Source: Verrucomicrobiia bacterium (GTDB taxonomy: Bacteria; Verrucomicrobiota; Verrucomicrobiia; Verrucomicrobiales; Akkermansiaceae). From it: 41,356 bases of DNA. The translations under genes and the position numbers were made by a program. Position 1 is the stretch's first letter. Every line of letters begins with the position of its first letter. The DNA lies in NCBI GenBank assembly GCA_030432565.1, contig JAUIGV010000041.1:1-41356 (forward strand). The letters are read 5' to 3'. The notes beneath the pieces were generated by a model that saw nothing but the letters and a program-made list of their open reading frames with translations, ran no database searches and had not been told where the DNA came from. Shown here piece by piece: positions 1 to 41,356 of this stretch.

Positions 1-2
1 CT

Positions 3-896
3 CCCCACAGTTTCTACTTCCCGGAGAAAAAATACGAAAAGAGTTTCGACCACGTGCGTGTGCCTTATCCGGAAACGGCCTTCCGGCTTGATGACAAGCC
101 AAAGTGGATCAGCCAACGCCTCAGCACTTGGCACGGGATTTATGGTCCGCTCTTTGATTGGCGGAAGGAATTCCCCGATACCTCGGCTGCCGGAATGCTC
201 GATTTTGAAAAGATGGTGCGTGCCTACTGGGGCACCCTGCTTTCAGTCGATGACTCGGTTGGCCGCCTTTATGCCTACCTGAAAAAGATCGGACAGCTCG
301 ACAATACCCTCTTCATCTTCACCAGCGACAATGGTTTGCTTGAAGGCGAGCACGGCATGGTGGACAAACGTACCGGCCATGAACCTTCGCTGCGCATCCC
401 GCTGGTCGTTCGTTATCCCGCTCTCACTTCTTCGGCCAGGACGATCGAGGCCCAGACCCTCACCCTCGATTTTGCCTCCTCCATTCTGGAAATCTGCGGA
501 GCCCCGCCGCTCCCAAAAACCCAGGGCCGGTCCTGGAAAAAGCTCGTCACCACCGGGGATCCGGATTGGCGTAAGAGTTGGTACTACGAATACAACTACG
601 AGAAGCAATTCCCCTACACGCCCAACGTCCGCGCTCTCCGCACCGACGAGTGGAAATACATCCGCTATCCACACGGTGACGGCTCTCCGGACAAGCACAT
701 GGCCGAGCTCTATCATCTCAAAACCGATCCCGGCGAAACCACCAATCTCATTGGGGATGAGAAATACAAAGCAACCGTCGCGAGGCTCAGAAAAGAACTC
801 GACCAACGAATCGCGGAATCTCATCCCGGAGGCAAAGACAAGATGCCCATGGACGAAGGGATCAAAGGCGAGCTGCCCGACGAAAAGATCAGGTAG
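3..896 (+). CDS. Sulfatase (type I), 3' part only
   Basis: The frame is open from the left edge, so this is the C-terminal ~297 residues of a longer gene. The GTG at 54 is only an internal codon, because residues before it ([18 protein letters not shown]) read as normal sulfatase sequence. The part present shows the late sulfatase core: '[19 protein letters not shown]', which supplies the metal-binding Asp-Asn pair, then 'RIPLVVRYP' and the C-terminal '[10 protein letters not shown]...[15 protein letters not shown]' block that closes the alkaline-phosphatase-like fold. The family hydrolyses sulfate esters in the periplasm or outside the cell using a formylglycine made from Cys. The Cys motif and signal peptide lie off-window, so activation and export cannot be judged. 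It converges on the DUF4407 gene with a 23-bp gap. The substrate is unknown; the sulfatase call itself is firm. Confidence 0.9.
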
Positions 897-919
897 CGCC
901 TGACTCCGGGCAAAAAATG

Positions 920-2632
920 CTACGTGGCACGGTGGGGCTCCGTGGTTGCTTGAGTTGCGCCGGTCTTGAAGAAGTTCTCCATCCGCTGGTGAAGGTCCTG
1001 GTAAAAGCTGGCCTTCATCTTCTCAAGCATGGCGAGTTTCTCCGGGTTTGAATTGGAAATGGCTTCCTGTTCGAGACGCATTTCTTCGGCGAATGATTTC
1101 TCCATTTCCACAAGGGAGGCAAGGAATTCGCGAGCGGCCCGGGAGTGTTCCACCCCATCGACCAGGGCTTGTTCAAGTCCTTTGTTGCGGGTCACCGAGA
1201 TAAGATTGCCCTGGGCGAGGTGTTCCATGTAGCGACCATTGCTTTGCTTGTAGGCCCGGTGTTCCGACTCGAAGGAGATTTCATCCCGATCGACCAGGGT
1301 ATCATAAGGTCCTGCCTTGGTGAAAAATTTGACGACCAGGGGGATGGTGTCAACGAGCATGAAAAGCGCGGTGAGAATGATATAGGTGTAGAAGGCGAAC
1401 TCTCCACCTTCGGCTCCTTGCTCAAAGAGGTCGTGAAGCGCCAGAGTCTGGGTGAGGATATCGCGGCGGGGCTCCTCCCTGATCGAGGCCAGCCGCTCCC
1501 GCTCCTCGGCGCCAACAGCAGCGAGTTCCTTCTTGGCAAGTTCCTGCTCGGCGAGGAGCGAGTCGATTTGCTCCTTGATGGTATCCCGCAGGGCATTTTG
1601 TTGGGAGACGAAGGCATTGGCCTGGTCCTCCTCAACCTTTCTTTTGAGTGCGGTGACGCGTTCCTCCTCGGCGCGGTTCGCGGCCTCGATTTCTGCAAGA
1701 CGGGTCTCAAAGAGTTCGATGGCGCTCGCTTCGGCGGTCCGGATCTGGGTTTGAAGCATGGCCTTCTCGGCGCTGAGGTGCTCCAGTTGGCTGGCGATCC
1801 GCTGGGAGTCCGCGCGACGGGGTTCCAATTGATCAGCCTTGATGGATTTGGCGCGAGGTCCTTCGCCGACAAAGCCGGAACGTTGCCCGTTCAGTTCGCG
1901 TTCGTATTCGGTTTGCCAGAATGAGAGTTCGGTTTGAAGTTTGGTGTATTGGGGGGCCAGCTCGTCGTATTGCTCTTGGACGATCTTGAGGCGGTCGGTG
2001 AAGGGCGCCGCGGATTCGGCAATGGCTTCATCGAGCTCCTTTTGCTGTTCGGAGGTGAGCCCGGGAATAGCTTCGTCTTTGGAGTTGGGTTCCTGAATAA
2101 TGAAGCGCGCCTGGAAACTTTCGGTCCATTTTTCCCGTTGGTTTGCAATGGCCAGGTCAAGCTTTCCAATCTCACCACGCACTCCGGTTTTGGTCTCCCC
2201 GAATTGAGTCCGGACCTGTTCGATTTCGAGGGCGCGATCTTCTTCGATGACCGAGCTCACCGTGTCGCTGAAGAGAAGGAGGACGAGGGGGTGTGCGATG
2301 GTCAGTCCCATAAGAATGGCCACCACAAGCCGGAGGGCGAATTGGGAGAGCTTGCGGGGCCATGAGAGGAACGCCCGGTAGCCGGATACGAGGGCACGGT
2401 CAATGGTGAGAATGATGAGTGACCAGACGAGGGCGACCGGAAAAATGACGAGATTATTGTCAGTGATGGTCGAGAGAGCATAGGCGCAGGCGATGAAGGC
2501 GAACGCACAGGGGACGAGAACGGTGGCACCGAAGGCAACGTATTTCCGTTGTTCCCAGTTGGGGCATTGCTCGAGAGTTTCCGCACCGGCTCCGGAGAGC
2601 CAGAAAAAGAAGTGTTTGAGGGAATGAAACAT
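920..2632 (-). CDS. DUF4407 membrane protein with long coiled coil
   Basis: This 570-residue protein has the DUF4407 layout. The N-terminus starts 'MFHSLKHFFFWLSGAGAETL', followed by three hydrophobic segments at about residues 30-52, 58-78 and 95-120. A charged Glu/Lys/Arg-rich stretch of about 270 residues (roughly 130-400) is very likely coiled coil, and a fourth membrane segment lies near 410-435 ('FAFYTYIILTALFMLVDTIP'). A soluble C-terminal tail follows. DUF4407 proteins are inner-membrane proteins of unknown function found in many bacteria. The coil would sit between membrane spans 3 and 4, probably in the periplasm, but the topology is inferred. The gene lies 144 bp downstream of the lipoprotein at 2777-3163 on the same strand, so it may have its own promoter or be the distal gene of the sulfatase operon. 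The start is ATG with no Shine-Dalgarno sequence. Confidence 0.85.
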   Translation of the reverse strand: MFHSLKHFFFWLSGAGAETLEQCPNWEQRKYVAFGATVLVPCAFAFIACAYALSTITDNNLVIFPVALVWSLIILTIDRALVSGYRAFLSWPRKLSQFALRLVVAILMGLTIAHPLVLLLFSDTVSSVIEEDRALEIEQVRTQFGETKTGVRGEIGKLDLAIANQREKWTESFQARFIIQEPNSKDEAIPGLTSEQQKELDEAIAESAAPFTDRLKIVQEQYDELAPQYTKLQTELSFWQTEYERELNGQRSGFVGEGPRAKSIKADQLEPRRADSQRIASQLEHLSAEKAMLQTQIRTAEASAIELFETRLAEIEAANRAEEERVTALKRKVEEDQANAFVSQQNALRDTIKEQIDSLLAEQELAKKELAAVGAEERERLASIREEPRRDILTQTLALHDLFEQGAEGGEFAFYTYIILTALFMLVDTIPLVVKFFTKAGPYDTLVDRDEISFESEHRAYKQSNGRYMEHLAQGNLISVTRNKGLEQALVDGVEHSRAAREFLASLVEMEKSFAEEMRLEQEAISNSNPEKLAMLEKMKASFYQDLHQRMENFFKTGATQATTEPHRAT

Positions 2633-2711
2633 GAGAACGATCGAGGTTAATTACCTACCGTGGAATGGGCTGGGGTTTATCATCGAGTCCGCTGGTTCCC
2701 GGAAAAGAAGT

Positions 2712-2729
2712 GACGGTCTCCAGACTGTC
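2712..2729 (-). terminator. Weak hairpin downstream of the sulfatase operon
   Basis: An 8-bp inverted repeat (GACGGTCT / AGACTGTC, one G-T pair, 2-nt centre) lies 48 bp after the stop of the lipoprotein gene. On the minus strand it is followed by a short pyrimidine-rich run (ACTTCTTTTCC). The loop must open at the centre and the T-run is imperfect, so it is only a possible terminator separating the sulfatase operon from the DUF4407 gene. Confidence 0.3.
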
Positions 2730-2776
2730 AGCGGTTTGACGTTTCAAGTCCGTCGAGAAGTTTTATCTTCCCAAGA

Positions 2777-3163
2777 CTACGGCGAAATTAGGAATGTCGC
2801 AGTCATGTCGTCTTCTGTGCCGTATGCCCTGTCTTTACCAGGGCTCTCGATTGTGAAGTCGTGCTTGCGGATTCTTATCTTGAAAGGGTTCTCCCATGCA
2901 TCACGAACTTCTTTTTGCCCCAGCCAAGATCCATAGTAGATCAGATTGGCCGAGTCCATATATTCAAAGAGTTCTTCAGGACTCATCCTTTCGAAGTTTT
3001 TGGGGGCATCTTCGCCCCTGAGCCCTAGCCTTAGTCCTGTTGCGAGATCGCTCATCGCTCGTTGAGTGAGTGGCTTTCCCCTGCCCTTTTCACTGATCTT
3101 ACAAGAAGTCAGAGAGATCATAAGAACCACGATACCGATGAATCGAGGAAGGTGGGACGTCAT
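2777..3163 (-). CDS. Small lipoprotein with T2SSG-like C-terminal motif
   Basis: A 128-residue protein with an N-terminal signal ending in a lipobox-like 'LTSC' (Cys about residue 21), so it is probably lipidated and envelope-anchored. The C-terminal half contains 'DAWENPFKIRI...FTIESPGKDRAYGTEDD', which resembles the end of type II secretion pseudopilins of the GspG class: an Asp-x-Trp-x-Asn-Pro turn, then a Gly/Asp calcium-type loop. The prepilin N-terminus is absent, so this is not a pilin. Its ATG overlaps the stop of the upstream sulfatase (ATGA, 3160-3163), indicating translational coupling as the last gene of the sulfatase operon. The function is unknown. The call rests on the lipobox and the motif; homology to T2SSG is suggestive only. 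Confidence 0.75.
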   Translation of the reverse strand: MTSHLPRFIGIVVLMISLTSCKISEKGRGKPLTQRAMSDLATGLRLGLRGEDAPKNFERMSPEELFEYMDSANLIYYGSWLGQKEVRDAWENPFKIRIRKHDFTIESPGKDRAYGTEDDMTATFLISP

Positions 3164-4563
3164 TTTTTTGTTGATTCTGGGACCCCTTCGAGTTCGGCCA
3201 TCACTTCGGTTTTCCAGGTGGAAAGTTCGGCTGCCATGCGCTTGGCAACCTCCGGTTTTTCCTCGATGAGGTTTGTTTTTTCGCCGGGATCGGAGATGAG
3301 GTCATAGAGTTCGTCGCCTTTTGGTCGGGAGATGAGCTTGTAGCGGTTTTCGATCCAAGCGGCTTCCTTGCCATTCTTGTTGAGAAAGCCGAGGGGCTTC
3401 TTGCGTTCGGTTTGCTTACCGGTGGCGAAGGGGAGGATATCGACGCCGTCGTAGGTGCGGTCCGTGGGAAGAGGGACATCAAGAGCGGCGAGGATGGTGG
3501 GAAAGTAGTCGGAAGTGAAACAGGGCGCGGTGACGGTGCGCGGCTCTTTGATTTTCTCCGGCCAAACCATGAGGCCGGGAACTCGGATGCCTCCTTCGTT
3601 GAGGGAGAGTTTGTAGCCTTTGAGATTCTTGGCGGTGCCGACATGGCGGGGCGAACCTTGTCGGGCAGGGCCGTTGTCGGAGCAGAAGCAAATCATAGTG
3701 TTGTTGGCAATGCCGAGAGATTTTAACTCGGCACGGAGGCGGCCGATTTGCTCATCCATCGCGGTGAGGCAGGCGTAGTAGTGCTGCGCATGTTCCGGTT
3801 GGCCGTGATACATTTCGCGATACTTCGGACCGCCGACGACGGGGGAGTGCGGGGTGTGAAACCAGACGGCGGCAAAGAAGGGCGATTTCTTTTCGGCGGC
3901 GTTTTGAATGAAGGGAAGGGCGCGGTCCATGATGACGCGTGAGTCATCGCCTCTGGTGTTTTCAGTGACGGTGGTTCCCGGACCGCTAAAGTAGTCGTTA
4001 CCGTATGGTTTGCCGGGATTGCCATCGCTGGATTTTTTCTTTTTGATGGGGCCGGGATCGACGAGGGGATCCCAGGTGGGGACTTTTGATTCGGTGACGA
4101 AGGAGACGTCGACGTCGCGTTCCCAAGGAGGGCAGTAGTAGCGGGCGGGCTCTTTGGCAAAGGTGCCCCAGCGTTTTTGGTCTCCTTTTTCCTTGGAGAG
4201 GGTGCCGAGATGCCACTTGCCAAAGTGTCCGGTGGTGTAGCCGTTCTTTTTAAGAATGGAGGTGATGGGTATTTCGGTTGGCTCAAGCATGCCTGCCATG
4301 GCGTAGGTGATGCCATAGCGGTAGGGATTACGCCCGGTGTAGCAACTTCCGCGGGTTGGCGAACACATCGCGGCGCCGGAGTAAAAGCGGGTGAAAGTCA
4401 CCCCTTCGGCCTGCATTTGATCGAGGTGGGGAGTCTTGAGGTGGGGATGACCGTTATAGCCAACATCGCCCCAACCCTGGTCATCCGTCATGATGAGGAT
4501 GATGTTGGGATGGTTTGCCGCAAGGAGAGAGGCTGATGCGCAGAGAAGAAGGATGAATTTCAT
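3160..4563 (-). CDS. Exported type I sulfatase (arylsulfatase A-like)
   Basis: 467 residues with a short signal peptide (MKFILLLCASASLLAA) and a complete sulfatase core. The metal-binding 'MTDDQGWGD' has its Asp pair at about residues 27-28. The formylglycine motif 'MCSPTRGS' places Cys67 and Arg71 in the standard C-x-P-x-R pattern. The catalytic 'GHFGKWHLG' (Lys and His) and the later 'CFCSDNGP' and 'NLKGYKLSLNEGG' blocks are present, as is the C-terminal 'YKLISRPKGDELYDL...DPGEKTNL'. It hydrolyses sulfate esters, probably in the periplasm or at the surface. It starts 13 bp after the preceding sulfatase gene and overlaps the next gene by 4 bp, so it lies inside an operon. The sequence style is of the S1 arylsulfatase type; subfamily and substrate cannot be assigned by eye. 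Confidence 0.95.
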   Translation of the reverse strand: MKFILLLCASASLLAANHPNIILIMTDDQGWGDVGYNGHPHLKTPHLDQMQAEGVTFTRFYSGAAMCSPTRGSCYTGRNPYRYGITYAMAGMLEPTEIPITSILKKNGYTTGHFGKWHLGTLSKEKGDQKRWGTFAKEPARYYCPPWERDVDVSFVTESKVPTWDPLVDPGPIKKKKSSDGNPGKPYGNDYFSGPGTTVTENTRGDDSRVIMDRALPFIQNAAEKKSPFFAAVWFHTPHSPVVGGPKYREMYHGQPEHAQHYYACLTAMDEQIGRLRAELKSLGIANNTMICFCSDNGPARQGSPRHVGTAKNLKGYKLSLNEGGIRVPGLMVWPEKIKEPRTVTAPCFTSDYFPTILAALDVPLPTDRTYDGVDILPFATGKQTERKKPLGFLNKNGKEAAWIENRYKLISRPKGDELYDLISDPGEKTNLIEEKPEVAKRMAAELSTWKTEVMAELEGVPESTKK

Positions 4564-4576
4564 GAGTGAGACTCGC

Positions 4577-6400
4577 TCACTCTATCTCTGCTTCGGTGCG
4601 AAAGAAATGCCGATTTACCTCAGGCTGCAAAAGGCGAAAGCGAAGCCATGGGGTGCTGTCATCCTGCCCTTGGCTGGTGTTGAGAAACTCAAGCGGGGAA
4701 GTCGACCAGTTCTTAAGATCAGTTGAGGTGGAGGGAAAGAGGGTGAAGTCGTTTGGTTCGGACGACAGCTGAAAGGAAAAGACCGCCTCAGGGCCCCGGC
4801 CCAGATCTTCAAAAACAAGGGAAGGCTCTGACTTGGAGGAAGGCACCAGAGGATCGGTGCCGCTGAGGTATTCCATCAGGTTGCTCAACCCATCTCCGTC
4901 GGCATCTGCCGTTGGATCAAGAAGCCGGGCGTTGTTGTCGGCCCATGTTTCGTAGGTGATGCCCGGGCGTGATGATTGCACCCGGAGTAGGTTGGCCAGA
5001 TTCGTGGTGAGCTCGGGATTGCTTGCGGAAATGTCGGCCAGCTCGTAACGGTGTCCGGTGAGATCGTAGAGGTCGTTGACTCCGCCCCCGGAGCGGATGA
5101 GCCGGTGGGTTTCGGTTCGGATCGCGGTGATGCTTCCCCAGCGGGAGTAAGCGTGGTTTTTTCCGGGTGCGAAGGGATTGCGAAGCATGGGAACGAGAGA
5201 GCTTCCGACGGCGGTCGCGGGAACTTGATCGGAAAGGCCGCAGAGGTCGGCGATGGTGGGGTAGATGTCGATGCTCTCAACCACGCCGTTGGTCGTCAGG
5301 CCGGCGAAGGCTTTGGGATTGCTGGATTCGGGGGCACGGATGATGAGCGGGGATTCAACCGCGCGTTCCAGAACGGAGTGTTTCCCGATACGTGCGTAGT
5401 CATCGATGCACCATCCGTGGTCGCCCCAAAGAACGACGACGGTGTTTTTATCAAGGCCGAGGGCTTCGAGTTCATCGAGCACCTTGCCCACCTGGGCATC
5501 CATGTAGGAGATGCTGGCAAAATAGGCCCGGCGCAAAATATCACGGTCGCCGATGGCGGTGTAGGCGTTGGGTTCGCCGGAGCTACCGGTCGAGGAATTG
5601 GCCCCGGTGGGTGGTGAAACCGGGTCAGGGCCGGGGAGCACTTCGGGCGGGTAGAGGTCGAAGTAGGCTTTGGGTGCGTTGAAAGGGAGATGCGGTTTGT
5701 GGAAGCCAAGGGCGAGGCAGAACTGTTTGTCGTCATCCTTGAATTCACGCAGTTTTTCAATCGCGGCGAGAGCCATCTGACCGTCGGGATAAGCCTCGTC
5801 GGGGAGGGAATTTCCTTCCTCGTCAACCCCGATCTCGTAAGCGGGAGAGACGTTGCGGACGCGACCGGTGCCGTCGGCATAGGCGAAGAGCGGGTAGCGT
5901 CGGGCGCCCCATTTGTCGTGATCATAAATGATCTCGTCGAAGGAAAAGCGCATGTCCGGTTCGTTAGCCCGGGAGCGGTTGTCGTCGTAGTTGGAAGGAA
6001 AGGACCAGCGGAAGCCATCGGGTTCGTGGGTGATCTTTCCCATCGATGCGGTGTGCCATCCATTTTGGCGGAGAAGGTGAATCCAGCTTTCCGGACTTGC
6101 GGTCTCGGTGGCGGGCATGGCGTTGAAGGCATTGTTGTCATCGCTGGCCGAGGTGGGGCGACGCCCGGTCATGAGGGCGTAGCGGGAGGCCCCGCAAGTG
6201 GGGACGGCGACATAGTGGTTGCGGAAGAGCCGACCTGATTGCGCCAAGGCGTCAATGTGGGGTGTGTGCATGTGCTCTTCGCCGTAACACCGCAGTTCCG
6301 GGCGGAGGTCATCGACCGCAATAAGGAGAATATTTGGAGCGGCAAGAATACTTCCCTGAAGTCCAAGCAGCGAAATAGTGGCGGTAATGAGATGATTCAC
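4577..6400 (-). CDS. Exported type I sulfatase with TSP3/FFR C-terminal extension
   Basis: 607 residues, longer than the usual 450-500. A signal peptide (to about Ala20) is followed by the core: 'LLIAVDDLRPEL' (Asp30-Asp31), formylglycine motif 'PTCGASRYALMTGRRP' (Cys69, Arg73, a C-x-A-x-R form), 'SMGKITHEP', and 'VVVLWGDHGWCIDDYARIGKHS'. This pattern is iduronate-2-sulfatase-like. After the catalytic domain come a TSP3-like segment ('DPTADADGDGLSNLMEYLSG') and an ~80-residue beta-rich tail ending 'NRHFFRTEAEIE', the same type of ending as other exported proteins in this window. The tail is likely to attach or orient the enzyme outside the cell (inference). The start is GTG and overlaps the stop of the upstream gene (GTGA, 6397-6400), so the sulfatase is translationally coupled to the TSP3 paralog protein. 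Confidence 0.93.
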   Translation of the reverse strand: MNHLITATISLLGLQGSILAAPNILLIAVDDLRPELRCYGEEHMHTPHIDALAQSGRLFRNHYVAVPTCGASRYALMTGRRPTSASDDNNAFNAMPATETASPESWIHLLRQNGWHTASMGKITHEPDGFRWSFPSNYDDNRSRANEPDMRFSFDEIIYDHDKWGARRYPLFAYADGTGRVRNVSPAYEIGVDEEGNSLPDEAYPDGQMALAAIEKLREFKDDDKQFCLALGFHKPHLPFNAPKAYFDLYPPEVLPGPDPVSPPTGANSSTGSSGEPNAYTAIGDRDILRRAYFASISYMDAQVGKVLDELEALGLDKNTVVVLWGDHGWCIDDYARIGKHSVLERAVESPLIIRAPESSNPKAFAGLTTNGVVESIDIYPTIADLCGLSDQVPATAVGSSLVPMLRNPFAPGKNHAYSRWGSITAIRTETHRLIRSGGGVNDLYDLTGHRYELADISASNPELTTNLANLLRVQSSRPGITYETWADNNARLLDPTADADGDGLSNLMEYLSGTDPLVPSSKSEPSLVFEDLGRGPEAVFSFQLSSEPNDFTLFPSTSTDLKNWSTSPLEFLNTSQGQDDSTPWLRFRLLQPEVNRHFFRTEAEIE

Positions 6401-8130
6401 TGGGCAGCTTGGCTTGAGTAGATTTCGAATCCATTGAGCAGAAGAAAGCGATCTGCTCCGTTGGTCTCGGTGGCTGAAAGTTCGATGGTGACAGGGTTGG
6501 AGCCGTCGTGGGTGAAGGCGAAAGCCAGAGCCGGAATATCGGTGTCGGCAATCGAGGTTGTCCCAAGACCGGCGGCTCCCAGCGAGGTAGGGGTGATCGA
6601 CCCCTTCAAATCCCCTGCTAGGCGGGCCTCGATGTTATTTGGAGAGGTCGGGGAAGTCCCGCCGGCAAAGCCAAGATTGGCACCGGTGATGGGGTCGAGG
6701 TGATATGAGGTCCAGAGGTAGGTTCCGGCGGCGAGGTTATTGAAGGTGATCTCGAGAGCTGAAGTACGAGATCCGATGAAGTCGGCCACCAGAAAGGAAC
6801 GCGAGAGGTCGCCGCCGGGGATGGCGCGACTTGAATCGCCGTTGGCGCCACGAAATTCGAATGGCGAATCGTCGGCGGTGGCAATCGTCACGGTAACGTC
6901 GCCAATTTTTTTGGTTAGCGGAGAGGCGGTGCCGGATACTCCCGAGATGACCCGAAGTCCGGAGTAACTTGGGGAGCCGGGCGATTCGCTCGAGTTAAAA
7001 TCGACGCCGAACAATCTGAGCCCGAAGTTGCTTTCGGGATCGTTGGGGTCGGTTCCAGCGGAGACTTCAATTCCGTCGCTGACCGAGTCGCCATCGCTGT
7101 CACTTTTAAGGGGGTTGGTTCCGGTGTCAGAGGAGTCGACAAAGGTTCCTGATCCGGACTCCACGCCGTCGAGCAGGGTGTCGCCGTCGGTGTCGGGATT
7201 GTTGGGGTCGGTTCCGAGGGACAGTTCGAGATCGTCGTTACTGCCGTCGTCGTCCGTATCGGGATCATTGGGATTGGTCTCGTCACCGGTTCCGGGTGAT
7301 CCGTCTTCACCACGGTATTCGGAGATGTTGGTGAGGTTGTCATTGTCGAGGTCGAGCGCGGCATCATTCACATTCGGATCGAGTCCGTTTGCCGTTTCGT
7401 AATCATCGGGCATGCCATCGCTGTCGGTGTCAGCTGGAGGTGCCACACCTTCCACGGTCACGTTTGAGAAGGACGCGGATGAAGCATTGAGAGTCCCGCC
7501 GAGGAGAATGCCGACGGCGTCATAGGTGAAGCTGGCGGGAGACGCGGGCGAGTTGGTTTCGGGCCACTCAACGAGGAGGTCCCCGCCGTCTGTCAGGGAC
7601 GCGGAAGTTTGGATCTGCGTGGCATCAACGCGAGTGATGCTCAGGGTGAAAGTGAGAGATTCGTTGAAATCCGGGGTTCCGCCGTCTGGGTCGGCGGCGG
7701 AGGAAATAACGGTGGCGGCTGCGCCGGAAAAAGGATTGGTGGTTGAACCGTTGGCACGATTGAGGCCGGCGCTGCCGTTGTTGGCGGTGGCCCAAACCCC
7801 GACGTATCCGCTTCCCGCGCCGGTGGCGGGAATTCCGGGAGCGTCGAAAAGCCCCCAGCGGAGTTGGTTGCCGGGGAGAGCTCCTCCGCCGGAGGTGATG
7901 GTGACAGATCCAGTCAGTCGAATGGTCTGTCCCACGGAAAGTGTGACTGACGGAAAGCTTCCGACGATGGTTTCGGCGTCGGCATCGGTGGTGACCGGAG
8001 AGTTGGTGGCCGCACTGCCTGCCGTGAAGCCGGTGTCGCCATTGGTGGCGACCCAATTGATGGCGGGTTCCGCCTTCGAATGCCCGAAGCAGGCCAAAAG
8101 AGCCAAACTCCGGGTGAAGTTTTTGGTCAT
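6397..8130 (-). CDS. Exported paralog C: beta-rich domain, TSP3 repeats, extra C-terminal domain
   Basis: 577 residues. A signal peptide (to about 'SKA') is followed by a ~210-residue domain shared with the next two genes upstream: 'NWVATNGDTGF', 'TNSPVTTDADAETIVGSF', 'GNQLRWGLFDAPG', 'GYVGVWATANNG', 'WPETNSPASPASF', 'VGILLGG'. Next come four or five TSP3-like calcium-binding units (DTDSDGMPDDYE, DLDNDNLTNISEY, DTDDDGSNDDLE, DTDGDTLLDGVE, DSDGDSVSDGIE). A further ~170-residue beta-rich domain begins near 'FGLRLFGVDFNSS' and ends 'DRFLLLNGFEIYSS'; it resembles PEP-CTERM-type exported domains but lacks the sorting signal. I do not recognise the family of the shared domain. The function is unknown; extracellular ligand binding is plausible from the context. 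It lies 6 bp after paralog B and overlaps the downstream sulfatase start. Confidence 0.85.
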   Translation of the reverse strand: MTKNFTRSLALLACFGHSKAEPAINWVATNGDTGFTAGSAATNSPVTTDADAETIVGSFPSVTLSVGQTIRLTGSVTITSGGGALPGNQLRWGLFDAPGIPATGAGSGYVGVWATANNGSAGLNRANGSTTNPFSGAAATVISSAADPDGGTPDFNESLTFTLSITRVDATQIQTSASLTDGGDLLVEWPETNSPASPASFTYDAVGILLGGTLNASSASFSNVTVEGVAPPADTDSDGMPDDYETANGLDPNVNDAALDLDNDNLTNISEYRGEDGSPGTGDETNPNDPDTDDDGSNDDLELSLGTDPNNPDTDGDTLLDGVESGSGTFVDSSDTGTNPLKSDSDGDSVSDGIEVSAGTDPNDPESNFGLRLFGVDFNSSESPGSPSYSGLRVISGVSGTASPLTKKIGDVTVTIATADDSPFEFRGANGDSSRAIPGGDLSRSFLVADFIGSRTSALEITFNNLAAGTYLWTSYHLDPITGANLGFAGGTSPTSPNNIEARLAGDLKGSITPTSLGAAGLGTTSIADTDIPALAFAFTHDGSNPVTIELSATETNGADRFLLLNGFEIYSSQAAQ

Positions 8131-8136
8131 GATGTT

Positions 8137-9090
8137 TTAGGGTTGGGGAACCTCACTGACCCGGAAAAAAGCGCGACTTCCAAGGTTGCCGAGCGCTTCA
8201 GGAATGACGAATGAAGTTGCCGTTCCCTCCGCTTCGGCAGGAATGCTGTCATCAATGTTGATGGGCCAGGTGACCAGATCCGAGCTGGTATCGATCGAAT
8301 AGACCCGGCCTGGAGTTGAAGTCCAAGTTAGGGTGATTGCGCCGGTGGCGGTGTCCGTGTTGATACTTGAGATCGCGAGCGGTTCCGTCTCATCGACGCC
8401 GTAGTCGACCTCGACGTTTGTGTAGGTTGCTTTGGTGGCGTCGGTTGTCCCTCCGAGAAGGAATCCCACGCTGTCGTAAACGAAGCTCGCGGGGGAAGCC
8501 GGAGAGTTGGTCTCCGGCCACTCAACTTCAAAATCCACGCCGTTGGTGAGTGTGCCGGAGGTGGTGATTTGGGTATCGTCGAACCGGGTGATGGTTAATG
8601 AGAAGGTCAGTGTTTCATCGAACCGGGTTGCCCCACCGGCGTTGGTCACCGTTGAGATGACCGTGGTGGCACTTCCCGAGAATGGATTACCGGTGCTGCC
8701 ATCGGCGCTACGAATGTTGGCAGGGCCGTTGTTGGCTGTCGCCCAAACTCCAACGTAGTTATCTCCGACTCCGGTTTCAGGGGTGGAGGGTGCGTCGAAG
8801 AGGCCCCAGCGGATTTGATTTCCCGGAATCACTCCGGTGCGGCCGGTAATGATGACACTTCCGGTGAGGGTGATCGATTGGCCGATCGCAAGAGCGACCT
8901 CCGGAAAGCTTCCGACGATGGTTTCGGCATCGGAGTCGGTGGTGACAGGCGAGTTGGTTAACTCGGAGCCGTCGGAGAATTCGGCATCACCATTGGTGGT
9001 GACCCAATTGGTGACCGGGATCGGAGTCGCACTTAGTTTTGCGAGCGCGAGAAGGAGCCAAGGCAGGCCGCGGAGTGGGTTGGATTTCAT
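8137..9090 (-). CDS. Exported paralog B: beta-rich domain with FFR-type C-terminus
   Basis: 317 residues from the ATG at 9090; an upstream extension to 9249 would run through the previous gene and lose the signal peptide. The signal is 'MKSNPLRGLPWLLLALAKLSA'. The shared domain follows: 'NWVTTNGDAEF', 'TNSPVTTDSDAETIVGSF', 'GNQIRWGLFDAPS', 'YVGVWATANNG', 'WPETNSPASPASF', 'SVGFLLGG'. The C-terminal ~90 residues form a separate beta-sandwich-like unit ('ISSINTDTATGAITLTWTS...YSIDTSSDLVTW') ending 'SRAFFRVSEVPQP', the FFR-type end seen in several exported proteins here. Gaps are 7 bp to paralog A upstream and 6 bp to paralog C downstream, so all three should be co-transcribed. Exported and probably surface-associated; biochemical role unknown. 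Confidence 0.85.
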   Translation of the reverse strand: MKSNPLRGLPWLLLALAKLSATPIPVTNWVTTNGDAEFSDGSELTNSPVTTDSDAETIVGSFPEVALAIGQSITLTGSVIITGRTGVIPGNQIRWGLFDAPSTPETGVGDNYVGVWATANNGPANIRSADGSTGNPFSGSATTVISTVTNAGGATRFDETLTFSLTITRFDDTQITTSGTLTNGVDFEVEWPETNSPASPASFVYDSVGFLLGGTTDATKATYTNVEVDYGVDETEPLAISSINTDTATGAITLTWTSTPGRVYSIDTSSDLVTWPINIDDSIPAEAEGTATSFVIPEALGNLGSRAFFRVSEVPQP

Positions 9091-9097
9091 GTTTGTT

Positions 9098-9844
9098 TTA
9101 GCGTCGACGGCGAAGAAGGCCCAGGGTTGCGACGAGCCCCAGGAGTAGAGCGGATGGTTCCGGAATTGCCGTGACGGTGGCATCGACATTGGAAAAGGTT
9201 GCCTGGGTGGCATTGGTCGTGCCTCCCAAAAGAATACCGACGGAATCAAATGTGAAACTTCCTCCAGCCGGAGTTCCGGTGGTTTCAGGCCACGAAATCA
9301 AGGTTGAACCGCTGCCCGCATCTTCGAGTGATCCGCTTACTGAAATTTGGGTGGCGTCCACCCGGGTGACGGCGAGGAGGAAATTGTAAGTTGAACCGTA
9401 GGAAGGGAGTGTCCCGGAGCCACCGGCGATGGTGGTGGATGCGCTTCCTGAAAATGGATTGGTCGTGCTGCCGTTTGCCGAATCAATATTGCTCGATGCG
9501 GCTGCCCAAACTCCAACGTAGCCCGACCCGTTTCCAGTGGCTGGAGTTCCCGGGGCGTCGAAGAGGCCCCATCGGATTTGGTTGCCTGGAATTAATCCGG
9601 TGTTTCCAGTGATGCTCCAGCTACCGGTTAGCGTGATGGTCTCACCTTCGGACAAGGTGACCCCGGAGAAGCTGCCGACGATTGCGTCCCCATCAGCATC
9701 GGTCGTCACAGGGGAATTGGTAGCGGTGCTTCCCGCAGTGAACCCGGCATCGCCGTTGGTGGTCACCCAATTAATCACTGCTGCACCGTTCGAAGCAGCA
9801 ATTGTGGCAGACAAGGCAAGGATCGGAAGGAATGGTCTTTTCAT
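9098..9844 (-). CDS. Exported paralog A with PEP-CTERM sorting signal
   Basis: 248 residues from the ATG at 9844. An open frame extends further upstream through the neighbouring sulfatase, but only this start gives a signal peptide (MKRPFLPILALSATIAASNG). The shared domain follows at about residues 25-220: 'NWVTTNGDAGF', 'TNSPVTTDADGDAIVGSF', 'GNQIRWGLFDAPGTP', 'GYVGVWAAA', 'SWPETTGTPAGGSF', 'SVGILLGG'. The protein ends in a textbook PEP-CTERM tail, 'IPEPSALLLGLVATLGLLRRRR': Pro-Glu-Pro, a hydrophobic span, an Arg cluster. Exosortase normally recognises this, cleaves it and delivers the protein to the cell surface or an extracellular matrix. No exosortase is in the window. It is the first of three tandem paralogs inside a sulfatase operon. 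Ligand and function are unknown; sorting is well supported. Confidence 0.9.
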   Translation of the reverse strand: MKRPFLPILALSATIAASNGAAVINWVTTNGDAGFTAGSTATNSPVTTDADGDAIVGSFSGVTLSEGETITLTGSWSITGNTGLIPGNQIRWGLFDAPGTPATGNGSGYVGVWAAASSNIDSANGSTTNPFSGSASTTIAGGSGTLPSYGSTYNFLLAVTRVDATQISVSGSLEDAGSGSTLISWPETTGTPAGGSFTFDSVGILLGGTTNATQATFSNVDATVTAIPEPSALLLGLVATLGLLRRRR

Positions 9845-9917
9845 GGAGAGAAGAGGTAGGCCTTGTCGTTGATTCGTAAAGAAAAATGTCGCGAGACGCA
9901 TGGGGGGCGTTAGGGAG

Positions 9918-11282
9918 CTACCTTTGAGATTTTTTTGTTTTGGTCTCGGGTGCCGGATTCTTCGGGAGCCATTTGGCGAGAAGTTTTTTCGCCACTTGAT
10001 GTTCGGGAAGACTTGCGAGGTTGGTGAATTCATCGGGATCATTGCGATGATCATAGAGCTCTTCGGCTCCATCAGCGTAGTGGATGTAACGCCAGTCTTT
10101 GGTTCGGAGGGAGTGGTTCCCGAAGTAGCTTGAGGAGAGAACGGGTTCTTTTCGGACGGCTGCGGGATCCTTGAGTTGGGGACGGAGGGAGAGACCGTCG
10201 AGTTGAGGTGGCTTCGGGAGGCTGCAGAGGTCGACCAGGGTGGGGTAGATGTCGAGGAGGCTGACTGCTTCGGGGCAGTTTTTCCCGGGTTTGATTCCGG
10301 GGCCGGCGATGAGGAGTGGGGTGCGGGTGGATTCTTCCCAGAGGGTGCGCTTGGCCCAGCGTTGTTTCTCGCCGAGGTGAAACCCGTGATCGCTCCAGAG
10401 GACAATGATGGTGTTGTCTTTGTTCGGGCCGTCGCGCAGTCCCTCGAGAACGGTGCCTACGCAATGGTCGGCAAAGCTCACGCAGGCGAGGTAGGCATGC
10501 ACCATTTCACGCCACTGCTTCCTTGCGAGGACTTCGGTATGTGTGGGCTCGACGTTGAGGCGGCCTTTGAAGTTTGGCGGGAGGTCATCGAGATCGGAAA
10601 GGGGCGCCCTGGGCAACGTGATCTTGTTTCGTTCATAAAGATCAAACCACTTTTGTGGAACAAACATGGGAACGTGAGGTCGGAAGATTCCCACCGACAT
10701 GAAGAAGGGTTGGTCGTGTTTTTGTCTAAGAGCTGCCGCGGCTTTTTGCGCGAGTTGGAAGTCCTTCATTTGATCATCGGACTCCGGAAACGCACCCCAG
10801 TCCCAAGCCCGGCTGAATCCGTTGATTATTTTCTTTGGGCGAGGTCCTCCGTAGCCGCCAAGATTGATGTCGATGGCTTCCTTGAGTTCGCCGGTGAAAC
10901 CGTGGTGAAGTATCTTGCCTCCGGCGAATGTGCGGTAGCCGTTCGTTTTGAACCAAGCCTGCATGCAGGGCGCGGTCTTGAGTCGCGGGATGCTTTGATA
11001 GGAGGGGCCGAGATCATAGGAGCCGTGGGTGGTGGCGTGAAGGCCCGACATCACGCTGACCCGTGAAGGAGAGCAGACCGGGACGACGCAGTGGGCGTTA
11101 CTGAAGTTCCGCCCCTGCCTGGCAAGGAGGTCCATGTGGGGTGTCTTCGCATCGGGATGACCGTCGAGAAAACCCACCCAGTCGTTGAGGTCGTCGATGC
11201 AGATCATGAGGACGTTGGGCGGTCTCTCGTCTGCGGTGGCGGACAAGAGACTCAGCAACGCGATCTGGATGAAGCGGATCAT
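9918..11282 (-). CDS. Exported type I sulfatase (iduronate-2-sulfatase-like)
   Basis: 454 residues with a short signal peptide ending near 'SATA'. Core motifs: 'NVLMICIDDLNDWVG' (Asp30-Asp31), 'VPVCSPSRVSVMSG' (formylglycine Cys70, Arg74, C-x-P-x-R), 'FAGGKILH' (Lys and His), 'PFFMSVGIFRPHVPM', 'IIVLWSDHGFHLGEKQRWAK' and the C-terminal 'DWRYIHYADGAEELYDHRNDPDEFTNL'. The 'DDLNDW' and 'SDHGFHLGEK' blocks are characteristic of iduronate-2-sulfatase-like enzymes, but homologs in polysaccharide-degrading bacteria act on several substrates. The ATG overlaps the stop of the upstream sulfatase (ATGA, 11279-11282), so two sulfatases are translationally coupled. Downstream, paralog A begins after 73 bp. 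Located in the periplasm or at the surface. Confidence 0.95.
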   Translation of the reverse strand: MIRFIQIALLSLLSATADERPPNVLMICIDDLNDWVGFLDGHPDAKTPHMDLLARQGRNFSNAHCVVPVCSPSRVSVMSGLHATTHGSYDLGPSYQSIPRLKTAPCMQAWFKTNGYRTFAGGKILHHGFTGELKEAIDINLGGYGGPRPKKIINGFSRAWDWGAFPESDDQMKDFQLAQKAAAALRQKHDQPFFMSVGIFRPHVPMFVPQKWFDLYERNKITLPRAPLSDLDDLPPNFKGRLNVEPTHTEVLARKQWREMVHAYLACVSFADHCVGTVLEGLRDGPNKDNTIIVLWSDHGFHLGEKQRWAKRTLWEESTRTPLLIAGPGIKPGKNCPEAVSLLDIYPTLVDLCSLPKPPQLDGLSLRPQLKDPAAVRKEPVLSSSYFGNHSLRTKDWRYIHYADGAEELYDHRNDPDEFTNLASLPEHQVAKKLLAKWLPKNPAPETKTKKSQR

Positions 11283-12715
11283 TCAGTTTTTACGGCTTCC
11301 TTTTTAAAGACGTCGAACTCGGGGTTGACGCACTTATTGCCCCAGCGTTTGTAAATGGCACGAAGGTGTTCTTTCGACTCGGGTTGCTCACCTTTGTCGC
11401 CGGTTTCCTTGATCCATTTCGTGAGGAGTTCGCGGTGACGCTTGAGTTCACCGGCAAACTTGGGATTGTTGGCGAGGTTGTTGATCTGATGCGGATCTTT
11501 TTCGAGATCATAGAGTTCTTCGGCCGGGCGCTTTCCGAAGAAGGCCCGGGTTGGAATCTTACCAAGTTCACCTTTGGCGTGGAGTTCGCGGAGTCGTTTG
11601 GTTTGCGCCTGACCGTCGCGGTATTGTGGCTGGAGGAGAATCCGATCGGTCATGAAGTTGCGGAGGTATCGGAATTTTTCTGTGCGCACGGTACGGATGC
11701 GATCGATGGTGTAATCGCATCGGTCACGCGCTGAAACCACGTGGTCGCGCGCTTGGTAATTTTCGCCGAAGAGGTCTTGTCCGTGGAGATAGTTGGGGAG
11801 TGCGATGCCGGCGAGGGCGAGAGTGGTGGCGGAGATATCAAGGCCGCTGACGAGTTCGTTTCGGGTGGCATTCTTCTCAATTCCCGGGCCCGAGATGATG
11901 AGGGGAACGTGGACACCCCCTTCGTAGCAGAATTGCTTGTGCCGAAGCGAGTGGTTGTTGCCGTGGTCGGAGAAGAAAAAGACGATGGTATTTTCAAGGA
12001 GTCCATCGGCCTTGAGGCGGTCCATGATTTCTTTGACGTGGCCATCGGTGACGCGGACGGTGTCGTAGTGGTGAGCCCATTCTTGGCGGAAGATTTCCTC
12101 GTTGGGGAAGTAGGGCGGGACCTTCATCGTGGAAGGATCGACCTTGTCGGTGAGCTTTCTGGTGTTGGTCTTTCCACCCCCGAGTTGGATCTGTCCGAAC
12201 CAAGGCTGTCCATTCGGGACTGCGGACCAGTCGGCCTGGCCTTTTTTGCCATAGAAACCCTTCTTGCCGGGTTTTGGTTTCTGGGTGTCGGCGGAGTAAT
12301 GCTCTTTGCGGTTGTAAACGAAGTTGTAGTCGTCCTTTCCCTTGTTGAAGGTGGCGTAACCGTGCTCGATGAAAATCTGAGGCAGGGTTTTAATTCCTGC
12401 GGGCAATTGGATCGCGGCTTCGGGGCTGCGGGAGGAGCGATGTTGATGAGTGCCGGTGGTGGTTTGGTAGACCCCGGTGATCATGGCGGAACGGCAGGCC
12501 GAGCAGACCGGGGCGGGAACGTAGCAGCGGGAAAAGCGAATGCCGTCTTTGCTGAGTTTGTCCAGAGTGGGGGTCTTTCCGGCGTTGACGGGGAAGCCGT
12601 AGGATTCCATCCAGGGTGAGAGATCCTCACAAAAGATCCAGAGGATATTTGGTTTGTCCGCGGCCGAAGCGGGGAGCGAGAAGAGAGTGACAAGGAGGAC
12701 GAGAAGGCGCTTCAT
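11279..12715 (-). CDS. Exported type I sulfatase, C-S-A-C-R variant
   Basis: 478 residues from the ATG at 12715; an open frame continues 12 codons upstream but the signal peptide (MKRLLVLLVTLFSLPASA) starts here. The metal site reads 'LWIFCEDLSPWM', with Glu30-Asp31 in place of the usual Asp-Asp. The formylglycine motif is 'APVCSACRSAMITG' (Cys71, Arg75), a C-x-A-x-R form with a second Cys inside the motif. 'FFFSDHGNNHSLRHKQFCYEGG' and 'EELYDLEKDPHQINNL' complete the fold. The Glu-Asp site is typical of the sulfatase branch that includes heparan N-sulfatase-like enzymes, so the substrate may be an N- or O-sulfated sugar; this is inference from family resemblance. It is the first gene of the minus-strand sulfatase operon and is preceded by a 184-bp divergent intergenic region that should hold the operon promoter; I could not identify a convincing one. 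Confidence 0.94.
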   Translation of the reverse strand: MKRLLVLLVTLFSLPASAADKPNILWIFCEDLSPWMESYGFPVNAGKTPTLDKLSKDGIRFSRCYVPAPVCSACRSAMITGVYQTTTGTHQHRSSRSPEAAIQLPAGIKTLPQIFIEHGYATFNKGKDDYNFVYNRKEHYSADTQKPKPGKKGFYGKKGQADWSAVPNGQPWFGQIQLGGGKTNTRKLTDKVDPSTMKVPPYFPNEEIFRQEWAHHYDTVRVTDGHVKEIMDRLKADGLLENTIVFFFSDHGNNHSLRHKQFCYEGGVHVPLIISGPGIEKNATRNELVSGLDISATTLALAGIALPNYLHGQDLFGENYQARDHVVSARDRCDYTIDRIRTVRTEKFRYLRNFMTDRILLQPQYRDGQAQTKRLRELHAKGELGKIPTRAFFGKRPAEELYDLEKDPHQINNLANNPKFAGELKRHRELLTKWIKETGDKGEQPESKEHLRAIYKRWGNKCVNPEFDVFKKEAVKTE

Positions 12716-12899
12716 GGCTCGCCAGCTTAGGTTTCTGTCAGGTGATCGCAATCAAGCAGATGAATTTTATCGGTAATTTTCGGGGAGGCGTTCAATTCGC
12801 CTTGGGATCGGGAAGTTGGGAATGACACCATCTTTTGGAGCCATGGACAATTTGTGCCAAATCTTCCATCGAATCATACTCGCCTTTTGGCGGTGAAAA

Positions 12900-13232
12900 A
12901 TGTTTCTATTCGGCATGAAATACTTCCTCGTAGCGACCGGGCTTCTTAGTTTTCTCCACCTCTCATCCTGCCAATCTTCTGTTCAAAAAATAGCGACGCC
13001 CAAACCCACCAAAGCGAACGCTGCCGTGAGCGGGAAATCGTTTGCCACCTTGAAGCGCGGTCACGGGGTCTACTTGAAGCAGTGTGCCCAGTGCCACGAG
13101 CACCGGCTTCCCAATACGATCAGTCTGCCGGCATGGCACGGGAAAATTGATAAGATGTCGGATTTAGCCGGCCTCTCCAAGGCGGAAGAAGAGGATTTAC
13201 AGGCGTATCTGGGCGAGTTCTCCGATCGTTAA
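12900..13232 (+). CDS. Cytochrome c-like lipoprotein with one CxxCH
   Basis: A 110-residue protein with a lipoprotein signal ending 'LHLSSC' (Cys24) and one haem-binding motif 'QCAQCHEH' (C-x-x-C-H, about residues 62-66). 'HGKIDKMSDLAG' follows, where the Met could be the axial ligand, then a short helix 'LSKAEEEDLQAYLGEF' typical of small class I cytochromes c. It is therefore likely a membrane-tethered periplasmic electron carrier. Two starts are possible. ATG 12900 has one of the few Shine-Dalgarno-like sequences in the window (GGTGA just upstream). ATG 12915 gives a tighter signal peptide (MKYFLVATGLLSFLHLSSC). The gene is divergent from the sulfatase operon. Its partner is unknown; no respiratory complex is nearby. 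Confidence 0.82.
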   Translation: MFLFGMKYFLVATGLLSFLHLSSCQSSVQKIATPKPTKANAAVSGKSFATLKRGHGVYLKQCAQCHEHRLPNTISLPAWHGKIDKMSDLAGLSKAEEEDLQAYLGEFSDR

Positions 13233-13309
13233 ATTACTCCGGCTTCCCTAACAAAAATAGCCCGGAAATCCCTTTGACAGGTCGATTTCCGGTGCGTTGT
13301 TGACCGGTA

Positions 13310-15016
13310 ATGAAAAATCGTTTCCGAAAAACAACACTGGCATTCACATGCTTTGCCCTCTCCCAATCGTCGGCGCTGGCCGGTCAAAAATCCGTCGCGG
13401 AATTCGACGTCAAAGAGGCCGACTCGCTTGGCTGGCGCGTCGTCGACGACGGAGTGATGGGAGGTCTTTCAAAAGGAAAGATTGAGATTTCGAAGAACGG
13501 GATTCTTACCTTCAGTGGTAAACTATCGCTTGAGAACAACGGGGGCTTTTCTTCACTCCGCACCGGAGATCTCAAGATGGACCTCGCCGGAGCCGAAGGT
13601 TTGGTGGCTCGCGTTAAAGGGGACGGCCGCACCTATCAGATGCGCTTTAGCACTGATGCACGCTTCCGCGGAATGGAGGTCTCATTCAAGGCAGACTTCA
13701 AAACAACGAAGGGGGAATGGACCGAGGTCAAGGTTCCCTTTGATCAGTTCAAGGGAAGCTTTAGGGGGATGAGTCTCTCCAAGGAAAAGTTCAACCCCTC
13801 CAAGATTCGTCGGGTCGGACTCCTTCTTGGCGATAAAAAGCAGGGTCCCTTCGAACTGCAGGTTGATTGGATTCGCACCTACGGTGCAGAGTCCGGTGGG
13901 AGCGACATCGTTTCGGCCGCTTTGGCCGATGGGCGTTTCGGAATTCTTGCGAAGGCTCTTACCGAGGCAAAGCTCGTCGACACCCTCCAAGGTAAAGGGC
14001 CGTTCACGGTGTTTGCCCCGACGGACGAGGCCTTCAAGAAGCTTCCGAAGGGCACTATTGAAACGCTCCTTAAGCCCGAGAACCGGGATCAACTCCAGGC
14101 AGTGCTGACCTACCATGTCGTGGGAGGATCGATCGATCTTGCTGGTGCACTTGCCGCCAAGGAGGCGAAAACGGTGCAAGGAGCCGCAGTAAACATCGCT
14201 TTTTCCGAAGGTCGCGTTCGCGTGAATGATGCTGCCATTATTGATGCTGATGTGAAGTGCTCAAACGGCGTAATTCACGTGATTGACTCGGTCATTCTTC
14301 CTCCCAAACCCGCCAACGACATTGCCAGTGTGGCCAAGCGCGCCGGGACTTTTAAGACTCTTTTGGCAGCGGTCGACGCAGCAGGTTTGACCGACGCCTT
14401 GACAGGGGACAAGCCGGTAACGGTCTTGGCTCCGACCGACGCGGCATTCGCTGCCCTCCCAAAAGGCACCGTCGAGGCCCTCCTGCAGTCGGAGAATCGC
14501 GAGAAACTGATTTCCATTCTTAGCCTCCACGCCATCCCGGGGAAAGTAAGTGCCGGAGATGCCCTCAACGTCGGCACCGCAAAGTCGCTCAACGGTGGGA
14601 CTCTCGAGTTTGGTATCATCGATGGTGTTTTCAAGGTGAACGGTGCCAAGATCGTAAAGACCGACATTCAGTGCGACAACGGTATCATCCATGTCATCGA
14701 CGCCGTCATTCTTTCATCTTCGAAAGAGAAGGGGAGCGAGACGGCTTCCACGGGAGGCAAATCTCCACGTGAGCAAATCGAAGCTGCCATCGATCAGGGT
14801 GTTCCGGTTTTCAATGATGGCAACCACGGGAAATGCGCTAAAATTTACCGCGATTGCATGGTTTCGATTTCCAGGTCCGCCGGGATTGATCCTCGCGTCA
14901 GCAAGGTCCTCGACCAGCTGGTGAAGCGGGCAGAAGGCATCGAGAGTGATACCGAGCGCGCCTGGGTGCTTCGCAGTGGCCTCGATCATCTCTACGCAGC
15001 TCTCTCGGAGAGTTAA
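13310..15016 (+). CDS. Exported CIA30-FAS1-FAS1 protein
   Basis: 568 residues. The signal peptide ends near 'SSALAG'. Residues ~30-190 form a CIA30-like domain (NDUFAF1 family, galactose-binding fold): 'WRVVDDGVMGGLSKGKIEI', 'NNGGFSSLRT', 'FKGSFRGMSL', 'IRRVGLLLGDKK'. Two fasciclin/FAS1 domains follow at ~198-333 and ~336-470, each with 'FTVFAPTDEAFKKLPKGTIE' or 'VTVLAPTDAAFAALPKGTVE' and the closing 'NGVIHVIDSVILP' or 'NGIIHVIDAVIL'. The last ~84 residues ('SPREQIEAAIDQGVPVFNDG', 'CAKIYRDC', ending 'AALSES') form a helical unit I cannot name. CIA30 in bacteria is usually found in exported proteins rather than complex I assembly, and FAS1 domains mediate adhesion. Likely a secreted adhesive or carbohydrate-binding protein. 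A strong terminator follows the stop. Confidence 0.9.
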   Translation: MKNRFRKTTLAFTCFALSQSSALAGQKSVAEFDVKEADSLGWRVVDDGVMGGLSKGKIEISKNGILTFSGKLSLENNGGFSSLRTGDLKMDLAGAEGLVARVKGDGRTYQMRFSTDARFRGMEVSFKADFKTTKGEWTEVKVPFDQFKGSFRGMSLSKEKFNPSKIRRVGLLLGDKKQGPFELQVDWIRTYGAESGGSDIVSAALADGRFGILAKALTEAKLVDTLQGKGPFTVFAPTDEAFKKLPKGTIETLLKPENRDQLQAVLTYHVVGGSIDLAGALAAKEAKTVQGAAVNIAFSEGRVRVNDAAIIDADVKCSNGVIHVIDSVILPPKPANDIASVAKRAGTFKTLLAAVDAAGLTDALTGDKPVTVLAPTDAAFAALPKGTVEALLQSENREKLISILSLHAIPGKVSAGDALNVGTAKSLNGGTLEFGIIDGVFKVNGAKIVKTDIQCDNGIIHVIDAVILSSSKEKGSETASTGGKSPREQIEAAIDQGVPVFNDGNHGKCAKIYRDCMVSISRSAGIDPRVSKVLDQLVKRAEGIESDTERAWVLRSGLDHLYAALSES

Positions 15017-15039
15017 GCCGAGTCCGGCGAATTTTCTCC

Positions 15040-15077
15040 AACAGTCCGGGCCTTCGTGGGCTTGGACTGTTTTTTTT
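15040..15077 (+). terminator. Rho-independent terminator after the CIA30-FAS1 gene
   Basis: An inverted repeat (AACAGTCCGGGCC / GGGCTTGGACTGTT, with G-T pairs in the middle) around a 5-nt loop is followed directly by eight or more T residues. It lies 24 bp after the stop codon at 15016. This is the clearest intrinsic terminator in the window. Confidence 0.88.
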
Positions 15078-15340
15078 GGCTCGGGGGTTGGTCTTTCTTG
15101 CTCAGGGGCCACCATGTTGTTCCCGCCGGATGATGTCCGGGTGACGACGATGCCCGGGCCCGGCTTACTGGCGCTGCTGGCATTGTTGGCAGTTGGCTAG
15201 GCCGCTCGACGTCGCCGTCAGGTTCGCAGTTCACTTTTGATCTCAAAGTCCGATCAGGCTCACATGGTCGGGCTTTGTTGTGCCTTGGATGAGCGGATCG
15301 GCTTCCTTGCAAGGATAGAAAATGACGCTAGCCTCTACGA
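15078..15340. other. Gene-free stretch with possible degenerate coding sequence
   Basis: With the terminator before it, this makes more than 300 bases without an intact gene between the CIA30-FAS1 protein and the DUF3313-like lipoprotein. The only coding-like trace is the PEP-CTERM-like tail at 15150-15221. No RNA gene, clear promoter or repeat is visible. Confidence 0.5.
15150..15221 (+). pseudogene. Possible remnant of a PEP-CTERM tail
   Basis: Read in the frame of the ATG at 15150, the translation is 'MPGPGLLALLALLAVG', then a TAG stop at 15198-15200, then 'AARRRRQ'. The order Pro-Gly-Pro, hydrophobic span, Arg cluster is that of a PEP-CTERM sorting signal interrupted by one stop codon. 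It lies in a frame different from the upstream CIA30-FAS1 gene and beyond that gene's terminator, so it would be the 3' relic of a separate lost gene. Short low-complexity matches can arise by chance, so confidence is low. Confidence 0.3.
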
Positions 15341-16054
15341 GTGATCATCGCTCGTATTCTGTCAGCTGGCTTAGCCATTTTATTCCTCGCCTCTTGTTCC
15401 ACTCCGCTTAAGCCAACTGGTTTTCTGGGCAAGGATGATGCCAGAATGTCGAAGAACAAAGAGCTGCCTTTTTCGCGGTCATGGAAAAACCCTGACGCCA
15501 GGATGAGCAGTTATTCCAAAATCGCGGTCAAGCCAATGCGGGTTGACGAGCAGCGACCACTTGGCTTTTTGGGCCGCCGAAACGTCCGAAATATCGGGAA
15601 GACTTATCAGAACGATTCCGTTGCTCTGGCCGCTCTGGGCTCCAGAAAGTTTAGTGAGGAACTCGGTGCGACCCCAAACCGAAAAGTTTCGGTGACCGAT
15701 AACCCCGGGAAGAGCAAAGGACTCATGGTTCTTGAAACCAATCTGGCACAAATGGAACCGGGGCGTCCGAGTATGCAGGCGCTTAATCTGTTGGTTCCGT
15801 TTGTCTCCATCCTCAATCGCCCCTCGCTTGGCTTGGAGGGGCGTTTCGTGGATGCCTCGACCGGAGAGACCCTGTTTGCCTTTTCAGATTTGGAACGCCC
15901 CGAGATCAGCCTCTTTGACGTTCAAAAATTCACCTACTACGGGGTGCACCGGAGAGAGCTTGAAATCTGGGCCGAGCAATTGCGCCGTGTTGTTGATGGT
16001 GATGGCAACACTTTGGTGAGGGACCCGTTTGTTTTTCAACCCGTGAACTGGTAG
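15341..16054 (+). CDS. DUF3313-like lipoprotein
   Basis: 237 residues from a GTG start. The signal ends in a lipobox 'LFLASC' (Cys about 19), followed by 'STPLKPTGFLGKDDARMSKN', the start typical of DUF3313 lipoproteins (a 'SGFL...' segment just after the acylated Cys). The middle has 'VALAALGSRKFSEELGA', and the later part has 'LMVLETNLAQMEPGRPSMQALN', 'LGLEGRFVDASTGETLFAFSD' and 'WAEQLRRVV'. These match the pattern of a domain that compares or exports a solute-modifying component, though the DUF has no assigned function. It lies 11 bp upstream of the lyase-like gene, so the two are probably co-transcribed. An internal near-repeat of 'GFLG' blocks occurs at residues ~28 and ~75. Membrane-anchored; role unknown. 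Confidence 0.75.
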   Translation: MIIARILSAGLAILFLASCSTPLKPTGFLGKDDARMSKNKELPFSRSWKNPDARMSSYSKIAVKPMRVDEQRPLGFLGRRNVRNIGKTYQNDSVALAALGSRKFSEELGATPNRKVSVTDNPGKSKGLMVLETNLAQMEPGRPSMQALNLLVPFVSILNRPSLGLEGRFVDASTGETLFAFSDLERPEISLFDVQKFTYYGVHRRELEIWAEQLRRVVDGDGNTLVRDPFVFQPVNW

Positions 16055-16065
16055 ACTGCCCCTTA

Positions 16066-17070
16066 ATGAAATTGATTTGCCTCACGCTGCTTGCAGCCCA
16101 GCTCCCCATGTCTGGAGATCGTTTGCCGTCGGGGCCGGGTTTGGCTGCCCTTTATCCAGCTGATCAGGGAATCGAAAAAGATGCCAGGGTTGTGCAGGTC
16201 GAGGCTTTTGAGCAGCAGAAAATCAACCAGCTGATCTCCGGTTGGGAGTCGGTGAAATCAGAACGAGATCTAAGCTTCAGCGATGAACGTCCGCAGCAAA
16301 GCGGAGGTAAAAAATCTTTGTTGATGGATCGCAAGTCAGGCCCCGGAGGGGCGCTTTACCGGCGGATTAAGAACGCTGAAGGTGGTTTTGGTTTTGAGCA
16401 ACTCTTCGTTCGCTACTATGTGAAGTTTGCGGAGGATTGCGGCGAGCTGCATCACTTTGGAACCTGTCTCGGAGGGAATAATCCCGCGACCGCGTGGCCG
16501 AGCGTGAAGGCCGGATTTCCTACCGATGGAGCGAAGTCATTTTGGTCGGGAATCGAGCCATTCGGCAAACGATGGACCTGGGACTACTACACCTACTGGT
16601 GTGAGATGGGCGGCAGTCCTCCGCGCGGACAAACCTGGGGGAATAGCTTTATCCACGATGAGTCGCTCAAGGTGAAGAAGGGGAAATGGATTTGCATCGA
16701 GCAGATGATCAAGATGAACGATATTGGCGATACCAACGGGGAACAGGCCCTCTGGATTGACGGCAAACTGGTCTCCCATTTGGGAAAGGGTTTCCCAAAG
16801 GGGCGGTGGATCTTCGACAAATTTCAGCCGGGCCGAAGTGGTGACGGGGTGCGTTGGAATCAGAAGGAAAACACGCGGGACTACTTCAAGGTTCCCGAAG
16901 GCGGATCTCCTTTCGAAGGCTTTCGCTGGCGCACCGTACCGGAACTCAACATCAACTTCCTCTGGCTTTACGTTTACACCGAGAAACCGGCCGGTCACCA
17001 AATCAAGGTCTGGTTCGATGATGTCGTGGTCGCCACGGAATACATCGGCCCCCTGGTGGCAAAGAAATAG
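16066..17070 (+). CDS. Predicted exported jelly-roll protein, polysaccharide lyase-like
   Basis: 334 residues with a weak N-terminal signal (MKLICLTLLAAQLPMSG). The body is Trp/Tyr/Gly-rich with features of concanavalin-like polysaccharide lyases: 'LYRRIKNAEGGFGFEQLFVRYYVKF', 'DCGELHHFGTCLGG', 'WDYYTYWCEMGG', 'KGKWICIEQMIKMND', 'GEQALWIDGKLVSHLGKGF', and the closing strand 'IKVWFDDVVVATEYIGP'. The 'W-x-x-E...dG.x.xWiDGK' block and the final 'FDDVVVAT-YIGP' strand are the parts shared with PL14/PL20-like jelly rolls. I cannot fix the CAZy family or catalytic residues by eye, and a non-catalytic role is possible. It starts 11 bp after the DUF3313-like gene and converges on a sulfatase with a 3-bp gap. 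A chain-cleaving enzyme next to sulfatases would fit a sulfated-polysaccharide locus. Confidence 0.65.
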   Translation: MKLICLTLLAAQLPMSGDRLPSGPGLAALYPADQGIEKDARVVQVEAFEQQKINQLISGWESVKSERDLSFSDERPQQSGGKKSLLMDRKSGPGGALYRRIKNAEGGFGFEQLFVRYYVKFAEDCGELHHFGTCLGGNNPATAWPSVKAGFPTDGAKSFWSGIEPFGKRWTWDYYTYWCEMGGSPPRGQTWGNSFIHDESLKVKKGKWICIEQMIKMNDIGDTNGEQALWIDGKLVSHLGKGFPKGRWIFDKFQPGRSGDGVRWNQKENTRDYFKVPEGGSPFEGFRWRTVPELNINFLWLYVYTEKPAGHQIKVWFDDVVVATEYIGPLVAKK

Positions 17071-17073
17071 ACC

Positions 17074-18495
17074 TCAATACCTCAGCCCGAGATCGTTGGT
17101 GCGCACCTCCTTGAGTTTCGCTGCCATTTGTACCCGGAATCGCGCGATCACTTCGGCATGCGCCGGATCCTTGGCAAGGTTGGTGTATTGCTTGGGATCT
17201 TTTTTCATATCAAAAAGCTCTTCGTCCCCTTTGCCGTCTTTCCCATAGGCGATGTAGGCCCAGTCCTGTTCCCTCAGGAGGAAGCCCTTGCCGTTCACGC
17301 TAAAGGCGGCATCGCGCACTTTCTCCTTGGGGTCGCTCATCAATTTAGAGATGTCTTTTCCTTGCAGACGTTTCGGGACTTCGAGTCCACAGAGGCTTGA
17401 GAGAGTAGGATACAGGTCAAGGAGTTCCACCAGCGAGTTGCAAACCGCAGGCTTCTTTCCGGGCATGCGGATGATGAGAGGAACCGCCGCAGATTCATCG
17501 TGCAGACTCACCTTGGCCCAGAAATCGTGCTCGCCGAGATGGTATCCGTGATCACTGGTGAAGATCACAATGGTATTATCATCCAATCCGGCTTCGCTTA
17601 CCGCATCGAGCACTTGTCCGACCAGCCGATCCATGAAAACCACCGAGGCATAATAGCCGCCCACCGCCTTCTTTTGCCGGCGAATGTCCATTTTCATGTT
17701 CTTGCTCGTTTTGTAGTTGATGCCAGCCTTGGGAATATCAGCCCAATCATTTTCGATCTTTGGAGGAAGCGCCATCTTCGAGTAGGGAAGAAAATCGGTG
17801 TAGTCTTTTCTGGGAGCGACGAAGGGGACGTGCGGACGGACAAATCCCACTCCGAGAAAGAAGGGCTCGTCCTTGTGCTTCTTGATCAATTCGATGGCTT
17901 TGGCTGTCGTCTTGCCGTCCGAGTGCACGAGGTCATCGCCATCAGCTTCAACAACGACGAAGGTGTTGCCACCCACCGGGCCGGGCTTTCGTCCGTCAGC
18001 ATTGTTCTCCAGGGTCTCGCCATCACCCGGGGCCTTCCACTCTGGGCCGGGCGAGTTGAATCGCTCGGTCCAGGAGGCGGGATCGTCCGCGCCGTCGGTT
18101 CCTTTTTCAATACCTCCCGGAACTCCCATGTGGAAGATTTTGGAAACCCGTGCGGTGTAGTATCCGTTGTTTTTGAAGTGCTGCGCCCAAGTGGCTCGAT
18201 CACCAATCGCAGGGCGGGGTGACCCATAGCCAAGCATCTTGATGGCATGCGGATAGTAACCACTCATAAATGAGGCCCGCGAAGGTCCGCAGTAGGTTCC
18301 CTGGCAATAGGCCCTGGTAAACCGGGTTCCTTGTGAGGCGAGGCGGTCAATGTTCGGGGTCTTACAAACCTCGTTGCCATAGCAGGAAAGGGCGGTTGCG
18401 GTGAGATCATCCGAGATGATAAAGAGAACGTTGGGCTTCTCGGCACCGAGAGCGGAGAACGAGATGGAGGCAAGGGTCAGGAAGAAGTGTTTCAT
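17074..18495 (-). CDS. Exported type I sulfatase (iduronate-2-sulfatase-like)
   Basis: 473 residues with a signal peptide ending near 'SALGA'. Motifs: 'NVLFIISDDLTATALSCYG' (Asp29-Asp30), 'GTYCGPSRASFMSG' (formylglycine Cys69, Arg73, C-x-P-x-R), 'YTARVSKIFHMG', 'PFFLGVGFVRPHVPFVAP', 'TIVIFTSDHGYHLGEHDFWAK' and 'DWAYIAYGKDGKGDEELFD'. The 'SDHGYHLGEH' and 'GVGFVRPHVPF' blocks again place it in the iduronate-2-sulfatase-like branch. Its ATG overlaps the stop of the upstream dehydratase (ATGA, 18492-18495), so an exported sulfatase is translationally coupled to a cytoplasmic sugar-acid dehydratase. That pairing is the best local hint that the sulfatase substrate feeds an aldonate pathway. Confidence 0.95.
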   Translation of the reverse strand: MKHFFLTLASISFSALGAEKPNVLFIISDDLTATALSCYGNEVCKTPNIDRLASQGTRFTRAYCQGTYCGPSRASFMSGYYPHAIKMLGYGSPRPAIGDRATWAQHFKNNGYYTARVSKIFHMGVPGGIEKGTDGADDPASWTERFNSPGPEWKAPGDGETLENNADGRKPGPVGGNTFVVVEADGDDLVHSDGKTTAKAIELIKKHKDEPFFLGVGFVRPHVPFVAPRKDYTDFLPYSKMALPPKIENDWADIPKAGINYKTSKNMKMDIRRQKKAVGGYYASVVFMDRLVGQVLDAVSEAGLDDNTIVIFTSDHGYHLGEHDFWAKVSLHDESAAVPLIIRMPGKKPAVCNSLVELLDLYPTLSSLCGLEVPKRLQGKDISKLMSDPKEKVRDAAFSVNGKGFLLREQDWAYIAYGKDGKGDEELFDMKKDPKQYTNLAKDPAHAEVIARFRVQMAAKLKEVRTNDLGLRY

Positions 18496-20420
18496 GAGTT
18501 TCGGAGTTTTGAGATGATGGATTCGACATCGTAAACGCAGCCACCCCAGGAACCGCCGCTGACATCCTGAAGGGCGGCCCAGAGACGGGTGTCATCGGGG
18601 ACATCGGGATTGGCCTGGAGCGCGGGATTGGTTTCGCGCGAGGAGAGATTTTCAGAACCGGTATAGTCGACCCATCCTTTCATGTTCCGGCAATCAATCT
18701 TGATTCGGATCGGATCCCCATCGCGAAGTTTTCCAATCGGTCCGCCCGACCACGCCTCCGGAGAAATATGCCCGATACAGGCTCCCGTTGAGACGCCGGA
18801 AAAACGACCGTCGGTGATGAGCGCCACTTCTTTTCCCCACGAAAGATGCTTGAGTGCGATGGTCAGTTGGGCGGTCTCAGGCATCCCGCAACCAACCGGA
18901 CCGTATCCGATCAGAACAATGACGTCGCCCTTGCGAATGCGATCATCTCCGGTGGACTTCACGGCGGCGATGGCATCGGGCTCCGAGGTGAAGACACGGG
19001 CCGGACCTTCGTGCAGGTAAATTCCATTGTCATCAATGAGCGAGGGATCGATCGCGGTGGATTTGATGAGCGAGCCTTCGGGAGCGAGGTTTCCTTCGGG
19101 AAAAGTCACGGTGGAAGTGAGTCCGTTTGCGCGGGCTTGAGTTGGAGACTGAATCACGGTCTCGGGATCGATGCCGTCAAGTTGGGTCAGCTTTTCCTTG
19201 AGCCGCGAACGACGTTCGGAGCGCTCCCACCATTCCAGATTTTCACCGAGAGTCTGACCCGTCACCGTCATCGCATCAAGGTGGAGCTTGCCCATCTCGC
19301 GCAGGTGGAGCATGACCTCGGGAACCCCGCCTGCCAGAAAAACCTGCACCGTGGCAAAGTGTTGCGGGCCATTCGGGAGAGCATCGACGAGGCGGGGAAT
19401 GTCGGCATTAAAGCGCCTCCAATCATCAACGTCTGGACGTTTCAATCCTGCCTGATGCGCGATCGCCGGAAGGTGCATGATCAGATTGGTCGAGCCGCCG
19501 AAAGCACAGTGGAGAGCGAGAGCATTCTCGATTGATTTTTCGGAGAGGATGTCGGAGGTGGTGAGACCGTTCTTTTCCATGTCGAGCATGGCCAGTGCCG
19601 AACGCCTCCCCATGTCCTTCCAAATCTCAGTTCCGGAAGGTGCCAGCGCGGAGTGGGGGAGCGAAAGCCCGAGCGCTTCCGCGACCACTTGAGCCGTCGC
19701 GGCCGTGCCCAGGAATTGGCATCCCCCGCCGGGAGATCCGCAGGACCGGCAGGCGGCGTGCGCGGCATAGTCCAGCGAGATCTCACCTTGCGAATAGCGC
19801 GCCCCGATCGTCTGGATGCGGCCCAGGTCTTCGTCGGTTTCCTCACTGAGCAAAGAAACTCCACCCGGAACGAGAATCGTGGGTAGGGATTGCGTTGCAG
19901 CGAGAGCCATCAGCATGGCGGGCAGGCCCTTGTCACAAGTCGCGACTCCGATGACTCCTTTGCGCGTGGGGTGCGAGCGAATGAGGCGACGAAACACCAT
20001 CGAGGCATCATTGCGATAGGGCAGCGAATCCATCATCCCGTCAGTCCCCTGGGTTCGTCCGTCACAAGGATCGGAGACAAAGCCGGCGAAGGGAATTCCT
20101 CCGGCCGCCGTGATCGTCTTGGCGGCCTCCTCCATGAGCAGGCCGACTTCAAAATGCCCGGTGTGGTAACCAAGAGCGACCGGCGTTCCGTCTTCCCGAC
20201 GGATGCCGCCTTGCGTGGAAAGGATCAGATAGTCACTCCCCGCGACATTCTCTGAAGACCAACCCATGCCCACATTCTGGGTCCAGCCGAAGAGGTGGCC
20301 CGACGGCTCGGTGGCCAGCTTCTCAGGAGTAAACGGAAGCGCCCCGGCGGGTCCGGGAGCCTTGGTCTTGAGAGTATAAATTTCCTCCAGACCGGAGTCG
20401 AAAATAAGAGAACGATTCAT
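18492..20420 (-). CDS. yjhG: IlvD/Edd-family sugar-acid dehydratase (YjhG/YagF type)
   Basis: 642 residues from the ATG at 20420. An open frame reaches 20540, but only this start gives the family N-terminus. The sequence follows YjhG/YagF dehydratases closely: 'NVGMGWSSENVAG', 'LSTQGGIRREDGTPVALGYH', 'FVSDPCDGRTQGTDGMMDS', 'GVATCDKGLPAMLMA', 'CRSCGSPGGGCQFLGTA', 'ALALHCAFGGSTN' and the C-terminal 'GYGPVGCGMPE', 'ALITDGRFSGVSTGACIGHISPEA'. Cys119, Cys162 and Cys234 are the likely Fe-S ligands. E. coli homologs dehydrate D-xylonate to 2-keto-3-deoxy-xylonate; related enzymes use other aldonates such as fuconate or galactonate, so the real substrate is open. Cytoplasmic. Coupled to the downstream sulfatase by a 4-bp overlap. 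No aldolase or kinase for the keto-deoxy product is in the window. Confidence 0.9.
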   Translation of the reverse strand: MNRSLIFDSGLEEIYTLKTKAPGPAGALPFTPEKLATEPSGHLFGWTQNVGMGWSSENVAGSDYLILSTQGGIRREDGTPVALGYHTGHFEVGLLMEEAAKTITAAGGIPFAGFVSDPCDGRTQGTDGMMDSLPYRNDASMVFRRLIRSHPTRKGVIGVATCDKGLPAMLMALAATQSLPTILVPGGVSLLSEETDEDLGRIQTIGARYSQGEISLDYAAHAACRSCGSPGGGCQFLGTAATAQVVAEALGLSLPHSALAPSGTEIWKDMGRRSALAMLDMEKNGLTTSDILSEKSIENALALHCAFGGSTNLIMHLPAIAHQAGLKRPDVDDWRRFNADIPRLVDALPNGPQHFATVQVFLAGGVPEVMLHLREMGKLHLDAMTVTGQTLGENLEWWERSERRSRLKEKLTQLDGIDPETVIQSPTQARANGLTSTVTFPEGNLAPEGSLIKSTAIDPSLIDDNGIYLHEGPARVFTSEPDAIAAVKSTGDDRIRKGDVIVLIGYGPVGCGMPETAQLTIALKHLSWGKEVALITDGRFSGVSTGACIGHISPEAWSGGPIGKLRDGDPIRIKIDCRNMKGWVDYTGSENLSSRETNPALQANPDVPDDTRLWAALQDVSGGSWGGCVYDVESIISKLRNS

Positions 20421-20578
20421 GAAAAAGAAAAGTGCTGGTGAAGGATCCGTCAGGAACCAGCGGCAGCACCCACAATCGCTCCCAAATGCTGTGCTGAAAA
20501 GAGGAAAGCAGCGAGTCGAATGAAAAGCCCCGCATTCCAACTTCCAAAAGAGTCCCGTCTGCGCTAGCCTCCCGGGCG

Positions 20579-21814
20579 ATGAAACCGGGCCTTCAACAAC
20601 CTGTCTTAGACTTAGACTTTAGGTCTGGTGTTTTCATCTTGGCTTCGTTGATTGTCCTCCTTCTGGTTGGAGTTGGCTACCAACTTTCTATCATTACGCC
20701 GTTTCCCGTCGTCATAGCCGCAGATCCGTTTCCGGCGACGGAACCATATGGGCTTTATGTCTACGATTCATTCCTTGAGGCCAAGGGCTTTGAGCATCCG
20801 GGCTCCCAAATTATGCTGTCAATCAGTGTGTTAGCAATCCCGGTGCCTCGTCAGACTCGGAAAACGGAGTCGGCATCCCGCCGCAATGTTGCTATGGCAT
20901 CCATGATCATCCTGCAACGTCATTGCCTTAAACGAGAGAATCACGAATACGGCTACAGGTATTACGATCCGGTGACGGGGAGGTGGCCAAGCAGAGATCC
21001 CATTGGGGAAAGGGGAGGAGTCAATCTCTATGGGATGGTGGGGAATAACCCTATTAGTAGGCTGGATCAGCTAGGTTTAATTGGTGTTGATCCTAATTAT
21101 GATTTGGACGAGGGGGTCAGGGGACTAATGAAGTCACTTAAGCCTGATAACTCCCCGCTCACGGGTAGTGAAAAAATAATGGATGCAGATTTTTCTTATA
21201 AGTTCTTTGTCCGTCAGGATTTAAGTAAAGATGATATAAGGCGAATGAGATTGTCAACTAGTAGCACGGAAGGAGGAGCGGCAACCGGTCAAATTTCTGG
21301 GGAGGCTGTATTTAAGAGAAGCCCAACTTGTCCCGCAGATTGTTGTAATCAGGTGAGAATGAAAAAAGGCCGTGTGCTTGGCTCTGTTTGGTGGCAAGAT
21401 CCAAGATTGGACAGGATTGGCAAAAATTCAAAGAAGCATGAATTAGGACATGTCGTAGACTCGATTGAAGCGGGGAGGCTTTATACAAAGCATGGTGTTC
21501 ATATTGCTAGAGGTGCTGGCTGTGTAAATGAGGATGCAGCAAAATGCTATAAAAGCGCAATTGAAAACGAATTAGAGGTAGTTTATAATAGCCGCCTAAG
21601 AGTGATAGAATCACTGCGCCATCTTTCTGCAAATGCTCCGAATGGTCTTGGTGGTAACCCTGAGTATATGGCATACCCTGACTCCCTTCAGGGAACGGAA
21701 AGGTTGAAGGCGTGGAATGCCTGGAGGGCTCATGAGCAGGCGCGTGGTGCGCTGGTAAATAAGCTGTCGGATTGTAGGAGGCTGAATGGAAAATGTGGAT
21801 TTACACACCCCTAA
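20579..21814 (+). CDS. Orphan Rhs tip with C-terminal HELGH metalloprotease-like toxin domain
   Basis: 411 residues. The N-terminal ~115 residues contain one membrane segment ('[20 protein letters not shown]') and no recognisable domain. They are followed abruptly by the conserved end of an Rhs core, '[20 protein letters not shown]', then '[19 protein letters not shown]' (about residues 123-165). After it comes a ~245-residue variable tail that is AT-richer than the neighbours and holds a zincin motif '[15 protein letters not shown]' (His287, Glu288, His291), several Cys and a later '[12 protein letters not shown]' whose Glu could be a third ligand. This is the plan of a polymorphic toxin: core, junction, C-terminal effector. 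The large Rhs shell is missing, so this may be a displaced tip, or inactive. The candidate immunity gene starts 4 bp downstream. The fusion of the N-terminal segment to the Rhs piece may be a recombination scar. Confidence 0.72.
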
Positions 21815-21818
21815 AATC

Positions 21819-22307
21819 ATGAAGAAATCGTGTTTAGTGATCCTTTGCATCCTCTCTTTCGTTTCTTGTGAGCGAGACGAGACTCCTTCGAAAGAGATGC
21901 GCCTTCCACTAGAAGGAGAAGAGATAGCTAAATCATTTTCAATGATCTCAATAAGGCCATTTCCTTCTGCTGGAGTTGAGATGATTTTGGCCTCTAAAGA
22001 TGAAGACTACTTTGAGATTGTCGATACACACCGTAATTTTAAAATAAAAAAAAATCAATTTTCTGATTTTTTAAGAAAGCAGTCGCAGAATAGTTATAAA
22101 ACCAATGAGAAATCCAAATTTTTCGTTATTGATCTTTACTCTGAAAATGGGGTTGAGCGTTCGATTAAAGTTGGTAGGGGAAGTCAGTGTGGAGAACATA
22201 TTTTTTGGTTGTTCTATGATGTTTTTGGTGGGATCGTAACGGACATGTTGAATGAGCCATCTGATTTTTCGGCTAGATCTAATGTGTTTTTCAATGTCGT
22301 TAGGTAG
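21819..22307 (+). CDS. Small lipoprotein, candidate immunity protein
   Basis: 162 residues from the ATG at 21819, which begins 'MKKSCLVILCILSFVSC', a clear lipoprotein signal. An upstream in-frame ATG at 21786 overlaps the Rhs gene and would bury the signal. The mature part is charged and AT-rich: 'EGEEIAKSFSMISIRPFPSAG', 'DYFEIVDTHRNFKIKKNQFSDFLRK', 'GVERSIKVGRGSQCGEHIFWLFYDVFGGIVTDML'. I recognise no family. Its position 4 bp after an Rhs toxin, its small size and its base composition fit an immunity protein. A lipidated, periplasm-facing location would fit a toxin acting in the envelope. This assignment is by context only. It is followed by the repeat region at 22329-22576. Confidence 0.68.
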   Translation: MKKSCLVILCILSFVSCERDETPSKEMRLPLEGEEIAKSFSMISIRPFPSAGVEMILASKDEDYFEIVDTHRNFKIKKNQFSDFLRKQSQNSYKTNEKSKFFVIDLYSENGVERSIKVGRGSQCGEHIFWLFYDVFGGIVTDMLNEPSDFSARSNVFFNVVR

Positions 22308-22328
22308 TTGTCGCAAATTTCGATGCCA

Positions 22329-22576
22329 GATTTGTCTGCCAGAGATTTGTCTGCCAGGCATATCGTAGGGGTAGGTTGCTCGATCCTTTTAGCTGCAATG
22401 GTTTCCGGTCGATTTGTCTGCCAGGCATATCGTAGGGGTAGATTGCTCGATCCTTTTAGCTGCAATGGTTTCCGGAGATTTTCGTTTGCTTGAGATTTGT
22501 CTGCCAGGCATATCGTAAACGTAGGCTGCTCGATCCCTTTAGCTGCAATGGTTTCCGGTGATTTTCGTTTGCTTGG
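22329..22576. repeat. Three direct 65-bp repeats (83-bp unit) upstream of a RAYT-like gene
   Basis: Three near-identical 65-bp copies lie at 22344-22408, 22411-22475 and 22494-22558, each starting GATTTGTCTGCCAGGCATAT and ending GCTGCAATGGTTTCCGG. Copies 2 and 3 are each followed by the same 18-bp tail (ATTTTCGTTTGCTTG core), giving an 83-bp unit; copy 1 is followed by only 2 bp. A 13-bp truncated copy lies at 22329-22341. Each copy holds the small palindrome TGCCAGGCA and the tetranucleotide GTAG. Copies 1 and 2 differ at one base; copy 3 differs at about six. Position just upstream of a REP-associated transposase gene suggests REP-like elements. Confidence 0.85.
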
Positions 22577-22623
22577 GTTGGGGCAGATTTCGGGGTTTTC
22601 AAAGTGTTTTGGTGATGCAAAAA

Positions 22624-22636
22624 TATGCCAGGCATA
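22624..22636. repeat. Perfect palindrome related to the 65-bp repeats
   Basis: TATGCCAGGCATA is a perfect inverted repeat around a central A and contains the TGCCAGGCATA of the 65-bp copies. It lies 45 bp before the transposase start. It could fold as a 5-bp stem with a 3-nt loop, the kind of small hairpin that HUH transposases recognise. Confidence 0.55.
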
Positions 22637-22681
22637 CAAAAAGAGATCGACAAGATCCGTTTGGCTTTTTAGGGTGCTCGC

Positions 22682-23827
22682 ATGAATCTCCAATCCCCGC
22701 AGAACAAAACATCCAGCCCCAAGAGAGAGTGGTCTCCTCTCGAGCTTGCGGAGATGAAAACGGGAAAATATCTGGGGCAGATTCATCGACCGAAGGGCTT
22801 TGCGAGCCGACGACGGATCAAGCCCGAAAAGGGCTCGGCCTGCTACCATGTGATGTCGCGGACGGTGAACGGTGAGTTCCTCTTTGGCCCCACGGAAAAG
22901 GAAGCATTTCAGAGGATGATGCGCCGGATGGCGCGATTCGCCGGGGTGGAGATTTTCACTTATGTGGTGATGGATAACCACTTTCACATCCTCCTCAAAG
23001 TTCCGGATCGCTCGAAGTGGCTTCGTCGCTTTGACTCGAAGGACCACGAAGCCGCAGACGCAGGAGAACGTAGGCTTCTTGCTCATCTTTCGACCGTTTA
23101 TTCGAAGGCGTTTCTCAGGCAGTTGGAGAACGAACTCAAAAGTCTCCGGGAACGTGGTTTGGAGGATGCGGCACTGTTGCTACTGGAGCGCTTCAAACGG
23201 CGCTTCTGTGATGTCAGTCTCTTTGTCAAAGAACTGAAGGAGCGTTTCAGTCGTTGGTTTAACAAGCAGAATGGTCGACGGGGAACACTGTGGATGGATC
23301 GATTCAAGTGTGTTTGCGTGGATGGCGAAGCCGCCCTGGCGACGATGGCAGCTTACATCGATCTCAATCCGGTGAGAGCGGGAATCGTGGAGGATCCGGC
23401 GCTTTATGACTGGAGTGGTTACGGGGAAGCCTCGGGAGGAAGTCGACGGGCGCGACGCGGTCTCTGCAAGGCTCTCAATTTACCCCAGGATTCCTGGGAG
23501 AGTCGGGCCTTGCCGCGATACCGTTTGTTTCTTTTTGATGAAGGACTGGCGGTGGAGCCAAAATCAAAGTCCCTCGGTGCGGGCAAGCGAAAGCGGCGGG
23601 GTGTTTCGCCAGAGGCACGCGGGAAGGTGATTGAAGAGAAAGGGGAGATTTCGCCATCGCTTGCACTGATGAAACGGGTCTCCGCGTTTTCAAACGGGGT
23701 GGCGATTGGAGGTGAGGTATTCGTGAAAACGATGACAGCGCGCTATCAGCGAGCGATGGATCGAAAACGGGAACGAATTCCAAAACACGTGGAAGGAACA
23801 GGAGGGTTTTTCGTGATGCGGGAATGA
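22682..23827 (+). CDS. REP-associated tyrosine transposase-like protein (HUH, Y1 family)
   Basis: 381 residues. The Y1/HUH domain spans about residues 50-235: 'CYHVMSRTVNGEFLFG', then the metal-binding 'VVMDNHFHILLKVP' (His100 and His102) and the RAYT signature 'MAAYIDLNPVRAGIVEDPALYDWSGYG', which carries the candidate catalytic Tyr. Between the two lies an unusually long helical insert of about 100 residues rich in Arg, Lys and Leu. The ~140-residue C-terminus is basic. RAYTs are single-copy, domesticated relatives of IS200/IS605 transposases that act on REP repeats; the 65-bp repeats just upstream fit. There are no insertion-sequence ends or target-site duplication. The ATG at 22682 is chosen because it gives the full conserved N-terminus. 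DNA-nicking activity is expected but untested. Confidence 0.88.
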   Translation: MNLQSPQNKTSSPKREWSPLELAEMKTGKYLGQIHRPKGFASRRRIKPEKGSACYHVMSRTVNGEFLFGPTEKEAFQRMMRRMARFAGVEIFTYVVMDNHFHILLKVPDRSKWLRRFDSKDHEAADAGERRLLAHLSTVYSKAFLRQLENELKSLRERGLEDAALLLLERFKRRFCDVSLFVKELKERFSRWFNKQNGRRGTLWMDRFKCVCVDGEAALATMAAYIDLNPVRAGIVEDPALYDWSGYGEASGGSRRARRGLCKALNLPQDSWESRALPRYRLFLFDEGLAVEPKSKSLGAGKRKRRGVSPEARGKVIEEKGEISPSLALMKRVSAFSNGVAIGGEVFVKTMTARYQRAMDRKRERIPKHVEGTGGFFVMRE

Positions 23828-23840
23828 GTAAGACTCTCGG

Positions 23841-24629
23841 TCAGGATTCCTTGTTTTCGTGGTTGGTGTACCGACCGATGAGCGGATATTGCTCTAGCTC
23901 GAGGACGCTGCCGGTGACGGGGCGGCTTGCTTTGGACGCCCAGTAGACGGCGGCTTCGGCGATTTGTTCGGGCTTAAGAATTCCACCGGAGGGAGCGGCG
24001 TATTCGGGTAGTGTTTCGGGCCAGTCTTCGGGGAGACCGTCGTCGAGTTTGACCTGATATTCGTTTTCGGTGAGGGTCCAGCCAACGTTGAGTTGGTTAA
24101 AGCGAACCTTGTCCACACCGTGGGCGTCGGCAAGGTTTCGGGTCATGGTCATGAGTCCTCCCTTGCTGACGGAGTAAGCCAGCATGTTGGCTTGTCCGCA
24201 GTGGGCGAGAACGCTGCCGATGTTGACAACACAGCCCTCACTTTCTTTGAGAGCGGGAAAGAGGTTTCGGATGAGCTGGATCGGGGCGCGCAGGTTAACC
24301 GCGATGATGCGATCGAAGAAGTCGACGTCGGTATCTTTGAGGTGGCCTCGGGTTGTAAACGCGGCGTTATTGACGAGGCAGTCGAGCCGACCGAAGCAGG
24401 CGAGAGCTTCTTTGGCGATTTGCGCCGGGCCTTCGGGGGCTTGCAGGTCTCCTTGAACGAAGGCGGAGTGGTCAAAACCGAGTTCCTCGCGAAGGGCATT
24501 GGCTCGTTCGACGTTGCGTCCGTGGAGAATGACCTTGGCCCCTTCTTTGACAAAGAGGCGGGCCATGGCGGCACCGATCCCGGTAGTGCTGCCGGTGATA
24601 AGGATGACTTGGTCCTGGAGTCTCATCAT
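23841..24629 (-). CDS. Short-chain dehydrogenase/reductase
   Basis: 262 residues of classical SDR. The nucleotide-binding 'LITGSTTGIGAAMARLF' (T-G-x3-G-x-G), 'LHGRN' after strand 2 (Arg suggests NADP or NAD tolerance), 'GDLQAPEG', 'LDCLVNNAAFTTRG', the catalytic 'VVNIGSVLAHCGQANMLAYSVSKGG' (Ser, Tyr and Lys of the S-Y-x3-K triad) and 'VRFNQLNVGWTLTENE' are all present. Substrate is unknown; sugar or sugar-acid dehydrogenases of this size are common in polysaccharide-degrading bacteria. The start codon overlaps the stop of the S9 peptidase (24626-24629), so translation is probably coupled. The ORF begins ATG-ATG; either Met is possible. Cytoplasmic. It lies 13 bp from the end of the transposase gene, on the opposite strand. 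Confidence 0.92.
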   Translation of the reverse strand: MMRLQDQVILITGSTTGIGAAMARLFVKEGAKVILHGRNVERANALREELGFDHSAFVQGDLQAPEGPAQIAKEALACFGRLDCLVNNAAFTTRGHLKDTDVDFFDRIIAVNLRAPIQLIRNLFPALKESEGCVVNIGSVLAHCGQANMLAYSVSKGGLMTMTRNLADAHGVDKVRFNQLNVGWTLTENEYQVKLDDGLPEDWPETLPEYAAPSGGILKPEQIAEAAVYWASKASRPVTGSVLELEQYPLIGRYTNHENKES

Positions 24630-27604
24630 GATTTCGCTTTCTTCTTTGAATCGGATCGTCTGCGTTTTTTTGCGGGCTTTTCTTCTTTCGGGCTGGATGC
24701 CGGTTTGCTCTCAGTTCGAGGCTGCTCTTTTTTACCCTCTTTCTCCTTTTGTCTTTCGAGAAATGATTTTCCTTCGGTAATCCATTTGGGTGCTTCCTCT
24801 CCTTTGACGTGGGTATCGAACCACTCTCGGACGCGGTAGTGATAGTCGACCATGTTTTCCTCTTTCCGAAGACTGTGGTTTTCTCCGGGGTAGACGAGCA
24901 TGACGAGGTTGTCTTTTCCAGCCCAGCGGGCCGCGTTGTACATCTGCACTCCTTGTCCCCAGTCAACGGCGCCATCTTTGTCGCCAAAGGCGATGAGGAG
25001 CGGGGTTTTCAGGTCGTCGAGTCCGTGGATGGGCGAGTTGCGGATATAGTTCTCAGGGTCCTGCCAGAAGGGTTTGTCCATCCGGCCTTGTGACTGGGTG
25101 AAGATTGCGGCATTTGTTTGGCCGGAGTTCCAATAGACGCTGACTGACATGCTCATCATATTGGTAAGCGGGGCGCCCGCCACTCCGGCAGCGAAGAGGT
25201 CGCTTCGCGTGACAATGAAGGCGGTTTGGTAAGCTCCCCATGAGTGACCGACCAGGCCGACTTTGTCTTCGTCCACCATGCCGGTTTTGAGGACCTCGTT
25301 GACGGCGGGAACAACGCACTCGAGAGCGGAGATTCCTGGTTCCTGAGGACGGTAAACGATATCGGGCTGAAAGACGAAATATCCTTCGGCGGAGAAGACG
25401 GCAGGGTTGTAGGGATGTTTTTCACTTGGAACTTCATAGCGATGGAGTCCCTGGGATCGCTTCTCGTAGATGTAAACGACCATGGGATATTTCTTTCCGG
25501 CCCGGTAGTTTGCCGGGTAGCGAAGGGAGCCCTGAAGTTTGACGCCGTGCTCGTTTTCAAAATCGATCAATTCGGTCCGTCCCCAGTGGTATTGCTTTTG
25601 GAAGGGGTTGGTTTTGGAGATTTGCTTCGGTTGGGTGAGCTCCGGACCGGAGACGAAAATATCGGGTGAATCGTTCCCGCTTTCAATCGTCAGGAGATAG
25701 CGGTCGGCGCTTTCCGCACGGGTGAGTGAGCTGATCATTTTGTCTTCCCAGATTAAGATCTCGACAGGCCTCTTTGCGGTCATGCCTGCCAGCTTGGCGT
25801 ATCCCGATTTCTTGGTAACTTCGCCATACAGGGCCAGGTAAAGCGATTGCCCGGGGGCGAGCATGCCCTCGTTTTCCTTAAGGAAGCTTGCCTGGGAAAG
25901 ACGATATCGGATCCGATCCTTGCGACCATCCGTGAGTCGGCGGGCGGCTGATCCATCCGGCTTGATGAGCCAGAGATCGTAGCGATCATAAATGAGGAAC
26001 GCAGAGGAATCCTTGAGCCAGACCCCTTGACCGTATGGACGTTTTTCAACGGCGAGGGTGTCGTCTTCTTCGTCAGAGAATTGAACGTCCAGATCCTTGC
26101 TGAGGTGAATCTCTTTGTCTGACTCCAGATTGCGGGACCAAAGTTGGCCATCGCGCATGTAGAGAAGGTGCCGGCCGTCGGGGCTTGTGGATAAGGTATA
26201 CTTGACCGCTTCCAGAATCTTTTTTCGGTCGCCGCTTTTCGTATCAATTTCGTAGATGTCCTGAAGTCGAGGCCCAAACATGGCGGTCTCTTCATGCGGA
26301 GTGCGATCGAAGCCAATTGCCCGCAATCCTTTCCGGGTCATGGCAATGCCTTCGGTCAAGTCATTGCCCAATTGAACCAATGTCCCTTCCTTGAGCCACC
26401 ATATAGCTTTTCGGGCAGGATTCTTTTGGGAGGAGGCCAACCTTTTTTGCAGAGGCATGATCTCGGTGTCCTTGGTGTGCCAGACCTCGACGTTTGACTT
26501 TGCCTGGAGGGTGTCGCGAAGCGTCTTTTCTTTTGCCTCTTCCTCCTTCTTGGGCTCGGGGTTCTTGGCTGGTTCCGCCTTCTTTGAATCTTCTTTCCCG
26601 GGCTCTTCAGCAGATTTGGGTTTCAAGGCCTTGGGTTGATTCTCCCACTCTTTTAGATCGCAATAAATTGCCTTGCCGTCCACCGACCACGTGATCCGTC
26701 CGGCGGGGAGAAACATGTCGGCTGAGAATGATTGATCCTTCGTGTGCTCGTAGAGGTGCTTCTTCGGTTTCTTGTTTCCGACTCCGGTCCAGGCAACCAG
26801 AGTGTGTGAGACGTCTTCCTTCTCGGCGTGCGCCATTTCGCGCATCACCGCGAGATCGAGTGAGTCCTTTCGCCATTGAAGTGACTTGTATTCCTGTTCG
26901 CTCGATTCCAGAGTGCGCAGAATTCCGGTTTCGGGTGAAAAAATCTGGAGAGAGTTGCTGATGCCAGGTGAGTCGATGGCCATGGCTAGGTGAGAGCCGG
27001 AGTCGCTCCAGGCATGCTGGGTGACATTTCCCAAGGTGGTATCAGTTTTGTCGGCGAGGTTCCGGACAATGAGGGCTTTTCCCGGAGACTTTCCTGCGAT
27101 CTCGATGGCGGCGAACCGGCTGTCATCACTAAAGTGGAATGAGGTCACATTCTTGAATGTCGTCGTCTCTTTGGTGGTCAGATTGCGGAGGTGGATGGTT
27201 TCTCCGGGTGGTTTGTCCTTTTGTTCTTTTTTGGCTTCTGCCGGTGACTTTCCGATGGTGACGGCAAGCCATGTGCTGTCATTCGAAAAGACCGGGCGCA
27301 TGCCATGCTGATAGGCTTCGACCTCGGGCATCTTTTTACCCTTCAGTTGATGGAGGTGCAGCGTCCGTTCGTCGTCGACGCGGGTGACCCCATAAATCAG
27401 CCATTTGCCATTTGCCGAGATCTTGCGGTTACCCGAATCAAGTCGTTCCCAACGAGCGTAGTCGGCAGGTTTGACGGAGGTTTTTCGCTTCCGCTTTTTT
27501 TTGGAAGTCTCTTTCTGAGGTGGTGCTTCCCTGGCTGGTTCTTCGGCGGAGACCGTGATGGGGAGGAAGCTGAGAGCGAGGAGGAGGGCAAGTGATAACC
27601 GCAT
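24626..27604 (-). CDS. Exported S9-family prolyl oligopeptidase-like peptidase
   Basis: 992 residues from the ATG at 27604; an in-frame extension to 27658 lacks a signal at the right place. The signal peptide (MRLSLALLLALSFLPITVSA) is followed by a Lys/Arg-rich linker and a long beta-propeller with repeated 'WSDSGSHLAMA', 'SFHFSDDSRFAAIEI' and 'TLSTSPDGRHLLYMRDGQLW' blades. The C-terminal alpha/beta-hydrolase starts near residue 680: 'YPMVVYIYEKRSQGLHRYEV', nucleophile 'VGLVGHSWGAYQTAF' (Ser788), 'LLIAFGDKDGAVDW' (Asp) and 'VYPGENHSLRKEENM' (His). The last ~60 residues are a basic Lys/Arg/Glu tail. The family cleaves short peptides after Pro or other residues in the periplasm. About 200 residues longer than typical S9 enzymes because of low-complexity segments, including an Ala/Lys/Glu/Pro stretch in the propeller. 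Coupled to the SDR downstream. Confidence 0.93.
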   Translation of the reverse strand: MRLSLALLLALSFLPITVSAEEPAREAPPQKETSKKKRKRKTSVKPADYARWERLDSGNRKISANGKWLIYGVTRVDDERTLHLHQLKGKKMPEVEAYQHGMRPVFSNDSTWLAVTIGKSPAEAKKEQKDKPPGETIHLRNLTTKETTTFKNVTSFHFSDDSRFAAIEIAGKSPGKALIVRNLADKTDTTLGNVTQHAWSDSGSHLAMAIDSPGISNSLQIFSPETGILRTLESSEQEYKSLQWRKDSLDLAVMREMAHAEKEDVSHTLVAWTGVGNKKPKKHLYEHTKDQSFSADMFLPAGRITWSVDGKAIYCDLKEWENQPKALKPKSAEEPGKEDSKKAEPAKNPEPKKEEEAKEKTLRDTLQAKSNVEVWHTKDTEIMPLQKRLASSQKNPARKAIWWLKEGTLVQLGNDLTEGIAMTRKGLRAIGFDRTPHEETAMFGPRLQDIYEIDTKSGDRKKILEAVKYTLSTSPDGRHLLYMRDGQLWSRNLESDKEIHLSKDLDVQFSDEEDDTLAVEKRPYGQGVWLKDSSAFLIYDRYDLWLIKPDGSAARRLTDGRKDRIRYRLSQASFLKENEGMLAPGQSLYLALYGEVTKKSGYAKLAGMTAKRPVEILIWEDKMISSLTRAESADRYLLTIESGNDSPDIFVSGPELTQPKQISKTNPFQKQYHWGRTELIDFENEHGVKLQGSLRYPANYRAGKKYPMVVYIYEKRSQGLHRYEVPSEKHPYNPAVFSAEGYFVFQPDIVYRPQEPGISALECVVPAVNEVLKTGMVDEDKVGLVGHSWGAYQTAFIVTRSDLFAAGVAGAPLTNMMSMSVSVYWNSGQTNAAIFTQSQGRMDKPFWQDPENYIRNSPIHGLDDLKTPLLIAFGDKDGAVDWGQGVQMYNAARWAGKDNLVMLVYPGENHSLRKEENMVDYHYRVREWFDTHVKGEEAPKWITEGKSFLERQKEKEGKKEQPRTESKPASSPKEEKPAKKRRRSDSKKKAKS

Positions 27605-27740
27605 GATGATTTTGTTGGGGGCGGCTTTAACGAATTTCAAGTCAGGTTGCGATCTCAAGTTCTTATTCCTTGCTTCGAAGCGGATCAGCCTTTCTCGAAT
27701 CGAACGATCCGAGGACCTGGCAGTGCCTGTTGAACTCGAG

Positions 27741-30700
27741 TTATCTCGCCACCCTGAAGAAGCGAATCAGAGGATTTTCGGAGATATCGATGACTGCTTC
27801 ATACTCTCCCGGGGTGGTTTCGGAAAATCCGGTATTGGTGGTTAAGTCGTCTGCAAATGTCTCCATCTGTTCCGAGCCGAGCATCCGCCAGTCGCTTATC
27901 CCCGGTTCTCCCCCAAAGCGGATCGTGAAATTTGATCCTCTCAATTGGGTGCCAAGGATTGAAATCGGAATTGGCTCGGTCCTTATCACGATGGTCAGAT
28001 TATTCCATTGCGCGCCAGCTCCGCCGAATGTCGATGCGTTTTCTGGTTCAACATACGCGATCAGGGTCGCGGTGTCGAAGGCACCGTTTTCCACTGTCTG
28101 CGGACTCGAGCCCAGGAAAGTGATACTCGCCAGTTCGAGACAAACCCGGAATGCGCTTTGGCTGATCTGTATCACTGATTCTCCCAAAGTGACATGGGAT
28201 AGTGCCATGCAGCGGAAGAAGGCAGCGGAACCGATCGTTTCCACTTGGTTTGGGATAACGACTGTCTGGAGTGCTTCACATTCGGTAAACGCAAGATCTC
28301 CAATGGCTTTTAGCCCGGAACCCAACTGGAGGTCGCTCAGGCTTACGCAGTATTCGAAGGCCGAGACTCCGATTCGCTCGACCTTATCAGGAATCACGAT
28401 CCTGGTTAGCCTGCCACATCGTTCGAATGCAGAGTCGCCGATTTCTGTCAGGCTCTCGGGAAGGGTGATCCGGGTGAGTGCCGAACCGGCAAAGGTGGAT
28501 GCCCGCAATGATTTTACCCCGTTCGGAATCACAATATCGGTAATTCTGCTCCCTGCAAATGCCGACCTTCCGATTTCGACAAGAGTGTCAGGAAGGTCGA
28601 CTTCAGCCAGCTGAGAACAGTCTTTAAACGCTGAACTGTAAATATGAGTCAGACATTCTCCGAAACTCACCGAGGAAATTGCAGTTCCCGCGAAGGCCGA
28701 AGCCCCAATTTTGGTGACGCTTGCGGGGATGTTTACGGTTTCAAGTGCACTGCAATCGAAAAATAGAGATGTTGGGATTTCCTCAAGGTTCGCATTAATT
28801 TGAACGCTCGAAAGGCGCCGGCATCTGAGAAATGCCGCCCCGCCCAAATCGGTGACTGTTTCTGGAATGACCAGATCTGTGAGGAAATTACACTCTCTGA
28901 ACGCATCTATTCCAATAGATTGGATCCCGTTTGGAATCGTGATTTCAGACAGGTTGAAACAACTCTCAAAGGTGGAAGCTTCGATCCTTGTAACTCCCTC
29001 CGGAATGGCGAACGTCTCCAGGGCACAGCCTTCAAATGCCGATTCTCCGATAGCAAGGGTGGAGTCCGGAAGGGCGGCTTCAGTGAGCTTGCCACAGAAG
29101 TGGAAGGCTGACTTGCCAATCTCAACAATGCCGTCTCCAAAGTCGACACGCTCGAGATTACGACATTGAGCGAAAGCTGAAGCACCGACTTTTGTGAGGC
29201 TGTCCGGGAGAGTGATGTCGACGACATAGGTGCCGGAAAACGCGAAAGGAGAGATTTGCCGGACTCCATTCGGGATCGCGACTTCTTCGATTTGCCAGCA
29301 TCCTTCGAATGCCGAATGACCGATAATTTCGAGGAAGTCTGGAAGCTCGATTTCCCCCAATCCCCAGCAATTTTGAAAGGCTGATGCTCCAAGGCCCTTT
29401 AAAGTGCCTGGAAGCCGGATGGAGGTAATTGAACTGTTCTCGTCGAACCCGCTAATACTGAGCACTGGAAGATTTTCCAATTGTGAAGGGACGAAGACAC
29501 TTCCCCGTGCGTCGTTGTGATCAACGATGAAGGCTGCGACATCACTCAATAGATATTTCAGATTCCCGGCAGTTGCCGGTGTGACCGGAGTTCCGAAGAA
29601 GGCTTTCGAACCAATCGCCTGGAGGCCACTTCCGAGCGTGAGGTTGTTGAGTGAGGTGCAGTTGGCAAACGAGGAAGCTCCAAGCTCCTTGACGCTATCA
29701 GGAATGAAAACCCGGGGCAGGTTCCCGCAGTCTTGAAAACAGGAATTGCCAATCGAGACCACGTTTGCGCCCAAAGTCAGTGAGGCGAGATTTGCACATG
29801 ACTGAAATGCCGAATGATCGATCGCAGTGATGGAGTCGGGGATGATTAGGCTGACCAAGCCGGTGCATCCTTGAAAGGTGGATGCTTCAATGATGGTGGT
29901 GTTCGCGCCAATCGGTGCTCTTGCCAAACTTGTGCAATCTTGAAAAGCGGCGGGTCCTACTTTCACGACGCTGTCCGGAATTTCGATCAATGAAAGACTG
30001 GAACAAAAGGAAAACGCCGATTCTCCGATTGATCGGACGTTTTCTCCCATCTCCACCTCGCTGAGGCTGTTGCAGTAGGAAAATGCGCTGCGCCCAATTC
30101 CTGTGACCGCGTCTGGAATGACAATAGAGGAAAAGCGGCATCCCCAAAAAGTTGAGTCACCGATCTCAGTGATTCCTTCCGGAATAACAATGCGAGTCAG
30201 GGGACTTGACGCAAAAGCTCGATCACCAATTTTTGTCACTCCCGGCGGGATTTCAAGACTACTGAGATTCCGACACCAATTGAAGGAAGCGTGACCAATT
30301 TCAGTCAAGCCGGCTGGCAGGGTGACGCTTGTCCAAAGACTGCCTGCCATTGCCGAGTCGCCAATTTTGGTCACCGGAAATCCTTCAATCGTATCAGGGA
30401 TGACGAGATCGCCCACCGAGTTAGGATCGGTGTCTATGATGGTGACCTCGTCATTTTTGATAGACCAAGTGAGACCCTCGAGTGGAGTTGCGGCTTTAAT
30501 GCCGGTGATCTGGAGATCGAACCCGAGGTCGGAGCTGGTGGCGACTACATTGTGCAGGGAAAAGGCAATGACGTGCTCGCCGGCCTCAAGGCCTTCTTCG
30601 ATGAAATAATTTGTTATTCTTACTTCATCGCCGGCGCGAATTGAACTTGCGAAATAGGTGTCCTCACCTGCGAAGTTAAACCGCTCTATCAACTCTCCAT

Positions 30701-31106
30701 TCAGATAGAGAACCCCTCCGTCGTCGGCAAAAATCTCAATTTTCAAGCGCTCGTAGTCTTCCGTCGTCGTGATCGTCTTCCTGAAGTAGGCCGAATGTCG
30801 ACTGCCTCTTGGCGGCTCTCCTATATTTGTGACGACTGGTGTAAGATCAATACTGCCATATCCGAGCATTGCAGGAGAAGGGCCCAGGAAGGGCGCTCCA
30901 TCATACTGGGACGGGGTGTGCCAGGTTTCTCGAAAGTCCGGGTCCGCGACCACCGGATCGCTGGCATCGAGGGGATGAAGGTATTCCCAGGATGATCCGA
31001 AAGGGAGAATTTGTTGCGCTCTTACGAAGCCAAAACAACAAAGAATAGCGATGAAAGTAAAAGGATAGATCCGACTCTTTGCAGAAGGATTCGAGGTGTC
31101 ATTCAT
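27741..31106 (-). CDS. Exported BspA-type leucine-rich-repeat protein
   Basis: 1121 residues from the ATG at 31106; a TTG at 31127 is less likely. After the signal peptide ('FTFIAILCCFGFVRA') comes a ~170-residue galactose-binding-like domain ('MLGYGSIDLT', 'SAYFRKTITTTEDYERLKIEI', 'DDGGVLYLNGELIERF', 'SSDLGFDLQITGI'), which resembles the insert in the metalloprotease at 35066-38221. The bulk (about 230-1030) is roughly 34 BspA/LRR_5 repeats of ~23 residues with the pattern 'IGxSAFxxCxxLxxVxIPdsV'. A C-terminal ~90-residue beta domain ends 'NPLIRFFRVAR', the FFR-type end. BspA-like proteins are surface adhesins or binding proteins. No enzyme domain. The repeat DNA is diverged enough not to form perfect tandem DNA repeats. 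Confidence 0.93.
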   Translation of the reverse strand: MNDTSNPSAKSRIYPFTFIAILCCFGFVRAQQILPFGSSWEYLHPLDASDPVVADPDFRETWHTPSQYDGAPFLGPSPAMLGYGSIDLTPVVTNIGEPPRGSRHSAYFRKTITTTEDYERLKIEIFADDGGVLYLNGELIERFNFAGEDTYFASSIRAGDEVRITNYFIEEGLEAGEHVIAFSLHNVVATSSDLGFDLQITGIKAATPLEGLTWSIKNDEVTIIDTDPNSVGDLVIPDTIEGFPVTKIGDSAMAGSLWTSVTLPAGLTEIGHASFNWCRNLSSLEIPPGVTKIGDRAFASSPLTRIVIPEGITEIGDSTFWGCRFSSIVIPDAVTGIGRSAFSYCNSLSEVEMGENVRSIGESAFSFCSSLSLIEIPDSVVKVGPAAFQDCTSLARAPIGANTTIIEASTFQGCTGLVSLIIPDSITAIDHSAFQSCANLASLTLGANVVSIGNSCFQDCGNLPRVFIPDSVKELGASSFANCTSLNNLTLGSGLQAIGSKAFFGTPVTPATAGNLKYLLSDVAAFIVDHNDARGSVFVPSQLENLPVLSISGFDENSSITSIRLPGTLKGLGASAFQNCWGLGEIELPDFLEIIGHSAFEGCWQIEEVAIPNGVRQISPFAFSGTYVVDITLPDSLTKVGASAFAQCRNLERVDFGDGIVEIGKSAFHFCGKLTEAALPDSTLAIGESAFEGCALETFAIPEGVTRIEASTFESCFNLSEITIPNGIQSIGIDAFRECNFLTDLVIPETVTDLGGAAFLRCRRLSSVQINANLEEIPTSLFFDCSALETVNIPASVTKIGASAFAGTAISSVSFGECLTHIYSSAFKDCSQLAEVDLPDTLVEIGRSAFAGSRITDIVIPNGVKSLRASTFAGSALTRITLPESLTEIGDSAFERCGRLTRIVIPDKVERIGVSAFEYCVSLSDLQLGSGLKAIGDLAFTECEALQTVVIPNQVETIGSAAFFRCMALSHVTLGESVIQISQSAFRVCLELASITFLGSSPQTVENGAFDTATLIAYVEPENASTFGGAGAQWNNLTIVIRTEPIPISILGTQLRGSNFTIRFGGEPGISDWRMLGSEQMETFADDLTTNTGFSETTPGEYEAVIDISENPLIRFFRVAR

Positions 31107-31178
31107 GTGGGGGGATGGATGTATCAAGGTTTTCTGATCCTGAGGCTTTGATAAGACTAATAAGGGTGCGCTTGAGCT

Positions 31179-34112
31179 TCAAATAAGAGCGTTCCTGAGA
31201 ACTTGAGCGGGATGGAGGGCGGTGCGCTTGGTTCCGTCGTGGATTTGGTGGCGACAGGAAGTGCCGGGGGCGGCGATGAGGTCGTCCGGAGCAGCGGCGC
31301 GGACGGCGGGGAGCAGGACGAGTTCACCGATTTGGTTGGAGATTTCGAAGTGTTCTTTTTCGTAGCCGAAGGAGCCGGCCATGCCGCAGCAGCCGCTGGG
31401 GATGGTTTTAACGGTGTAGTTGGCGGGGAGAGAGAGGGCGGCTTCGGAGGCGGAGGTTCCGGCGAGGGCTTTTTGAAAACAATGACCGTGAAGGTGGACG
31501 GTTTTGGCCTCGGAGGTGAACGAGCCTGAAGTGATGCGTCCTGCTTCGATTTCGCGGGCGAGGAACTCTTCAAGCATGAGGCAGTGGGGCGAGATCCGGC
31601 TGGCGGAGTCATCGTCGCAGAGGTCGAGGGCTTCATCGCGGAAGGTCAGGATGGCGCTGGGTTCAAGACCGATGAGCGGAGTTTCCCCGCTGATCTTATT
31701 GCGGAGAAGCTTCAGGTTTTTGTTTATGATCTCCCTGGCTTTGCGGACGAACCCTTTGGAAAGGTGAGTGCGGGCGCTCTCGCAGTGTTCGGGAATCTCA
31801 ACGGTGTATCCGAGGTGCTCAAGAAGTTCAATGGCGGCGATTCCTGCGCCCGTGTCTTGGTAGTTGGTGAACTCGTCGTTGAAGAAATAAACCTTGCCGG
31901 AGGTGCCTGCGTTTTGGTGTGGGGTATGGTTTTTGAACCAGCGTTCAAGAGGTTGCCTGGGAAGGAGAGGAATGGAGCGATCAGGGTGAAAGCCGGAGAA
32001 TTTGTTGAGGGTGCGCCGGATGGGAGCTTTTCCGAAGAGGAAATTCCAGGCCCAGGGAGCACGCGAGGCGAGACCTTGGGTAGTGGTAAAATTGGCGATG
32101 AGCCTCGAGCGCAACGGAGCGCCATTGACGTCGTAATCCTGTTGTTGGAACTCGGCCTTCATTTTGGCCATGTCGACGGTGGAGGGGCATTCCTTTTTAC
32201 AACCCTTGCAGGAGAGGCAGAGGTCAAGGACTTCGCGGAGTTCGTCGTTGGCGAGCGGATTTTGATCGCGGGAATTGGTGATGACGTTGCGTAGGGTGTT
32301 GGCGCGGGCGCGGGTGGTGTCCTTTTCGTTTCGCGTGGCCATGTAGCTGGGACACATTGTGCCGCCGGCGAGGTGGATCTTACGGCAGTCGCCGGAACCA
32401 TTGCACATTTCGGCGGCGCCCAGAATTCCTTCGGTGGCGGACCAATCGAAGATGGTTTTGACTTCGGCCGGTTTGCTCCCGGGGGTGTTACGCAGATGAG
32501 TGTTCATCGGCGGGGTGTCAACGATCTTGTTGGGATTGAAGATGCCGTGGGGATCCCAGGTGCGTTTGATTTTCTCCACGAGGCGGTAGTTTTTGTCGCC
32601 AATCATCTGGGCGAGAAATTCGCCGCGGAGGCGTCCGTCGCCGTGCTCTCCGGAAAGTGAGCCGCGATATTTTTTAACGAGGGTGGCGATGGTTTGCGCG
32701 ACTTCGCGAAATTGTTGAAGGCCTTCCGCAGTCTTTAAATTGAGGATGGGGCGAAGGTGGATCTCTCCTGATCCGGCATGGGCGTAGTGGACGCATTCGA
32801 GGTCGAAACGTTCCTTCAGTTCGCGATTGAATTCGGCAATGTATTCGGGGAGGTCGGCGACATCGACGGCCGTGTCTTCGACCACGGGGGCGGGCTTGGC
32901 GTCCCCTGGCATGTTGGACATGAGGCCGAGGCCGGCTTTACGGAGATCCCAGATTTTTTCGGTGTCGCTGCCAAAGAGAACCGGGTAGGCGTAGCCATAG
33001 CCAGCGGCGCGCATTTCGGCTTCGAGTTTTCCGGTGACGGTGAGGATTTCCTCTTTGGTATGCCCGCGGATTTCGGTGACAAGGACGGCGGTGGGTTCGC
33101 CTTCGAGGAAGAAGCGGTTGGCACGGTGTTCAAGGCTGCGCTTGGTGCAATCGAGAATGAAGTGATCGATAAGTTCGACTGCGAAGGGATTGTGTTTGAT
33201 GGCCAGTTGGGTGGCTCGGAGGGCTTCGTCGACCGAATGAAACTGCGCGCACTGAAGACCGGTGGCGGAAGGAGGGAGCGGGTTGCAATGGAGCTTGATT
33301 TCGGTGACAAGGCAGAGGGTGCCTTCGCTGCCTGCGATGAGCTTTCCAAAGTGGAAGGGTTTGTCGCTTTCGGGATCGAAACAGGATGCGTCCATGAGGA
33401 GGTCCAGAGCGTATCCCGTGTTACGGCGCGGGATGGACTTTTTGGGGAATTCCCGGGTGATTTCGTTGCGGACTTCGGGCGGGAGAAGGAGGTTGCGAAT
33501 TTCGCAGTAGAGCTTGGTTTCGAGCGTGTCGGGTCCGTCGCACTTCGCCGCAAATTCTTCAGCGTTGAGGGGGCCGAAGGTCGCTTTTGATCCATCGGCG
33601 AGGATGGCGGTGACTTCTAGAACGTGGTCGCGAACGCTTCCGTATTTGATGGAGTTGGAACCGCAGGAATTGTTACCAAGCATTCCGCCAAGCATGGCCC
33701 GGTTTTGGGTGGAGGTTTCCGGGCCGAAGAGGAGGTCGTGGGGTTTGAGGGCGCGGTTCAGTTCGTTCCGAATAACGCCGGGTTGCACGCGCACCCAGCC
33801 TTCTTCGGAATTGATCTCGAGAATCCCGGTGAAGTGTTTTGAAACATCGACGATGATGCCGTTGCCGACCACTTGTCCGGCGAGGGAAGTGCCGGCAGTG
33901 CGGGGGATGAGGCCGATCTTCCGGTCAGCCGCGAAGCGGACAAGCTTAATCAAGTCGGATTCTGTTTTCGGAATGGCGACGGCTTTAGGCTTCTCTTGGT
34001 AGGCGGAAGCATCGGTGGCGTAGATGCCACGCATGAGGTCGTCGGTATGCAGCTCGCCCTTTAGGGAGGATGCAAGTCCGGCGAGTGAAGGGGTGTCTGT
34101 CGAAGCTCCCAT
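31179..34112 (-). CDS. FAD-linked oxidase fused to Fe-S/CCG domains (2-hydroxyacid dehydrogenase)
   Basis: 977 residues from the ATG at 34112; a TTG at 34130 is also in frame. N-terminal FAD-binding domain (~35-260): 'GLIPRTAGTSLAGQVVG', 'GVIRNELNRALKPHDLLFGPE', 'MLGGMLGNNSCGSNSIKYGS'. FAD-oxidase C-terminal domain (~265-540): 'IAGSEGTLCLVTEIKL', 'YAHAGSGEIHLRP', 'SGEHGDGRLRGEFL', 'HGIFNPNKIVD'. The C-terminal iron-sulfur part has 'CNGSGDCRK', 'CLSCKGCKKECPS', and CCG motifs 'LHGHCFQKALAGT' and 'PSGCCGMAGSFGYE'. This single-chain plan is that of YdiJ/GlcD-type enzymes, which oxidise D-lactate, D-2-hydroxyglutarate or similar acids and pass electrons toward quinone. Cytoplasmic, peripheral membrane. 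Complete and in frame; likely housekeeping or linked to sugar-acid catabolism. Confidence 0.94.
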   Translation of the reverse strand: MGASTDTPSLAGLASSLKGELHTDDLMRGIYATDASAYQEKPKAVAIPKTESDLIKLVRFAADRKIGLIPRTAGTSLAGQVVGNGIIVDVSKHFTGILEINSEEGWVRVQPGVIRNELNRALKPHDLLFGPETSTQNRAMLGGMLGNNSCGSNSIKYGSVRDHVLEVTAILADGSKATFGPLNAEEFAAKCDGPDTLETKLYCEIRNLLLPPEVRNEITREFPKKSIPRRNTGYALDLLMDASCFDPESDKPFHFGKLIAGSEGTLCLVTEIKLHCNPLPPSATGLQCAQFHSVDEALRATQLAIKHNPFAVELIDHFILDCTKRSLEHRANRFFLEGEPTAVLVTEIRGHTKEEILTVTGKLEAEMRAAGYGYAYPVLFGSDTEKIWDLRKAGLGLMSNMPGDAKPAPVVEDTAVDVADLPEYIAEFNRELKERFDLECVHYAHAGSGEIHLRPILNLKTAEGLQQFREVAQTIATLVKKYRGSLSGEHGDGRLRGEFLAQMIGDKNYRLVEKIKRTWDPHGIFNPNKIVDTPPMNTHLRNTPGSKPAEVKTIFDWSATEGILGAAEMCNGSGDCRKIHLAGGTMCPSYMATRNEKDTTRARANTLRNVITNSRDQNPLANDELREVLDLCLSCKGCKKECPSTVDMAKMKAEFQQQDYDVNGAPLRSRLIANFTTTQGLASRAPWAWNFLFGKAPIRRTLNKFSGFHPDRSIPLLPRQPLERWFKNHTPHQNAGTSGKVYFFNDEFTNYQDTGAGIAAIELLEHLGYTVEIPEHCESARTHLSKGFVRKAREIINKNLKLLRNKISGETPLIGLEPSAILTFRDEALDLCDDDSASRISPHCLMLEEFLAREIEAGRITSGSFTSEAKTVHLHGHCFQKALAGTSASEAALSLPANYTVKTIPSGCCGMAGSFGYEKEHFEISNQIGELVLLPAVRAAAPDDLIAAPGTSCRHQIHDGTKRTALHPAQVLRNALI

Positions 34113-34179
34113 GGGTGGAGAGATTGGCAAAAAAGATTGCCCGTTGATAGAAGGGAATACTGGAAATTGATCCCGTTGT

Positions 34180-34794
34180 ATGGAATCCTGGTCAGCAATG
34201 ATTCGCTTGCGTGCAATCCTGGTGACGGCTTTGCTGGTCTTTGTGTCTGGGTACTTCGCGGCCTCGATCGTCCTGAGAACCCAGGGGCCTCACACTTGGT
34301 TTCGCGCGCAAGCGGGACTTAAAAGCGCCACAATGAGTCTGGAGGAATACCACTCTTTGAAAGGGGAATATCCGGATGAAGAGACTGTGAATGGGTGGGT
34401 GGATTGGGTTTGGTCGGAAAGGAATGAAATTCCCGCTCAATTTGAGGACGCTGAAATTGATTTGTCTGAACTACACTGCTATTTGGCTCGCGGTCCTCTT
34501 GCAAATTGGAACCAGCCCGTTTACGTGGTGTCGGATGACATTCCCGGAGGCCGGGGATTTTACAGTCCGGGCGACGACGGGGTGTCCGCAAGCAATGGAA
34601 ACGATGCCGATGACATCAACTCATGGAGTTCCCATTCCAATGTCTATTACGGAACGAAGTCATGGCGAATGAAGAGGTGGCAGTATGCTTCGGTAGGCTT
34701 TGGATGTTCCGTTTTGGTGACACTTTTATTGGTTGCATTCAGTGTGGGAGAAAAAAATGGACACCTTGAAGATTCGCCGGGCTCAAATTATTGA
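34180..34794 (+). CDS. Membrane protein with T2SSG-like segment
   Basis: 204 residues. An N-terminal signal-anchor ('RLRAILVTALLVFVSGYFAAS') is followed by an extracytoplasmic middle part and a second membrane span near the C-terminus ('YASVGFGCSVLVTLLLVAFSV'). The middle holds 'EYHSLKGEYPDEETVNGWVDWV' and 'VYVVSDDIPGGRGFYSPGDDG' with 'SNGNDADDINSW', which recalls the C-terminal loop of GspG-type pseudopilins. The prepilin cleavage site is lacking. Starts at 34180 (ATG) or 34198 (ATG) both fit; the second gives a cleaner anchor. The gene is divergent from the FAD oxidase. No assigned function. Similar in style, not in sequence, to the lipoprotein at 2777-3163. Confidence 0.65.
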   Translation: MESWSAMIRLRAILVTALLVFVSGYFAASIVLRTQGPHTWFRAQAGLKSATMSLEEYHSLKGEYPDEETVNGWVDWVWSERNEIPAQFEDAEIDLSELHCYLARGPLANWNQPVYVVSDDIPGGRGFYSPGDDGVSASNGNDADDINSWSSHSNVYYGTKSWRMKRWQYASVGFGCSVLVTLLLVAFSVGEKNGHLEDSPGSNY

Positions 34795-35029
34795 GTGTCC
34801 TGCTGGAAACCATTTTCTTGAGCGAATAAGACAGCAGGCCCGCATCACGGAACTGATGTTTAGGTCCGATTCGGCAGAGTCGGATTTCAGGTTTGAGAAG
34901 TTGGCCCTCAGGGTGTCCGGGAAGCCGATTCAGGTTGTTGGTTCTTCCTTTGGTGGAGGCATGGTAACAGGCCGTAGCAAACTGCGTCTTGAAGTTGCCA
35001 GTCGAACCTCGTGCGGGGACGTTGGTTGA
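34757..35029 (+). CDS. Possible small hypothetical protein
   Basis: An open frame of 90 residues from the ATG at 34757 ('MDTLKIRRAQIIECPAGN...') runs into the otherwise empty interval between the membrane protein and the end of the metalloprotease gene. It overlaps the preceding gene by 38 bp in another frame. The composition is plausible for a real protein (Glu/Arg/Leu-rich first half), but no family, signal or membrane segment is recognisable. It may be spurious. Confidence 0.22.
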   Translation: MDTLKIRRAQIIECPAGNHFLERIRQQARITELMFRSDSAESDFRFEKLALRVSGKPIQVVGSSFGGGMVTGRSKLRLEVASRTSCGDVG

Positions 35030-35065
35030 CTGCGATGAAAAGCGTAAGCGGACCGAGAAGAGCTT

Positions 35066-38000
35066 TCACTCGGGAAGTTCGAGGCCCAGTCTGAGGTAGG
35101 CGTTATCAAAAACTCCCTGGATCCGAACGGTGACTTCGTCGAGATTGCCTTGCGGGTTAATGGTAATGCTTCCTGGTGAAGGAAGGAAGGGCTCCCAGGA
35201 ACTGAGATCACTGCTTGCTTCGAAGACCAGCTCTTCCAGTGATGCCGCCGGGTTCTTTGAGAAGGTAAAGACCGAGTCCAAGCCATCCGATGATATCGAG
35301 GATTTGATGACGATCGCGGGACCTTCTTGCAAAGGAGGGAGGCCGAAGAAAAACTCCTGGATATTTGGAATGCCATCGGCATCGGGGTCTTGGTCGGGGG
35401 CGTCCAGAGTTTCGGGAAGTTGCTCTGTGGTAGCCCAGGCCTGGTAGGGGGAAAGGCGTATCAGAGAGATGCGATTGACGACCCAGCGGTCGCTAGCTCC
35501 CCCAAGGTCATCAAAGGTGAGATCAAGAGTTCCGTCTGTGACTTCGATAACGAAAGATGTTTCGAGAAACTCATTGGCGTTGGTGTTGATGTCTTCTTTC
35601 TGAAGAATGCCTTCTGCTGAAATTGTGAGGTTGTCCCGGGGGTCGGCTTCATCACCTTGAAGAATGGCGACCTGCCAGGTTCCATTTGCGATAAGGTGGC
35701 TCCAGGTCTGCGAGGCGTTCGAGAAGACGTAGTCTCGATTGACCGGGTCCGGGCCTCCCCGATCGCGGGACGAGACGGAGCCCGACCAGCTGATGTTGCC
35801 GCGGGTGAGAGGGGAGACTCGGGTATGATCGGGAGCGACCGGGCTGGTGGTTTCCCCAAAATCGTAGCGATAGATTTCAGCCGATGGATCGACGACAATC
35901 ACGGTGTCTTCGCTTGATGGGGCTGAGTCGATTCCCTGGCCGGTTGCGATGATTCGATAAAAGAGATTTGTTCCGGTGAGTGGAGTCTCGTCCTGATAGC
36001 TTTCGACTCCGGCAGCGACAGCGGCGTAGTTTTGCCAGCCTCCTTCTTCTTCCAGTTTACGCTCGATCCGAAATCCAGTTTCATTGTTGCTGTTGTCGGT
36101 CCAGTTGAGGCGGACCTGGCCTGACGGGGTGACGTTGGCGACAAGACTGCCAGGAGTCTCTGGTGGTCCGCTGAGATCGACTTCCAGAGTGTAGAGCTGA
36201 GTGCTGTTCGTTGAGTCTCCGGTAATGCGAAGATAGTAGTCGCCCGTGGAGGGGGCTTCGAAAGCAACAATCTCTTCGGCAGCGCCCTGTGGTTGACTGT
36301 CAGCCTGGGCCAGGATGGTGCTTCCGTTGGATGAGACGATGGCAAGCGCCAGGTTGTGGATGTTGGTGAAATCAAAGTTGGATCCGGCGGCGCATGAACC
36401 ATCCGAGTTTTGAGGCCCCTCCAGAAATCCGGAAGGAGTGATGACCGGGCTGGTCCGGACGGTGATGGAAGTGCCCGCAGGGAGGTTTTCTAGGAGGTAG
36501 AAATCGATATCGTCATTGTCATCGATACTTAATGTTTCCCTCTCAAAAGTCCCGCCTACGACAACCGGGAGAACGGCGGCATTTTCGGGTGAATCGTTGT
36601 TGCGATCGCTGTTTTGCTTTTCGAAAAAGTCGCCATAGAGGCGGTTGAGCGAGAAGATGTCGTCTAGTTGTAGTCCACGGAAACGTCTGGAGATGAAGGG
36701 TTCCATGAGCTTTGTTTGAGTGATTGGGCAAACGTGGCTTAGGCCCAAGCCGTGACCGTGCTCGTGCTCGACGACGTTACGCAGATTGAGGGAGTTTGAT
36801 GAGGTGTTGCCGTAGAAAGAGATGTTCCCGGTATCGATGATCATGTCGCCTCCGGCATCGGGGGAGAAGTTGTAGGCCAGGGTATTGGAGCCGGAATCGC
36901 CATCGACGAAATGGCCGCCAATCCGGATGTCGGCACGCACGCCGATACTACCAGCGGGGCGGGAGAAGTTGCTCAGCCCCGCTCCATCATCGTTCGGTTC
37001 GTAAACGTAGGTGATGCCTGTCAGGTTTGAGATATTGTCGAATGCTGCCTCGAAGACGGGAAACCAAGGCCTCGTTGTTAGGTCCGAGCCTCCGTCGGGC
37101 AGGCCGGTCAGATCCAGGTCAAAACTGATGTCCGAGCTTGTCCGGCTCGCCTGGTGAATCTCGACAGCGATGGTGTTACTTCCTGCTTCGAATGCCGATG
37201 GAGGTAGGTTGCGTGAGGCGGTTCCATTTTCGGGTCCGGTGCCACTGGCAAATTCATCGAAGGTCGGGTTGGCGGAGATGTTTTCGCGGGCGACTTCGGT
37301 GCCGTTGAGGTAAATGACGATCGCATCGTCGTAGGTGAAATTGAGGGCGAAGCTGGCGAAGGCTCCTGGGTCGGTAATCGTGAAGGTTTTCCGGAAGTAT
37401 GTCGTAACATGCTTGTTGCTGGAGTCCCCACCAAAGCCCACGACGGTTGCTTCGTCGCCGTCTCCGTATCCAAGTTGCGAGGGGCCGGGAGACCAATTGA
37501 TATCGTCGAATCCCGGAGTCCGCCATGCTGTGCCCTGATCGCTTCCGTCATCGAGATAGACCCAAACATCACCGCTCTCAATGAAGGAAGTGGGCGCCCC
37601 TCCGCCGGTGACTCCGTATCTGCTATCGAGAAAAGCGATGAGGTCGCTGTCCGATGTGGGTTCTCCGTTGAAGCCTGCGATGCTGGTTCCATCCTCCATG
37701 AAGCCCCAGCGAAGGGTGGTGGGGAGCCCTTGTTCCCCTCGCTCAAATCTTGAGTTGAATGTCGAGGTTCTGCCCCAGCGGGCATCGTCGCTGAACTGGG
37801 TGGCGGCGGAGATCTCCGGAGATTCTTGGGCTGCCATTTCTTCGGCCGTGTGAAAAGCTTCCATGACTTCCATGGAAACTCCGGGAGCCCAGCAAAGGGT
37901 CATAGCCGGGCTGTCGGGGTCGAGGCGGTTGGCGGTGAACTTCGCAAGCCGTTGCTGCATCGCAGGGGGGAGGGCGGTAAACTTTTCAAGAGGGAGACGT

Positions 38001-38221
38001 TTGGATAACTTGAGAAGAGCATCGTGATGCGGGGCGAGGGATGGGCGGTACTGCAGGTGATCCTCCCAACGGAGTAGTTCCGGGGTCGTGTTGGACGGAT
38101 CAGATGTTTGCAGAGGATTAATCCCGGGGCGATTCTCGACGGGCTGCCAAATCATCGGAAGAAGTGCAACAACCGGTGCCAGAGGCAGCAATAAGCGAAA
38201 GTGGACCAAGAAGCTTTTCAT
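35066..38221 (-). CDS. Exported matrixin-type metalloprotease with inserted and C-terminal binding domains
   Basis: 1051 residues. A signal-like N-terminus and a pro-region (~30-145) precede a metzincin domain in two pieces. Piece one (~168-203) has 'PTTLRWGFMEDGTSIAGFNG', and piece two (~380-530) has 'PWFPVFEAAFDNISNLTGITY', 'GGDMIIDTGNISFY' and the zinc site 'VVEHEHGHGLGLSHV' (His486, Glu487, His490, His496). Between them lies a ~175-residue galactose-binding-like domain ('VWVYLDDGSDQGTAW', 'TYFRKTFTITDP', 'DDAIVIYLNGTEVARE'). After the catalytic part come a PPC-like domain ('DDNDDIDFYLLENLPAGTSI'), a fibronectin type III domain ('RLNWTDNSNNETGFRIERK'), a malectin-like region, a TSP3-like 'DPDADGIPNIQEFFFG' and a final beta domain. 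Likely secreted; degrades or binds protein or glycoprotein. Confidence 0.9.
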   Translation of the reverse strand: MKSFLVHFRLLLPLAPVVALLPMIWQPVENRPGINPLQTSDPSNTTPELLRWEDHLQYRPSLAPHHDALLKLSKRLPLEKFTALPPAMQQRLAKFTANRLDPDSPAMTLCWAPGVSMEVMEAFHTAEEMAAQESPEISAATQFSDDARWGRTSTFNSRFERGEQGLPTTLRWGFMEDGTSIAGFNGEPTSDSDLIAFLDSRYGVTGGGAPTSFIESGDVWVYLDDGSDQGTAWRTPGFDDINWSPGPSQLGYGDGDEATVVGFGGDSSNKHVTTYFRKTFTITDPGAFASFALNFTYDDAIVIYLNGTEVARENISANPTFDEFASGTGPENGTASRNLPPSAFEAGSNTIAVEIHQASRTSSDISFDLDLTGLPDGGSDLTTRPWFPVFEAAFDNISNLTGITYVYEPNDDGAGLSNFSRPAGSIGVRADIRIGGHFVDGDSGSNTLAYNFSPDAGGDMIIDTGNISFYGNTSSNSLNLRNVVEHEHGHGLGLSHVCPITQTKLMEPFISRRFRGLQLDDIFSLNRLYGDFFEKQNSDRNNDSPENAAVLPVVVGGTFERETLSIDDNDDIDFYLLENLPAGTSITVRTSPVITPSGFLEGPQNSDGSCAAGSNFDFTNIHNLALAIVSSNGSTILAQADSQPQGAAEEIVAFEAPSTGDYYLRITGDSTNSTQLYTLEVDLSGPPETPGSLVANVTPSGQVRLNWTDNSNNETGFRIERKLEEEGGWQNYAAVAAGVESYQDETPLTGTNLFYRIIATGQGIDSAPSSEDTVIVVDPSAEIYRYDFGETTSPVAPDHTRVSPLTRGNISWSGSVSSRDRGGPDPVNRDYVFSNASQTWSHLIANGTWQVAILQGDEADPRDNLTISAEGILQKEDINTNANEFLETSFVIEVTDGTLDLTFDDLGGASDRWVVNRISLIRLSPYQAWATTEQLPETLDAPDQDPDADGIPNIQEFFFGLPPLQEGPAIVIKSSISSDGLDSVFTFSKNPAASLEELVFEASSDLSSWEPFLPSPGSITINPQGNLDEVTVRIQGVFDNAYLRLGLELPE

Positions 38222-38340
38222 TGAGTCTTTTACACTAAATCACTTTTCGGGAAGATCAACGAAATGGGGTGGAGAGTCGCTTGATCCGAAGTGCTGAATT
38301 GAAAAGGGTTTGGGTTCTGATAGAGCTCCCAAAAGCAATC

Positions 38341-39018
38341 GTGAAGAACTTGATAATATCCCTGACCTTCCTGCTGCTGGGTGGGGTGCCTGTTTTTGCG
38401 CGGGTCTTCACCAGTCGGAATGGTCGGACCATGGAGGCGCGGTTCGTCGAGGCGACTGAGTTGGAGGTCGTGGTTAAATTGATTAAGAGCGGGAAGGTTC
38501 ATCGCTTGCAGATCGCGACTCTATCCGATGCCGATGTGGACTATGTTGCGATGAAACGTGCGGCTATGAATGATTTGGCGAAGCGAAAAGCAGAGGAAGG
38601 CGCGAGGCTTGCCGAAATGGAGCGGGGTGCACGTCAGGTTGTTGAATTTGTGCTGAAGAACAAGGGGCGGAAAATTGGCGACGGAGAATGTTGGACTTTG
38701 GCAGATGAAGCTTTCAAAGCAGCCGGGATCAAACGCCCTGGAAAAAACTGGCGGGTTTGGGGAGGTGTGGTGAACTGGACGGTGGAGGAAGTTTTGCCGG
38801 GTGATATTCTGGAGCTCCGCGCGGCGAAGTTTTCCAACGGTCAGCATTCGGGCCCCAAACATACCGCGGTGGTTGTTAAGAAGAGTCGACGCAGAGGCGA
38901 GCTGATGGTCGCCCATCAGAATTGGGGCATTCCCGGAAAGAAGGTCTCCATTTTGACACTCCACCTTGCTCAGCTGGAAGAAGGCGAAGCGACGATTTTT
39001 CGCTATGGACGGAAGTGA
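38341..39018 (+). CDS. Exported SHD1-like plus CHAP/NlpC-like protein
   Basis: 225 residues from a GTG at 38341, which begins with a good signal peptide (VKNLIISLTFLLLGGVPVFA read with fMet); an ATG at 38269 is in frame but would bury it. Residues ~21-65 match the SHD1-like domain common in PVC bacteria: 'FTSRNGRTMEARFVEATELE', 'VHRLQIATLSDADVDYV'. A helical linker leads to a CHAP/NlpC-P60-like module (~95-220): 'GRKIGDGECWTLADEAFKAAG' with the candidate Cys, 'PGDILELRA', 'KHTAVVVKK' with His, and 'VAHQNWGIPGKKV'. Such folds hydrolyse peptide bonds in peptidoglycan or act as binding folds. The 3' end overlaps the nadE 3' end by 16 bp, convergently. The catalytic assignment needs a structure prediction. 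Confidence 0.75.
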   Translation: MKNLIISLTFLLLGGVPVFARVFTSRNGRTMEARFVEATELEVVVKLIKSGKVHRLQIATLSDADVDYVAMKRAAMNDLAKRKAEEGARLAEMERGARQVVEFVLKNKGRKIGDGECWTLADEAFKAAGIKRPGKNWRVWGGVVNWTVEEVLPGDILELRAAKFSNGQHSGPKHTAVVVKKSRRRGELMVAHQNWGIPGKKVSILTLHLAQLEEGEATIFRYGRK

Positions 39019-40967
39019 GGGCCTTGGAGTTCAGCGAGCTCTTCGCGGAAACCTGCTGAGAGGACGGGAAAGCGACACCATGATTTGGGGTCGAGATTTT
39101 GGTCGTCGACGTGGAAAGCGACGGCGTAGCGTTCGCGTTTCCACTGATTCCGGCACCAGAGTTTATAGAATTTCGTGGTCCAGTCGATGAGTTGATCTTC
39201 TTCGTATTGAGGATAGATCGAGCGGATGACTTGAAGCGCTGATTTGGGCCCTTTCTTATCGCGAATGGCGGCGCGTTCCAGAGTGTCAAGAACCTGGTAA
39301 GGCATGAGGTCATCCTCGTCGGTTTGCTTGGCGTGCTGCGGGCGCAGTTCGGCAGTCGGGTTTTGGACGTTGATGTGGGAGAGAGCTTTGATGGGAGGAC
39401 TCTCAGGGAGACCCTTGGACTCCATGAAGCGAAGCCACTCCCGGAGGTAGTGCTTGTCGATGCCGGCGATGGGGCTGAGTCCCCCTGAGGTGTCGCCATC
39501 CATGGTGGCGTAACCGACGGCCGCTTCAGAGCGGTTTGAGGTGGCCAGCAGAAGAGCGTTTCTGATATTTGCAAACATCCAGATGGCCGGAGCGCGGACC
39601 CGGGCCTGGATGTTCTGGCGTGCGATGTCATCGGTTTCCCAGCTGAGTTGGCGATTTAGTACGGATTCAATCGTACTTTCGTATCCTTCGACGAGTTCAT
39701 CAACTTCCCATTCTGCGTAGTCGCAGTTAAGGGCTTCGGCAACCGCACGGGCGGCGTTGCGGGTGGTGTCGCCCGAGTTTTGTGTGCCCTGGTAGGCGCA
39801 GAAGAGTAAAATCTTCATCCAGTCCCTGGCGTTGTCCGGAAGTTCGAGGTGGGGCAGACGCTTGCGCACCCCTGCTTCGCCGAGTTCGTGCAGGGCGAGA
39901 TCGAGCATGATTTTCACGAAAGAAGAAACTGCGGCCGAGTCGGCGCCGCCGCTCAGAGAAACGACGAAACCACCCGACCATGATTTGCGAAGGTAGTCGA
40001 AATAGGCGAGCGCCATGGCACGTGTGAACTCTTCGTCCTTCGACATGGGTGGCACAGGTTCCTGGCCATCCCAGCTGGTCACTTCCGGCCACTTAAAGGG
40101 CAGTTCGATTTCAGAAAGTCCCTGCACGTCGATTTGCCGGCTCACGGTGCGGGCCTGGTGAAGTCGGTTTCTTTCGATGTCTACGGTCTTGTGGACAAGG
40201 GTGGTCTCTTGAAAAGAGAACCTTGGACCTTCCGCAACGATTTGACCCGCCGAAGCGATAAGCCCGCCGCCATCGTAAATGGCGCGCCCGGCTTCGTTTC
40301 CGAGCAGGTTGGCATACACGTAAACGGCCCCGAATGCGCGCGAACCTTCGACCACGAACTGCTCCCGGACTTCCTGTTTTGCAAAAGCGAAGTGGGAGGC
40401 CGAGGGATTCAGGATGATGTCAACCCCGCTGCCCGCGAAGAGCCTGCCGGGACGGTCGGCAACCCAGGCGTCTTCACAGACCTCGAGACCGATACGAATC
40501 CCTCCAAGTTTAAAGATGGGATCGCCAATGGGAAGGTGAAGCTCGCCGAACCGGTCATTTACAATGACTCCTTCGGGCCATGCGTGGAACCATCGGGGCT
40601 CGTAGTGAAGCCCATCGCCGGCAAGGTTTTTCTTGGCGACCAGCCCTTTGATCTCTCCATCAACCAAAACTGCGACCGCGTTATAAACAGCGTTTTTGAC
40701 CCAAACCGGAAGGCCGACGGCTACAACCATGTTCTTGGTGTGTGTGGTGATCTCGACAAGAGATTCCCACGATCGCTCGGCGACCTCGTGAGATAGAAAC
40801 TGGTCCTCGCAGCCATATCCGGTGATGGCTAGTTCCGGAAGGCAGAGGACTGAAACATGAGCTTCGCGTGCCCGATCAATCGACTCGCAAATGCGGCGGC
40901 GATTGCCTGACCAGTCGAGGGGGATTTGATTGAGGCAGCCTGCGCCTACGCGGATCGTGTCAGCCAT
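39003..40967 (-). CDS. nadE: Glutamine-dependent NAD+ synthetase
   Basis: 654 residues in the two-domain glutamine-dependent form. The N-terminal nitrilase-type glutaminase (~5-280) has the catalytic triad in 'LCLPELAITGYGCED' (Glu45), 'LVAKKNLAGDG' (Lys112 or Lys113) and 'IGLEVCEDAW' (Cys164). The C-terminal ATP-pyrophosphatase (~310-640) has the P-loop 'VVSLSGGADSAAVSSF', 'ALLLATSNRSEAAVGYATMDG' and 'SHINVQNPTAELRP'. It makes NAD+ from deamido-NAD+, ATP and glutamine-derived ammonia in the cytoplasm, the last step of NAD biosynthesis. Full-length and intact; housekeeping. It overlaps the CHAP-like gene by 16 bp at the 3' end. The ATG start at 40967 has no Shine-Dalgarno sequence. Confidence 0.96.
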   Translation of the reverse strand: MADTIRVGAGCLNQIPLDWSGNRRRICESIDRAREAHVSVLCLPELAITGYGCEDQFLSHEVAERSWESLVEITTHTKNMVVAVGLPVWVKNAVYNAVAVLVDGEIKGLVAKKNLAGDGLHYEPRWFHAWPEGVIVNDRFGELHLPIGDPIFKLGGIRIGLEVCEDAWVADRPGRLFAGSGVDIILNPSASHFAFAKQEVREQFVVEGSRAFGAVYVYANLLGNEAGRAIYDGGGLIASAGQIVAEGPRFSFQETTLVHKTVDIERNRLHQARTVSRQIDVQGLSEIELPFKWPEVTSWDGQEPVPPMSKDEEFTRAMALAYFDYLRKSWSGGFVVSLSGGADSAAVSSFVKIMLDLALHELGEAGVRKRLPHLELPDNARDWMKILLFCAYQGTQNSGDTTRNAARAVAEALNCDYAEWEVDELVEGYESTIESVLNRQLSWETDDIARQNIQARVRAPAIWMFANIRNALLLATSNRSEAAVGYATMDGDTSGGLSPIAGIDKHYLREWLRFMESKGLPESPPIKALSHINVQNPTAELRPQHAKQTDEDDLMPYQVLDTLERAAIRDKKGPKSALQVIRSIYPQYEEDQLIDWTTKFYKLWCRNQWKRERYAVAFHVDDQNLDPKSWCRFPVLSAGFREELAELQGPHFRP

Positions 40968-41185
40968 GGGCAGACTTTAGGCGACATGGGAGGGAAAGAA
41001 AAGGACCAGTGGCCGATTGGCTCTACAGGAGGCTGTTCGAGACAGTTTCGGGTGTGAGTAGCCAGGAACTGTCACCAATTGCTCGTGCCGACCGCAAGGT
41101 GTTGAGGAAGGGGCAATTTCATATTGGAATCCGATGAACTGCGCTGGGAGGATAGCAAAAATTTAGACGAATCCTGTGTTGTAAA

Positions 41186-41356
41186 TCAATGAGTTAGGAG
41201 GTTCCTCCGTTTTTCTAGGAAAATAATGCCCAAAATCATTGACGTGAGGAAGAAAATCATTAGGGTTGCCCCCGCAGCCGCTACCGGCCGCGACCGAGAA
41301 ACACTCGAAAGGGCTCGCTTGAATGAATCTTCATCAGCGGGCCTGCTCAGTCTTCC
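41186..41356 (-). CDS. 3' end of a membrane-anchored protein, cut by window edge
   Basis: Reading in from the right edge on the minus strand, a frame is open for 56 codons to a TGA at 41186-41188. It encodes a charged stretch ('RPADEDSFKRALSSVSRSRP'), one clear membrane span ('LMIFFLTSMILGIIFL') and a short basic end ('EKRRNLLTH'). This is the pattern of a C-terminal tail anchor or last transmembrane helix. Too little is present to name it. The 218 bp between it and nadE hold nothing I recognise. Confidence 0.5.
   Translation of the reverse strand, partial: GRLSRPADEDSFKRALSSVSRSRPVAAAGATLMIFFLTSMILGIIFLEKRRNLLTH

Follow-up and report, generated by a model that had tools for sequence, protein, structure and literature searches.

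The window, which is the whole stretch of 41,356 nucleotides analysed here, makes up an entire contig (C58) of a 5.93-Mb genome and carries eight minus-strand genes in a row (12751 to 2777), spaced at -4, 73, 7, 6, -4, 13, and -4 bp. The run is ordered as two sulfatase genes, three genes designated as A, B, and C, two further sulfatase genes, and a small lipoprotein-like gene. Its features, in the direction of the run, are as follows.

11279..12751, minus strand: sulfatase, first gene of the run, overlapping the next gene by 4 bp (PF00884, E 2.5e-37)
9918..11282, minus strand: second sulfatase (PF00884, E 4.8e-47; nearest solved relative 6hhm, E 1.9e-52)
9098..9844, minus strand: gene A, 248 aa, with signal peptide (by eye), predicted lectin-fold domain, and PEP-CTERM-like end
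9161..9781, minus strand: predicted lectin-fold domain of A
9098..9169, minus strand: PEP-CTERM-like end of A, residues 226-248 plus stop (PF07589, sub-threshold)
8137..9090, minus strand: gene B, 317 aa, with signal peptide (by eye), predicted lectin-fold domain, and FFR end module
8395..9018, minus strand: predicted lectin-fold domain of B
8149..8379, minus strand: FFR end module of B, without a Pfam or NCBIfam family
6397..8130, minus strand: gene C, 577 aa, with signal peptide (by eye), predicted lectin-fold domain, TSP3-like stretch, and C-terminal CCT domain
7441..8070, minus strand: predicted lectin-fold domain of C
7030..7434, minus strand: TSP3-like stretch of C, approximately residues 233-367 (TSP3_bac, 22.4 bits against a cut-off of 25)
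6406..7023, minus strand: CCT domain of C, residues 370-575, about 205 residues, CBM22-like in a low-confidence model
6397..6400, minus strand: GTGA, in which the stop of C overlaps the start of the linked sulfatase
4577..6400, minus strand: linked S1_7-like sulfatase with CGASR motif and C-terminal extension (PF00884, E 4.6e-37, 128.4 bits)
3160..4563, minus strand: fourth sulfatase of the run (PF00884, E 5.6e-54; nearest solved relatives 3ed4 and carrageenan sulfatases)
2777..3163, minus strand: small lipoprotein-like gene at the end of the run, overlapping the fourth sulfatase gene by 4 bp

All four sulfatases, two on each side of A-C, exceeded the PF00884 cut-off, in agreement with an earlier note on this DNA that placed the three genes between two pairs of sulfatases. 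The nearest solved relatives of the first one are named S1_8B and S1_8A (9bbd, "S1_8B sulfatase", E 1.5e-129). The lipoprotein-like gene gave a sub-threshold T2SSG match (17.7 bits).

A, B, and C have in common a domain of about 205 residues that is 59-65% identical among them (A/B, 118/201; A/C, 128/201; B/C, 134/206 identical residues in the alignments). The domain profile scored 296 bits for C, 286 bits for B, and 258 bits for A, and with scores in this range the likeness is not due to chance. The earlier note had described one domain of about 200 residues in three consecutive genes 6-7 bp apart, and this description holds: the gaps are 7 bp between A and B and 6 bp between B and C, followed by the 4-bp overlap of C with the next sulfatase gene. 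The motifs that it quoted are also present, with small variants such as NWVTTNGDAEF in B, NWVATNGDTGF in C, and EWPET in place of SWPET in both. Likewise, it knew of no named family for the domain, and we found no family near cut-off over the domain in Pfam, NCBIfam, or PHROGs; the best PDB match by sequence had an E-value of only 0.061. In the own genome (that of the window), the domain profile detected three copies, all in the A-B-C run, while a search with A gave five matches, namely A, B, C, and two that covered only the C-terminal end of A.

The domain of A was modelled with AlphaFold2 from 12 sequences; the best model had a mean pLDDT of 70.8 and a pTM of 0.75 (58.8-62.6 for the other four models) and displayed the beta-sandwich fold of an L-type lectin/concanavalin-like domain. 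Foldseek found 91 PDB chains with E-values of 0.001 or lower, with legume lectins at the top (4.4e-6) and TM-scores of about 0.4-0.5. By VIA, the model was similar to a thrombospondin C-terminal fragment (Z 11.2 over 161 residues, rmsd 3.3), many legume lectins (Z about 10), and CBM66 (Z 9.6). Endo-1,3-beta-glucanase and ulvan lyase were within the first ten Foldseek matches, showing that enzymes share this fold. The earlier note had proposed structure prediction as a check of a binding-type domain, and the lectin-like beta-sandwich fits such a domain. We therefore assign a predicted legume-lectin/concanavalin fold to the shared domain on the basis of a moderate-confidence model, and the domain may bind a glycan. 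It was not filed as a legume lectin, as the likeness is known from the overall fold alone.

C differs from A and B in what follows this domain. CglD and MtsD gave partial matches in its TSP3-like stretch, far under cut-off, and the CCT domain had no Pfam match. On a weak model of the CCT domain (pLDDT 59.1), VIA scored CBM22 chains at Z 10.9-11.4, and no row named CBM22 was among the best 50 Foldseek matches listed. Among the non-fused linked sulfatases, a CCT-ending gene was followed by the sulfatase gene with a 4-bp overlap, ATGA or GTGA, in 13/13 cases, a count that includes two sulfatases cut by contig ends. Because the gene of C overlaps the sulfatase gene in this way, the two proteins are probably co-produced and may work as partners. 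Some CCT genes have no lectin-fold domain; in G170 and G278 the neighbouring gene has it, and in G701 it lies in a separate PEP-ended gene, apart from the CCT gene.

The linked sulfatase (4577..6400) has 6hhm as its nearest solved relative (E 5.6e-60), and it is termed S1_7-like on the strength of this best solved match. It belongs to the sulfatase fold family and has the C-x-A/P-S-R motif, with CGASR in 10/10 aligned rows. The own genome has 105 PF00884 matches, so that a 20-kb stretch often holds one; generic sulfatase co-occurrence was set aside as uninformative, and a clade-specific test was used instead. Among 288 genomes, 13 sulfatase matches of at least 557 bits were found in 12 genomes, each on a domain-bearing contig, and the next match scored 463 bits, although this gap is partly circular because ten domain-linked sulfatases had served to build the profile (A6). 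The hypergeometric P for the co-occurrence was 1e-14 if kinship is ignored. For an independent test, the window sulfatase alone was used as the query against 260 genomes of the family, and expectations were written before scoring. The domain or CCT was present at 5/5 predicted new loci versus 0/15 control sulfatases (Fisher p 6.4e-5), with the caveats that the ORF length (831-1037 aa) was already known for three of the five predicted loci and that two controls, L173 and L176, have short flanks because their contigs measure 5.7 and 5.5 kb. In a sulfatase tree (quick method, no bootstrap), the linked sulfatases formed one clade (SH-aLRT 94) that included 0/15 controls and consisted of two parts, a CCT type (100) and a fused type (99). 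Taken together, the association with sulfatases, which the earlier note would have abandoned had it been random, is well supported for one S1_7-like clade (12/12 genomes; 5/5 versus 0/15). The domain also occurs away from the linked sulfatase, for example in G066:C55, G048, G253, and G037, the last of which has other sulfatases near its esterase fusion. A partial sulfatase match at a contig end, G236:C593, scored 376 bits over 239 positions.

With profile A3 at E 1e-6 or better, the domain was found in 25/288 genomes of the order sample and 18/387 genomes of the phylum sample. Matches better than 1e-50 in the phylum sample were all in the window's own family, and the database records matching the domain were from Verrucomicrobiota. 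In G003, which belongs to the window's genus, the run is conserved from the first to the fourth sulfatase and includes all three copies. In G258, A (PEP), B (FFR), C, and the sulfatase stand in the same order; this genome is placed in another family, a placement that carries risk because the bin is 89% complete and 7% contaminated. In G026, the A, B, and C types are on separate contigs, and A is cut by a contig end.

Fusions of the domain give hints about the substrate. A BD-FAE alpha/beta-hydrolase esterase precedes the domain in G066, G303, G170, and G037; a single chain joins the domain, an SASA acetylesterase, a lamin-tail domain, and the linked sulfatase in G009 and G236; and domain and sulfatase form one protein in other loci as well. 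Nearby genes code for an alpha-L-rhamnosidase in G066 and a glucuronoyl-esterase-like protein in G026. Together with the S1_7 and S1_8 relatives of the sulfatases, these features only hint at a substrate, which could be a sulfated and acetylated glycan containing xylose or rhamnose, ulvan or another, and the ligand of the domain may likewise be a sulfated glycan.

The extreme C-terminus of A consists of PEP, a hydrophobic stretch, and RRRR, and it scored 16.0 bits against the PF07589 cut-off of 20.7. The A copies of G003, G026, and G258 have PEP-type ends like that of A. When ten small PEP-ended proteins were compared with PF07589, one was above the cut-off (L024, 26.6), and the A copy of G258 had no match. 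The own genome has three exosortase (PF09721) matches over cut-off, one of which has an in-frame stop. B terminates in ...FFRVSEVPQP. The FFR module gave a sub-threshold fn3 match in two other bearers. In fused relatives, it is internal and directly before the sulfatase domain in 4/6 proteins by HMM (i-E 1e-5 to 8e-5 in G685, G697, G720, and G284; 0.11 in G009; none in G236); the end of B is therefore a module that can take an internal position rather than an established sorting signal. The linked sulfatase's own tail was also considered as an FFR module, which its score of 3.0 bits does not support. The three different ends claimed in the earlier note thus hold for B (FFR) and C (TSP3-like stretch plus a further domain), while that of A is PEP-CTERM-like but below the Pfam cut-off. 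Its further suggestion of three potentially different envelope locations found no more than partial support: only the end of A resembles a known sorting signal, the module of B also occurs internally, and the end of C is a separate, sulfatase-tied domain.

We then asked how PEP-CTERM genes and their paralogs are arranged elsewhere. The own genome has 57 PEP-CTERM matches over cut-off, A not being among them, of which 54 were matched to ORFs, and about 4 kb to each side of every such ORF was searched. A nearby paralog was present for 20/54 genes, in 16 cases within 150 bp, and these twins are often larger. None of the 18 visible paralog ends was a PEP-CTERM end (L189 and L217 are cut off). The ectodomains of the twins vary, including F5/8 type C and laminin-G/concanavalin domains and several without a family. 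Such an arrangement would suit a docking role, with the PEP-CTERM copy acting as a surface receptor and retaining a tailed or enzyme-bearing twin through pairing of like domains, and with glycan binding being secondary. Legume-lectin folds commonly pair via their sheets, and in G066 a PEP-CTERM protein with an "ITYVDA" domain is encoded beside the esterase protein, and the two are 47.8% identical over 207 residues. However, the domains of A and B are just 59% identical, and 34/54 PEP-CTERM genes have no nearby paralog; we consider this explanation unlikely.

The FFR module is frequent in the twins. Profile A7, built from window B and its relatives and containing no twins, detected it in at least 12/20 twins, and profile A8, which was built largely from twins and is thus circular, in 14/20. 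Among the ORFs picked from the same stretches, 11/17 twins versus 5/321 others had the module, and two of these five others, window B and the ORF of L184 (paralogous to a PEP-ended ORF), are also twins. A loose pattern for the FFR end matched 84/338 ORFs and was dropped in favor of the profile counts. Replacement of the PEP-CTERM end by the module at this frequency, together with its C-terminal position in 34/36 further FFR ORFs of the own genome, would suit a module that is itself a sorting signal and sends A and B to different envelope locations. Against this stand its internal position in the fused proteins described above and the fact that Pfam and NCBIfam gave neither a processing enzyme nor a recognised sorting family for it beyond the sub-threshold fn3 matches, and we regard a second address of this kind as improbable.

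The own genome has 67 FFR matches, 17 of which are near PEP-CTERM compared with 5.4 expected (0/5000 shuffles), an excess that is due to twins. Non-seed FFR matches lie within 3 kb of PEP-CTERM at the chance level (4/53 versus 3.7 expected), with no excess. Three more pairs were found around 36 other FFR ORFs of the own genome. In 12 other genomes, 30 FFR loci were collected, one of which had no FFR ORF; 8 of the 29 scored had a paralogous PEP-ended neighbor within short flanks, and three of these are A/B itself. In G066, which belongs to another family, 5/24 PEP-ended ORFs in 20 stretches had a paralog, and 0/6 visible ends were PEP, with two being cut. In G153, a member of the window's own family, 0/29 PEP-ended ORFs had a nearby paralog. 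At 1e-10, six other genomes of the window's genus have 10-58 FFR matches, G258 has 41, and G236 has 36; the module is scarce in four other genera of the family, with 1-2 matches each. The PEP/FFR pairing is thus real but lineage-bound. In addition, the A/B pairing is not peculiar to the sulfatase operon: pairs of this kind with different ectodomains stand elsewhere in the own genome. With so many other ectodomains found in PEP/tail pairs, such pairing may not be very informative about the linked sulfatase.

The phylogeny of the domain copies bears on how the pairs arose. The A-type copies of four genomes form one clade (95/89), and clustering of the B type and of the C type is weakly supported (64/21 and 56/26). 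In a tree with further loci, PEP-ended and tail-ended copies need three changes each, and forcing PEP-ended or tail-ended copies together was rejected (AU p 5e-61 and 7e-55). PEP-ended and tailed copies adjoin in four domain lineages, namely the A/B lineage, G009 and G021, G236, and G685; the G685 pair was found later, and the tree of ends is without it. The adjoining copies are identical at 180/215 positions in G236 and 194/214 in G685, and the tail copy of G009 has an in-frame stop ahead of the tail's end. This pattern reflects either repeated origin of the PEP/tail pair or homogenisation of the domains, with their ends retained. These data also bear on whether plain duplication and domain shuffling, in which tandem copies gained common C-terminal modules with no division of work, would suffice. 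The abundance of both ends in the own genome, the chance-level spacing of non-twin FFR proteins, and the lack of paralogs beside the PEP-ended ORFs of G153 all fit such a process, which would, however, be expected to produce like ends often, yet none of the 18 visible ends is PEP; the recurrence of the pair in separate domain lineages and the order A-B-C-sulfatase kept in G003 and G258 also speak against it. We consider plain duplication quite unlikely.

The strongest new point is that PEP-CTERM and FFR copies of one ectodomain repeatedly adjoin, with no PEP/PEP pair among the visible ends. The explanation that we tentatively prefer, as a conjecture that could well fail, is that a single glycan binder exists in an attached form, A, and an unattached form, B, and serves the C-coupled sulfatase. 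The lectin-fold domain of A-C would bind the glycan attacked by the linked sulfatase. A would be the cell-attached form, its PEP-CTERM-like end being processed by exosortase so that the protein is held at the surface, and B would carry the same binder out of the cell with a small beta module where A has its anchor, and would hence be unattached or loosely attached. C would add a second predicted carbohydrate-binding domain and, with its gene overlapping that of the sulfatase, form a pair with the enzyme. One sulfated polymer could thus be held to the cell by A, in the exported matrix by B, and to the enzyme by C with the sulfatase. A general scheme is possible but doubtful, in which this lineage produces its PEP-CTERM ectodomains, including several lectin-like ones, as neighboring twins, an attached copy with the exosortase-type end and an unattached copy with the shared FFR beta module and often extra domains; A/B would be one case of it, and C with the sulfatase would be a coupled catalytic arm.

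A PEP-CTERM gene and an adjacent paralog with a different end form a natural pair in which the purpose of the anchor can be studied. The clade-specific link through overlapping genes gives the sulfatase a candidate partner, a lectin-fold/CBM22-like protein, and the lectin-fold/sulfatase loci would mark sites for a sulfated glycan in a sulfatase-rich phylum. In our searches of the open-licence PMC literature, we found no description of PEP/FFR twins or of a link between a lectin fold and sulfatases.

Compared with known systems, the predicted fold of the A-C domain is like that of L-type lectins and concanavalin-like proteins, including legume lectins, the thrombospondin C-terminal domain, and CBM66. 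The likeness is one of fold only, as the domain is 4-16% identical to the structures in the VIA rows listed and has no sequence-family match. Thrombospondin joins a lectin-like fold to type 3 repeats, and C joins its predicted lectin fold to a TSP3-like stretch in the reversed order. The last domain of C resembles CBM22 xylan-binding domains by VIA, although the model is weak and, whole-enzyme rows aside, the 50 Foldseek rows listed include no CBM22 chain. As in the PEP-CTERM/exosortase (EpsH) system, the C-terminus of A combines PEP, a hydrophobic stretch, and clustered basic residues, and A shares its genome with exosortase matches and numerous PEP-CTERM genes. The sections of Haft et al. 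2006 (PMC1569441) drawn on here report few recognisable domains in PEP-CTERM proteins and, within those sections, give no account of a PEP-CTERM gene beside a paralog that bears another shared C-terminal module. The nearest solved relative of the sulfatases 4577..6400 and 9918..11282, 6HHM, is P18_S1_7 of the Formosa agariphila ulvan pathway, which PMC9096561 lists as an endo-2-sulfo-D-xylose sulfatase of ulvan; the same table also places a kappa-carrageenan sulfatase in S1_7, and therefore the substrate cannot be read from S1_7 likeness. Unlike that of P18_S1_7, the linked sulfatase gene either is coupled with a gene for a CCT domain or, at the fused loci, also encodes the lectin-fold domain.

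In the genome that encodes A, B and C, 20 of the 54 PEP-CTERM ORFs (stretches L178–L231) have a nearby paralogue, which mostly carries an FFR end, the C-terminal beta module of B. Two PEP-CTERM/paralogue pairs are consecutive in one of these stretches (L202). The tail-type copy of one relative, G009 (L024:4060-5119), has an in-frame stop within the tail, which reflects either an assembly error or decay.

Two exported proteins of ~1480 residues each adjoin a fused sulfatase, in which the predicted lectin-fold domain and the S1_7-like sulfatase form one protein. The domain spans residues 30-239 of the former protein below, and the latter overlaps one lectin-fold domain match in the profile search.

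L161:40-4497, exported protein
L069:3314-7756, exported protein

A distinct domain, 'ITYVDA...', makes up a PEP-ended protein of its own next to lectin-fold proteins and, in relative G066, is present again within the esterase protein.

PEP-ended 'ITYVDA...' proteins: L019:11254-12003, L063:3102-3857, L064:12026-12733 and L021:11317-12111

Further genes were recorded in the window and near the copies of relative G026, where one CotH-kinase/lamin-tail protein was recognized by eye and the other by a Pfam CotH match.

Window 3-896, +, further sulfatase, truncated by the contig start
Window 16066-17067, +, polysaccharide lyase 14 match, sub-threshold (25.3 bits vs a cut-off of 27)
Window 17074-18495, -, further sulfatase
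Window 27744-31127, -, long BspA-type leucine-rich-repeat protein
L016:10847-15343, CotH-kinase/lamin-tail protein (by eye)
L017:8249-10780, CotH-kinase/lamin-tail protein (Pfam)

Candidate regulators also accompany linked loci, i.e., those pairing the lectin-fold domain with its sulfatase, and these loci may be under surface-sensing control.

L061:6374-8011, FecR protein with a laminin-G domain, adjoining a linked locus
L063:2327-2884, sigma-70-type factor, adjoining a linked locus
L068:11261-13374 and L158:12924-15055, genes resembling the FecR/sigma-70-type ones by eye
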